Part shown: in pieces, positions 1 through 64,000 of the stretch
Layout: every line of letters starts with the position of its first letter
Position numbering within the stretch: the first letter of the stretch is position 1
Assembly (NCBI GenBank): GCA_003339415.1
Contig: PDHQ01000010.1
Span: forward strand, 43,675-107,674
Length of the DNA stretch: 64,000 bases
Source of the DNA: Ophiocordyceps camponoti-saundersi (nom. inval.)
Lineage: Eukaryota > Ascomycota > Sordariomycetes > Hypocreales > Ophiocordycipitaceae
Reading direction: 5' to 3'
Translations under genes and position numbers: made by a program
Notes under the pieces: model-generated
What the model was told of the DNA's origin: nothing
Seen by the model: the letters and a program-made list of their open reading frames with translations, nothing else
The model's database searches: none

Positions 1-1
1 G

Positions 2-214
2 GCCATCCAGCTCCTTCAGGATAGCCTACTCGCGGACAGCCCGTTCGCCGACGTCAACCTCTCCGATCCCGAGCTCGAGACGTCGATCCTCGTGCTGGAT
101 CAGGAGATTGGCAAGGCGGGCGAGAAGCTTCGGGCGGTCGAGAGGCGGAGGCCCGTTGGTAGGAGCGAGAAGCGGGATGAGATTGTGCGGCGATATGGCA
201 CGCCTGGCCTGTAG
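2..214 (+). CDS. 3' end of an unidentified gene (C-terminal 70 residues)
   Basis: An open frame runs from the window edge to a TAG stop at 212-214. It encodes a charged, helical-looking tail containing LETSILVLDQEIGKAGEKL, with Arg/Glu-rich sequence before a final YGTPGL. Codon use is GC-rich like the neighbouring genes, which supports real coding sequence. The start lies outside the window and I do not recognise the family. The heptad-like spacing of hydrophobic residues would fit a short coiled coil. The frame could also be only the last exon of a longer gene. Confidence 0.5.
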   Translation, partial: AIQLLQDSLLADSPFADVNLSDPELETSILVLDQEIGKAGEKLRAVERRRPVGRSEKRDEIVRRYGTPGL

Positions 215-1986
215 GGGTGTTGCCTGGCTGGCGGCTTGGAGTTGAGGATGTAGTGAGCTTCTGCAGGTTGCGGTAAGGTGAGTTTCCATCCGAATGACAA
301 GCCATCACCCGTCTTTATTCTTTCTCTGCACTTGTTTAACCAAACTCCGTCTTCACTCACAGTTGATACTGATGTCGAACTCGCAGGGACTTGCTATGCC
401 CTCAGTTTAGCATCAAATTGATAAACGCGGACAAGTGAACGATGGCTTGAATAGAGGTGAGAGCTGTCTAGTACAGTCATGATCCCACGGAAAGGTTCTT
501 CATGTCGTCTTTCAGTGGTACGCAACAGTTCGTGTTAACATTATTAAATTGTCGTTGCGCGATAGTCATCAACTGTGACATGAGAGCACAACAGTCGTCG
601 ACTTCCCACACAACCAGAGTTTCATCTGTAGTTCACCATCTATTGTCTTCCTCGTCCATCCAGCGTTCAAAGTCTAGAGGAACAAGAGCCGGTTCAAACT
701 TGCCTGGCAGTTAAGGAGACAGCAAGTAAAGTCTAGACCGTTTCCGCCCACCACAATCACCGTACCCCCCATCCATCCATCATGCTAGTCAGCCATGACA
801 ATTCCATCAAGACAGTTTCAAAGACGCCATCCTACACATGCTAGACAGACGGAATACACAAGACTGTCCTTATAGAGACCGGAACTCGTGCAGCCGGTGA
901 CGATCTAAGGCACTGAATGGATCATATCATCAACCACGCCGTCAAGGCCATTAGCCAAACCACAACTCAAATCCCATAAAGAGCCAACCCGCATCATAAC
1001 CAACACCATCAAGACCTAATCTCCCAGTAAGAAAAAAGCAACCCAAATCACCAAGCCTCAACCCTCAAGCAAAATCCCAACCTCAAAACCTCGATACCTC
1101 TAAAGAAACCCCTAAATTCCAGCACCGCTTTCAAGGACCGTAACTCAGCAACTAATAACCCCACCAATTCATAAAGATAAGCTAAGAAGAAAAGAAAAGA
1201 AACGCAACTAGTTAACGGATGGGAAAGAAAATGAGAGAAAATCGTTGAAATCCGCGTGCTGTGTTGGAATGCGTCTCACTTGTAAAGCCACGAGGATGAA
1301 GAGGATCGTAGAGGAAGCTTACCGTTTGGGGACAAGGGAGGAGGGAGAGGCTATAAGTGAAGAATGGCGACGAGGATGAGACTCGTTCTAGAATGAATCT
1401 TGTCATATACGTTCGTATCTCCATCTTCTTCTCACCATCGCCATCATCACCATCACCATCACCATCACCATCACCATCACCATCACCATATCAATCATCT
1501 TCCTCAACCAAGCAAGAAACTACAAACCCCATCTCCAAAACTCACAACCCCAAAAGAAACCCATTTCCCCCCAAAAATCAACGCCACCAAAAGACCCAAG
1601 AAAGAAAACCCCATAAGACAAGACAGTACACACAAGATTTCACACCCCCCCATCGCAAAGGCTCGCAACATGTCGCACTTCCTGCGCCACCATGATTTCT
1701 TCAGCCAAAAAAAAACCGCCCATTTCGAATCAGTTCTCTTTTAGCTTGGGAACTTTGATAAGAGAAGCCATTCTTGCTCTCTCTCCTCTTCCTCTCCTTC
1801 TTTTCCTCCCTTGATGCCAGACTCTTGCTCTTTCGTTCTTCTTCTTCTCTCCATCTTCCGCTGGATATATTCTCCTCTTGTTGAGATTTTCCAAGCTCAT
1901 CATAATCGTCGAGTAATCAATAATCGAAAAAGAGAAAAGACGAAAGAGAGAAAAAAGAAAAGGATCAAAGGAGGGGATGGGCAAGG
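215..1986. other. Intergenic region, pyrimidine-rich leader of the peroxidase gene
   Basis: No supported gene was seen. The region is A/C- and C/T-rich, contains a trinucleotide microsatellite near 1437-1489, and ends in a purine-rich stretch (about 1920-1980) directly before the peroxidase ATG, as expected of a fungal 5' untranslated leader. The short open frames here are low-complexity artefacts. Confidence 0.6.
1434..1490. repeat. CAT/CAC trinucleotide microsatellite
   Basis: Near-perfect tandem CATCAC-type units. One frame reads as poly-His and another as Ser-Pro repeats, but no gene signals surround it, so it is best treated as a simple repeat in a leader or promoter region. Confidence 0.85.
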
Positions 1987-3451
1987 ATGAGGCTCCTCGC
2001 AGGTTGTCTCTTGACGCTCTCTCTCTCCATCTCCTCAACCAACGCTTGGGACTGGTTTGGCTTGATTCCGGAGAATAATCCACCGGTGAACAAGGTTCTC
2101 AAAGCTGGTTTGCCAGATGGTGAGCAAGTCCCTGCTTCTCTCTTCCTCTCCCTCTGTCCTTCTCCTTCATCAACTGACCCTCTCCCTCCCCCCTTTTCTC
2201 CAATAGACTTCGTCAGAGCCTTCGAGGCCCGACAGCCACAAGACCAACACTTGTGGCAACGCCCACCACAAGGAGCAGGTAAGATACCCTCAAGCCCTCA
2301 TACCAAAACCCAGGCCGACGAAGCAAGAAGCCGAAGAAAGAAATAAAGCTGACCCAATGATAAGCTCGAGGCCCCTGTCCAGCCCTCAACACACTAGCAA
2401 ACCACGGCTACCTCCGAAGAGACGGCAAAAACATCACCCTCCCCGCCATCATCGACGCCGCCTTCGCCGCCTGGCTCCTCCTCCCGGACATGACGGGCCT
2501 CATCACCGCCAGAGGAATCTTCAACAGCAAGCACAACCTAGACCATCAGTTCAACCTCACGATGCCAGGCCACAAGTCGTGGAAGATGGAGCACGACTGC
2601 AGCTTCTCCAGGCTGGACAAAAAGGAGGGCGACCCCATCCCCTTCAGGGGGAGCGTCTGGATGTCCAGTCTCTTCGATCTCTTCGGGAACTCGGCCTGGA
2701 AGCTGTTCACCTTCCAGTCGACCCTCATCACCCCGCAGCTACTGGCAAAGGCAAAGGCAGCCCGCGTTCGAAACATGTTCAAGCGTTGCGAATACTCGGG
2801 CTTCGCCGCCGCCGAGGGCGCCCTCGAGATTGGCATGACCATCAGCGCCTTGCAGGAAGACAACAAGGGAGCGGCCAAGCTCAGCTATGTCAGAGGACTG
2901 TTTGAGAAGGAGAGGATCATCAGTGACGATGATGACAAGGATGTCGAGAAGCAGTTCACCGCAGGAGGCATCACCCAGACACTCAAGTTCGCCCAGGACG
3001 CACTGCAGACGAGCCCAACTCTGCAGAGAACATCGGACGTCGGTATAATCACCACCTCCGACGTGAGTTCCCGCTTCCAAATCCTCTCCTCTTGGATATC
3101 ACCCGAGTGTTGAGACTGACGACGGGGCAGGACATCTTGAGAATCATGAAGCCTTCCGACCCGAATCTCTTGATCCAGCTGAGAGGCATCATTGTTGAAG
3201 ATTTGGGCTATCCGGCTTACATGGTTGAAACAATCGACAAGCTCATCTTGAGGTCGCCGCCGCCGCCGCCTCCGCCGCCTCCACCACCGCCGCCGCCGGG
3301 ATTCGGGCCCACAGGATTCGGGCCGCCGCCAGGATTCGGACAGCCGGGATTCTCTTGGCGGGGCCAAGGCTTTCCACAACAGCAGGGCTTTCAACAGCAA
3401 GGCTTCTTCCCTCGAGGCAACCAGCAAGACGGTCGCCGTCGACGAGTTTAA
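1987..3451 (+). CDS. Secreted heme-thiolate peroxidase (chloroperoxidase / unspecific peroxygenase family)
   Basis: Four exons (1987-2119, 2207-2278, 2365-3062, 3131-3451) join in frame to 407 residues. An N-terminal signal peptide (MRLLAGCLLTLSLSISSTNA) is followed by RGPCPALNTLANHGY at about 70-84; the Cys of PCP (about C73) is the axial heme thiolate ligand in this family. A Glu-His-Asp motif (E144-H145-D146, in KMEHDCSFSR) is the metal and acid-base motif of chloroperoxidase-type enzymes. Members use hydrogen peroxide to halogenate or hydroxylate organic substrates outside the cell or in the secretory pathway. The C-terminus is odd: 14 consecutive Pro, then Gly-Phe-Gly-Pro and Gln-Gln-Gly-Phe repeats, which look like a disordered tail. 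The family call is secure, but peroxygenase versus haloperoxidase activity cannot be settled from sequence. Intron 2 was placed to restore the RGPCP motif. Confidence 0.88.
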
Positions 3452-3624
3452 GCATCTTCTGTGAGTCATTTAGCAAGTCATCTCATTTTCCATGTCTGGG
3501 ACAGTATAGGATGTCGATCAAAATGTCAGAAATCCAAAACAATTAGTTTTCATTCTCTTCTCATCCTTCTCCAACCTCCTTCTCCGACTTGTCTCTCCAA
3601 TTCGTAAAGAGTCCATGCCTCACA

Positions 3625-6093
3625 TCAAGATCTCAAGTCTGCAAATAGCATCTCCATGATGAACCGGCGTAGGCCGTCCTCCATTTCCAGCGCCTCCACC
3701 TGGCTGGCCCGCGCCGACTGGGGGCCCGAAAGAGCCACCGCTTCAAGATTCTCCTTGAGCCGCGTGGAAACCTCGGCATCGTAAAGAACCGGTTCCATAA
3801 GCGCCATCGGGTCGTTGACAGCCAGTTGCGGATCGCTCCCAAGCCACACTGTTGCCTGGGAGGTTGCCGCCACTTCTCCGAGCTCTACCAGGAGGCCGTT
3901 TTCTGCCTTCTTCACAACCGGGTCGATTGATTCATCTCCGATGCTAGCCTCTACACTGTCCTTGGCTGCCTTGAAGCCGAGCAGGCGAACCGTCCAAGTC
4001 CGGTGCGCCGGCAGGCCGTCTCCCTCGGTCGGGCCGATGGTGACTGTGCCTTCAGTCTGATTGAAGACGATAGGAGTCTTGATCCAATCTGGCTTGCTGC
4101 TCTTTTCCTTGCCCTGGTTCTCCTCCAGTAGTTCGAAGCGGCCATCGGCGCCAACGACAACGACAACTTCCAGCTTGTCCGGGTTTTCAGCACCGTTGCC
4201 TGGCTCAAGCTCGTCATCGAGCGGGACGATGGCGCCCTCCCACAAAAACACGGGCATTTTGTCAAGCGCGCGACTGAACCAAAGGGTCCTATCGCCATCG
4301 TATACTGCACCGAGGAAGAAGTCTACATATCTCCCAGGGGGGAGCCAGGCGCGTGTTGAGCCGAGGTGAGTCGAATTACGGCTGGTCGGGCTCGTAATCG
4401 GGGCCACCAGCATCTCAGACCCGAAGAAGTACTGGTTCGGAAACATGTAGGCTTCTTCTCTCTCCGGATAGTTCCAGTAAATAGGCTGAACCAGCGGCTC
4501 TCCGTTCAATTGATCGGCAGCGCGGGCATTCATGGTGTGCAGGTAGGGGATCAATCGATGACGCAGTTGCATAAAGGATATGACAACATCGCGCGGTCCC
4601 TGACCGGAGCCCGCCGGCAGCTTCCACGGCTCCTTGCAAACCCAGCGATTTTTCGTAGAGTGCAGTCGAAAGACGGGAGAAAAGACGCCAAATTGAACCC
4701 ATCTGGTCGTAAGATGGTCGTCTCGGCTCCCCAGCATATGGCCTCCAATGTCGTGGCTCCAGTACCCAAAACCGATGTTGCTGGCCGTGGCCGTGAACTC
4801 GGGCTGGAAGTTGAGCGATGCCCAAGAGACGACGGTATCGCCGGAGAAGCCAATCGGATACCGATGAGCCCCAGGACCAGCATAGCGAGAAAGGAGCAGC
4901 GGCCTTCCCGAACCGGTCCACTTGGCGTAATGGAAGTGGTTCAACATTGGCAGGGGATCGATGCCTGGCAACGTCGAATGCGTACCCTGCTGCCAATCCA
5001 CCCACCAAAAGTCTACGCCGTCGTCGCGCAGACTCTGGAGCAGAGGATCGAAATAGGCATTGAGAAAGGTTCGGTTAGCGATGTCGAAGGGAATCGTCCT
5101 ATCGAGAGAGGCATCGATATGCATCTTCTCGGCCACAGCGCGGTACTGATCCTCGTAAGGCTGGACGCCGTCAGCCGGGTGTTCGTTGAGCGTCACCTTG
5201 AGCTTTCGCTGGTGCAGCTTGTCGATGAAGGCGGGAGGGTCAGGGAAGAGATGCCGATTCCAGGTGTAACCAGTCCAGCCACTACCGCGATATTTGAGAA
5301 CGCGCTCGTCCTTGACGAGATGCCAGTCCATGTCGAGAACGGCGACAGAAAGGGGAATGTGGTACTTCTTGAAGGAATCCATGAGCTCGAGGTAAGAGTC
5401 GGCGCTATATTCGTAGTAGCGGCTCCAGAAATTGCCCAGGGCCCAGCGCGGCAGCAGTGGCTGCGGCCCGGAAATGCTGTAGAGGGCTTGAACGGCCTTG
5501 CGATAGTCATGGCCGTAGCAGAAGAGGTAGCCGTCCTCGCGGCCCGGGCCAGGTCGTCGAGGCGCGACAAAGCCATCATCGGTGAAAAGGAACGAGTCAT
5601 CGCGGAGGGGGGCAAAGCCAAGACGCGCGTTGATGCCGGGCTCAAGAGGAATTCTGCCATCGATGTTATCCAGCGTTTTTACCGTGCCGTTCAGATTCTC
5701 ATGCGTCTCGCCGAATCGCCAAGTAGTGCCAGTGTAACCGAAGATGACGACGTAGAGGCCGTACGGGGTGAACTCCTTCTTGTCATATGTCAGATGGAAG
5801 CGGGCGGTGATGATCTCCAGCTTGTCAGCCGTCTCATAAACCTGATACTCGGGCACCGCGCGATGGGCGTGACGAGCTGCGGCGAAGAAGCTAGGTCTGT
5901 CCTCGAAGACGCCGTCTGGCGCCCACTCGTAGCGCAGCAGGCCATCAGTGAGGATGGTGAAGCGGTACTTTTCGCCGGCGACGATTGGCGAAGCGGGAGG
6001 AGCCATGGCGGTGTCTGATTCAGCAGTGGTAGCTGCGAGAGAGCTTCGGTGATGGAGGAAGAGGAGGAGAAAGATGAGGAGAATCCGCGACAT
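3625..6093 (-). CDS. Secreted glycoside hydrolase family 31 (alpha-glucosidase/alpha-xylosidase type)
   Basis: A single uninterrupted frame of 822 residues. I chose the ATG at 6091-6093 because it opens directly into a signal peptide (MSRILLIFLLLFLHHRSSLA); the frame extends further upstream, but that part is low-complexity and poorly protein-like. Order: an N-terminal beta-sandwich region, then the TIM barrel with WWVDWQQG (nucleophile Asp about D366) and GFSGDTVVSW (acid/base Asp about D419), then the SHDIGG active-site loop and C-terminal beta domains. GH31 enzymes release alpha-linked glucose or xylose from oligosaccharides by a retaining mechanism. Substrate cannot be decided between alpha-glucosidase, alpha-xylosidase and transglucosidase. 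It converges tail to tail with the peroxidase gene, about 170 bp apart. Confidence 0.92.
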   Translation of the reverse strand: MSRILLIFLLLFLHHRSSLAATTAESDTAMAPPASPIVAGEKYRFTILTDGLLRYEWAPDGVFEDRPSFFAAARHAHRAVPEYQVYETADKLEIITARFHLTYDKKEFTPYGLYVVIFGYTGTTWRFGETHENLNGTVKTLDNIDGRIPLEPGINARLGFAPLRDDSFLFTDDGFVAPRRPGPGREDGYLFCYGHDYRKAVQALYSISGPQPLLPRWALGNFWSRYYEYSADSYLELMDSFKKYHIPLSVAVLDMDWHLVKDERVLKYRGSGWTGYTWNRHLFPDPPAFIDKLHQRKLKVTLNEHPADGVQPYEDQYRAVAEKMHIDASLDRTIPFDIANRTFLNAYFDPLLQSLRDDGVDFWWVDWQQGTHSTLPGIDPLPMLNHFHYAKWTGSGRPLLLSRYAGPGAHRYPIGFSGDTVVSWASLNFQPEFTATASNIGFGYWSHDIGGHMLGSRDDHLTTRWVQFGVFSPVFRLHSTKNRWVCKEPWKLPAGSGQGPRDVVISFMQLRHRLIPYLHTMNARAADQLNGEPLVQPIYWNYPEREEAYMFPNQYFFGSEMLVAPITSPTSRNSTHLGSTRAWLPPGRYVDFFLGAVYDGDRTLWFSRALDKMPVFLWEGAIVPLDDELEPGNGAENPDKLEVVVVVGADGRFELLEENQGKEKSSKPDWIKTPIVFNQTEGTVTIGPTEGDGLPAHRTWTVRLLGFKAAKDSVEASIGDESIDPVVKKAENGLLVELGEVAATSQATVWLGSDPQLAVNDPMALMEPVLYDAEVSTRLKENLEAVALSGPQSARASQVEALEMEDGLRRFIMEMLFADLRS

Positions 6094-6712
6094 GGCGAAC
6101 CACCTTGGATGCATGCACTTGACACGGCACGTGCCAGCTTCGGGGTTGGAGAAGGCAGTAGCTACTGCTGCTGCTGTTAAAAGGGAAACCGCAAGCCCGG
6201 ACGAGGAGAAGGAGCAAGCAAGCAAGCTACCTACCCGTAAATAGGTACTACGCATGAGGGATACTATTAATACTAACCTACCACTACCAGTAACTCCCCC
6301 CCTCTGCCGCCGTTCGTACGTACACATCTATGCGCAGATAATTGATTTTTGAGACACTCGCCCCCAAAGGCGCCGGTGAAAGGTAGCCCGTGTCCAATAG
6401 GCAATAGCCACTATCCATTCCTGCCGCCCTTGTGTCGTGTACCATGTATGTATGTATGTACAGCCACGATGACGATGCCGTGTAACTTCGGCACCGAGAC
6501 CCACTCCCGGAAGTGTGACCCTCGGCCGTGTCCGGGCGGGTCCGCCTTCTGGCCCGGACCGGTAACACCCTCATATAAGCAGCAGATCACAAACACACCT
6601 GTATATGTAGGATTTTATTCACTCTGCGATGCTACTCAAGAACAAGTCAACTCAGCTAACACACATACACATCAGGCAATATCCCCCGCCCTCTTCCTAC
6701 CCCGCCCTCTTC
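6094..6712. other. Intergenic: GH31 promoter and 3' flank of the DUF3638 gene
   Basis: No gene was seen. A TG/TA-rich stretch around 6443-6462 and GC-rich patches are present. The region would hold the GH31 promoter and the terminator of the large upstream-oriented gene. Confidence 0.5.
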
Positions 6713-9700
6713 CTACCCCGCCTCCGCCTCCCGCCCTCGCTTCGGCCGCGGCGAAAAGTCCTCTTCCTGCAGCACTAAGCCGTTCAGCATCTTCCCCACG
6801 TGCGTCTTGTCGATGCATCGGCCGTAATAGCGTATGTTCGTCATCAACACCTTCAGAAACTGCACAGGGCTCGTCTCAAAGTTGTGTCTGTACGCATGCA
6901 CCCGCCGTCTGCCTTCCGGCGGTATGAAGCCATCTACCCCGGTCCCAACGTCCATGTCCGACCCCCAGTGGAGGCACAAGTAATCCGCGGTGTCGATATA
7001 TTCCTCATAATTCGAGAAGTAAAGCTGTCCGGCAAACAGATTCAGCTGTATCACCAGTTTCGGCGGAAGCGGCACTCGAGTCGATCCCCCCGTGACGCGG
7101 TAAAGCCGCAGGTTATCTATCGCTTCGTGGCTCCTGCTCTGCCGCGGCGCATAGATATGCAGCGTCACATACTTCGAAGCCTTGATGAGATCGAATTGTT
7201 TCTCTGCCTCGTAAGGACTGATGACGATCACTGTAGTCAAATTCGCTTCCGCGTTGTGGCTCGTGAGCACCCATTCGACATTGCGCTGGTACCTGTCTGT
7301 CCCAGCTTGACGCGGCCGATCGTCCTTCAATGTATAGGCGAAGTCCAGGGACACTAAAAGTCCTTGAGGAAACTTGAGACCGTCGAGATGCTTCCTTGCG
7401 GAAGTGCTCTCGAGGGACTCGAATGCAGGGATCACACCAGTTTTTGGCACCTGTCCAGACTCGATGAACTGCTTAATGGGATTGGAAGTTCTGTGCGGAG
7501 CTGGCTGGACCGTTTCTGCGTGTTCCGTCTCGGGCTCTCGCTCGATTTCTGGCTGCAGCTGACGCTCCTGTTCCTCTTCAACCGAGCTGCCTGCGTCATC
7601 GCTCCCAAAGCCTTTGCACCGTTCCACGATGCGTTCCAGATCGCCGCTATTGCTGGGCAGGTTTGCAATGCTCGGCGGAGAGATGTAACCGGGACGATAC
7701 TGGCTCTCAAGGCTCTGCATCTCGTCTTCAAGAAACGCCTCTGCCAGGTTTTGATCCAGGCATAGTCTTCCATTGTATTGGCCTTGTTGCCAGAGAATCT
7801 TATGTCGTTCAAATCTCCGTCCCTGAGATGCCCACATTGCCATCGACAGCCTGATATCGGCCCAAGTCTCTGCAATAGCCCAGTCAAGGATGTGCAAGAC
7901 GCTTACTGGCTCGTAGGGTCCGATACTTTTACGGATGGCCATCTCAACCTCTTTCGGCAGGCAAAACACGACTGTCTGCCCTACGCCGAGCTTTCGCATC
8001 CTCATGCAAGCTACAGAATCATACGTTAGCATCTCTCGGTTTCTCATAAAGGCAATGTAGCATACCTTGCGTGAGCCTGTCCTTGGTCAACTTTGCTCCC
8101 AAGGTGACTGCCGCTCTGTGCGATGTCGGAAGGACCAAGTCCATGCCTCGTGTGTGGGATTGGTCCATGTATATCAAGCAGCGGTCGAGCTGTTTGCGGA
8201 ATGGCGACGTCTGCAGCGGCTCGACGCGACCGTCCTCTCGTTCAACAACAATAAGTTCGTCCCCGGCACTGCAGAACACTGCGGCTTCCGTGCTGTCATC
8301 CATGAGCTGAAGCCACTCTTCGGCCACCTGCTGGTTTGTCATCTCCAAAAACTGGGCGCCGACGTCGAGAATAACCCTGGGAGTGGGCTCCAGCTTCGCT
8401 AATTCCTTTAATAGCTCCTTGCCGCCCGCAAGTCCTGTCCGCAATACCGTGTTCTGATCCGAAAGGAGGTTTTTCAAGATGAGGGCATTCGTGTGTACTT
8501 GGCTGTCAAGATCAACCTGCTCCATTCCGAGTGGGAGCAAGTGTCGAGAGTCAATCGTCCCCGAAAAGGCCGTAGTGGGATTCGCCTTTTGACGACCAAT
8601 GTCCCAGCCCGAAGCACAAAGTCGTTTCGGGAAGCTTCTCATCTCTTTGGGAAACACGATGTGGGAAAGGAAGTAATCAGCGGCCGATTTCGAGTATCTC
8701 AGCATTGGGAACACCTCCCGAACGCATTGATGCTTGTCTCGGAGGTTCAAGCCTTCAAAAACGCGAAAGGACTCCGGCAGGCTTGGACAGTCCGACACCC
8801 ATTGACTGTACTCATCTCCGGCTATCGCCTCCGACTTGGACAGCTGATCGAGACTCAACAACAGATCGTCGTCTGGGACGCCGCCGTAGTAGTAGCAAAG
8901 GCAGGTGAGAAGAATCTGTATGTCAGGATTACAGAAGTCGGAGGGTGACGGCCTGTCCTTGGCTCGATACGGCACCGCGAGTCTCGTGCTCGGCTTGCGG
9001 TCAGGATCCAACCCAAAATCCACAGTCCAACGCTTGCGACCAAAGACAAACCAGAGAAGACCCCCGGCCATGAGTCCGCGAAGGAGCAAGAGGCCGTTCT
9101 TTGTGGCCTCGGTCCAAAATTTCTCCTCGACAGATTTGACGACTGACTCCTCCACGGTCTTGCACGTCAAATATTGACAGAATTCTTTTCTGGTCGCTTC
9201 CGGCTGATGGCCGATCCTCAAGCCTAGAATCCCTTGCTGAGAGATGTTCTCAGCAATGCGACGACATAGCACGAGGCTGGCCTTCTCTTCCAGGAAGCGA
9301 ATGCGTGGAAACCGGCCCCGATGCATGTCGTCGACTTCGATTGAGTTGGGCAACTCCCGCTCAACCTCCTTGGCGAACTTACTCACCAGTGCAAGTACTT
9401 GTTGACAGATTCCCCATCTATCAGGGGCAAACTCTACCGGTCGCTGATTGCCAATGGTATAGATGAGCTCAAATTTCGGCGAGAAATTCTCATCACTCTC
9501 GTCAATGATATCACGACCGTGCTTGTCCAGAAAATCGAGAGTTCTACCGAGTATTGAGCCCACTGCCTCGTCCTCTGGATTTCCAGACGTATGCTTGAGG
9601 ATTGCCATGAGCTGCAAGGAGAGAATGTGCTCCGGCTGAACAACGAGGATACCACAATCCTCTCTGCAGGCCTTGCATATGCTCTCAATGGCAAGGGCTT

Positions 9701-12700
9701 CATCCTTTTCGAGTTTGATGGCTCGTGCAAATGGCAGATGGTAAAGTCGTCTCCCCAAAAGTCCTCCCACGGTCGGAGCCAAGGTCTCGAGCATCTGTCT
9801 CGACTGTGGCTTTGCTACAATGACTCTTGCCAGACGAGATCCGTCGGCGACGGCGGCCGCTACCATCGGCAGAATGACAGAGCTCTTCCCGCCTCCCATG
9901 TGAAGCTGAAACGAGGCATTTTTCCCGCCTGGAGGATTCTTCATATTCGCAGCCACCTCCTTCTGTTCGGGCCTAATTCGAATTCCTCGGTCAATCTCTA
10001 GTAAGAGAGCATCTAGGTCCTCGAATTCCCTCAGCGATTGGTGGTTGCGAATCTCCTGCACCAGGGCACTCTCATCGTTCGCCAGTCGGACCATCCTCTC
10101 GGCTTGTTGCAGTCCACGGAGACTGATGCCCAAGAGAACTATAAAGTCTCTCGCTTGTGGCGACAGGAGCTCCCGGTTGTGGATGTTCAGTTGCTCCAGA
10201 GCCGTGCTTATAGTGATTCGCGGCCAGTGATGAGTCGAGGCCACGATAGCCATTGAGGACAGTTGACCTGAGGACTGCGGCTGATGGCCTGCAACGCGTT
10301 GGAGATTGTTCCAGACCGTGTCGAACAGACGTTTACACGTAGAGAGGTGCCTATCCAGCAGCTTTTGCAAATCCTCACCACCAGTTGCGAGCTTGTGGTT
10401 TTGCAGCTGTTGGCTCTGAAGATACTCGAAACTTGTCCCAAGACTTTCTGCGTAAGAGTGTTCGCTTCTCTTCACTGCTCTTTCACCAACTGATTCCAAG
10501 AGACCGAAAAGTCGAGTATTGTCAACTTCGGGATTGTCCGGTTGCGATCCGATCAAGGCTCGATGCAGAGACGAAATTTCTTCAAGTGCCGGCATAATCT
10601 CACCTTCTGAAGCATTGATGGTCGCAGCCGTCGTACTCTCCAATGCTTTGTTGATAGTGACAAAGCGCTCGACATTCCTGGGGGCACGTAGAACTTGACG
10701 TGGGCTTTGAAACTCCAAATCGTCGGCGCGATTTCCCGTCTCCAGCCTCGTCAACCTGTCTTCAATCTCTTTGAGATACTTGTGGTAGGTAATGTTCTCG
10801 TGACACGCTTGAAAGATGGTTTGCAACGTTGTCGTGGCTTTTTGGCGATTGAAAAACTTCATGTACGGCCGGAAATCTCCCGGGCACGAAGGAGGCGTTC
10901 TGCGGTCCGGAGACCACTGTTTTACCACCTGCTTCATCAGTTCTTCAATTGCATTGTCACAGTTGCGTCGAAATGTATCTTTGCAATCTTTCAAGTTAGT
11001 CGCATCCCGAAGCAGATTGTGTTCATTGTCCATGGTCTCAAAGTCTTTTAATGCTTTCTTCAGTTCCCTTCGCATGATAAGTCTTTTTGGAGAGGTGCCC
11101 TGTTCAAGGTCGAATCGCGAGCCCTCGGGAATGTCGACCTCGCGGACCTCTGACGAGGACACCAGACCCAGTAACGCCCGAGTTAGAGGTGGAGAAGAGT
11201 GCTGAGCAAAGGCGATGGTCGCAAACCAGAGCATCACATGATGTCGATTGAGTTCTTCTCGAAAGCTGCGCTTATTGAAAGCGTGGTGGTACAGAAGCCA
11301 TAAACTTGGGAAGATGCCTCTTGGATTTTCGAGCCATCTGGTGTCAAACCTGATACTCGAATCTGATCTGGAGAGGGTAGACGGAGGTCCGATCACGGGG
11401 CAGTGGCCAAAACACTTTTTCAATAAGTGATCGTTCTTGTTGCTCCTTGGTAGGTGCGTAAGAAGTCCTTTTCCAGGGTTCGCCAAAATTGAGCAGACCG
11501 TCAAGACGTTATTTGATCTTACCTCGAGACCTTCAAGTTCCCGGTAGTCGTACTCTCCGTCGTTCAAGAATGAGAGCCTCATGGAACTGAAGTTGCAGTT
11601 ATAAAAGGTGGAAGCCCGGGCCGCAAATCTACTCAAGAGACCGCCATCTCCGAAGTTCAACTCCGGGATTTTTGTAGACACATCGGAATGCAAAAAACGT
11701 GTCTCAGTCGCCTGTTCGAAGATGGACGTAACAACCGTAAGGAAACCCGGATGCTGTGATAGAGGGCTTAATAGTCTGTCCCATCCGGCAATGATTTCGA
11801 CTTTGTTCTCCTTATTCTTGGACTTTGGAAAGTGCCTTTTCGTCGTAAGTCCCGCGATCTTGCAAAGTGTATCGACGTTGTCGACTGTAAGAGAATCGAA
11901 GCTCGCGACTTCACCTCCTTGCAGGATTCGCAGTGCCTGTTCTGTCCCGGTCATATCCGTGAGAGGATCAGGCAGGCAGAAAGACGTCAAAGCGTGTAGA
12001 TGAGCGAGAAGGATCTTGCTCTCAAGACTTCCATTGCCGACGAGCCTACCCAGGTGATTGTCCATCTGATAAGCCTGAAGCCTTTTAACAGTGGCAAAGT
12101 CGACCTGGATAGAAATGTGTCCAGGAAATGATTCTTTCTTGTACGTCGATCCTTCAGGAATGAGCACCATGCGAGAAGGCAGCAAAGAGGGAGACTCGCC
12201 TTCTTTGCGGAGCACCAGAAAATTGCGCAAGCCGACCAGGGTTCCTGCTTTTTGGTTGGTGTCAACCATCATTCCTCGGTATTGCCGGCATTTCCAGTGA
12301 GAAGAACCTATCTGCATGCTGAAGTCGAGGCTAAAACGCTGTATATGCACCTGAATCTCACTCTTGTGCGGCCGGTAGAAGACGTGGATGCCGTCAGGTT
12401 CTTCCAGGACGTTGAACAAAGCCACGGCTTCCTTTGCTGTCGGGCTAGAACAGCCGATCAACTGCAGACCCCCGCCATGTAGATGCCAGAATGAATTCGA
12501 TTTCGTGAGTCTCAAGTTCGTCTCTTGAGCTTCCCAAGGGTTGCTCTTGGGGCGGAACTCAACGGTTCTGTCCTCGTGGCTGTAGAAATGGACATAGTCG
12601 GAGGAAAAGCTGCGAGGCAGGGATTCGTGAAAAACATGTGGAGGAATCAGATCAAAAATAGAACCGTTCGCTTCGGTTTGTAGCTTAAGATTTGCCATGC

Positions 12701-15700
12701 CATTGCTTGAAGAAGACTGCTTCAGATTCAGATAAACTTGATTGCCATGAATGCGGTTCCGTGTCTGGTATCGCATTCCTGTCCTCCGGCTGACAATAAC
12801 TTCAGGTCGAGTGCCACCAAAAAGGGTCTTAAACGAACTATTAACCTCGTACGCCATGGGAAGGCGACTGGGGCTTAGTCCGTTAATCAGAAGCTCTCCC
12901 GTGAGCAGATTCAGATGAACACTGTCCTCGAACATGTCGTCCACTGTGGAAACCCAACATTGAGCTGCGGACTCCCACCGCTGTTGAGGCGGGAAATCAG
13001 CCGTCCAGACACGGGCCATGGCGCTGTTGAGGCTTTGGCTCTCGGCCAAGCTGCCCATCAGTGCAGGCAGAGCCCTCCGTGTCAGTCGCTTTGATCGAAA
13101 TGTCAACGTTTGAAGTATGACATCACCACCCCTCGATTCAGAGCGTCTCTCATGAGCATGAATCAAACATTCATAGTAGACGGCCGCAGAGTCCGAGTCC
13201 CTGAGAATTTGCTCAAGATGCTCGCCATCAACGTCAAACGTCGATAAACAGACAAGTGCCACCTCTAGACTCCTCTCGAGATATTCGGATCTGACAGCGT
13301 TCTCCGTGGCGAACGAAGCTTTTTCTCGAAGATGATCTAGCCATCGTACAGTTGCGTGGCGAAACTCTGAAAGGAGTTCAAGACAAGACCGCTGTCTGCC
13401 AACGGGTCCCTGGGCCAGGATCCGTGTGGTGATCAACACAAATGCCCAGACGGCTCTGAAGTTCTGCCAGTTCGAGGCCACTCTCGAAAAACACGAACGC
13501 AGTTTAGACAGGGCTGCACTTGCGAATTCTTCGTCGGCCAGAAGTCGATGAGCTTCTCGCAGAGCATCTTCGAACGCCGCGCCAGTTTGTTCGGTTAATT
13601 GAAGCACAAAAGTGATTGTCTCCGCCTTCTTCTAGTCGACGGACGGCAAACTCAATTGTCGCAGAATATTGAGCCACCTGATGCGTGTCCCCCAAGATAA
13701 GGAACCAATCGCCCGAAACTCTTCCACAGAGAGGTGTTTCGGACATAAGTCTTGGGATGTGATGACGCTATTGGGCCTGGGCCCCTCTGGATGCACTCTG
13801 CTGCGCGTGAGGAAACTCTGAAGATGGACAGACCGTTCTGGAAGATTAAAGCGACACATTTTCGATATCGCATCGGTAGCTCTGAACCCGCTTATGAAGA
13901 CGTCGGTGGATATATCGAAGAAACGCCACGTCATGGTACTTTCGGCGCATGCTAACGTCCGGTCCAAACCGGGAACAACTGCAATTTGAGGATGAGTTGT
14001 TGCTCTGGGGATGGAATCTGAAGCCAGAGATATAGTTTGATCCCGTGTATCCATGTCATGGAATTGTGTGAGACCCTGGTACGACGCCAGCTTGCAGCGC
14101 ACAGCGTCTGACGATGGATGAGAAGGTTGCAACTGAAGAACGTCCCGCAGGAAATAAAGACTGCATTCCCGCCATGCTTGGAAAGCGGGGGGAATGGCCA
14201 TCTCGAAAACAAGGGACAGCGAGAGATTGCGGTTTCGCGGCAGAGGATCTTCAAAGATATCCATTATCAGGCTGCTCGCTTCGCTTTTGCATTGGCATCT
14301 TGAGCAGTTTTCGAGATGATCAACGTCTTGGGGATCGAGATCCTCACTACAAGCAGTTGTCGTATACTCATTCATAAGCCGTTCGTGTTGGTAAAGAAGT
14401 TGATGCATCTCGTCCAACTTTTTGCTCTTCATCTGTAGCACATGACTTTCGATCTTGTTGAGAAGCTCCGAATGAGGAGGATAAGCGGCAGCGAAGCTTG
14501 TCGAAAAGCACTCCTTGCTGCCGATATTGAAGATGGCCGATTTGACGTTGCGGCAGCGATGGTTCATATTGTTGGTACGTTGTTTCAAGTAACGCTCGCA
14601 GTGAAACAAACGCTCCATTTGCGCATGAAGTCTAAAAATAAGATGTTGGAAAGCGTCGAGAGGCACGTCGTGATTGTATTCCGCCAGTAGCGGGATGACT
14701 TTGATCGCAGACTTGTCGCACGCGATCCATAGTTGAGCCACTGTCAAGATCATGACAGAGAGTCCCTCCGGATGACCAGCATAACTGGTTTTCGCCATCT
14801 CATGATAATTTTTGATTGCTCTCTTGATTTTTGTGCACGTCTCTTCTTCGGCAAAACGGTCGATCCACGAATCAAGGTATTTGCACACCCAGTGCTCAAA
14901 CTCATTCAGGTTGTGCAACCTGTACTCGTCTGTGGTTCGTCCAATGGCCGCCAGGTCGGGGAACACGTCGGGACTGAAGAGAACGACTTGAGAAGACGGC
15001 TGGAAAGATCGATGACCTTCGTGACGCTGCTGGCCTGCGTTTGTCTCCAAAAATGAGTCCAAATCGGGCAAAGACAAGGCGGTGTCTTTGGCAACATCGT
15101 CTTCATTGAGCGGCGTCAATTCTAATTCACGAGACTGAGCGTCGATAATGTTGCTCCACCTCGACTCCAAAAGGCGAGTTGCCGCCGTTGTATAGAGAGC
15201 AACTGTAGACATGAAAGCTTCATTGTTGGTCAAGTCGAGTTTGACAAGGCGACGTGCAATTTTGGCGTTCATGACGTGGATGATGTCGCTCGCCAAGCCC
15301 TCTGAGGCTGCTTCTTTGAGAAGTCGTGCCATGTAGAAGACTAGGAATTTCTTGTAGAGATCATCGGAGGGCTTACCAGCAGACAGTTCCAAATGCAGGG
15401 CTACGCGGATGCACAACCATACTGGAGACCGCTTGAACGGACGACCTTGGGCCTCTCCCGAACAAACTTCTTCCCGAGTATTTTTCGAGATTCGCCTGTC
15501 ACCAAACCTCTTGCCGTTGGCCTGCAGGTAGGGAAATAGCAGACGCATGACGAGATGTGGTGCTGTTGATTCGCCCACCATCTCGGCCTGGTTCATCTCG
15601 CTGACACGTTCAGCGCTCATCTTGCTGATGGTCGACGCCATGGCAGACCAAAAATCGGCGGAGATGAACGTTTCCCAGCTGATAGAGACGCTGATTTGAG

Positions 15701-16180
15701 GAAAACTGCGCCTCAAACGACCGACAGTAGTCACTATCTCTTCGCTGGGAGGCGTTAGCTCGAATGCTTCAAAGACGACGGATTGTTTCAATAAGGCTGG
15801 ACGAATGATGATGGCAGCATTCTGTTCTCTGACGTGGATAAGGATGGCTGAAGCTAGACGATGGGTTAGCGATGACACACACTGATAGTGGAGAGCGGAA
15901 AAGGGAAAGACTCACATTCAGACGTGAAGCTGCGCAGTAACTTTCTCAGGCCAGCTTGGTCCACGTTCCTGTAGGGATCTGTTATCTTCTTGTGGTTGAT
16001 AATCATGCGAGCGGCAGACAAAACCGTGCCTCGCTGATCATCTCCCACGAGCGGAGCGAAATCCTCCAGGGCAGATGAAATGGTATCGAGAATCAACGTG
16101 TTGGTTTCAGGTTCACTGAGGCGACCTGGGGGGAGCTTTGGGGGCAAGAAAATATGCTGAATAGCGTCGAACAGAGCCAT
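6713..16180 (-). CDS. Giant DUF3638/DUF3645 P-loop protein, interrupted by one in-frame TAG
   Basis: Three exons (16180-15916, 15853-8066, 8010-6713) join in frame to 3,117 codons. The protein opens with MALFDAIQHIFLPPKLPPG and ends in a hydrophilic tail. A Walker-A-like loop, HMGGGKSSVILPM, lies near residue 2,073, and a later block reads FSGTIDSRHLLPLG; both are marks of the fungal DUF3638/DUF3645 family. These very large proteins are sometimes annotated as ubiquitinyl hydrolases, but their biochemical role is uncertain. Codon 829 (13634-13632) is TAG between PSVD and KKAET. Reading frame and family-like sequence continue unchanged on both sides, so it is a point nonsense change, a base-call error or a readthrough site rather than a gene boundary. 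Translation from the stop on would otherwise be lost, including the P-loop half. Both introns are conventional GT-AG. Confidence 0.85.
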
Positions 16181-16635
16181 GGCGATAGGAATTTTAGCAT
16201 ACCGTGGCCTGGTGGGAGAGAGAGGGTTGGAGGAGGAGGAGGGCAGAGGCGAAGAGGTGGGTGATTTTTGTGCGGGCAGTGAAAAAAAATTCTCGCCGGC
16301 GTTTGCAGTGAGGTAACAGAGGGGAGCTCTGGAGGAAAGGGGCACGTGATGACGACCACTTCACTGGAGAGCCTCATGGAAGGAGCTCGAAGCCTTTGCC
16401 CTTCTAGGTGTGTCTTTACTACTCGTTTCCGCGCCTGTGCTGGTCATAGATTGGCCTTTGGTCAGGCCAAGAGAGCATAACGCGTCGAAACTGCTCTGAT
16501 GGGGTTCACTATCCAAGATCGACTTGCTGAGAGAAGCTTGATATGTACAGCTTCTCGAAAGAATGGCATCTATCTGCTCCAAACACTCAACTGCCTTCTA
16601 CTATCCCCTTCCAGAGCAGCACCAGCCACACCGAC
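16181..16635. other. Intergenic: promoter of the DUF3638 gene
   Basis: A 455-bp gap between the start of the DUF3638 gene and the stop of the cysteine-rich secreted protein gene, both on the minus strand. It is CT-rich close to the DUF3638 start. No coding signal was seen. Confidence 0.5.
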
Positions 16636-17547
16636 TCACACATCACACCCATCCGAGCGGCGTCGATATATCAACTCACTCGCCGTGACGACCGATCCCG
16701 ACTCGTCCGTATCACCGCACGCCCCTTTCGAGTCCCGAAAGTGCGTCGCGTGGGCGCAGCAACGCCCGTTCGGTCCTTGTTTCTCACAGCCGTCCTGTTG
16801 CCTTGCCTCCCAGTACGCTTTCGCGCTTTCTTTGGTAGCGAAGCTCTCCCCTTCTCTCCTGCAAACTCCATTCTGATCGCGAGTTTGTTCCCATCCGGTG
16901 CAACATCCCTTGCCGCTGCACCTTTCCGCTTTCTTTAGCGCAGCCAGAGAGGTGATGATGCCAAAGGGACACCAGCTTTCGGGTATGTAACCCCTGCACT
17001 GGGGCACTCCTTTCAGGTTTTCGGGTTCGACATTGTCAGGGGGGAGGATACCTGCTCTTCTTCCGCAGTGGCCGCTGATCGGTCGGCCTCGATGGTTGTA
17101 ATTTACCATGGCGTATTCTATGCTGCAGCAGCCGCGGGAGTTGACATAGATTCGACCCCTGTAGCATCCGACTTCGTCTAGAGGAACGCGACCAGTAGCT
17201 GTTTTGACCTTTTCACTGCCGCACCTCGCTTCTTGAGGAAACACTGGGAGACGGACCCTGATTCCGTTGGTGCAGGTCATGACTTCTTCCGCTTTCTTGT
17301 AGCACGACCTGACCCCTGGAAGACGCTCGATAGAGCGCATGATGCCACATCGGATTGTGGTGATTTTGCCTCCATCGTCACGCTCGATCGTGGCATAATC
17401 AGGGGCGCAGCATTCTTCGCCCGAGGGAGAGACGTAGTAATAGCGATCTTCCTCGGACCGGGTTAGACAGCCACTTTCGAGTGCCTGTGTGAGGGCACCT
17501 GAAGCCAGCAAAGCTGTAGTGACCAAGGCTGATTGTGTGAGGAACAT
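16636..17547 (-). CDS. Cysteine-rich secreted protein with internal CC-motif repeats
   Basis: Intronless, 303 residues from the ATG at 17545-17547, which starts a signal peptide (MFLTQSALVTTALLASGALTQA). An upstream in-frame extension exists but would bury the signal peptide. The mature part has about 22 Cys, including four adjacent Cys pairs. Two halves are internally duplicated. ECCAPDYATI ending in RCG resembles GCCSIEYAMV ending in HCG (Cys-Cys, acidic, Tyr-Ala, about ten residues, Gly, then Cys-Gly). GCCTGWEQTRDQNGVC resembles RCCAHATHFRDSKGAC. The Cys pattern suggests several small disulfide-bonded modules. I recognise no named domain. Apoplastic effector, antimicrobial or cell-wall-associated protein are all possible. 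A TATA-like element lies about 205 bp upstream. Confidence 0.8.
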   Translation of the reverse strand: MFLTQSALVTTALLASGALTQALESGCLTRSEEDRYYYVSPSGEECCAPDYATIERDDGGKITTIRCGIMRSIERLPGVRSCYKKAEEVMTCTNGIRVRLPVFPQEARCGSEKVKTATGRVPLDEVGCYRGRIYVNSRGCCSIEYAMVNYNHRGRPISGHCGRRAGILPPDNVEPENLKGVPQCRGYIPESWCPFGIITSLAALKKAERCSGKGCCTGWEQTRDQNGVCRREGESFATKESAKAYWEARQQDGCEKQGPNGRCCAHATHFRDSKGACGDTDESGSVVTASELIYRRRSDGCDV

Positions 17548-18222
17548 GTTTCTTAGAGGGTATGTGGGAGACGGGACGTGGGAAGACGCAGATTGGTTCC
17601 AACGCGGCTCGTTACTCGAGCAAGTCTTTACCTTGTCGAAAGTGCACTGCACCCTAAGCAGGTGAACAAACGTCCAGCACCAAACGAAATTCAGAAGAGG
17701 AATGAAATGAGTTTCGAGAACGAGACCGATTTCAGTGTCTCGGTATAAACATTTATATAGATGGACAGTCGGAAGAAAGAAAGAACTCTTTGGCTTTTTC
17801 GTATTCTTGCTAGAAACTACGTGATATCGGCGGAGGGAGAGGGAAAGCCAATAGTCAGTTTACACTTTGGCCACTCAGTATTTGGTAGCAACGAAGCGGC
17901 CAAGTTGCAATACAGAACCTCTTTAACTTGACATGATAGGCAAAACAGCAGCGCAGATCGGGCGATACGGTTTCAGATACCGAGGCTGTTCACTAGGTAG
18001 GTCGTAACAGATACGAAGTCGAAGCTTCTGACGACGCATCGGTAGAGTCTTCAAGATGGAGAGTCAACACTTCGATCGGTTGCGCCCGATTTGACGTGCT
18101 CTGTGATTCAAGTAAAGACTGTTAATCTAAAGTGATGATCTTTTATCTCTGCTACTTATAAGAATGAGCTTCTAATTCTCTGCCAGCTCAAGGTACGCTG
18201 ATGCTCAAAAGCTTCCGTACGT
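17548..18222. other. Intergenic, no gene seen
   Basis: Promoter side of the 22-Cys secreted protein gene and 3' flank of the 6-Cys secreted protein gene. AT content rises here compared with neighbouring coding sequence. Nothing beyond the TATA-like element was recognised. Confidence 0.5.
17751..17759 (-). promoter_or_regulatory. Putative TATA element of the cysteine-rich protein gene
   Basis: The minus strand reads TATATAAAT about 205 bp before the ATG at 17547. A long leader would be needed, so this is only a candidate. Confidence 0.3.
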
Positions 18223-18729
18223 CTAGTCCAAGAAAGTGTAGTACCACTTGCCGCCGTTCCCCCTTTCAACACGCCCATGACCTCCAAGTCGAAAGTTATT
18301 CTGGTTCTTCAAGTCATTTTTACCATCAGTTCCCATCCACTCCCAGTACTGGCCAGAGTTGTCAACCCAGTATTCACGGCCACCGCGTTTGACCCAGAAG
18401 CCACCATTCTGGAAATTCTGGTTATTGTGGATGATGTTGGAGTCGATTTCCGTCGAGACTTTGCCAATTTTATCTGGGATATTCTCTCTCACTGCTTTAT
18501 CGCATACGCCAAATTTCCAGCAAACCAAACACTGGGCTTGGGCATTGCTCTGGAGAGCGTCGAGATCGCGCTTTTTATTAGGGCAGCATAGCATTTTGAG
18601 GCATGAAGCTGCCATTTCTTCGCGTTTGACGAGGCTCATGTTGTTGAAAGTTGCCTCGCCCGTGTGAGGGGCACCGATGCTGAGGCCTGCATGCGTGGCG
18701 ATGAGAGCGAGAATGACTTGTGTCTTCAT
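18223..18729 (-). CDS. Small secreted protein with six cysteines
   Basis: Intronless, 168 residues. The ATG opens a clear signal peptide (MKTQVILALIATHAGLSIGA). A Lys-Arg pair (VKREEMA, about residue 35) could be a kexin site that removes a short propeptide. Six Cys cluster in the first half of the mature chain (SCLKMLCC, then QCLVCW and GVCDK), enough for three disulfides. The second half is Asn/Gly/Trp-rich, with NNQNFQNGGFWVKRGGREYW and GQYWEWMG. Size, secretion and Cys content fit the small-secreted-protein (effector-like) class. No named family was recognised. It sits beside another Cys-rich secreted gene on the same strand. A TATA-like site lies about 115 bp upstream, and duplicated 43-bp units with CCAAT boxes lie 190-280 bp upstream. 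Confidence 0.75.
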   Translation of the reverse strand: MKTQVILALIATHAGLSIGAPHTGEATFNNMSLVKREEMAASCLKMLCCPNKKRDLDALQSNAQAQCLVCWKFGVCDKAVRENIPDKIGKVSTEIDSNIIHNNQNFQNGGFWVKRGGREYWVDNSGQYWEWMGTDGKNDLKNQNNFRLGGHGRVERGNGGKWYYTFLD

Positions 18730-18843
18730 TTTGACAGTGTAGAGGGAGGATTGGGATTTTGATGCAGGATATAGTAGTGATGGTGTCGAATCTGGGTGGA
18801 GGTAGATGCAATAGCGATTCCAAGGGAAGGCGGATTTATGAGC

Positions 18844-18850
18844 ATTTATA
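18844..18850 (-). promoter_or_regulatory. Putative TATA element of the small secreted protein gene
   Basis: The minus strand reads TATAAAT about 115 bp before the ATG at 18729, a plausible distance for a fungal core promoter. Confidence 0.4.
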
Positions 18851-18916
18851 GATCACGATCTATGTAAGGTCACGATAGATAATATGAATGAGAATGTGAT
18901 TAATGTTCCATCACTG

Positions 18917-19006
18917 GCGATCGTTATGTGATCCAATCAAGCCCTGTCAGTGGCGTCAATATAGCGATTGTTGTGTGATCCAATCAAGCCCTGTCAGTGG
19001 CGTCAA
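18917..19006. repeat. Two-copy 43-bp tandem repeat (period 47) with CCAAT boxes
   Basis: Units 18917-18959 and 18964-19006 differ at two positions, both transitions, and are separated by a 4-bp spacer. Each contains GTGATCCAATCAAGCCCTG, so a CCAAT core is duplicated upstream of the small secreted protein gene. Confidence 0.85.
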
Positions 19007-19423
19007 ACACCATGGTTACCTACCTGTATGTGTGACGTACTGGATGTAGAGCCGAGAGTGAGAAGCTGATGGCCTTTATGATTTATCTAACAAGCATTTG
19101 TGTCTTTGCTATGACAATTGATGCATGTTTCTTCTTCTAGTTATTCGACAGCATCAAGTCAACGAAGAGCGCCTCGCTCAACCCCTTGTAGGAGCCAAAG
19201 AGATGAAGAAGTCAACATTTCACCAGGGCCAGCGCAACTACGCTTTGAGAGATTCGCAAGGTTATTCGTTGTTTAGACAAACTGGCTTCTTTTATTGCTG
19301 GTAGGTGACGTGCCGCTGTTTCATCCCAGAGACGAGACGCAGCAAAAAGAAAGGCCTTACGCCCTCTGGTCCCAATCATCGTAATCCAACGACCTGGTAA
19401 GATTGACCGTGCGTCTTTGCGCC

Positions 19424-20164
19424 CTACGATTTCGTTTCTGGTCCCAGACTGTCTGTGATGACGTCCGTCACAGTCGTAGACCTCTCCTTCATCACAGCCC
19501 TTGTCAGACAGACGATGTCGCTCAAGACCGGAACGCCAAAGGCAACTATAGCCAGCCAGAAAGTCACGGCGCCGTTCCATGCCAGTGGCCCATCCTTGAC
19601 GAAGTGCATGCCAAAGCTAGGGATGAGAAAAGCAGGACCGATGATGTTGACGTAGGCCGCAGCCTTGGGGAAAACTGGCCGCGATCGAGTATTCTGCAGG
19701 ATAGCATAGGCCAAGGCGTAACACTGAGCCATGAAGGTTGGCCAGGGAAGCATGAACGAGAACCAGAAGAAGTCGTTGAGGGCTTGCGTGGTCTCGGCAG
19801 GGCGTCCTAGACGATAGGGTATGACAGCGAGGAGCACACCTGGGAGAATGAATAAGCCATAGGCCATGGTGACACCGCAGCTCACTTGGATAATGACTGC
19901 TGCATCGTTCAAGTGAGGAATGCGCCTCATGTGAGAGGCAATAATCGCTGCGAGAACGATATAGAGTGTGCCCGTAGTGATGAACAGCACCGAGCCAGCT
20001 TGACAACCCTTTTCATGCGATTTATAATGTTGGACGGTTTGTTCTGCGTCCCATGATGGTGGAAATGGTGGGAAGAAACCACAGGCAGCTAAAGTTGTCA
20101 ACGCCAATACCAAGGATAGGACGGCAGCTATGATGCACGTGAGTTCAAACTTGCGAGAAGACAT
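19424..20164 (-). CDS. Multi-pass integral membrane protein of unknown function
   Basis: Intronless, 246 residues, ATG at 20162-20164. About six hydrophobic segments are visible: residues 8-32, 57-77, 88-112, 130-155, 172-188 and 198-218. A hydrophilic loop with WDAEQTVQHYKSHEKGCQ follows the first segment. The N-terminal segment is followed by FFPPFPPSWDA, a proline-rich turn. No catalytic or transport motif was recognised. It resembles the small integral membrane proteins common in mould genomes, but I cannot name the family. The tail is hydrophilic (ERSTTVTDVITDSLGPETKS) and probably cytosolic. Confidence 0.75.
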   Translation of the reverse strand: MSSRKFELTCIIAAVLSLVLALTTLAACGFFPPFPPSWDAEQTVQHYKSHEKGCQAGSVLFITTGTLYIVLAAIIASHMRRIPHLNDAAVIIQVSCGVTMAYGLFILPGVLLAVIPYRLGRPAETTQALNDFFWFSFMLPWPTFMAQCYALAYAILQNTRSRPVFPKAAAYVNIIGPAFLIPSFGMHFVKDGPLAWNGAVTFWLAIVAFGVPVLSDIVCLTRAVMKERSTTVTDVITDSLGPETKS

Positions 20165-21239
20165 GGTGGATACTGCATAATATAAGTGGGCAGTTCAAGA
20201 CTAGGTTTTCCTTTAAGATTAGATTGGAGTCTGGGGATGCGGAGAGAAGGGAAAGGGGGGGGGGGGGGGGGGGAGGGGGAGGGGGAAGCGAGCCCCCAAT
20301 TTGTAGGGGGGGGGGGGAGCCCCGGTGCGTGAATTCTTCCATTGTATGTACATACATAAGTGAAGAGCTGACACGGAGTTGCAGTAGGAAGGCGTGTGTA
20401 TGTATGTATATACCTACATATATGGATGGACGGATGAAGCAGTCAACCGGTGCGGAAGTGAATTTGGCATGTCCTCTGCCTGAAAGAGCTGTTGTAGAAC
20501 TGTACCAAGTATTGAGCATGGCCAGTACAGACTCAAAGCCTGAAAGACCCTCCTCCGGTAGAGGAGGGATGGGAATGCGTCATGATTTATAACTACAGGG
20601 ATGCCTGCTCCGTTTCGCCTTTAGATTAGGTAGCTGACCACACCTCCTTGTTCATGCATCTCATTACAGCCTTTAAACCTACTACTATCTAGCTGCTATG
20701 CCAAGAAACACGGATTCTCAAGCAGTATAGGACTCGCTCGACCACCAGCACCCCGCAACTCCGTCTGCTCTCAACCTGGCGAGTTGTGCATATCTAAGTA
20801 TGTACAAACACGGTTCAAGATCTCCATCTTAACCAAGTCATCCCGCTTCTGATTCCCCCACGAACAAAGCCGGAAGCATCTCATACACGTACTAGAGACT
20901 AGGATAGTCATGCTTCGTCCCGTCTTGGAAAACCCTCGACGCCAAGAGTGGAGGCACCTGTGTCAAGACTCAAGATGCCGGTCTCGAAGGCCCATTTTTG
21001 GGGGCTTTGCGCCGCGATAATGCATGCATACATAGCAGTCCATTAGGGCAGTCATATCATGGATTGGATCGACCGCCTTTCAATTCCTCATCTGCGGGTA
21101 CATACATACGTTTGTCGGATCCTCTCCCTGACTTCTGTCTGTCTTTTCAGCAACGTCTTGGTGTTTCCCGCTTCTTCTCCCATCCATTCATGAAGCAGGC
21201 ATCCTCCTGCTACCGTTCGGGCCAGCTACTTCGCCCGGA
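20165..21239. other. Intergenic with G-rich tracts
   Basis: A divergent promoter region between the membrane protein (-) and the acyltransferase (+). It holds long G runs at about 20256-20322, which are probably sequencing-fragile, and TATG/TACA repeats. No gene was seen. Confidence 0.5.
20256..20322. repeat. Poly-G low-complexity tracts
   Basis: Two G runs, one of about 17 G interrupted further on by single A bases, and another of about 12 G. Their length in the assembly should not be trusted. Confidence 0.8.
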
Positions 21240-22799
21240 ATGATCCCTTCTCTTCCCATCTCCACCAGTTCGAGCCGGATATCAGACCTGTTCAAGCTTC
21301 TCAAGCGGCTTCTCTCCTTTATCGTCGCCTATATATCGCCGCGGCTCTTCTTTCTGCTTCCCTCCTTTGTCCAACGCCGGCTCCGGCCCGACGCGTTTCC
21401 CCCGCGGCGACTCTATCCGACGTCATGGCTTGACGGCGTTCGCGGCGTGGCCGCTTTTATCGTCATCTTCCTCCATCATATCGGCGAGCACTTCAATTTC
21501 TTAGAGGAGCCGTACGGCTTCCAAGGCGAGAACCAAGTCACCTTGCCCATACAGCTACCTTTTATCCGCATCGTCTACGCCGGCAACGCCATGGTGCACA
21601 TCTTCTTCATCATCTCCGGTTTCGCACTCTCGCTAAAGCCGCTTCGGCTGATTCACAGTGGCAACTATGATGCCGTCCTTCGCACCCTCGCCAGCAGCAT
21701 CTTCCGTCGCGGATTTCGACTTTTCCTCCCTCTCGTCATCAACACCCTACCGCTGGCCATATTCGCTTGGCTTGGATGGATGAGGTCCGTCGAAGGCCTC
21801 CCAACCTTGACGGAGCAACTAGGTCGATGGGGCAAGGACATGTGGCAGGTTTTGTTCCTGAGGCCTTGGAACTGGGACGGCTTCGAATACATGCCATACA
21901 ACTACGCGTTATGAACCATCGCCATCGAGTATTCGTGCTCGTTGTTTCTACTCATGGTCTTGCTTGTCTTTAGTAGACTTAGGACGCTTCTTCGATTTGC
22001 CTTGTTGCCCGTCCTGATCGCGATATGCTTCAAGGCCGGCCACTGGGGCATCGCCGAGTTTCTGGTAGGCATGGCCATGGCAGAAATACATCTGGTGCAG
22101 AAGAAATGGAGAGAACTACAAGACGGCCTGTCGAGAAACGAAGTCACAAGCCAGCCATCTGAGAGCTTTCCCTTAACCGACATGATGCAAGGCACCGACG
22201 ACGATGATGTGGAATTGGCCGAGAGCTCACGCGTTGCCGAGAAACAGCAGCAGTTTTCATCATCAGCATTACGACAGTTGCTGAAGATATCCTTCAAGAT
22301 ACTCCTTCTGGCAAACTTCTGCATCGGCATCTTCATCGCCGGCTGGCCCTCTAGAGGCCCCGCCGAACAAGCACCGGGATTCGCAACCCTCCACGCGATG
22401 ACGGCCGAGCCCTACCGAAGCGGCGGTGGCGGGGGGCCAATAAAATTTTGGCTCTTCTTTGGCGCCTTGCAGATCATGACGACGATGCAGCAGATGGCGT
22501 TCCTCCAGAGACCTTTCGTTACTCCATTGGCGCAGTATCTGGGCGATATAAGCTACGCCATGTACATGATGCACATTCCCTTTATACGTGAACCGGGTGT
22601 CGTGTGGACGTCGTATGTTTGGAGCTTCCTCGGCGGCACGGAGGGTGCTGGGGTTGTGAGAACCTTGCTTGCCTTGGTGCTGTCCTTTGTCGTGGTCATC
22701 ATTCCCGTCATCTGGACAAGCGATATCTTCTGGCGGCTAGTAGACGTAAAAACCGTCCGGTTCTCTCACTGGCTCGAGAGGATGTGCGTGCGGGAATAG
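21240..22799 (+). CDS. Acyltransferase-3 family membrane protein, interrupted by one in-frame TGA
   Basis: One frame of 520 codons without introns, broken only at codon 225 (TGA, 21912-21914). The protein reads SWLDGVRGVAAFIVIFLHH near residue 63, the N-terminal His-bearing signature of the acyltransferase-3 family, followed by several membrane spans (for example MVHIFFIISGFALSL) and a C-terminal multi-span region. The stop falls in NYAL-stop-TIAIEYS, where relatives of this family carry Trp (the Leu-Trp-Thr-Ile-x-Ile-Glu motif). A single TGG to TGA change therefore explains it. These proteins move acyl groups onto sugars, sterols or secondary metabolites at membranes. If the stop is real, only the first 224 residues would be made. 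The gene lies about 0.9 kb from the terpene cluster, so a tailoring acyltransferase role is conceivable but unproven. Confidence 0.78.
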
Positions 22800-23666
22800 T
22801 AGTTGGGTTAGATGATATGGCTTGTTGGTATGATGATTGAACGAATACATGTGTGTAAGATAGAGGTTTTGATGAAGGATATTTTCACCATGTCCAGTAC
22901 CTTTACTCAAGCTCAGTTGACTGATAACCTTGCCACAAGTAAAGGAAGAACTCTCCTCAAAACTGGATAGCTCTTTCGACGACATCAGAGTGAAGAAGTC
23001 CTTGTGTAAGTGGCGAGTACGTGTCAGCTGACAGGGGGGCAATTCGGGGAGCGGAAAGGGCTGAGAGGATAAAATAACTATTACATAGCAATTACCTACA
23101 GTGGTTCATACATCGTAAATTAATGAATGGTAGGCTGGATCTTGTTGTCTAGAATCTCTAACTGTACTATACATACATCATGAATCACGGACAGCACGTC
23201 CTCTACGCACATGTGTAAGAGAAACCTGGAAACACAACCGAACATAGGGATAGTCCCAGAAGGTCTGCCCGCAACCCGAGGACATCCAAACGCAGAGACC
23301 TACATAAAGGTAGCTAGCACAGCTTACGTCTGGTGTGTATGTAGGTGACGAATGCCATAGGTTGCTCAACTAGCCCGTTTAGACTATTACAGAAGGTAGT
23401 ATTTGCTGTGCATGTTGAGTTGTTCCATGGTACACATGATGCTTTCTTGTCTCGTCTCTTAGAAGGAAGAAGCTAATGCTCCCTGAGACGTATGTAGTAA
23501 TGAATGCGACCAAACCTTCCAAGTTCCAATAGGTAGGTAGATACTTGATTTAAGTTCTTCCTTCTCTGTAACTTGGCTCCCTTGGATGAACATCCATCTT
23601 GTTGACCAAGTTTGCACCGCCCTTCAGCTAACTTGGTGCCCTCTCTCCATCAACCACCCTCACATC
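22800..23666. other. Intergenic: promoter of the terpene cyclase gene
   Basis: An 867-bp gap between the acyltransferase and the cluster. AT-rich with TACATA-type repeats. No gene was recognised. A further in-frame ATG at 23586 could lengthen the cyclase by 27 residues. Confidence 0.5.
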
Positions 23667-25114
23667 ATGACTTCTCAGAGACAGGAACTTCTCGAGAGCC
23701 TTGTAGGGCAGCCTGTTCACATCCCCGACCTTCGAGGTCTATTTTCAGAATGGCCCGCGGCGGTGAATCCGAATCTTGAAGACTTGAGGGCATTTGTTTC
23801 CTCGAGTCTCAAGAGGTATGTACAGAGTCAACCTTGTGGATCTACATGAGTCTCCGGCTGAGTCTTTTTTCTCTCGCAGCAAATTCGCGCAGAATTCAGC
23901 GCAGTACAAAACCCTAGATAAGATGGACATAGGGCTCCTTACGTCGGCAATGTGGCCCGATGCAAGCTTCAAAAGGGCTCGTGTCTTGTCGATTCTTGTT
24001 CTGTGGGTGCGTGTTATTGCAAATACCGTGTTTCATAACCTTTACTTTAACACTTGGAGAAGCTCTTTGCCTGGGACGACGGTAAGTCTCTGAAAGCATG
24101 GTCACCGGAGTCCTCGAGCTCTGGCTTCTTCTGAACCTCGACAGAAATGGACACCGAGATCGGACGACTAGCAGATGACTTTGAAGCGGCAGAGGCCTCT
24201 CGCCGGGAGTCGATTGACAAAATCTCACATTGCTTCCATCTAGGTAACTTCAGCGAGCAGCCTGTTCAGACCAACACGTTTCACGACTTCCTGACGACAA
24301 TCGGCAACGCGGTCAACGACGATTATGGGATTGGTATCTTTGGACTCACTTATTGCACCTCTGTCGCTTGCTAATGAGTTATGCTAATGGGTTATATCGC
24401 TGTACAGACTTTCGAATGCTTCTCCTCTCCGAGTTCAAGTTCACGGCCGAATGTATCTCGACGGAGCAAAGACGTCGACTGAGTTCCATGCTTCCTACTC
24501 CTGAAGAGTACATAGCAACGAGAATGGGAACCAGCGGGTCCAACATAACGTCTTTGATGAATTGGTATGCTCCTCGTAGAGTCATCTACTTGCCTGCGGC
24601 TGAGAACATCTGTCTTGAACGCAGCTACGCAAGCGAGACGGTTCTGCCCTTGGAGGTTCTAACGGATCCGGACATGAAAGTCATACTGGATCAGGTGAAT
24701 CTGATTCTGTGGACGTGAGTAAAAAGCCCCTGCTCTACAAGCAACGTCAAAGCTTACAAGCGTAGCACAAATGATCTTTATTCGCTTCGAAAGGAAATTG
24801 TAAGGCAGGAGTTACATGAGAAAGGCAAGTTATAACTGACGATGTCTACCTAGGGCGAGAAAGCTGTGGACAGTCTCGTTCCCTTGCTCTACAACCGAGG
24901 TGGAAACTTGGAAGCAGCAGTTTCACAAGTCGTTCATATTATGCAGGAGGCGATTCAGCGCCTGGACCGAGCCGCGACTAAGCTGGCTACAAAGTTCGCT
25001 GGTGACGAGACTGTTGCAGAGGGTTTTTCTCGTTACATCAATACGTGCCGGCAGAACTGTACGGGTAGTCTGTACTGGAGTGTGCGGACAGCACGTTATA
25101 GCCAGCCGAAATAG
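23667..25114 (+). CDS. Class I terpene (sesquiterpene-type) cyclase
   Basis: Seven exons (23667-23815, 23880-24006, 24060-24081, 24145-24333, 24408-24714, 24766-24799, 24854-25114) join in frame to 362 residues. The metal-binding aspartate motif is WDDEMD (D98-D99-E100-x-D102), spread across a 22-nt exon and its neighbour. The second metal site is N267-D268-x-x-S271-x-x-x-E275 (NDLYSLRKE). A C-terminal R357-Y358 pair matches the diphosphate-sensing Arg-Tyr of fungal cyclases. Such enzymes ionise farnesyl (rarely geranylgeranyl) diphosphate and cyclise the cation with three magnesium ions in the cytosol. Length is normal for the family and no residue of either motif is missing. The divergent HMG-CoA synthase, isomerase, reductase and prenyl synthase next door would supply its substrate. 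The product skeleton cannot be predicted. Confidence 0.92.
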
Positions 25115-25478
25115 TTGTTGGTAGAGATGGTCTGCTCGAGTTGAATGAGATGGTTGAGTGCTTTTTACTTCATATTTCTCGTTGCAGTCAGACAATAAAG
25201 GGTAGCGTCTTCATCTGTTGCCTTGCATCGTTTCTTATAACACGGGTCTTGCAATTGTGAAGATTAGATGAGGGTAATGAGTGATTATCATCACTAGCAC
25301 AGCAACAACCGCGTCAAGGTCGAATAGAGATTAGAAAAGAGCACTCAATTATGAACGTATAGGTAACTATAGCAAAGGGAATTGATATTCGAAACTTTGC
25401 CAGCGGCAACCCTATTCTACCTCCTCCTCTTCTCCTCCTATCAGTTCAGAAAGACCTCATAACCAAGTCCGAGACAAG
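25115..25478. other. Intergenic, convergent 3' ends
   Basis: A 364-bp AT-rich stretch between the cyclase stop and the HMG-CoA synthase stop. It would hold both terminators. No gene was seen. Confidence 0.5.
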
Positions 25479-27054
25479 TTACGTTTTAATCTTGTATTCC
25501 CGTCTAAACGAGCTGCTTATTTGATCCAAGTAATAGGTGCCAGCCGTGAGCTTAGCAACATCACCAACAGGTCGAAAGTCTTTCTGAGAGTACGCTTTCT
25601 CTCGAAGAAGACACGTCTGGTAACAAACTTGTCAACGACTCTAAGTCCTGTTCGTCTGATACTGATACTTACATCTTCATAGACTGAAGGAGAGGCAGGT
25701 AGACGATCAGCCAAGCGAGAGTCGAGTTCAAGAGCCTCGGATATCTCCGCGACGCTCTTCCGAATGCGAAAGGACATGAATGTCGACGTCAGACCTGAGC
25801 CGTAACTGAACAAGCCGACGCGCTTGCCACGAAGATCCTCACTGTTAGAAGCAGACGTCAAACTGGCCAGACCAGCCCACACGCTGGCGCAGTACATATT
25901 CCCACATTGAGTCGCCACCTGAAGCGATGGCTGCACCCGACTTCGGAACCTGTCTTCGCTTAGAGTCATAAAGGTCCTTTCCACCTGTTTGTCGGTTAGA
26001 GAGCTTTCGTAACTCATACTCCTCATGTAACGAGGAACGTCTGAGAAGATGGCGGCGTCTGGGTTTGCCAGGTAATCATGATATAGCAACCGAGCGTAAG
26101 ACTTTTGTACGACTTTGCAGGTGGGAGCGTGAAAGATCATATAGTCGAACCGATCTATCCCGATACGAGGCTTTTCTTCCTTCCCTTTGCAACTCTTAGC
26201 CTCACGCTCGCAGTAGTTCTGATAAGAAGCGTCAAGGGCCCTGATATAGCAAAGGACAGAGTAATGAGCATCGAGAAAGCCGTACTCCATACTTGGATCA
26301 GGCTTATAAAAGTCGTAGACATGCTGCATGAAGGTTCCGCGCAGTCCAGGTTCTGCAACTATAGGAGCGTCAGGGCCGATCAGGAGAGCGATGGCACCGG
26401 CACCTCCCGCCGGTCGTGCGTTACCACAGGGGTAAACCGCTATATCGCTGGCGACGATGATGGCGTCACGCCCATCCCAGGCTGAGGATTCGATCCAGTT
26501 TAAGCTATTGAGCAACGCGTTTGTTCCACCGTAGCAGGCGTTCATAGTATCTGCCCCTTCGATGCTCGTGTTATTGCCGAATAATTGCATCAAGACGGTC
26601 TTCACCGACTTGGACTTGTCCAGACTTGTTTCGGTGCCTACCTCCAGACGACCAATTGAGCTGACGTCGATGTTGTATTTCTTCAAGAGGTTGGAAGTCA
26701 CCGTCAACGCAAACGAGTAGACATCTAGGTAAGCGTCAGCAGTTGATTCGAGTGAAGGGGTGGCACAACAGGCTGAGACCTTCGAGATCGTCACAGAAGC
26801 TCATGTTTCTCTGACCAAGTCCAATCGTGTATTTGCCCGGGCTGGCACCAAAATGGGTCTCAAGGTCCGATTGGCAGACATACTGGTTGGAGATGGTCAG
26901 ATGTTGATTTGCCGGATGTTGAGAGAGAATTGCTTCTCTAACTATCTACACGGTAGAGATTGAGGAACGGAGTAATGATGGACTTGGGGTTTACCTGTCT
27001 GGGAAAGTAAATCTCAATGGCTTTGATGCCAACGTTTGAAGGTCGCGGCATCAT
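25479..27054 (-). CDS. ERG13: Hydroxymethylglutaryl-CoA synthase (cluster copy)
   Basis: Four exons (27054-26995, 26882-26780, 26724-25673, 25616-25479) join in frame to 450 residues, a normal length. It starts MMPRPSNVGIKAIEIYFPRQ and continues GKYTIGLGQRNMSFC. The catalytic triad is visible: Glu about E86 (VGTETSLDKSKS), acyl-accepting Cys about C118 (NACYGGT) and His about H253 (FHAPTCK). The C-terminus carries GDVAKLTAGTYYL, the end signature of the family; a 3' intron must be removed to see it. The enzyme condenses acetyl-CoA with acetoacetyl-CoA to HMG-CoA, the second step of the mevalonate pathway. It is transcribed away from the HMG-CoA reductase/prenyl synthase pair and toward the cyclase. 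It is probably an additional copy rather than the housekeeping gene, because it is embedded in a biosynthetic cluster. The symbol denotes the yeast family name. Confidence 0.93.
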
Positions 27055-28384
27055 GTTAGACAATCTGATCAAGCCGGGGATAACTCTTGGCCATATGTCA
27101 ATGTCTGCACGTATAGAATGATGGATAATTTCACTACTGCAAGCATGGAGAGCCTCTCACTTACGGTTTGAGAAGACGGTGAAAAAAGCGACTTGTCCAG
27201 TACAGCAGCCAAAGCCTTGAACTCTATCCTGGCTGGTAAGCTGAGAAGATGGTGCCGGATGTTCAAGAGAAAGGGGGGGCTTTCGATCAGCCGTGTACCA
27301 GTAGCTCTACGTATCGAAGTCAAAGCACATGTCTCTTAACCACAGCAGTACAGTACAAATGGAGTGATTACTAGAGTTGCCCGATGGGTCGTATTATCAA
27401 CGTAAGAGTCAGTTCAGACCAAGGGTGCGTATACACTATCCAGATGACTGGGTTGGATGCAACCCTCGCTATGGACAGGGCAGCATGGAGGGCGGCACAG
27501 CAGAGGAGGGGTGTTGGTTCATGGGGAGCGGGGGAGAGAATCCTTCACTTGGGAATCGGGTTACTACAACGGTCGGTTCCATGAGTCGGCTATTAACGGA
27601 AGGGGACGAAAACATACCTCAAGCCTGAGTGAACTGTCGATTAACCCGATCCTATGTCTCGGGAACTTAGTCCTATGTGATATACATACGTGTATCTTTG
27701 GCAAGTTCCATGCATCACACATCTCCTCGTCCAGTTATATTCAAGTCCTTATCAGCCGTGATATACGCAACCGGTTCCTTTTCTAGCTAGGCGCCTTCTT
27801 AGTTGTCTTGATGAAACTATAGAATCGGGGCGTCTCGGTAATATCGCGTCGCCCGGTTTGACTTGCCGATTCCTTTCCTAGAGAAGCGCCTTCTTAGTTC
27901 TCTTGATGATACTACAGAATCAGGGCGTCCCGGTAATACCGCGTTCGCCCGGTTTGACTTGCCGGCACTGTCATGAGACCTTACTTCGTACGAGATGTGC
28001 CGTGACATGAAGTCGATGCTGCAGATGGCGGAACCGGAGTTCCGGTGTTACTGTAACGAGAAGATTTTGTGAGCGAACCCCGAAGGTATGCAGTTCACGA
28101 GTGTTGCGCACTTGGTTGTTGAAACTGGAAACTGCCATCATGATCTAGCCAACTGAATACGGACAGCAGTTGTTCAAGTACAATTTTTGTGTTGCAGTTC
28201 GCAGAGGATTCAACACGGGTGTCCTGTCTAGGTCTTAAGGACAATGATAGACATGTACAGGCAATTCACAGAAACAGGCTGAGAGTCGATATTCAGTGTA
28301 AATGAGTTTCTTCAGTATGTAATTTATATCAAGAACCTAATTGACAGAACAAGACTTGTCACGAGAGCTGATCAAGGCTCCGAT
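27055..28384. other. Intergenic with a degenerate two-copy repeat
   Basis: 1.3 kb between HMG-CoA synthase and IPP isomerase. I found no exon with a recognisable domain. It contains the roughly 95-bp-period duplication at 27791-27964 and would carry the synthase promoter. A lost gene here cannot be excluded. Confidence 0.45.
27791..27964. repeat. Two-copy tandem repeat, period about 95 bp
   Basis: Units 27791-27868 and 27886-27964 both begin GCGCCTTCTTAGTT and end GGTTTGACTTGCCG. They differ at several positions, mostly C/T or A/G transitions plus one single-base indel. No coding content was recognised. Confidence 0.8.
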
Positions 28385-29261
<877 letters not shown>

Positions 29262-29780
29262 TGTGATCCTGCTTCAAGTTCGACTGATGAAGATTGTGTT
29301 TCTCACTGCCTGAATGAAGTTGAAGAAGATCGATAACGTGTTGTAATCGACTTTGACTGGCAAAAGCCTGGGGCCGTCGAGGTGACAAGAAATACTACCT
29401 ATGTTGGGTTGTAGACTCTGGTGTTCCGATACTTCCGCAACTCCTTCATGGGACGAGCTGGAGTTACACTGTCCTGAATACACCTCCCTGGTTGAGTCCA
29501 AGGGGTGTCAATTGCAACCCCCTTCCTGTGAATCTGTGCCGAACCGCTGGCATACAGTCAAACAGGTTTTCTCATGCAGCCTATCTATCTGTGGAACGCC
29601 AAGCGAAGCTCGAGATCCATAACACGTAGCTCACGTTGCACAGGGAGCCATAATGAACTGTTCAGGATTGGCTCATCTACGTTCCCAGTCATGTCACCCT
29701 CCCTTCAAGGGTTCTTCAGCATGTGGTGGTGTGAAAGTTTTCTCTCAATCTCCAACCAACCATCCCAATCTGTTCGTATG
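29262..29780. other. Intergenic: IPP isomerase promoter and reductase 3' flank
   Basis: A 519-bp gap between two co-oriented genes. No coding signal was recognised. Confidence 0.5.
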
Positions 29781-31161
29781 CTAAGCAGTATAACTCCTAT
29801 TAAGTCGCATGTGCGAGCTCACCAGGTGACCAGTTACGAGCGCGCTACACGTCGAAAGTTCACCAGCCAGTGTCGCCGCAGCAATCACTCTCGCCAACGT
29901 CCGGGCGTTCTCCCCGACGTTATCAGGATCCGAGCCCTGAACTCCGAGAAGTCCAAGCATGGCTCCCTGGGCGTCTAACTTGGTGCCTCCACCCAAGGTG
30001 CCGAGTTCAAGGCTCGGCATTGTGACTGAAATGTGAAGAGCGTTCCCAACGCTGGGAACTGATCAGCCAGTATGTAACCTCACGATATCACGGAACATGG
30101 ACTTACCTCTTCATCAGGGTTAGACAATTCGAACTGCCCACAACTTGTGCCGGATCTTGTCCCGTAGCGATATAGATTGCTGTGACGATATTGGCGGCAT
30201 GAGTATTGAATCCGCCGATGGAACCAGCCATGGCCGAGCCAACCAGGTTCTTTGATACGTTCAGCTCTACCAGTGAGTTTGCATCGACCTTGAGGATCGT
30301 CTGCAAGACCTCGTTCGGGATAGTAGCTTCCGCAACGACGCTCTTCCCTCTGCCGTTGATCCAATTAATAGCAGCGCATTTCTTATCTACACAATAGTTG
30401 CCTGTTAGGGAGATGATTCTCATGTCTTGGAATCCACCGTCGGTCATCATCGTTCTCAGGGCGCACTCCACACCCTTGGACATCATATTCATGCCCATGG
30501 CATCACCAGTAGTTGCGTTGAAACGTGTGTATAGGCTAGTCCCGGCCATGATGGCCTTGACAGACTGTAGCCGGGCGAACCTGCTTGTCGACTCAAACGC
30601 CGTCTTCATCATCGCCTGACCATCCTCGGACTCTATCCAAGTCTTGGCATCACAAGCCCGTCGGACATTCGGAAACTCGACGCATGGACCGCGCGTCATG
30701 CCTTCTGCTGATAGGGCGGTGGACACGCCTCCTGCAAGGCAAACTGCTTTGCAGCCGCGATTGGTACTCGCCACTAACCCTCCCTCGGTGGTGGCCATCG
30801 GGATGATATAACGCTTGTTATCGACCAGAAGTGGCCCGGCGATTCCGACTGGTATAGGGACGTAACCGATGACGTTCTCACAACAGGCACCCAAGATACG
30901 GTTCCAATCATAGTTTTCGTAGGGAAGCTGGGAAAGACTCTCTGTCACTGATGTTTCACGCGCCTCGCACATCTTGGAGACGGCGATACGCCGAATTCTG
31001 ACCGCCCTTGTGCAATCTTTGACGACTCTCTCTAGTAAGTGATGAGAGATGTTTTCTTGTTGGCAGTAAAGCACGATATCATCGTCTGACATTTCTGATA
31101 GCGGCTCTTCTGGGAATACTCTTTCGGGTTTTCCGTCCTTATCGTTGCTGGATTCGGCCAT
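29781..31161 (-). CDS. HMG1: HMG-CoA reductase, catalytic domain only (cluster copy)
   Basis: Two exons (31161-30107, 30051-29781) join in frame to 441 residues. Only the soluble catalytic half is encoded; the roughly 500-residue N-terminal multi-span, sterol-sensing region of ordinary fungal reductases is absent, and the upstream 1.3 kb shows no exons for it. Catalytic residues are present: Glu about E126 (ATTEGG), Lys about K260 ([10 protein letters not shown]), Asp about D336 (TGQDPAQ) and His about H432 (HLVSSHM). The cofactor motif DAMGMNM is at about 220-226. It reduces HMG-CoA to mevalonate with two NADPH. Being soluble and lacking the sterol-sensing domain, it should escape ER-associated degradation control (inference). 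It is divergently transcribed from the prenyl synthase. Alternative role: target-copy resistance to an inhibitor. Confidence 0.94.
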
Positions 31162-32512
31162 GATCGATACGAGTGCCAGTTGTCAATCACTTTCGTCTCG
31201 CCTGTTTCGGTGACAAACTGTCTTTACTCGGCTGTTTGTGATATACCTTTGAGGAACTTCCGTGGTAAACTAGGTAAGTCATTGTAACAACGCTCTCACT
31301 TTTATATTCAGAACTACATGTAGGCAAGAGAATACATGGTTGTTGTATCGGTGAATATCCCGGGACCAACTTTGGATTAGTATCACTTAATGGTTGGGGG
31401 ATGTTCTCAACTTGAATGAGACAACTAAGCTAAACTACATGCACATACATATGCTGGCAAACTAGGAGACATCATTCCGTGTGCCACGATCCTACAACAC
31501 GAGAGATAACATAGACTAATGCCTTCTTGTATTGGTTCGAAAGTCGAGGAGGATACAACTCATGTCTTCGAACCTTTGCATCTGCAACGGCCCTCGTTCG
31601 ATGTGAAAGGGTTGCGCACGACGTGTTGCCCGACACACGTTGAGACTCGATAGAATGTGATTGTGATACGTATCACCCATCTATGAAACCTCATTTTTCC
31701 CAAGCGTCACGGCAAGACGACAGAAAGAAAGAGGGGTTTTGCCCCCACGGGATGAGCTTCTCTCCTGTCTGATCAGAAGTAGTGATTACCCGGTCATGAC
31801 ATTGTATTCCATGTTTGTCGATGCAACCTTGGGCGTGGCATTTCCGTCTACAGATGGGAAGCCGACAATTACCGAAACGAACTATAACAAGCCGCATTAA
31901 TGAGTATCAGTGGGCTCCATCCACGTTTGTCAAGGAACCACGGATGCTGGGAGCGAAGGGTGCAGTTGATAGTGGCATCCACATCATTACCGAGAGTTAC
32001 TATTAGGTTTACCTCCTGGACCAGTGTCGTGGAAGGATTCACTCTCTTATGCCGTTGGCAACGCCTTTACCGCAAGCATTATAGGCAGCTTTAACGCCGC
32101 GGTCTCACTAGAATCGATCTTCAAGCCGCTGCCTGATATATGTTATATCCGACCTAAACACCCTCTACCATATAAGCAGGGCGTTTGGTTCCCTGTCGAG
32201 GGTGCATCTAACGGATGTAAGGGGTGCGTCCAACCAAACACTCGTATTCCGCGAACATCAGGCTGGTTTCCATTCAGATTGGCCAGACATCGGATGCTAC
32301 GGTTCACCCGTTCATGCATGTACGTATGTTTGGGCATGTATCTCACATTCCTCAATCACACCCTGCCCTACGTCTGTACAGCGGTTCATCTCGATACCTA
32401 TAGTCCTAGGGTCCAGATAGGGTTGGATGTATTTAAGAACGACGCCTAACAAGCAGTCAAAGTCCTCTATACGTATTCGCCGAATCAATACTATTGCAAG
32501 CCTCGAAAAGCC
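31162..32512. other. Divergent promoter region between reductase and prenyl synthase
   Basis: 1.35 kb shared upstream region. It holds the reductase TATA-like site and an ATTTAAG element at about 32431 on the prenyl-synthase side. Between about 31,870 and 32,210 several short frames look faintly protein-like (for example SWKDSLSYAVGNAFTASIIG), but no domain or intact exon structure could be built. Confidence 0.45.
31299..31306 (-). promoter_or_regulatory. Putative TATA element of the HMG-CoA reductase gene
   Basis: The minus strand reads TATAAAAG about 140 bp before the ATG at 31161. A well-placed TATA here supports this ATG as the true start of the short reductase. Confidence 0.45.
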
Positions 32513-33633
32513 ATGGCTCTTTCAACCGCTAGAGAAAAGTTCCAGGCCATCTTTCCAAAGCTAGAGTCCGCTGTACTCGACCATGCAAAGTCGTACCAGC
32601 TAGACCTGTCAGAGCTGGAGAGGTTCAAACAGGTTGGTCAAGTTCGTCTCTCAGTAAATTCCGAAGATAACAACTCGAAACTCTTGACCCCCTTTTTCCC
32701 CTCTGGCAATAGAGCATCGAATTCAACTGCTCAGATGGAAAGTGTAACCGTGGACTCTCCGTGCTGGGGACAATGTCTCTGCTTCAGGATAGGCCGCTAG
32801 ACGACTTGCAGTTCTTTCATGCCGCTGCCCTCGGCTGGATTTTGGAGCTCCTACACGGTTCTTTTATCATGCAGGACGATATCATGGACAAGAGCGTTAC
32901 CCGTCGTGGCAAGCCTTGCTGGTATCGAGTAGAAGGCGTAGGCTTGAATGCTATCAACGACTCTATGGCGATACAGTCAGCAGTATATTATCTCCTAAGG
33001 GAGTTCTTCAGGTTTCATCCCTCATATGCAGAGATCGTCGAAACCTTTCTTGAAGCGCAGTTTAAGACGGAAATAGGCCAGCATAGCGACCTCCTTACTT
33101 CGCCTCAAGACGTCGTCAACCTCGACAAGTTCTCTCCGGAAAAGTACAGGCTGATCGCCGTCAACAAAACGGGCTACTCCTTCTTTCTCCCTGTCGCTCT
33201 ATCGCTTCACTACTTCGAAATCGCGACGCCCAAGAACCTGAAGCAGACCGACGAGATCGTCGCCTTACTAACAGAGTATTTCCAAATTCAGGACGACTAT
33301 CTCGACAACTTTGGCGCGCCTGAGACTATCGGGAAGATCGGCAACGACATTCGGGAAAATAAGTGCTCGTGGCTTATTGTTCAGGCTCTTCAAATCGCTA
33401 CACCGGAGCAGCGCAGAATACTGGAAGAGAATTATGGACAGGATGACGCCGTGAAGGAGAAAGAGGTGAAGAAGCTTTACGACGAGATGAAACTTGAGCA
33501 GCGCTATAAAGAGTTTGAGGAGGAACGGGTTAAGCTTATCCGTGACATGATTGACGATGTTGATGAGCGAGAGGGACTGAAGAGGGAGGTCTTTACAGCG
33601 ATGCTCTCGAAGATTTACAAGCGTAGCAAGTGA
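32513..33633 (+). CDS. ERG20: Trans-prenyl diphosphate synthase, FPP-synthase type with altered chain-length site
   Basis: Two exons (32513-32632, 32713-33633) join in frame to 346 residues, the usual FPP synthase length. The first aspartate-rich motif is DDIMD (D95-D99) followed by [13 protein letters not shown]. The second is DDYLD (D234-D238). GKCNRGLSV near residue 50 binds IPP. The enzyme adds IPP to DMAPP and GPP in the cytosol. At the position five residues before the first motif, where eukaryotic FPP synthases carry an aromatic residue, it has Ser90 ([12 protein letters not shown]); Phe91 is kept. In model enzymes small residues here lengthen the product, so GGPP cannot be excluded. 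It is followed 1.3 kb later, on the same strand, by the polyketide synthase. The symbol is the yeast family name. Confidence 0.92.
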
Positions 33634-34918
33634 AGTACAGAGGGAGTGAGGCTGTGGAACTTGATACTTGGTTTGACAACATGAGAGAGCTTCATGAGAA
33701 TCGAAGTGACCGAGTCCCAGTAACAGGAAGAATTGCAGGAGGTGGTGGTTGTGTATGTACATACACGTGGTGCATGCTGTGTATGTAGACGGAGAGCGTG
33801 GTAGCTTCAGCTTTGTCTTCTCTATTCGGCGTCCCGAGCATACCTAGGTATAGCAATATCTTACCCCGTTATAGGTCGATTATCTCTTTACTTGTTCATT
33901 GGTCATACTAGACGATATAGACGTGTGTCTAGACGGGAGCCTCCGGAGCGGGCCGGCCCCACCCGGGGACTCCTTCCGTGACACGGCCCCACCGTAATAG
34001 GTAGCCCGCTTTTCTTTTTACCTCAGGTCAAAGGCGGGCACACCGTTGGCTTCGGAACCTCTAGTATCCAAGCAGCGGAACAAGGTGTTGCCCACTGGAG
34101 AGATGAACCTGTGTGTCTTATTATCTATGCTGCTACGTTTACGGTATTACTAGGAGCAAACTCAAACCGCCTTCGGAGAGTCATCGAAAAGAGCGAATCC
34201 TGTTCAACCCAAGATATCACGATCATATAGCTCTTGACCCGTAAACAATGGCCATCTCGGCGATCCCATGACCTTTCCAGTACGATCAAGCAAAGCTTTC
34301 TAGCTCGTCATAAGGTTCACCATACAAGGGAAGAACAGAAACGTCTCGTAACACCTACCACCTCAGCCGCTCCATCTTCGCCGGACCTGATCTCGTCACA
34401 CCCACCCGTTCGTGGCAAAGGTTCTTCTTTCCTTTAGAGGCAGGTCCTCAACAGATAGGAGGAGACATTCACGGGTCATCTTGCCATCACTTGCCATTCA
34501 TCACGCCATCTCTCAAGGTGGAAGGCAGAGAGGTTCTTGGGAATGATGGGCTATGACGATGCACTCAGCTTCATGAGGGAGGGGGGGTGTTACCACGCTA
34601 CGTGTTCGTGAAGATGGTCTACAGTTGATGTCTCACTGTTTTTGAACTCATAGATTCTGGAAATGTTGCCCTTCTTGGGTACATTTCTACAAGTGTCTGG
34701 ACGGTTCGACACGTAATGACTGTTTCCCTTGAGATAGATCAGAGGAGGAGATGTGATTGTCGAGATACATATCTCAGCTTTGGATGCTTGTATATCATTA
34801 CTTGTTTCCTGAGAGATGCAGTGTCTGGTGAAGTCGTCTTCGTCGTCTACATGCCTGGTCTTTCCATCTCGAACAAGCTATACGCCAAGATCAAGTAGGA
34901 GAAGAAGCCATCACCAAG
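33634..34918. other. Intergenic: promoter of the polyketide synthase gene
   Basis: 1.28 kb with no recognised exon. It includes a GC-rich patch around 33,940-34,000 and scattered AT-rich segments. Confidence 0.5.
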
Positions 34919-37900
34919 ATGGATTCGAAGCATCCTTTCCCAATGGATGACCTGATGCCCATTGCCATCGTTGGGATGGCTGGTAAATTTCCCGGAGAGG
35001 CTACAGACCCAGACAAGTTCTGGGAGATGCTGTGCAAAGGGAAAAGCGCCCTTTCCAAGGTCCCAGCAGATCGGTTCAATATCGATGCCTTCTATCATCC
35101 CTCTCCAGAGCATCATGGATCGACTAATGCTTACGGTGGGAACTTCCTACAACAAGACATTTCATGTTTTGATGCGCCTTTCTTCTCTATTACTCCAAAG
35201 GAGGCTCAAGCCATGGATCCTCAGCAAAGATTGGCTCTTGAAGTCGCTTACGAAGGGTTGGAGAATGGTGCGTATACAGTGAAAAAGGCATGATAGAAGT
35301 AATCGTCACGACATGTCTGATAATGGACAGCCGGTATGAGCATTCATACTGTTTCCGGGACTTCAATGGCGTGTTTCATGGCTGTATTTACAAGGGATTA
35401 TGCAACATTAAGGGGTAAGATGGCTGCCTCTAGCTGCATTTCCTATCGATCTGACAGTTGGATTAGGCCACGATCCAGAGGAATACCCGTCAGTCTGTTC
35501 CTGCGTCGATCTATTGATCTTGAGGCTGAAGACAGGTCATGTTCCAGGGTCTACGACTTTACCGGCAATGCCATGTCCATGATATCCAATAGGATATCCT
35601 GGTTCTTCAACCTGCGTGGACCTAGCATCAGCCTGGACACGGCATGTTCGTCCTCACTTGTAGCGCTACACCTGGCCTGTCAGAGCCTCAGAAACGGCGA
35701 AGCTACATCGGTGAGTGATTCCGCAGTGTACTGACGAGGTAGCTACTTATCAAGAGACGTCTAGGCCATAGTCGGCGGTACGAATGCCATTCTGATGCCT
35801 GAGCTTCAGACGGCCATGTCTTCTCTGCATTTCCTTAGTCCGGATTGTAAGTCGATGGCTTTTGACCACAAGGCGAATGGCTATGCGCGTGGAGAGGGCG
35901 CTGCCGTGGTCGTCTTGAAGCCACTGTGTGATGCTTTGCGAGACGGGAACGTAATCCGAGCTGTGATTCGAGGCAGTGGTGTTAATCAAGATGGGAAAAC
36001 GCCCGGTAGGTTCAGACAAGGAGCGTTCAGGGGCTCAACTTGCTAATCGAGAGCTGTCCAGGCATCACTGTGCCGTCTCTCAAGGCCCAGAAAGAGCTCA
36101 TCGAAGCAACTTACGCAAACGCTGGCTTGAGCTTTCAAGACACTCTCTACGTCGAGGCACACGGAACAGGTATGTATATACCTCACCATGCTAGGCTGAC
36201 CCCTGGAGTCTTCCAATGAGATGCTCGGCTACTGACCGACGATGGATACCAGGCACTGCAGTAGGCGACCCTATCGAGTGTAAGGCGATTGGTTCGACCA
36301 TCGGGCAACTCCGGACAAGCGAAGCCCCCCTACTCGTAGGATCGGCCAAAACAAATATAGGCCATCTAGAAAGTGCCGCTGGACTTGCCGGCCTGATAAA
36401 GACGGTTTACATCTTAGAGAGAGGACTGATTCCACCCAGCCTCTGGTTCGAGAAGGCGAATCCAAGCATTCCGTTCCAGGAGCTGAACCTCAAGGCAAGT
36501 CGGAAACGGTTCATACTAGATCAGCAGCACGTTCTTGACGCTGACGTTTACTACGTAGGTTGCAACGGAGCTTCAGCCATGGCCTGTACGCGGGCTTCGA
36601 AGAGCCAGCGTAAACTCGTTCGGCTATGGCGGGACTAATGCTCATTGTGTTCTCGACGATGCCCTGCACTACCTTGAAGTCCGCGGCCTTCAGGGGCTTC
36701 ACAACACGATACGGGACTGCAGGCTTACGAACGGGCAGCTTCTGAATAATGGAGAAGGTGAGCTGTTCATCAACGGCAACGGGAGATTACACAACGGCTA
36801 CAGAGATGTCTATTCAACAGCCTTGAAGAACGGTAATGGAACCAACGGTAACGGAACCAACGGTAATGGAATCATCGGTAATGGCCAGCACTGCGTCAGT
36901 AAACTCCAGCGAATGAAGACGCAAACTCTCAAGCCTCAGCTGCTCGTCTGGTCATCCCACGACGAGCAAGGCATCGCACGAACGGCCAAAAGCCTGACAT
37001 CCTACATACAAGCCCGAGATGACTGCCCTCAAGAAGAAGATGCCTTCATGAGGAGATTGGCCTTCACCTTGGCAGGCCCACGACAGGAATTCTCCTGGCG
37101 GTCTTTCGTCGTTGCTACAAGTTCCACCGAAGCTTGCTCAGCCTTGGAAAAGCATCCGAACGCAGTGTCGAAAATGCAGAGCCCGCCTGTGATTGCCTTC
37201 ATCTTTACAGGCCAAGGGGCACAGTGGTTTGCCATGGGTCGTGAACTGCTCGTCTACGACGCTTTCTACGAGAGCCTCAGCGCTGCTGCTGCGTACTTTA
37301 AAGCCTCGGGCTCGGAATGGGATCTTATCGGTGAGGCGGAACCAACTGCTTCGTCGAGATAGTTGTTGTTACTGACGCGGACGGCATAGACGAGCTGTTG
37401 GCGGATGAGAGCGAGTCACGCATCAACGAGGCTATACTGAGCCATCCGGCATCTGCTTCTCTTCAAGTAGCGCTCGTTGATCTGCTTACGAGCTGGGGGG
37501 TGAAGCCATCAGTTGTCATCGGCCACTCCAGCGGAGAAGTTGGTGTGAGTTGTCTCGTGAAGACGTTCATAACCGTCGATCAGACCGCTAAACAAGTGAT
37601 AACTCCAGGCTGCGTACGCGCGTCAAGCCATCACGAGAGAATCTGTATGGAAAGTCGCCTATCAACGGGGTCGCCTTGCCTGCGGAGTCAGGAGAGAAGG
37701 CGGGATGCTGGCAGTAGGTCTAGGAGAAGACGAAGCCAAGGCTATTCTCGACGAGAACGCACTTGAAGGCATCGTCGTCGCCTGCATCAACAGCCCCGTG
37801 AGCGTCACTCTATCCGGAGACGTAGCCGCCATCCTCCGCGTCAAGGCGCTGCTGGACGAACGCAAAGTCTTTAGCAGGAGGTTGGCCGTGACAACAGCCT

Positions 37901-40900
37901 ATCACTCGCCTCACATGAACGACATAGCTGAAGAGTATCGTGAGGCTCTGGGGGAGTTGACTGCTGTTCCGTCCGCGGAGGAAGAGGACGTGAAGATGTT
38001 CTCTTCCGTGACGGGGGGTCTCATCGAGCCTTCGACTCTGGCGAATCCTTCCCATTGGGTGTCGAATATGCTGAGACCAGTCAAGTTTCTACAAGCTATC
38101 GAGGCTGCTTTGAACTACATACCAGGAGAGAAGTCGTCGAGAAGGGGGAGTGAAGCGTTCAACCTCATGGTTGAGATTGGACCACATTCAGCGTTACAGA
38201 TGCCTCTGAAGCAAATCCTGGCTGTCAACGGCAAAGACAACGCCGTCAAATACACAACCATGCTGACGAGAAAGCATGATGCTACGAAGACGGCATTGAA
38301 CGCAATGGGATACTTGTACCAGCACGGATACAAGGTCGATATTCACAAGGTCAACCGTCCTTCTGAAGCCGATGGCAAACTCGTCCCTCTCGTCGACATG
38401 CCCCCCTACGCCTGGAACCACGAGCACAGATACTGGAGCGAATCAGCACTTGTCCGCGCCTTTCGCACCCGCAAACACCCTCGTCACGACCTTGTCGGTC
38501 ACCCAGACGAACACTCGACCTCTCAGGAGCCAAGCTGGAGGAACTTGATCAGGGTTTCTGAACTCCCTTGGCTCGAGCACCATCGAGTACAGTCTACCGT
38601 CTTGTATCCCTTTTCCGGCATGATCATCATGGCGATTGAAGCTGTGCGGCAAGTCGACGATGGTCAGGGGGGGATAAAGGGGTATCGCTTGCGGGACGTG
38701 TCTGTCGATACTGCGATGATTATCGCCGGTGACGCGGCTGTGGAAACAAAGGTTCAGTTACGGCCTTGGCGAAGGGGTGAATCGTCGTGGAAGCAGTTTG
38801 GTGTCTTCAGTCGGAATCATCAGCATGGGACTTGGACGCAACATTGTCAGGGCTTCATCTCGGTTTCCTATCAGTTGTCTTCCTCTGATAGGGAAAGGGT
38901 TGCGTGGCATCGTCGTGAAGCGGCTGAGATGAGCAACAGAGGACTCGATGATAAGGATCCGGGAGAGTTATATCACTCGGTAAGTGAGAGAAAACGACTC
39001 TGCTATAGCCTTTGATCTGCTATAGCGTTTGAGAGAAACCTCATGTTAACCTCCTCCTCCTCCTTCTAGTGGAACGACCTCGGCCTACAATGGACCGACT
39101 CATTCCAAAGCATCGTCCAACTCAGGTCCGGAAACCACGAAGCACGTTTCACCATCAGAATCCCAGACACAAAAGCCTACATGCCAGAACAGTTCCAACA
39201 CGAGCACGTAATCCACCCAACCACCCTCGACGGCGTGCTCCAAACCATCCTACCAGCATGCTCAACGCGGGAAACGCCCCTGTCGAAAGGTCAAGTGCCG
39301 CGCTTCGTCCAAGGCGCGTACGTATCTCACCAGATGATGACCAAGTCACCAGGCGACGAACTCGAAGGCTACTCTCGTTTCGACCCTTCTCGATCAGAGG
39401 GCACGATTGTAGCTTTCGATGATGACTTGAATGAGATTCTGGTCGCGTTCGAGGGCATCAGGTTGGCTGGTATAAGTCAAGAAGCCAGTTTGTCAGAGCA
39501 GGATCTGTCTTCGGCTTGGGGCCTTGAATGGGGCTTGGACGTTGAAGCCATGTCTGACGAGTCTCTGGAGCAGTTTCTCAGGGCTGCTGTTGATGCCGTG
39601 CCAGAAACTGCCGAAGCCGTGATCCATGACTTGGAGTTGGCGTCCTTTATCATCTGCAAACGCATCTTTTGTCGCTTCTCCGTGGGAGAAGATCACTCCT
39701 TCGCTGCTCACCATTCGTTGTTCTTAGAGTACATCAAGAGGCAGTGTAACCTCGCCGAGGAAGGCAAACTACTCTGCCAACCAGCTCTCAACAGTCCCGA
39801 CAACTGGCTTCTCATGAAAGACGAAGCCGAAGACAAGGCTCTCAACCGAGCCTTCACCACCTCCATCGACGGTCGTTTGCTAAGCCGCGTTGCAGGCTCA
39901 CTCGTCCAAGTCTTCAAGGGCGAGCTTGAGCCTTTACAGGTTCTACGCCAAGACGACTTGCTCACCGAGTACTACCGAAGCTGCATCGGCATCGACAAGA
40001 TGAACGCCGCTCTCTCACACTTCGTCAAGAACCTATCGCATAAGAGGCCGCTGAGAATAATAGAGGTAGGGGCTGGAACGGGTGGCACGACACTCGCTGT
40101 GTTGTCAGCCTTTGGATCGAGGCGAGATGCAGCTTCGCGACTGCAGCTGTATAGTTACACTGATATCAGCAGTGGATTCTTCGAGGATGCGGCTGGCACT
40201 TTGGATGGCTACTCGCAGCTGATTGACTTTAGCGTCTTGGATATCGAGAAAGACCCTGAGACTCAGGGGTTTGAGCTCGGGTCTTATGATCTGGTGCTTG
40301 CTACCAAGGTGCTTCACGCCTGTGGCTCGATTGAACGATGCCTTCATCACTGTAGAAAGTTGCTGAAGCCGTGAGACTTTTCCTCCTCTGTTTCCTCTCT
40401 TCTTCCCCCTCTTCTTCTCTGCTGACCATGCAACATCATCATCAGAGATGGCTACTTGGCTCTTGTGGAACTCACTTCGACAACGGCACGAACGCCAATG
40501 ATCTTTGGCATGTTGAGCGGCTGGTGGTTTGGTGAGTTCTCTTTGGTTACGTCGTTTCCAGCTTCTCTCTAACACTTGCTTCAGGAGAGAATGATGGTCG
40601 GAAATGGGGACCGAGGTTGTCTGAAGAGGAATGGGACTCTCACCTTCGCAAACAGGGGTTCGAAGAAGGCCTCTCTGTTTCCATTCGTGATGATGACAGG
40701 GACTGCTTCTCGCACACGTTGATGATCTCACGGGCTTGCTCTCCGGTCATCTCTCATGACAAGCTGAGCAATAGCAGCAGCAGCAGCATGTTCATCGTCC
40801 GCGCCCCGGGAAAAGGGGAAGATGACGAATCTGCATCTTCTCAACTTGCCCGTGCAGTCATCCATGAAGGCCTTCAAGTGCAGCAAATCTCAATCACGGA

Positions 40901-43678
40901 TATCCCCGAAAACGGTCTAGGTAACAAGCATTGCGTGGTAACTCTCGAACTAGACGGTCTATTCTTACAGAACACGTCCGAGTCTGAGTTCTCCACGATC
41001 AAGAAGTTGCTGCTTGACTCCGCCAGCACCTTGTGGTTAACCAGGGAGGCAACAGTGAACGACAGCAACCCAGAAGCAAACCTCATAACTGGTCTGGCTC
41101 GAGTCGTCAGAAAGGAATATCCGGAAACTCAACTGACGATACTGGATCTCGATGACGCCAAGGCCAGCCACGGAGAAGCAACTTGGTCTGCCGTAGCTCG
41201 GATCCTTCGTTTCCGATCGGCGCAATACGAGACGGAGAGTGAGATGGCTTTGCGGAACGGTAACGTCTTTGTTCCACGCTTTCATCAACAGGAGACGTCA
41301 CCTCAAACGCATTCCGAGTCTGCAATCGTCCGTATCAGCGTTGAAGAGACTGGAAATGCCTTTGCTCTCCAAGAACAGAGTCCAGACAACAAAGCTGCAT
41401 CACTTCACTTCACCGAATGCAACGACTTTCCTTTCCCTCTCGGTTCCAAAGACGTCGAGATAAAAGTCAAAGCCGTGGAACTAAACCAGCGAGATTCCGC
41501 TGTTACATCTCTTCAATGCAGTGGCATCGTCAGACGCACAGGACAAGCAGTGACGCAATTCAAGACCGGAGACCGCGTCTTAACTTACCGACCAGCCTCG
41601 TGCCGGACTCATGTTCGCAACGCAGAGACCCTGGTGCACAAGATTCCAGACTCGATCAGCTTCGAGAAGGCAGCCGGTCTTCTCTGCACTTACATGGCAG
41701 CGCGTTACGCCCTGCATGACATCGGCCATCTACAGCCAGGCGAGAGCATCTTGATCTTCGCGGCTGCGAGGGACGTTGCCGAAGCAGCCTTCATCCTAGC
41801 ACGGCAGATGGGCGCTGAGACGTTTGTTGCCGTTGCTGATCCGGGCTTGAAACGGCTTCTCATCGACGAATCGGGTGTTTCCGAGGATCGTGTGTTTTGC
41901 AGCTTTCAGCACCGACTTGCAGCTGATATTGGTAAGATGACGGGCGGAAAGGGAGTTGATGTCATCCTGAGCATGAGCCGAGGCCATCCTCTTGACAACG
42001 TATTACATTGCATCCAGCCGTTTGGCCGCTTCGTTGAAGTAGGAGGCATCGGTGAGTCTTGTTCGAGGTAACGGTTGACGTGAACAGTTGAGTCTCACAG
42101 CATAACACAGGGTCTGAGAGCAGCGACGTCCAGCTCTTCTCCGAAAGCGTCGTCTTCGCCAGTGTCAACATGGAATCTCTCGCCTCTACGAAATCACCTG
42201 TTCTTCACGACACGGTCACGAGCATCATGGGATACATCGACGGCGGTATCGTTGACGTGCCTGAATCGTTCAGGGTGGTTCCCTTCTCGCGGTGTGACGA
42301 GGCGCTTGACCTTCTCCGGGATAAAGAGAGGGTGATACTGAGCATGGATGATGACGGTCTCTTGCCGGTGAGTGCAATGTGAAGTTTGAGTTGAGAGAGT
42401 AAGGCTCATTGTTTCTGCTCATCAGGTGATGCCTTCGAAGCATCGTCCACTGATGCTCGTTCCCGACGCAACGTACATGATCTGTACCGGACAGGATACT
42501 GCCAATTTCGCTCCTCCCTTGATCTCGTTCATGACCTCAAAGGGAGCTACAAATATCGTCTTGGTAGAGAATGGTCATCACGGGGATGGCTTACAGCTTC
42601 TCCCTCAGTTTCAGGGTGCAGGGCTCAACTCTAGAGTTATCAACTGCGACCTCAGCAACGCTTCAGAGTTCCAACTAGCTCTGGATGATTTGGAACGCTC
42701 TTGGCCTCCTATAAAAGGCTTGATAATGCTTGATTCTCAGGCAGAGGTATGACGCTGGCTTATTCTTCATCAAGGGTGAGCTGTATATTGACTGGGAGAA
42801 TAGCAGTCAACTTCGTTTGAGAATATGTCGGCTAAACACTTTCATATGATGGCCACTCCCATGATCAAGGCAACGGGAAATCTTCATTACTTGCTCCCCA
42901 AAGCTCTAGACTTCTTCATCATTCTTTCGTCCATGACCGAAGTGATGGGATCCAAGAGCCACGGAGGTAATGATATAGGCAAGCTAGCCCGTCCCCCTTT
43001 CTCCAACTCGGATTCTTTCCACTGACCAACTCAGCGTACGCGTTTCAATCTTCTATAACGAGGCACCGACAAGCCATGGGTTTAGCAGGAACTCACATAT
43101 CCTTCGAATCCACACCCAACCACGTCACCAACGGCAACCCGAGCAAAGGGCGTGTTCAAGTCTCCAGCGCGGATATGCTAGCAGCAGTAGAGATGGTCAT
43201 GAGAAGCCCAGCGTCATCTCCGGCCGAGGTCGTCATCTACACGCCAGCAGAGAATAACAACACTCACCAAGTCTCCCATCCTAACGAGGCGCGCTACACA
43301 TTTATCCAAGCCAAAGGAGAAGAACAAACCCAATCAAAAAGCTCCCTCACGAACTCTTCATCGTCTCCGTCATGCGAGTTAGGAGTAGAGCTATCATCAG
43401 CTCAGACAACTCACGAGGCGAAAGCCATCATCCTCTCCAGACTAGTCAGCAAACTAGCCAGGTTAATCATGATGGACGAGAAGGAGATGGACGTAGAGAA
43501 GGCAGCGAGCTCGTATCACATCGACAGCCTCATGGCCATCGAGATTCGAATGTGGGCTCTGAAGCAGGTCGGGAGTGACGTTTCGGTCTTTGAGATTCTG
43601 AGCAACGAGCCGCTTGTGGAACTGGCTTCGAGGATTACCGCTAGGTCGTCTTTGGTTCCGGAGCGGGTGAGGCTGTGA
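34919..43678 (+). CDS. HR-PKS-type polyketide synthase: KS-MAT-DH-CMT-(ER)-(KR)-ACP with degenerate ER and KR
   Basis: Seventeen exons join in frame to 2,585 residues: 34919-35267, 35331-35414, 35467-35488, 35536-35710, 35765-36005, 36062-36169, 36253-36494, 36559-37330, 37390-37544, 37609-38979, 39070-40370, 40446-40531, 40585-42051, 42111-42367, 42426-42746, 42804-42966, 43035-43678. KS: DTACSSS (C189), EAHGT (H324), NIGHLE (H364). MAT: GHSSGE (S711) and [18 protein letters not shown] (H1041; the usual Gly of HxxxG is Ser) and HPTTLDG (D1227). C-methyltransferase: [10 protein letters not shown] near 1505. ER: where relatives have AAAGGVGQAA it reads [10 protein letters not shown] (about 2030), so NADPH binding is lost. 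KR: GGLGGLG is replaced by TGQDTANF (about 2230). [12 protein letters not shown] with the phosphopantetheine Ser about 2536. There is no thioesterase or release domain. Intron 7 starts with GC instead of GT. The likely product is an unreduced, C-methylated chain, possibly released as a pyrone (inference). Confidence 0.93.
36818..36888 (+). repeat. Asn-Gly repeat linker in the polyketide synthase
   Basis: Tandem units of about 15 bp (GGTAATGGAACCAAC type) encode Asn-Gly-Asn-Gly-Thr repeats between the KS and MAT domains, a likely flexible linker and slippage-prone DNA. Confidence 0.75.
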
Positions 43679-45367
43679 TGATGATACACGTTATAAGCAT
43701 GTGATGAAGGAAACAGGGTCCTTTTCTTAAAACCTGCTGCTGTTAATAGCTTTCCCTTTAAAAGGAATGAAATGAATACCAAGTTTGAGTTTACGACGGT
43801 TGTGAAAAGGGGGGTTTGCAACAGTTAATCAGCGGCCACTTCTCAACCATAGACTCTCTGTCACGACCACACAGTTAGAGAGCGACCCTCTTCTCTCTTC
43901 ATCGAGTATGTTCCTGTCACTCCATCTTCCCATGTAAGTGTAAACCCACCTACCTAAACAAGGTCAGGGCAAGCCAGTCAAACCTCTTCATCACATCCAT
44001 CCATCCATCAACATATCTGAAACAGGGCAGTTTCGCTTCACCCATAAGCAAGAAACTCTCTCGAAGCAAATCAAGTCACTCTCAAAAGAGAACTTGACAA
44101 AGACCATGGCCATTAGTCAAGTGAAGAGAAGAAATAGGCCATCATGAGACACGTGCTTCACGCTCTTAATGTAGGAGTTTGACCTTATAGAGAGCTATTA
44201 ATACGAACATATCAGATCATCAACTCAATAATCACGCACAGACTCACGCATCCATATACATACGCACAGTCAGGGCCTCGAAGAAAACCTCCCCTTCCAC
44301 CCATTCAACTCCAACCACTCTCAAAGAAACCCCCTTTTCCCCTTCCCATCCTTCCTCAAAACACACCTACACAACCAGCCAAAAATAACAAGGCTTCATA
44401 AACGAAAAAGACAAGAAAATTCCAATCAATCTTCTTCCACCTTCTTTCTTCCGACTCCCGGTCTGCCAAGGCTTTTTACCCCCCCCGGGCTCCGGGTCCG
44501 AAACTGCTTCGTCCGTCTTCCGAGCCGATCAGACGCGGCTCAAAACGTGGGGTTTATAGAGAAAAATCCTTATTCCCATTTTCCCTCTCTGATAGCCCTT
44601 TTTCTTTTATCCTATCGTAGGTCTAGAAATCACTGTCTTTGCGGCATTTTTTCTCCCCCGGCCGTCTCTTCATCATATGTATAAGATGGACGATATATAT
44701 ATGTAGTTCCCTCGGAGAATTCTTTCAATGCTTGACTGAGACTTGATAATGCAGACGATATATAAACCCACCTATGTATATCCATCTCAACTCTCGTCAT
44801 CAGCACATATATACATATACATAGTATTCTTCGGATAGAGCCAATGAACTACATTCTCTCTTCAACTGAACCGCCCAAATTCCAGAACCGTTTCGTCGCA
44901 TGTGACCCCCCCTTTCCCGTCTCATCTTGACTCCCTACTCGACAAGCAACTCGGCTTCGCCCTCCGTCTATTCATGCCGTTTAACGCATACAAGGTGAAT
45001 CTCAAGGGGGCTCCGATTTGTAACTATTTTGATAGAGTTCGTTAGAGATGGTATGATAGACAGGACAACTCTCCGTCTCGACAACTGCCTACAGCCATGT
45101 CAGGTAAACCCTTTGATCCCTATTAAAACGACTTCCCGTTCATCTTCTGTTGCTTCTCCTGCTTCTCCTTTCTCCCACCAGGCGTCTTTTCCATTTCTTC
45201 ACTTCCTTTCTCATACGACCAGGCGTCGTTTCCCCCCCTTTTTTTTTACTATCGACTTTTCCTAGACTAATACTTACCGTCGTCTAATTCTTTTACTATT
45301 AAGCCTTTGAAACCGTCATCGACGCTCTCTCCTATCAAATACTACCAGTCTATTGTCCATCATCATC
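43679..45367. other. Intergenic, right edge of the cluster
   Basis: 1.7 kb without recognised exons. It changes from AT-rich flank to a C/T-rich leader (44,880-45,360) in front of the repeat-protein ATG. TATATA-type motifs occur near 44,690-44,820. Confidence 0.5.
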
Positions 45368-46536
45368 ATGGTTTGCCTCGCAGCAGCTGTCTCTCTGACT
45401 TGTAAGACACTCCCAAGCCGTCCCTACTACTCACCCACGAACCAACTCTTCCGCTAAATCGCTAACTCCTCTTCCAAACAGTCGTCACTTCCATCCTCGC
45501 CCTGCAGAACAACCCACAAAGCAACACTCTTTACACCAAAAGGGACGATGACCATCACTATCTCAAGTCTCGTGACATTGCCTACGACGAATCTCTCTTG
45601 AAGGCCCGACAGGCTCCTCCTCCCCCTCCTCCTCCCCCGGCTCCTCCAGCTGAGAACCCAGCCGAAGCTGCCGAGGCAAAGGAGGGAGCAGAGGCCGCAG
45701 AAGGTGGAAAAGAAGGACCGGAAGCAGAGGCTGCAAGGGGTGGCAAGAAAGGCGGCGAAGAAGAAGGAGGTGAAGAAGGAGAGGGCGAGGAAGGCGAGGA
45801 GGGTGAAGAGGGTGAAGAGGGAGAAGAGGGTGAAGAGGGTGAAGCGGAAGAAGGAGAGGAAGAGATCATCGAACTACAGGAAGAAATCAACAAAGCCGCC
45901 AAGGAACGTGACCTAGAGGCCCAGAAGAAGGCCATGGAAAGGCTCCTCCGGAACATCGAAGGCGGGAAGAAGGGTGAAGAAGAAGAAGAAGGCGAAGAAG
46001 GCGAAGAAGGCGAGGAGGGCGGCGAGGAGGAAGAGGGCGCAGCCAAGGGGGGGAAGAAGGGCGGAGCAGAAGCAGAGGGTGCCGAAGGTGCCAAAAAGGA
46101 GGGAGCTGAGGGTGCGAAGAAAGGAGGAGAAGCTGAAGGAGCAAAGAAAGGAGGAGAAGCAGAGGGTGCGAAGAAAGGAGGAGAAGCTGAAGGAGCAAAG
46201 AAAGGGGGAGAGGCAGAGGGTGCCAAGAAGGGGGGTGCCGAGGGTGCAAAGAAAGGGGGAGAAGCTGAGGGTGCCAAAGGCGGTGCCGAGGGTGCGAAGA
46301 AAGGAGGAGAAGCCGAAGGAGCCAAGAAAGGAGGAGAAGCCGAAGGAGCCAAGAAAGGAGGAGAAGCCGAAGGGGCAAAGAAAGGAGGAGAAGCCGAAGG
46401 GGCAAAGAAAGAGGGAGCTGAGGGAGCCGAAGGCGCCAAAGAAGAAGCCGACAAAGCCGGCGAGGAAAACGCCGCCGCCGCTCCGGCCCCCGCGCCGCCC
46501 GCTCCGGCCAAGGTCCGAAGGTCGTTTGTTGCCTAG
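45368..46536 (+). CDS. Secreted low-complexity protein with KKGGEAEGA repeats
   Basis: Two exons (45368-45401, 45482-46536) join in frame to 362 residues. The first exon gives a signal peptide (MVCLAAAVSLTFVTSILA). A Lys-Arg pair before DDDHHYLKSRD may be a kexin site. Then come eight prolines (QAPPPPPPPPAPP), a Glu/Gly-rich acidic region (EGEEGEEG repeats), a helical segment (EEIIELQEEINKAAKERD), and about a dozen imperfect copies of GAKKGGEAE ending in an Ala/Pro-rich tail. After the signal peptide there is no Cys and almost no aromatic residue, so the chain should be disordered and strongly charged. No family was recognised. Repeat units separated by dibasic Lys-Lys recall processed repeat precursors, but no core peptide with typical modifiable residues is present. 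Confidence 0.75.
46110..46412 (+). repeat. 27-bp coding tandem repeats
   Basis: Imperfect 27-bp units encoding Ala-Lys-Lys-Gly-Gly-Glu-Ala-Glu-Gly, some units shortened by a few residues. Copy number may vary between strains and may be wrong in the assembly. Confidence 0.85.
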
Positions 46537-47055
46537 GAGGGAGGCGGAGCAGTGGCTGGGCGGTATCTGTATATAAAGCGCTGACAACATCTTGACCTTC
46601 ATCAGTATCAACGTGTGTGTGTTTGTATGCCTGTCCATGGTAACTCTCAACTCGACTCTCTCGATTGCTGCAGTAACTGATATCAGCATCTGGTAAACGT
46701 GAGCATCATGGTCCACACATTCTGACCCATACCTACCTGCCTACCTTTGCCAACTTCTCTTCTCGACCAGCAGACCCCTCTCACAAGACTCGCCATATAA
46801 CAAAGTCTCACTCATCCCATCAACCCGCGATACCTTCATCAACACAAGCCCTCTCGCACACTAACCAGTCAAGTCTTCATTCAGCACCCAGCACGCTATA
46901 TATATATGTTTGAATGTAAGATGCTCCAAAGCCTCACGATGCTATACAATGCAAGCATCCCCCACCGTCTAGGCGGCGCTACAACAAGTGAGGTCCCCAA
47001 AAAAGAAAAACTCCCGACACGTTCCGAGCCGCTGTCATGCACATCATTGAGTCTT
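46537..47055. other. Intergenic, convergent 3' ends
   Basis: A 519-bp gap between the repeat-protein stop and the DIP2-like stop. A short TG run (about 46612-46624) and a TATATATA tract near 46,900 were noted. No gene was seen. Confidence 0.5.
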
Positions 47056-50000
47056 CTATTCCGCCCCCGGCAGCCGTATCGTCGGCGTCGCCTGTCCCGT
47101 CGCACCGACCCCAGCGGCAACCGTCTCTTCATCCGCAAAGCCACCATCCAGCTCGACCCGGCCATCGAGAGCCATGCCGAGAACGGGACCCGCTCTGGTC
47201 GAAGCCATGGCATCCATCTGCCACTGCAACTCCTCCTGCTCCAGGATCTGCGGATTCTTCAGGGCGGACCCTGCCGCCGCCCCCGCCGCCGGGATGTGAG
47301 GACCTGAACTACGGTTACTACCCGTAGACGCCCTGTTGGACTCGTTGTTTCCAGCCGTCTCGCCGGCGGCGGCTGTCGTCTCGCCAATGGCCGCCGGGTC
47401 GAGATCCCGGATGGCGAACTGCGCGAGGGTTCGCAGTTTGCGTGTCACCCATCCGGCCAATATCTTGCCGCGCTGCTTCTCGCCTAACCTGGAACGAGGA
47501 AAGTCGCCCCTGCTGACGAATGCGACGATGTCAACGATAATCTGGTGCTCGTTGAGGATGGCATTGACTATCACCGGCACGATGGATGCAAGGTACGGCT
47601 TGCGGCTGACTTCAACCAGGACGACGACGAGGCCCCCGGCCTGGAAGACGGCGCTATGGGGAGGGTCAGCAGACGACGAGATAGAAGAAAGGGAGGTGAA
47701 GAGAGGGGCAGAAAAGAGACAGTAAAGGGACAACAAAGAAAGAAGAAAGAACAAGGAAACGAAGGCTGAAAGAAAGAAAGGGGGGTCGAAGGGGGGTTGA
47801 AGGGGGGGGGTTCTCCTCACCAGCCTCCAGCCACAATATTGCGATGCGACCGCTCCACAGAGTACTCGATATCCATCGGAAAGTGGCTCAAGCCGTTAAT
47901 CTCAAACGTCTCCCCAATGCTCCCGAGAACAAAGAGCACCTGCATGTCGACAAGCGCGCCGCCCGGTCCGATAGGCCTGCTCACGTTATGTAGAAAGCCG
48001 AGGTCGCCGGTGCGGATAAAGGATACGGTAGGGTCCCCGTCGACGGTCCGACCATCAAACCGCTCCGCGTCAAAGACGTCCTTGGAACCGTAAAACGACT
48101 TGACGCATGCCTCCGAGTCTACCCAGATCTCGCCGTACTCGCCGTCCAGGCAGTGAGCCCTGCTCTCGGGGTTGACGATGGCTATCTGAGTCGACACCGG
48201 TACCATGCCCGAGTCCTGCACCAGCAGCGCCTTGGGCTCCGTGTCTGGATCGACTGGCACCACGAGACCGCGGCGCAGAGCCTTGGAGTCGAGCCACAGC
48301 TCGATCGGCTCGATACACATGTAGGAGCGCGAGGCGATCATGGGGTTGAGCACATGCGAGTAGACCGTGTTGATGGCGGTGCGGTCCAGGCCGACGCCGG
48401 CAAAGTGCAGGCGGACCTTTTGGAAGACGTCGACGCGAGGCCGTCCGTCGGCCGTAATCATCATGTTTTTGAGCTCGTGCAGGGCAAAGCCCTTGGCCGG
48501 CATGGCGACCATGGCGTGGTCGAGCATCTGCGGCGTCGCGTACGTGTCCTTGATCTTATAGCGCGACAACGTAACGAACAGCGACATGGGATTCTGTGCG
48601 AACTCGACTGGTGACAGGAGATAGGTGGGCGTGCCGATATAGATGCCCATGAGGCACGTGTGGATGAATCCCAGACCCGTCGTGCTCCGTACGCAGCCGA
48701 GGACGGGCCGCGAGCTCGTCATCTGGCACGTCTCCTTCTGCACCTTGCACATGCCCATGAGGGTGTCGTGGCCAAGCTGGACCGCGATGCGCCGCTGGTC
48801 GGGCGTCCAGTAGGTCCAGACGACGACGGGGTAGCCGGGCCGCACCCAGGCCGGGTCGACCGTGATACCCAGGTCGCGCAAGCCGCTGTTCTGCTTGGGC
48901 GGCTTGGACGTGTTGTAGACATTTGGGACGGCAATCTTGAGGATGTGGGCCGACTGCTTGATGTGGCTGGCTACGGGCTTGAGCTTGAGCAGGTGGTCTA
49001 CGTCGTTGTTGACGAGGACGGCCTTTGCGCTGTAGTCGGCCACGATGTGCAGAAAGGCCGGCACGTCCTCGTTGAGCCGGTTCTGGTCCAGGGGCGCGAC
49101 GGGTATGACGACGGCGCCGAGGTTGATGCATGCGTGGAGGGCGAAGATGAAGTCCTCTGAGTGCGTGTACATGACGATGGCGTGGTCTCCCGGCCGCAGC
49201 TTAACCTTGTTCCGGAGGTAGACGGCGACGGCGGCGACGCGGGCATCAAACTTGCGCCAGGTGATGCCCTTGCCCTCGCGGCCTCGTCCGTCGATGGTGC
49301 AGTAGGCCAGCTCGTCGGGCTGACGAGCCACGCGCCACTGGATCAGGTCCGTGATGCAGGCGAAGTTATTGAGAGGCGTCGAGGTGCGATCGTCCATGAC
49401 GACTTCACGCCGGTCGATACCTGAATATTGCCGGTCGGCCGGAGCCAGAACATCGGCCCGGGACTCGGACGCGGCCGCCGACCAGATGCCGCCCAGGGGG
49501 TCGATGCCGATGGGCAGGTTCAGCACGGCATGCTCCACGCCGAATCGGACATGGACGCAGGGCAGGTTGCCGAGGTCGAACTCGCGCCGGCATAGCATGT
49601 TGCCGATCTCGCGGCGCCCGTTTTTGACGACGCGGGGCAGCGAATTCGGCGGAGTCACCATGACACAGTACAGCCGCAAGTGGTGCTCCTGGACCAGCAC
49701 CTCCATTGTCCGCTCCGCGAGCGAATCTAGTAGCGCCGTGTCCGGCTGCCGCGGCGGCCCCCCTGAAGTCAGGGGTGCCGTCGATGCCGCCGCCGACTCC
49801 AGAACAACCACCGGCAGGTGCTCGTCGTTCACGAAGACGTCGAAGGCGGAGCAGTCGTATATCTTGGGCACATTTTTGACGATGCTCACCACCATGTGCT
49901 GCACGAAAAAGTAGCGGTACTCGGCAATCTCGTGCCCGTGCTCGACCCATTCGACCCTCTGCCGGATCCGGTCCTCGTACAGGCCCAGGACGAAGACCTT

Positions 50001-52567
50001 GCCCTCGATGATGGTCCCCAGCAAGCCGGTACGCAGGAACTCGGGCTCGACCGGCGTCGGCGTCGGATCGCCCGCCTCGAATTTGTACGGACGCGCGTGG
50101 AAGATGAGCTCCGTGTTCTTGGGCTGGGCCCAGAAGCCGCCAGACAGGGACGGCGAGTCGACCCAGATCTCGCCCACCGTGTGCGGCGATGCCAGCAGGC
50201 CGGTCTCCGGGTCGACGACGGCGAGCGTCGCGTCCGGGATTGGATACCCAAAGGCCGCCACCCGCACCATGCCGGGCTCGCTGGGCGCTCGCTTGGCCAC
50301 GTCTTCGCCGTAGGCCGTCACCACGACCTCGTTGGTCTTGAGCGCTTCACGGTCGAGCAGCACCTCGTTGATCTCTGTGCTGGCCCGCTGCGCCGCTGCC
50401 GTCGTCGTCGTCCCCCCACCCAGCAGACTGGCGAAGCCGTTGGCCGGCGCCTTTTCCTCGCCTTCGTCCGACGGAGACGACGAATCCGCGTCCGACCCCC
50501 GTTCAAGCCTCAGAGAGACGCCCATGCGCTCCTCGCCGCCCAGCCAGTCACGCACGCTGATGACCATGCCGCCGTGCTCCGGCAGGCACAGCATGGGCGC
50601 TACCACATCGCGAGCCCGAGGGTTCCTCAGAGGCCGCAGCCAGCGATCGGCCAGGACCTCATGGAACTCGCCGTCGACGGTCAAGGTATCAATCAGACAT
50701 AGCTTGACGGCCTGGAAATTGGGCTCGGTGCCCTTTTTGAAGTTGCGCGTCGTCATGGGGTCCTGCTGGTAGTTGAAGGCCGCCCGCTTGAGCCCCGGAT
50801 AGTCGGCCACCATGATGGTCGCCTTGTACTTGGTGATGAGGTGCGCGTACAGGCCCGGCAGATCGACGGCCTTGTGATCGAACCAGACGGTCGTGTGGCC
50901 GCCATAGACGGTCAGCAGAACGCCGAGTATCATGCCGATGCCCTGCCGCGGGTCGAGGTACGACAGCAGGATCTCGCTGCCGGCTCCGCCGCCGATCTGC
51001 CTGCCGTTCTTGTCTCGCAACGCCGGGTTGAACGTGTCCCCAGGTCCGTTGCCCGGCACCGTGGACACGACGGCCGTCAGGCACGCCATCTGGTGCATGA
51101 TGGTCCGGTGGCTGAGCACGACGCCGCGTAGGTCTCCCGTGGGCGCGCGGGAGAACTCAATGTAAGCTAGGTCCGGCACCGACAGCGTTGGTACGTCATC
51201 CTTCTTCTTGGCGTGATAGCTGCCAAATTCGTTCGTCTTCCACCACTCGACGCCCTTGGGCCACGTCAGCTTCTGAGCCGTTATGTCTCGCTGAAAGGCC
51301 TTGAGATTGTTATCCGTCGTCAGCGCCAGATGGGCCTGTGTCGCCGTCAGGATATAGTTGAGGCGGTGGTAGTCTTGCAAATCATTAATAGGCACGGCCA
51401 CAACGCCGGCAATGAAGCAGCCCATGAGGGCGATGGCGAAGTCGATGACCTCGCTGTCGCGGTATACGAGGGCAACCCGATCGCCACGATAGAGCGAGCT
51501 TTTGTCCCGAATCACCTGAGCCACCTTTTCCGCCCGCGACGCGAGCTTATCCCATGTGATGGACGCAATCTCCTTGCCCTTGTTGTCAAGCACCCAATAG
51601 GCGGGCACTTTGGCTGTGGTGCGTCCGCGGTGCCGCAGAACGGCCGCTATGTTGTCGAAGCCGGACATGGCCGTATTGCTATCGTGAGGGTCGTAGATGG
51701 CAAAGGGAACCTCGCGAGGCTCCAACGGCAACTGATACTCGAGAGATTCGGGAGGTGGGAGGTCGCTGGCCGTAAGCATGGGCGGCGCCATGGCCGCAGT
51801 GGGTGAGAAGGCATCGCCGGACGAGTATCTCTGGGGTGCGCCCCAGTTGTCGCCCTGCTGTGCAGGATCATAGAGCTGCGGCCCGGCAAAGTCGGGGAAG
51901 AAGATGTGCGATTCCTGATGGTGGGGAAGTTGATATTGATGGTCATGATGTTGCTGTTGTTGTTGCTGCTGCTGCTGTTGGGCGTCGTAGACGCCCTGCT
52001 GCTCGGGATTGAAAGCATAGTCGCCAGATGCCAGGGTGCCGCTTCGGGTCGGCCCTTCGCTTCCGGGGGTAAGGAAGAGCGAGTCACGCTGGACGAGACC
52101 GCTGCGCTCGGCGATGGGACCGCCAGGGCGCAGCAGGCCGGCTGGGGTGGCGTCGAGATTTGCCGGGGGACTGCAGGCCGATTCGGATCGATAGCCGGGC
52201 GACAAGGGACTGGTAGTGCCGGAATCGCGGCCCGTCATGGACGCGTAGGCGGCGGCACGATGTCCATCGCTGGAGCCATATTTGGAGCTGTCAGGCGAGT
52301 GGATTCGCAGGCCAGTCCGCTGTTGGCCTGGTTGGTGCTGGGTCAGCAGCAGAGTGCGTCGCTTCTGATAGCTGCTGGAGCGTCAGCGAGGCGACGGCAT
52401 TCTTCGTCAGCGGCGACAGCAGCCTACCCCTTCTCGGTAATGTCTCCGTCCTGTTCGAGACGCCCATCAGCCCGTGTGGCGGCGCAAGGCTCGACTCTCT
52501 ACTTTACCTCCAACTCGCGCTGCAGGTCATCGAGCATAGCCTGCAGCTCTGGATTGAAGTCGGCCAT
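47056..52567 (-). CDS. DIP2/Mug62/Cmr2-like protein: DMAP1-binding domain plus two adenylate-forming domains
   Basis: At least four exons. It starts MADFNPELQAMLDDLQRELE (ATG 52565-52567), then after an intron DGDITEKG, and after another intron YQKRRTLLLTQHQP; together these form the DMAP1-binding motif. A long exon (to 47817) and a last exon beginning AVFQAGGLVVVLVEVSRK complete roughly 1,700 residues. A disordered Gln/His-rich segment (ten Gln) precedes two tandem fatty-acyl-AMP-ligase-like domains; the first contains DLAYIEFSRAPTGDLRGVVLSH, the second AYCTIDGRGREGKGITWRKFD. The family (fungal Cmr2/Mug62, animal DIP2) is linked to diacylglycerol homeostasis. The reaction itself is not settled. 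This is a conserved housekeeping-type gene and not obviously part of the cluster. The C-terminus is Ala/Gly-rich and divergent. Confidence 0.88.
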
Positions 52568-53419
52568 GATGGAGGATGAAGAGACGACGGTCTATGAGGC
52601 GCTGCTGAGGCGGGAGTCTTCGGCCATGCTCGTGCGTCGTGACTAGGGCAGAGCCTTTGTTGGTCGGCAGCGGCTGAGGGCGAGGAGGACGAGGATGAGG
52701 TGGACGAAGGGGGGGCTGACAACGGGTCTCTGCAGCGGCTTGATTGATGCTGCCGCTGGTTCCGCCGACGAGCGGACGATGAAGAAACAGGGACGAATGT
52801 CGTCTAGAAATTTTCTTTCTACTCTTCAGGTGGCATGGACAGGCATTATGGATGGAGGCTTCAGCGTGAGGAGGCGCGTCAAGACTTGACCGAGTCTGAG
52901 GTAAGCTACCCGGGAGAGAGGATAATGAGGGGGGGGTTTTTCTAGCAGGCCCTGATGAGGCAACCCAGGGCGGGGGAGGGTTGAAGACCTGCAGGGGGCC
53001 CGCTCCAGCGCATCAAGGCCGACGTCACGGCAGGATTCCAGTGGAGAGCCGCCTGTAGGCAGCCCCTTTAGGGATTCGACGGAGGATTATTCGAGAACAA
53101 GTTTCAGCTGTAATCAGCTGGCGAGAGAAAAGTTGACCGTGCGGCCACTGCCAGCCAACAGAGGATATGCATCTTTGTGTGGACGGCGGCGCATGATGGA
53201 TTCGATGACGAAAGTGAAAAGCAAAGGAATCCATATGAGAAAACAAGAAGATGATCCTGGAGTCTAGAAGTCATGATGCTTTGCGAGCTTCTATCCAAGC
53301 TTCGTCGGTAGGTATCTATATTATATGTAGATATAACTCCTATCGCAGCCCTCTGCTGTACATATAAGAAGTTGAAGCGGTCGTTCTGCTGCAAGTCGTT
53401 TCTGCAGCAGCCGAGCTCA

Positions 53420-53421
<2 letters not shown>

Positions 53422-53485
<64 letters not shown>

Positions 53486-53541
53486 ACCACCCCACCCCCC
53501 CCCCCACCCCCCCCACCACCCCCCCCCCCCCCCCCCCCCCC
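53422..53541. repeat. Poly-C low-complexity tract
   Basis: About 120 bp of almost pure C with a few A bases, just left of the assembly gap, followed by a poly-A run. Another C run (53588-53615) lies on the right of the gap. True length is unknown. Confidence 0.85.
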
Positions 53542-53577
53542 ACGCCACAAAGAGACACAAGCAAAAAAAAAAAAAAA

Positions 53578-53587
53578 NNNNNNNNNN
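53578..53587. other. Assembly gap (10 N)
   Basis: Ten undetermined bases between a poly-A run and a poly-C run. The join between the two sides is not proven by sequence. Confidence 0.98.
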
Positions 53588-54723
53588 CCCCCCCCCCCCC
53601 CCCCCCCCCCCCCCCTTCTCCTCCAGATTCACAGTCAGGTGAAGACATGATCAGGCTAACCCCTTTGTCGAGTCCGTTAATGCATTGTGCTTCCGTCAAA
53701 GAGACGCCATCCCCTTTGATTGGCTTTGACAGTGCCTCAACGGCATGGCAGTGTAAAGGCTCCAGGGTAAGCCAGCGGCGGCGGAACCCTAAGCTCCGGT
53801 CTCCGCTCACACCAATCACCATCTTCATTGTTTACTTTGGCGAGGAAAAAACTTCATCCCCTCCCTCCATCCTCCATCTTCCCACGAAGTTGAAGCCGAA
53901 GCCGTTCTCGGCCTCTCGCCTGAGCCATGGCCAGCCGGCTCGTCTTGTTCATTCCCTTCGACTGAAGCCGTTGGTCCCGATGCGTTCCTGATTTCTCGTC
54001 TGGGGCCGGCAGGCCACCGGCCTCGCCGACTCCTGGCCCAATGTCCGACGACTCCAAGACGATGCTGGCTTCTAGCAATTTGATCAGGTGAGAAGAGACT
54101 CGATCGGTTCATCTCTCGTCCCTCGGCACAAACATGATGAGATTAGCAAAACACAGACCTGTTCCGAAATCTCGTGTGGAATATATTTGCTTATGAGCTA
54201 TCCTGATATTTATCCGTCCTCTCTGATCATCGCCTTCTGTCCGCACGCGACCTAGAAGCATCACTAACAGCTTCCAGATGTCTATAGAAGCCTTGTCAAG
54301 TGGGCCGAGGCTGGCTGTAGAGCCGCCTCTCTCTCTGGCCTCGAGCTATGCGCGGCCTTTTACTTCCCCTTATTCTGGTCTTGTTCAGGCTCGCTGGACA
54401 ATCGAGTAGCGGGTGAAGCTCTTTGTTCTACCTCCGTGACAGCTCTGTCCCTTTTGACCTCTTTTCCCACTGCATCTTTTCTTGCTGTAGATAGAACAAT
54501 GGGCCGGCCCTTATATAGCCCTTTCTGTCCTTGGCCTTTATGTCGACTCTCTCCCTATCTCTCTGTTCCGTGTCAATGTGGTTGATTAATACCATTATCT
54601 TCGCTATCTTTACTCTCGTCTACTTACTCGAAAGTCGTCGTCACTCTTTACCTACTGCTTTTGTGTTTGTCCGGCACGATTCCTTGACGCCTGGGGCGTG
54701 AGTGTCTGTTTGGAAGCAGTACT

Positions 54724-57390
54724 ATGTATCCGCCTCCCCAAGTTTCGTTGTCGACTTTGCACGCCAATGCTTTGACACCGAGGTCATCGATGATGATGAT
54801 GATGCCGTCGACTGTTGACGATACGGGCGTCAACTTCGACTTCGCTGCAATAGACAAGTTTTTCCATGGAACTGTGTCTGATGCCAGTCTCATCGATCCT
54901 AGCCTCGGTGCTTTCATGGGCGCCGGGTCCGCCGTCGAGCCGCCCGTGGGAGGGCAGTCGGTGCAGCCCGATAGTCTCATACTTCCAGCCGGTGGTATGA
55001 GTGCGTCCAACAATACCGTTTCCCCGTCAAAGCTCAGCCATGAACAGGGCACAAGCAACTATTCCGACACGCAACAGTCCGGCCCGGACAGTGGCCGTGG
55101 CCTGAATGTGCAAGGAAACATTCCTCAGGGGCTGCAGCATTTCGTACAGTCCAACCATCCTCCGTCCGTACTCAACCCGGGAAGCGTTCTCCCAGCGCCA
55201 ACGCCCTATTTGATTCAGCATCCGCAACAGCAACACTCGACCGGGCATTCGACACTCCTTGAGCCCAGTCTACGTGATAGCCAGCCGGCATCTGGCCTCC
55301 CGCCAAACAACTTCTCCGTCCCTCAACAACGGCAGCAGCCGAGACCGCAACGTCAGGGGATAGATCCTTATGACACGAGCCAGTCACGTTATTCAAGTCT
55401 GGCGTGGTGTCCGGACCCCGCGGCCGCTTCCAGACGGTTGAACAATGCTCAAGATGCCGTAACCGGCTTTCCTCCCCCCCTTTCTTCCGATAACAGGCAG
55501 CAGACAACAGGGCCAAACTATCCCCTCTGCCCCCCCTATGGAAGACCGATCGCGTCTCCCTCTGGAGGTCCAATATCGTTCTATCCACCGCCTTCATACG
55601 CTGGCAAGCAGATCCCTCCATACGGCAACCCGGGCCTTGGTCCCTCCCCCATCGGATACTTTCCCGCGCCAGGCCCAACGTCGAACGCGTCGAAAGGAGA
55701 GAAGGCATCGAACGGCTTTGACGAAGATACGACTGCTGTTCCAGCAGAGAAGAATGCGGCCACAGTCATCAAGAGCCCGAGTCTGTACTTGGACCTCGAC
55801 AACAGCAAGAACAGCAGCACGCCAGCGGTGAACGGCCCTGACATGGCTCAAATTTGGGCCAAAACGGACAAGCATGAGCCGTCGTTTGCCGTCTCAGACG
55901 AAATGGAGAATAGCAGAGTCATGTCGGCGCGGGCAGCCAAGAAAAAGAACACGATGCACAAGGCTGACCCGTCCAAGGTCTACAAGGAGCACGAAGGGCT
56001 GCCAAAGTCGAAGCCGTTTGGACCCCGGACCGTGGACGGCCGGTACCTCTTCACCTATACAAAGGACGGGCAACTCGCCGAGGACCGAGTGTATTCCAGA
56101 GACGAGCTGCAAATCTACCTGGACGATCATCGCTCCGTCCTATGGATTCAGCAGTCGCCATCGCAGTGCGCTTCGCGCCTTCACTACGACGACCGACGAT
56201 GCCGGTGGGATAAGTGCCCTCTGGCGTCTCGCGTCATCGGCTCAGGCTGGTTTCGCGTCGCCTTCGACGAGCATCCGCACCTGACGACCAAGGGGGGCAA
56301 GGACCCTTTTAAGGTGGCGGGCATCATGCACCTGTGGTGCTTTGAGCAGTGCTTTGACATTGTCGACTTCTTTATCCATAACCGGGTCAGGCCCGACACT
56401 CGAATCTTGCCAAGGGAGACGGGTAACGCCATGTCCATCAACCGGGATTCGGATCGAGAGATTGTCAAGGAGGCCTTTGACCCGTGGTTCAAGGAAAGAC
56501 AGGAATACAGGAGCATGTACGGCCTCGAAAAGCTGCCGCGACAGCATCAGGACACGTTGTCCTTTCGTCTCAGCAGGCACCACGTCGACAGTCAGACTGG
56601 AGCTCGGCAGAAGGCGCGCGATAGTCGCAACGACGGGAAGCCTTGGAAAGAGAGGACGACGATTGATGTTCACATGGGAGACTTGCAGGTCTATATCACC
56701 CACAGCAACCACAAGAAGAACGCCAAGAGAAAGAAGAACAGAGTCAGCGGTACTGGAGCTTCGGCCAGGAGGCGGAACTCGAGTTTCGTGGCCGAGATGG
56801 TCAACGACAGCTTTCCAGTGACAGGCACCGAGTCGATGAGCGGAGGCTTTGGTCTGATGAACGGCTATGCCTCTTTGCCCCAGCCCTCCGAGATTCTTGC
56901 CCCTCAGCTTGGAATGAATGTGCCTCAACCGGATGATGATGATCCACATGCAGCTCCTCAGGAACTTCACATGATGTCAAACAAGGACGGCCACGAGAAT
57001 AACGCGTTTTTCGACTTCGTGCCGCAACAGCCGTGGCAACCGTACAACTTTGACGAGACGGACAATACATTCATGGCCTTTGAGGATCCGGCACTCGGAC
57101 AGGCCTCGTTGACGGCGACGGCGAGCCAGGGTCTTGACCAGACGTCCGGAGACGGGAGAGGCTCCTCCAATGCAATTCTCATGCAGACTGCGGTAGCAAA
57201 CAACGCAAAGCAAACTCCAGCCGGAGCGACGAGTACGACGAGTCAAGTAGTCGGAAGCAACCGAGGCCACACCGACGACGACGGCTTTGCTGAGGAGGAA
57301 CAGCGAAGCCGCGGGAGGACACGGCCTGGCGAAGGTTCTTTGAAGCGGAAGCGAGACGAGACCCTGGTGGAAGCGGGGGTGGGAAGGTGA
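54724..57390 (+). CDS. Large orphan protein with a conserved-looking central domain, probably nuclear
   Basis: A single frame of 888 residues from ATG 54724. The first ~400 residues are disordered and rich in Pro, Gln and Ser (for example PQQRQQPRPQRQG), with a run of five Met near residue 23. From about 430 to 640 the composition becomes globular: GRYLFTYTKDGQLAEDRVYS, WIQQSPSQCASRLHYDDRRC, SGWFRVAFDEHPHLTTKGG and MHLWCFEQCFDIVDFFIHNR, with several Cys and His that could bind metal. Basic stretches KKNAKRKKNR (about 665) and LKRKRDE near the end look like nuclear localisation signals. I do not recognise a named domain. A transcription- or chromatin-related role is only a guess from layout. 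A long pyrimidine-rich leader precedes the start. Confidence 0.75.
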   Translation: MYPPPQVSLSTLHANALTPRSSMMMMMPSTVDDTGVNFDFAAIDKFFHGTVSDASLIDPSLGAFMGAGSAVEPPVGGQSVQPDSLILPAGGMSASNNTVSPSKLSHEQGTSNYSDTQQSGPDSGRGLNVQGNIPQGLQHFVQSNHPPSVLNPGSVLPAPTPYLIQHPQQQHSTGHSTLLEPSLRDSQPASGLPPNNFSVPQQRQQPRPQRQGIDPYDTSQSRYSSLAWCPDPAAASRRLNNAQDAVTGFPPPLSSDNRQQTTGPNYPLCPPYGRPIASPSGGPISFYPPPSYAGKQIPPYGNPGLGPSPIGYFPAPGPTSNASKGEKASNGFDEDTTAVPAEKNAATVIKSPSLYLDLDNSKNSSTPAVNGPDMAQIWAKTDKHEPSFAVSDEMENSRVMSARAAKKKNTMHKADPSKVYKEHEGLPKSKPFGPRTVDGRYLFTYTKDGQLAEDRVYSRDELQIYLDDHRSVLWIQQSPSQCASRLHYDDRRCRWDKCPLASRVIGSGWFRVAFDEHPHLTTKGGKDPFKVAGIMHLWCFEQCFDIVDFFIHNRVRPDTRILPRETGNAMSINRDSDREIVKEAFDPWFKERQEYRSMYGLEKLPRQHQDTLSFRLSRHHVDSQTGARQKARDSRNDGKPWKERTTIDVHMGDLQVYITHSNHKKNAKRKKNRVSGTGASARRRNSSFVAEMVNDSFPVTGTESMSGGFGLMNGYASLPQPSEILAPQLGMNVPQPDDDDPHAAPQELHMMSNKDGHENNAFFDFVPQQPWQPYNFDETDNTFMAFEDPALGQASLTATASQGLDQTSGDGRGSSNAILMQTAVANNAKQTPAGATSTTSQVVGSNRGHTDDDGFAEEEQRSRGRTRPGEGSLKRKRDETLVEAGVGR

Positions 57391-59243
57391 CAGACCGGAA
57401 CTGCACTGCACGGGTCCGAATGAGAGGACGAAGAGGGTGCTTTGATGGATGAAGAGGGATGTTTCGAATATACTATGTATGAGGCCCGTTGGAACGATGG
57501 AGAGCGAAGAGCTTTGTGTTTTTCTTTTTCTTTTATATATGGGACGGATGTCGGATGGCTTTGGTGGTGTGCGTAGAGTTAGAATTAGAGTCACAGGACT
57601 CGACGAGTTGGACATGGATGCAGGGCATTCATCATTAGATGGTAGATGATAGATTAGAGGGCGTTGACATGGAGTTGTGGATTGATGAGATAGTGCTTGG
57701 CACTGTGTGATGATGAGCTAAGGCTGGTAATCTTTTGCGTGGAGCTTGCATGAGCCGCTACCTATGTCGAGCTCTTATGTACTGTGTCGTTACCGAGTTG
57801 ATCGCACTGTATCTCTTCAGACTCTATATATTTCTTAGAAGGGATGATGACTCAGAATTTCCCTGCCATCTGTCATCGTGGCTCTTTGGCTTCCAGCTTT
57901 TCACTCTGCTCTGAAAGTCGACGAAGACGGATCGACGAAGCCTGCAGCGGATGGTCAGCATATATCCGTCCATAGCCGCCTTTGACCTGCCTATGTATGT
58001 ACGTTGCCTAACACCGAGCAGGAATCAGGCGGTAATGGCAACGACGATGACACCCCCCCCCCCCTCTCCTGACTAGCAGGAGCTGCAGCTGAATGAATCG
58101 GTCATGCCGGGGGGGGTGAAGGAGGAGGGCTGTGCTGTGCTACCCCTACCCAAACCCGGCGACGATGGAGTTTCCTTCCCAGACTGAACCGGGATGGGCA
58201 ATAGGAAGGGCAGAATGATGCGCGTGCCATGGCCGGGTGTGACTGGAACGCGGAGACGACCGGCGAAGCCGTTCAGCGTCGGAGTTGTGTGTGTGTGTGT
58301 GTGTGAGATGGTAGGGGCAAGGTCAATAGCCATGTCGGGTTGTTTTATTTTTTCAGCCTCATCTATCCGTGTCCATCTATCCATCTGTCGTCGGAACGAT
58401 TTGCCTTGTCTACCTCTTACTCCGCGTGCAACACACCCCGTATATACAGATACATCTATCCATACATGAAGATGGTGATGATGACGAGGACGATGATGCT
58501 GATGATACCCGTTCTCCGTTTAATCCCCCCCCCCCCCTTTCCTCTACTATCCACGTCCAAGCCAAAAGCAAAGCTCTCTCTCTCTCTATCCCTACTCGTG
58601 CCTCACCTTCAGAAACAAGGAATGCTCGCTTCATCACGTGAAGCTCCCCCTCCCCCCTTCATTGCCGTTGGTCTCGCATTGCATTTGCCATCTTGCATTT
58701 GCCATCATCGTTCATTCAGGGGTCCGTTCCTCCTCTTCTCTCTTCCGTTGGCGGCGTTGTTGTGTGTTGTGTTATGTGTTTTTTTTTTAGCCTTCCCTCC
58801 CTCCATTACTCCCATCCCATCCCATCCCATCCCTCCCTCTTCTCTTCAAGTGATCCACAACTCGTCACTGGCTCTAAAGCCTTTGACCTGTTTTCTTCTC
58901 GTATTCCTCGGGTTTTTTTGTCCTTACTTTTTCTTCTTCTTCCTCTCCCCCCCCCCTGTGAACTTCGTTAGTTATATCGTCTTTCTGTCCCTTGTTTTCA
59001 CCTCTTCATCCCTTCCCTCCCTTCCTCTCTCTCTCACTCTGGCTGTCTCTCCATTCCTAACTTACTAACCCCTTCCCTTCCCTTCCCTCCCTCCATCTCT
59101 TTCACATGCCCTCTCCATCCATCCATACGCTGTTGTTGGTGGCAAAACCACGTCTTTGATCCTTGCAGCTGCGAGGCTTGCGCCGCACATCTCCATCACT
59201 AATCCCCGCCTAAAGTATCCGTACAGTCACTTTTACCTAGGCG
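57391..59243. other. Intergenic, long CT-rich leader of the phosphodiesterase gene
   Basis: 1.85 kb without a supported gene. It holds a TG microsatellite at 58286-58305, homopolymer C runs, and a pyrimidine-rich segment from about 58,690 to 59,110 typical of a fungal 5' leader. Confidence 0.55.
58286..58305. repeat. TG dinucleotide microsatellite
   Basis: About ten TG units in intergenic sequence. Confidence 0.85.
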
Positions 59244-60783
59244 ATGGGGGAGGACGCGCTGCAGGTGATTGTCTTGGTACGTTGCACCAAAGCAAGCCCC
59301 CCCCCTGGCTGTATTCTATCCTATCTGACATCTTGCCCTGCAGGGTTCTGGCGGCGGCCCTCTGGAATCCAATATCACGGCGCTCCTCGTCCGTTCCGTG
59401 GCTCAGGGCTGGTCCAAGGGCTCCATCGTCGCCGTCGATGCCGGAGTTCACCTGTCGGCGATATCGAGACTCGTCCACGAGGCTTTTCCTTCGCCGCCCC
59501 CGACCTCGCTGCCGTACGTCGTCACGCAAGGTCCCTTTGCCGGCCTCTCTCTGCCTTACGATACGCCGACGGCAAACGCTGCCCACGTCACTCGCACCCT
59601 CGTCGATACCTATCTCATCACCCATCCGCACCTCGACCACTTCTCCGGCTTCGTCGTAAACACCGCCGGCCTACCCGGCACGCGCCCCAAGAAGCTCGCC
59701 GGCTTGCCCAGCACCATCCAGGCGCTCAAGAACCACATTTTCAACAACGTCATATGGCCCAACCTCAGCGACGAGAACAACGGCGCCGGCCTGCTGACGT
59801 ACATCAGGCTGGTGGACGGCGGATCCCCGGCCCTGGGCGACGGCCAGGACCGCGGTTACCTCGAGGTCTGCGACGGCCTGTTGGTCAAGACGTGGAGCGT
59901 CAGCCATGGCCACTGCATCGAGAAGCACAGCCACCGAGGCTCTACCTCGAGCACGTCACCACGCTTCGGCAGCCACGATAGCCAACAGCCTCGGGGCGTC
60001 CGACGGCCGTCCATGACGCCTTCGCGCAGCTCCACCCGACTCAGCCAGGTGGCGGCGGCGGCGGCGCAGGCGGCGGCGCAGGCGACGACGTCGACATCGC
60101 AGTTCGAGTCGGAAAAATATTGCGTATACGACTCGAGCGCATACTTTATCCAAGACCAAGACCATCGGCGCGAAGTGCTCATCTTCGGCGACGTCGAGCC
60201 CGACAGCATCTCGCTGAGCCCGCGCAACCTGGCCGTCTGGCAGGAGGCGGCGCCCAAGGTGGCATCGGGCGTGCTGGCCGCCATCTTCATCGAGTGCAGC
60301 TACGACGACTCGCAGAGCAACGACCGGCTCTTCGGCCATCTCAAGCCCGTCTTCCTCGTCGAGGAGCTGCGGACGCTGGCCGCCGAGGTCGAGACCGCGC
60401 GCAACTCACCGTCCTCGTCGTCGCTTAAGAAGCGCAAGCGCATGAGCGTCGGCGACGATGGTCCCCATCGACGACCTCCCCCCTTTTCCCTCGAGGACCC
60501 CGTTTCGCCCAAGTCGATGAAGCCGACGCCGCAGAGGCCTGGAAGCAGTAACGAAGCGGACACGCTGGGTCTGGCCACGCCGACGGACGAGTTGTCTCTC
60601 GGACCGCCCGCGCGACCGCTCCTTCAGGGGCTCAAGGTCGTCATCATTCACGTCAAAGATACCTTTGAAACCAAGCCGGATCCCGGCGAAATCATCTTAC
60701 GGCAGCTACAGGAACACGCACGAGAGGCGAATCTGGGATGCGAATTCATCATATCGAAACCAGGCATGAGTATCTATCTGTGA
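59244..60783 (+). CDS. PDE1: Class II (low-affinity) 3',5'-cyclic-nucleotide phosphodiesterase
   Basis: Two exons (59244-59276, 59344-60783) join in frame to 490 residues. MGEDALQVIVL joins GSGGGPLESNITALLVRS, the N-terminal signature of class II cAMP phosphodiesterases. The metallo-beta-lactamase-fold motif THPHLDHFSGF lies at about 104-114, with the zinc-binding HxHxDH, and a second metal site includes SHGH (about 205) and FGDVEPD. C-terminal IFIECSYDDSQSNDRLFGHL and LKVVIIHVKDTF are also family hallmarks. The enzyme hydrolyses cAMP to AMP and so dampens PKA signalling. Two Ser/Arg/Ala-rich insertions (about 215-265 and 365-430) are longer than the core needs and probably disordered. The 33-nt first exon is essential to recover the start. 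Confidence 0.93.
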
Positions 60784-61018
60784 AAGCTCGGTCATCTGAT
60801 GGACGGATATACCCCTTGTTTTTGAGGTGTTGAGGAGTCAAAATTTCGGCCATTTTGCTGCATTAGGCGCACGAATACCTTGCTTCTATTAGCCACAACA
60901 CTGCGGCAGGTTCTTGTTGCTTTTCTCTCTTGGTCATGATGTTCTACTGTGCCTAAATGACTATGTATGTATATGCGGCAGGACTGGATTCATGTATGCA
61001 TGTTCAGTTATAACTTGG

Positions 61019-61899
61019 CTACGAGCCAGCTGTATGATGATCTTCATATCTTGGCCTCTGAAGTTCCAAGACCTCGGTTGTACGAGCGTAGGAAATGCCG
61101 CCGAGACGGCTCATCGGTCTGAGCACCTACGACTCTACCGTCAGCAGAGACGCAGGAAGACGATCAAGTAGAGGAGAAGACTCACTGAAGGGTCGATGAG
61201 GGTCTTTTCCTCGTTCAAGGCATCATCGCGAACCCAGAAGCGGGTGCCCTCAAAGGTAACGACGGTGGAAGACTTGCGGCCGGGCGTCGCCTTACTCTCA
61301 TACTCCTTGTACGAGTCGAGCTTGACCTCGATGCTGAAGACGGCCTCGGCAACGCGTGGAGCGGCAACGGTCTGACAGTCACGGACGGGTGTCAGACCGG
61401 TCAGGGACCACTCGCTGACACCATAAGGGGCATTGATGCTCGCCGCGTTGGCAGCCTCGATGAAAGTCTCGCTGACGAGGTTGATGACGGCCTCCTTGGA
61501 CTCGACCACATTACGAAGCGTATCCTTTGCGCCGGGGCCGGCATCGGAGGTGAAGCCGACAACGTAAAGAGGCGGATCGTGAGCGACGACGTTAAAGTAG
61601 CTAAAGGGCGCCAGGTTCAGGGCCGAGCCGTCGGAACGCTGCGAGCTGATGAGGGCGATGGGACGGGGCACGATGGCGGAGACGAGGAGCTTGTAGTTTG
61701 CTTGCGGGGCGCGATCCGGGCCGTAAGGATCGATTGACGTGTGCGACTTGGAGCTTGCTGTCGAAGGGTGGAGTTTGTTGGGGCCGGAGCCGAGGGTCCA
61801 GGAGGGGGAGACGGTGCGAGTTACGTGCACCGGCGGAGAGGATTCTTCCCATTGAGGGCGTGAGGCCTCGAGGGTTTTGAAGTCGGGATGTTTGGACAT
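61019..61899 (-). CDS. Flavin-reductase-like FMN-binding split-barrel protein
   Basis: Two exons (61899-61186, 61126-61019) join in frame to 273 residues. The start is taken at MSKHPDFKTLEAS; a longer in-frame version from 62031 would add a Ser/Thr-rich, possibly mitochondrial, leader. The core reads YKLLVSAIVPRPIALISS then LNLAPFSYFNVVAHDPP, the flavin-binding part of the flavin-reductase-like family. The last exon supplies PMSRLGGISYARTTEVLEL, the conserved end of these proteins; this exon is easily missed because a stop follows the donor site in the unspliced frame. Members bind FMN and serve as NAD(P)H-dependent flavin reductases or oxygenase partners. The specific role is unknown and there is no obvious partner next to it. 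Confidence 0.87.
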
Positions 61900-62496
61900 G
61901 TTGGACGAGGTAGAGGAGAAGTGAGAGAGGGAGTTGATGAAGGAGGTGGATGGAGAAGATGTCGTCGTCGACTTATAAACTACCCGGTTAAGGCAACGGC
62001 TATAGCAGACCGGCCTACGGGGAATCTGCATCCCGAGGCGCCTCAGCTAGGTAGGTAGTGAGTGAGATGGGATAAATCGAAGTGGCATCCCGGACGAACC
62101 GAGGCGGCGGCTTTTGTCTCTCTGCCTGCCTATCCGTACCCTTGGTAGATAAGGAGGTCCGCTTATGAAGCACACCAACGCGTCATGACGCAGCCAAGCG
62201 GGAGGAAGTGGCCGATATGAGACAACAAGGCAAGTTTACTATGGATATTGGTAAGCAGCGGCTCTCTGGATGGAAGGATTTCCTTTTTTTCTCTCGTCTT
62301 ATTAATTCATTGTCTGTCTTTAGGTACTCGCGGATATCTTCTTCGTTATTGGGGGTTTGAATAACGACGCGGATGATGGCATTGATAGAGGAGACAGAGG
62401 CATGCTCCTTATCAATCAAGAACGACGATTGGCACTACGGCCAAGAGAACGGATAAGCATGAATAATCACCGCCTCTACTCCGTACGAATGATCTA
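61900..62496. other. Intergenic between the flavin-reductase-like gene and the retroelement relic
   Basis: Promoter side of the flavin-reductase-like gene. AT-rich around 62,280-62,350. No gene was recognised. Confidence 0.45.
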
Positions 62497-63063
62497 CTAC
62501 CGTGTATACTTGTGCACGCAGCACGAGACAGAGCTTGGAATCTGCACGATGCCCCCCCCCCCCCCTCTTAGACACTGGTGGCGGCCTGTGGAGGCAGGCG
62601 CCGAGGAGGCTGATAAGGCATTCCATTGGAGCGCAGTCAGTTGTGGCAAAGGGGTGCCCGTCTTGTCAGTGGGTGGTTTCTTGAGGGGCACACCCGCCAG
62701 GTGTTTAAGGAGCGCCTCATAGCCTTGCAGGCTATCTTTCCATTTCCACAGTCCGGTATTAGTATCAACCATTCCCCAGTCTGCAATATCCGCAGCTTAG
62801 TATTCGTCAGATAGGAAGATTATCCTAGATAAACTATCCGTAGCCTAGTTTCGCGAACCCTTAACGTGGGCAATCTTAATATTTAGCAGCCGTAGCTTAG
62901 TTACCCATCGAGCGTAGATACCTTTATAGCCCTCAGAAGTTAGGAACCATGTGATGGGGAAGTGGTCTGTGAAGATAGTTAATTTGTCCACTGTGCGGAA
63001 TAGATGTTGGTGGCGACGGCAGAATTCGACCAAAGCACAAAGTTCAAAAATCTTCGCTTCACA
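62497..63063 (-). pseudogene. Ty3/gypsy-type retrotransposon pol fragment (RNase H region), broken
   Basis: On the minus strand a single frame reads FELCALVEFCRRHQHLFRTVDK-like sequence, then FTDHFPITWFLTSE, YARWVTKLRLLNIKI and HVKGSRN. These correspond to the RNase H part of retroelement polyproteins, with TDH and the basic linker before the usual ADxLSR. The frame is interrupted by TAG at 62845-62847 and TAA at 62797-62799, but continues in phase with ATDSLSR and then KDSLQGYEALLKHL to about 62,497. Neither integrase nor LTRs were identified. This is an old inactive remnant. Confidence 0.7.
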
Positions 63064-63872
63064 TCACTCTTGCTCCCGTTTTTTGACCCCATCACTTCTA
63101 TTCATCTCAGTCAACGATCACTTCCAAACTTTTGTCCAGTCTTAAACGATACTTCCCTTCTCGCCTTTTGCCTAATCACTATACCCGAGCACGATGGCCT
63201 GGTTTTCTAGTTTATAGACGGGCGTCAAGTCGCTCTTCACTATTAAATTTTCAATTTTTAAGAGCCTAATATGCGCGTCTATCATTAACTATCCCGTTTC
63301 CATTCACCATTTCTTCTCGCTCGCCGCAATCCCCGCTCCACCTCCTACGCTTAATAGTGCTTAGTATAATAAGTTATAGCAAGTTATGTTTATCTTACGT
63401 ATTATCGTGGCGATAATCATTATCCCGGCAGCCCTGGTAACGATGGTGGTTGAACTTTTCTCACTGTTCGGTAAATAACTTTCCAATCTGAATGCCAACT
63501 AGGCTTATGAACTTCGACAAACGCTTCTCCAGCTCGGGTCCGAACCTATAGCATAAGAGGAACTATCTGCAAATAATCACAGACCAGAATCCTATAATTA
63601 TATTATAGATATTAATAGCGAAGGGAAAGAATTTTTTTAGATACCGAAATAGTACGGGAATATTAAAGTAGCGTCTAAGAAAGGTCGTTAAGCAATTATT
63701 TAGGCTAAATAGCCTAGATCTAGCTAACATAGACAGTTACAAGGGAATAAGTCCTAACTTACGATATATACTCGACACTTATTAAGTTTTCTTTTTCTTA
63801 GCGAAAGGGCCTGGGGTTTTAATGTCTACGTGGTATGACTAGCGAATAGTAAAAAAAAAAGTTTTGTTCTCC

Positions 63873-63906
<34 letters not shown>

Positions 63907-64000
63907 GGGAAAAAAAAAAAAAAAAAACAAAGCCCCCCCTCCCCCAAGGTGTTACACATCCACAACGAAAGCACGCCCCCCCACCCTGCCCCCCCCCCCC
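63064..64000. other. AT-rich, probably RIP-affected repeat remnant and contig-end homopolymers
   Basis: From about 63,240 the sequence is strongly AT-rich, with TAG/TTA-rich words such as CTAAATAGCCTAGATCTAGC, unlike the GC-rich genic part. This is the look of repeat-induced point mutation in transposon remains. Two long A runs (about 63,877-63,926) and C runs to the last base suggest a degraded assembly end. No gene was seen. Confidence 0.6.

What the first reader, a model, noticed from the sequence alone, without database searches (positions are those of the whole stretch)
23667..43678. A private mevalonate cassette coupled to a terpene cyclase and a polyketide synthase
Seen: within 20 kb lie a terpene cyclase, HMG-CoA synthase, IPP isomerase, HMG-CoA reductase, an FPP/GGPP-synthase-like enzyme and a PKS, all with complete reading frames after splicing. 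Known: fungal terpene clusters often carry one precursor gene (usually a prenyl synthase). Clustering four mevalonate-route enzymes, from HMG-CoA formation to prenyl diphosphate, is unusual as far as I know. Inference: the cluster boosts its own isoprenoid supply and makes a terpene-polyketide hybrid or a co-produced pair. Mevalonate kinase, phosphomevalonate kinase and the decarboxylase are not here, so the cassette covers the likely bottleneck steps and leaves the rest to primary metabolism.
Basis: partly seen in the sequence, partly recalled or inferred. Interest (0 to 1): 0.88.

Follow-up and report, generated by a model that had tools for sequence, protein, structure and literature searches.

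The report
Zombie-ant fungus's private mevalonate gene set
An ant-parasitic fungus carries, beside a terpene cyclase gene, its own spare set of four isoprenoid-pathway enzymes, some with substrate pockets that differ from the everyday copies, so it may feed or shield an unknown terpene product.

Summary
Window 23.7-43.7 kb, from Ophiocordyceps camponoti-saundersi (100% protein match), encodes an intact terpene cyclase, HMG-CoA synthase, IPP isomerase, HMG-CoA reductase, an FPP-synthase-type enzyme and a KS-AT-DH-MT-ER-KR-ACP polyketide synthase. Each of the four isoprenoid enzymes has a second copy on another contig of the same genome; mevalonate kinase, phosphomevalonate kinase and decarboxylase were found only elsewhere. 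Cyclase, reductase and prenyl synthase are linked in three other ant-infecting species. So it is a duplicated cassette, not the housekeeping genes.

New points. The cassette reductase is catalytic domain only, without membrane anchor. At two positions, Ser and Leu in all 116 non-cassette homologues listed, it has Thr; the Leu-to-Thr change is the statin-tolerance change known from the lovastatin cluster reductase (PMC9500038). The prenyl synthase's chain-length pocket, near-invariant in 116 homologues, is rebuilt in all four cassette copies. The polyketide synthase's KR and ER look inactive, and nothing here shows that it belongs to the pathway.

Best reading: an unregulated private supply line for a diversifying cyclase. 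Rivals: resistance to a reductase inhibitor, or an altered isoprenoid substrate.

The parts
23667..25114 (+). Class I terpene cyclase (terpene synthase family 2), exons 23667-23815, 23880-24006, 24063-24081, 24145-24333, 24408-24564, 24625-24714, 24766-24799, 24854-25114; DDEMD, NDLYSLRKE and C-terminal RY motifs present
   Evidence: gene model; PF19086 on the deposited version P0001; homologues; solved-structure kin
25479..27054 (-). Cassette HMG-CoA synthase, 450 aa
   Evidence: second copy C399, 67% identity over the main exon
28385..29261 (-). Cassette type I IPP isomerase, 252 aa
   Evidence: second copy C111, 53-69% by exon
29781..31161 (-). Cassette HMG-CoA reductase, 441 aa, catalytic domain only; Thr253 and Thr419 at the positions of human Ser684 and Leu853
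   Evidence: second copy C443 in a 1211-aa open frame with hydrophobic N-terminal stretches (by eye)
32513..33633 (+). FPP-synthase-type prenyl diphosphate synthase, 346 aa; DDIMD and DDYLD kept, residues before DDIMD changed to GSFIMQ
   Evidence: second copy C410, 59%
34919..43678 (+). Highly-reducing-type polyketide synthase KS-AT-DH-MT-ER-KR-ACP, 2580 aa; ER and KR cofactor motifs lost. Membership in the pathway not shown
21240..22799 (+). Acyltransferase 3 family gene next to the cyclase, with an in-frame TGA at 21912-21914; probably broken. Membership not shown

Best explanation
This is a terpene biosynthetic locus with its own precursor line. Shown: diverged copies of HMG-CoA synthase, HMG-CoA reductase, IPP isomerase and an FPP-synthase-type enzyme, with catalytic motifs kept, sit beside a class I terpene cyclase, and each has a second copy elsewhere in the genome. 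Inferred: when the locus is on, the cassette HMGS and the soluble HMGR, which has no membrane domain and so should escape the sterol-linked control and degradation of anchored HMGR, raise mevalonate; the kinases and decarboxylase encoded elsewhere (one place found for each) turn it into IPP; the cassette IDI balances IPP and DMAPP; the prenyl synthase, with a rebuilt chain-length pocket, makes a prenyl diphosphate of length still unknown; the cyclase folds it. The cyclase has changed faster between species than the supply enzymes, so the supply line is kept while the product probably varies. The PKS, if it takes part, would make an unreduced C-methylated acyl chain or pyrone.
For: Second copies of all four enzymes elsewhere; one place each found for MVK (C266), MVD (C203) and PMK (C111), none in the window. 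HMGR catalytic residues are kept: Glu559, Asp690, Lys691 and Asp767 equivalents in the window's model and in 120 of 120 listed homologues; His866 in the window's model too (for P0010 and P0011 the His counted there is an alignment artefact, because their fused models lose the true end). The cassette HMGR is 441 aa, as is the O. unilateralis copy; 427 aa in O. camponoti-rufipedis; the fused O. camponoti-leonardi model also starts without a membrane region. Linkage in the three other species. Cassette HMGRs form one clade, 100/100, and so do cassette prenyl synthases, 100/100. Identity to the window's protein in leonardi / rufipedis / unilateralis, recomputed with the corrected cyclase model: cyclase 76/55/60% over 294/323/257 aligned residues, HMGR 89/78/78%, prenyl synthase 84/74/77%. 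Precedent: the A. nidulans pimaradiene cluster carries its own HMGR and GGPP synthase, strongly induced together (PMC3323652, passages).
Against: No expression data. No promoter 8-mer shared above chance: 5 in at least 3 of the 5 promoters against a simulated mean of 3.0, maximum 8. The pocket changes in HMGR and the prenyl synthase are not predicted by a pure supply role. No P450, transporter or transcription factor among the window frames tested by Pfam, which is unusual for such a cluster; small or unmodelled genes could have been missed. Some deposited cyclase models of relatives look mis-spliced, which lowers their identities.
Confidence: 0.58

Rival explanations
1. The cassette HMGR (perhaps with the other copies) is mainly a self-resistance copy: the locus makes an HMGR inhibitor, and this reductase is insensitive to it, as LvrA is in the lovastatin cluster.
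For: Position of Arabidopsis HMG1 Leu558 / human Leu853: Thr in the 4 cassette copies and Leu in the other 116 of 120 listed homologues; human Ser684 position: Thr in the same 4, Ser in 116. Of 129 columns at least 97% conserved in the 116, only 4 are changed in all four cassette copies: these two, Ala to Thr next to the His752 position, and one Pro. L558T is the LvrA change and made Arabidopsis HMGR more than 20-fold resistant to rosuvastatin in vitro (PMC9500038, section 9 read); Ser684 contacts the HMG moiety of statins (same paper, passage). A PKS lies next door.
Against: Extra copies of IDI and of a prenyl synthase are not explained by an HMGR inhibitor. The PKS has apparently lost KR and ER, so it should not make a lovastatin-like reduced chain. 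No such product is known here.
Confidence: 0.2
2. The cassette handles a non-standard isoprenoid unit. Its enzymes keep their chemistry but have changed substrate pockets, for example to carry an ethyl instead of a methyl branch (homomevalonate, as in some insect juvenile hormones; recalled) or to make an unusual chain.
For: HMGR pocket changes. Prenyl synthase: 24 of 174 conserved columns changed in all four cassette copies, among them three of the six before DDxxD. HMGS: ARPTGG has become ARPAGG and SEYPxVDG has become MEYGFLDA against human cytosolic, human mitochondrial and Brassica enzymes and the C399 copy (read by eye). The duplicated steps are ones that would need retuning.
Against: The same changes fit relaxed constraint, chain-length change or inhibitor resistance. 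The kinases and decarboxylase, which would also meet the altered substrate, are not duplicated as far as found. IDI shows little change. I know of no fungal homo-isoprenoid (recall, not searched).
Confidence: 0.07
3. A separate question from the three above: the PKS and the acyltransferase are unrelated neighbours (or a decaying second cluster) and the pathway is the five-gene terpene set alone.
For: KR has lost its cofactor motif, its Lys and its Asn; ER has lost GGVG; the acyltransferase has an in-frame stop. Linkage evidence from other species covers cyclase, HMGR, prenyl synthase and (in one) IDI, not the PKS.
Against: The PKS has a full-length frame over 17 exons with KS, AT, MT and ACP domains recognised, so it is not simply dead; its start is 1.3 kb from the prenyl synthase stop.
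Confidence: 0.5

Closest known systems
Aspergillus nidulans ent-pimaradiene cluster (HMGR AN1593 + GGPP synthase AN1592 + diterpene synthase AN1594)
   Same: Private HMGR and prenyl synthase beside a terpene synthase, with other copies elsewhere; authors suggest dedicated precursor supply (PMC3323652, passages)
   Different: Two precursor genes among the listed cluster genes, no HMGS or IDI; a bifunctional diterpene synthase; a P450 and a transcription factor present
Trichothecene-like clusters with an HMGR in Aspergillus leporis and kin
   Same: HMGR inside a sesquiterpene cyclase cluster (PMC10734572, section 17 read)
   Different: HMGR is the only mevalonate gene listed; P450s, transporter and transcription factors present; authors read the HMGR as possible resistance
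Lovastatin cluster with LvrA HMGR
   Same: Second HMGR beside an HR-type PKS; same Leu to Thr change (PMC9500038, section 9 read)
   Different: The PKS here has apparently inactive KR and ER; here also HMGS, IDI, prenyl synthase and terpene cyclase
AK-toxin cluster with HMG-CoA synthase (AKT4) and an HR-PKS
   Same: HMGS beside an HR-PKS (PMC9134587, passage)
   Different: There HMGS is proposed to help build the polyketide; no HMGR, IDI or prenyl synthase among the genes named in that passage
Streptomyces meroterpenoid clusters with whole mevalonate operons (recalled, no call)
   Same: Pathway-wide precursor supply placed in the product cluster
   Different: Bacterial, complete pathway in one operon; here four genes in a fungus, without the kinases and decarboxylase
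Presilphiperfolan-8-beta-ol synthase-named cyclases of Colletotrichum
   Same: Closest named cyclases outside Ophiocordyceps, 42-43%
   Different: Too distant to carry the product over; the solved enzyme of that name (8h6q) matches at E 1.9e-13, behind 'Terpene cyclase 6' (7w5f, 1.9e-21)

Membership tests
Terpene biosynthetic cluster with dedicated precursor genes | Intact terpene cyclase with metal-binding motifs | tested here: met
   DDEMD, NDLYSLRKE and RY in the model (motif roles recalled); PF19086
Terpene biosynthetic cluster with dedicated precursor genes | Precursor genes are extra copies, with housekeeping copies elsewhere | tested here: met
Terpene biosynthetic cluster with dedicated precursor genes | Linkage kept in relatives | tested here: met
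Terpene biosynthetic cluster with dedicated precursor genes | Co-expression | not testable with these tools
   no transcriptome; promoter-motif scan found nothing above chance
LvrA-type self-resistance HMGR | Second HMGR next to a secondary-metabolite backbone gene | tested here: met
LvrA-type self-resistance HMGR | Leu to Thr at Arabidopsis Leu558 | tested here: met
   Thr419; Thr in 4 of 120, Leu in 116; substitution from PMC9500038
LvrA-type self-resistance HMGR | Cluster makes an HMGR inhibitor | not testable with these tools
   product unknown
Statin (LovB-type) highly reducing PKS | Working KR | tested here: not met
   cofactor loop lost, Lys to Met, stretch with the Asn missing against LovB; by sequence only
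Fully reducing HR-PKS | Working ER cofactor motif | tested here: not met
   AAAGGVG in CurK reads AAARDVA here; by sequence only
FPP synthase (eukaryotic type) | Two Asp-rich motifs and FPPS fold | tested here: met
   DDIMD, DDYLD; TM 0.94 to human FPPS, model pLDDT 87.6
FPP synthase (eukaryotic type) | Chain-length residues that stop at C15 (avian Phe112, Phe113, Ala116) | tested here: not met
   Ser, Phe, Gln in the window's copy; roles of the residues from PMC10563020 (passage)

The most novel reading that the evidence does not exclude
The locus is not a spare copy of the ordinary pathway but a retuned one: HMGR and prenyl synthase (in four ant-infecting fungi) and HMGS (in this one) keep their catalytic motifs but have rebuilt substrate pockets. 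Either they make a non-standard (for example ethyl-branched, juvenile-hormone-like) isoprenoid, or they form a branch resistant to an isoprenoid-pathway inhibitor that the same locus makes and delivers into ants.
Probability: 0.2. Interest if true: 0.92.

Novelty: new variant of a known kind. Interest (0 to 1): 0.68.

Why it matters
Fungal clusters with one or two precursor genes are known; for a four-step set from HMG-CoA formation to prenyl diphosphate beside one cyclase I saw no description in the listings (titles and abstract starts; only passages or sections of eight papers were looked at, and no supplements). A soluble HMGR made by evolution resembles the truncated HMGR that engineers use to raise terpene flux (recalled). 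The Leu to Thr and Ser to Thr pair, seen only in the cassette copies among 120 homologues, makes a sharp question testable in a tube: supply, resistance or new substrate. The host lineage manipulates ant behaviour, so a conserved terpene locus with a fast-changing cyclase is a candidate for chemistry acting on the insect; that last step is speculation.

Tried and rejected
Housekeeping origin of the four genes: rejected. Chance or pseudogene frames: rejected for the six genes; the cyclase needed an extra 60-base intron (24565-24624) that the deposited protein P0001 reads through. Recent in-species duplication: not supported; the cassette HMGRs do not group with the Ophiocordyceps housekeeping HMGRs, and their nearest row, Lecanicillium, is weakly supported (82/52). 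Shared regulatory motif: nothing above chance. Structure of the HMGR: the monomer model was poor (pLDDT 68) and was not used; no coordinates were available to measure pockets. The prenyl synthase fold search ranks human FPPS first and does not decide product length. Product prediction from the cyclase: kin too distant. Synteny by DNA in relatives: the genome tools held no relatives of this fungus, so linkage rests on contig lengths and locus tags in the protein search. Short HMGRs in other fungi as a parallel: weak; the 416-aa A. wentii row P0077 is contained in the 696-aa row P0067, so it is a model artefact.

Rows dropped or trimmed before counts: P0010 and P0011 are HMGR-IDI fused gene models and were cut to their HMGR part (P0011 also, where my own window model stood for P0010). 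The and 69 counts use the 120 best of 6353 HMGR homologues, the and 69 counts the 120 best of 3220 prenyl synthase homologues. The HMGR tree used 29 of the 116 other listed HMGRs plus the C443 copy, the prenyl synthase tree 25 of 116 plus the C410 copy.
Full report
What is there. The window lies at G000:C11:43675-107674 of a 45.7-Mb, 733-contig genome. The cyclase and prenyl synthase match proteins of Ophiocordyceps camponoti-saundersi at 100%, so this is a zombie-ant fungus. I modelled the genes by hand and with a small splice finder. Order: acyltransferase (+), cyclase (+), HMGS (-), IDI (-), HMGR (-), prenyl synthase (+), PKS (+). Ten long frames outside this block were run against Pfam: on the left a DUF6606 and a DUF3638/DUF3645 protein and a glycosyl hydrolase, on the right a DIP2-like AMP-binding protein, a class II phosphodiesterase and a flavin reductase; 4 of the 10 had no match. 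An eleventh frame, 19427-20194 (-), matches DUF4386 below the cut-off.

Private or housekeeping. HMGR: three places, the window, C443 (in a 1211-aa open frame with hydrophobic N-terminal stretches) and a damaged copy on C332. HMGS: window and C399, 67% over the main exon. IDI: window and C111, 53-69% by exon. FPPS-type: window and C410, 59%; three weaker hits at 28-30% were not followed. The GHMP kinase profile found five places, none in the window; NCBIfam names them galactokinase, homoserine kinase, mevalonate kinase (C266), diphosphomevalonate decarboxylase (C203) and phosphomevalonate kinase (C111); the galactokinase and phosphomevalonate kinase frames score below their curated cut-offs, perhaps because they are parts of spliced genes. 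These searches score only the best candidates, so further copies are not excluded. So the cassette adds four steps and leaves three to genes elsewhere. The cyclase has no other match in the genome at E 0.001.

Kept in relatives. The protein search gives contig length and locus tag. O. camponoti-leonardi (contig 511973): cyclase CP532_0611, HMGR+IDI CP532_0619, prenyl synthase CP532_0604. O. camponoti-rufipedis (82689): CDD80_67, CDD80_64, CDD80_62. O. unilateralis (69223): XA68_14607, XA68_14610, XA68_14611. In O. unilateralis two tags lie between cyclase and HMGR, room for HMGS and IDI (inference). A further HMGR of each of the three species was also listed (P0021, P0023, P0039). Cassette HMGRs form a 100/100 clade on a long stem (0.82) inside a 12-row, 97/95 group that holds Ophiocordyceps and other Sordariomycete rows and one Arthroderma row; cassette prenyl synthases form a 100/100 clade on a stem of 1.1. 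One origin, older than the split of these four species.

What is odd about the enzymes. HMGR: of 129 columns at least 97% conserved in 116 other homologues, 117 are kept in all four cassette copies and 4 are changed in all four: Ser253 to Thr (human Ser684), Ala320 to Thr (next to human His752), Pro397 to Val/Ile, Leu419 to Thr (human Leu853, Arabidopsis Leu558). The human and Arabidopsis numbers come from the alignment ranges and my counting. PMC9500038 names Ser684 and His752 as statin contacts and L558T as the LvrA change giving statin tolerance (passages and section 9). Prenyl synthase: the six residues before DDxxD are AFFLVS in 113 of 120, one-residue variants of it in 3, and GSFIMQ, GHMLML, ISMLMF, SFMLML in the four cassette copies. 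In avian FPPS these positions include Phe112, Phe113 and Ala116, which set chain length: smaller residues at the first two gave products of C20 and above, Trp at the third shifted the enzyme to GPP (PMC10563020, passage). The cassette copies change in both directions, so I do not predict the length. HMGS: Cys, Glu and His motifs are kept (motifs recalled; ACYGGT, VGTET and FHAP visible), with changes in ARPTGG and SEYPxVDG (and the C399 frame, by eye). IDI: little changed.

The PKS. KS, AT, DH, MT, ER, KR and ACP are all recognised. The KR lacks the glycine-rich loop, has Met for the catalytic Lys and lacks the stretch with the Asn, against LovB (raw sequence; motif roles recalled). The ER reads AAARDVA where CurK reads AAAGGVG. 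If active, it should make an unreduced, methylated chain (inference). Whether it belongs is open.

Weighing. Extra copies of four pathway enzymes beside a cyclase, with the block traceable in four species, are best explained by precursor supply. The soluble HMGR fits: fungal HMGR is controlled mainly through its isozymes and post-translational mechanisms (PMC13412983, passages), and I infer that a copy without the membrane domain escapes them. The HMGR pocket changes do not follow from supply, and one matches a known self-resistance change; the missing KR argues against a statin. A changed substrate would explain pocket changes in three enzymes at once but has no direct support. I hold supply at 0.58, resistance at 0.20, altered unit at 0.07; whether the PKS belongs is a separate question, about even.

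In print. The listings showed no description of this cassette. PMC11057048, on twelve O. unilateralis-group genomes, gives 3-8 terpene clusters per species (passages); I saw nothing about this locus in the passages shown, and its tables were not looked at. PMC7341126, on the O. camponoti-floridani transcriptome, holds 'terpene' once and neither 'HMG' nor 'mevalonate'. PMC13412983, a 2026 review of the fungal mevalonate pathway, holds neither 'gene cluster' nor 'Ophiocordyceps' in its main text.

Noticed in passing
G000:C332:189287-189892 (L004, L005, L006): A third, damaged HMGR copy lacking much of the middle of the catalytic domain.
   Followed up: partly
window 21240-22799, stop at 21912-21914: Acyltransferase 3 family gene with an in-frame TGA; probably broken or a sequencing error.
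   Followed up: partly
window 27771-27964: Two copies of a 95-base tandem repeat, 87% matches, in the gap between IDI and HMGS.
   Followed up: no
window 16639-17859 and 18226-18852, minus strand: Frames coding Cys-rich, signal-peptide-like (by eye) proteins without Pfam match, possible secreted proteins left of the cluster.
   Followed up: no
P0010 and P0011 (deposited models of O. camponoti-saundersi and O. camponoti-leonardi): The deposited annotations fuse the cassette HMGR and IDI into one protein and lose the HMGR C-terminal end; in the window they are two genes with their own start and stop.
   Followed up: yes
window 45466-46533, plus strand: Long frame of Glu/Gly/Lys/Ala-rich repeats without Pfam match.
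   Followed up: no
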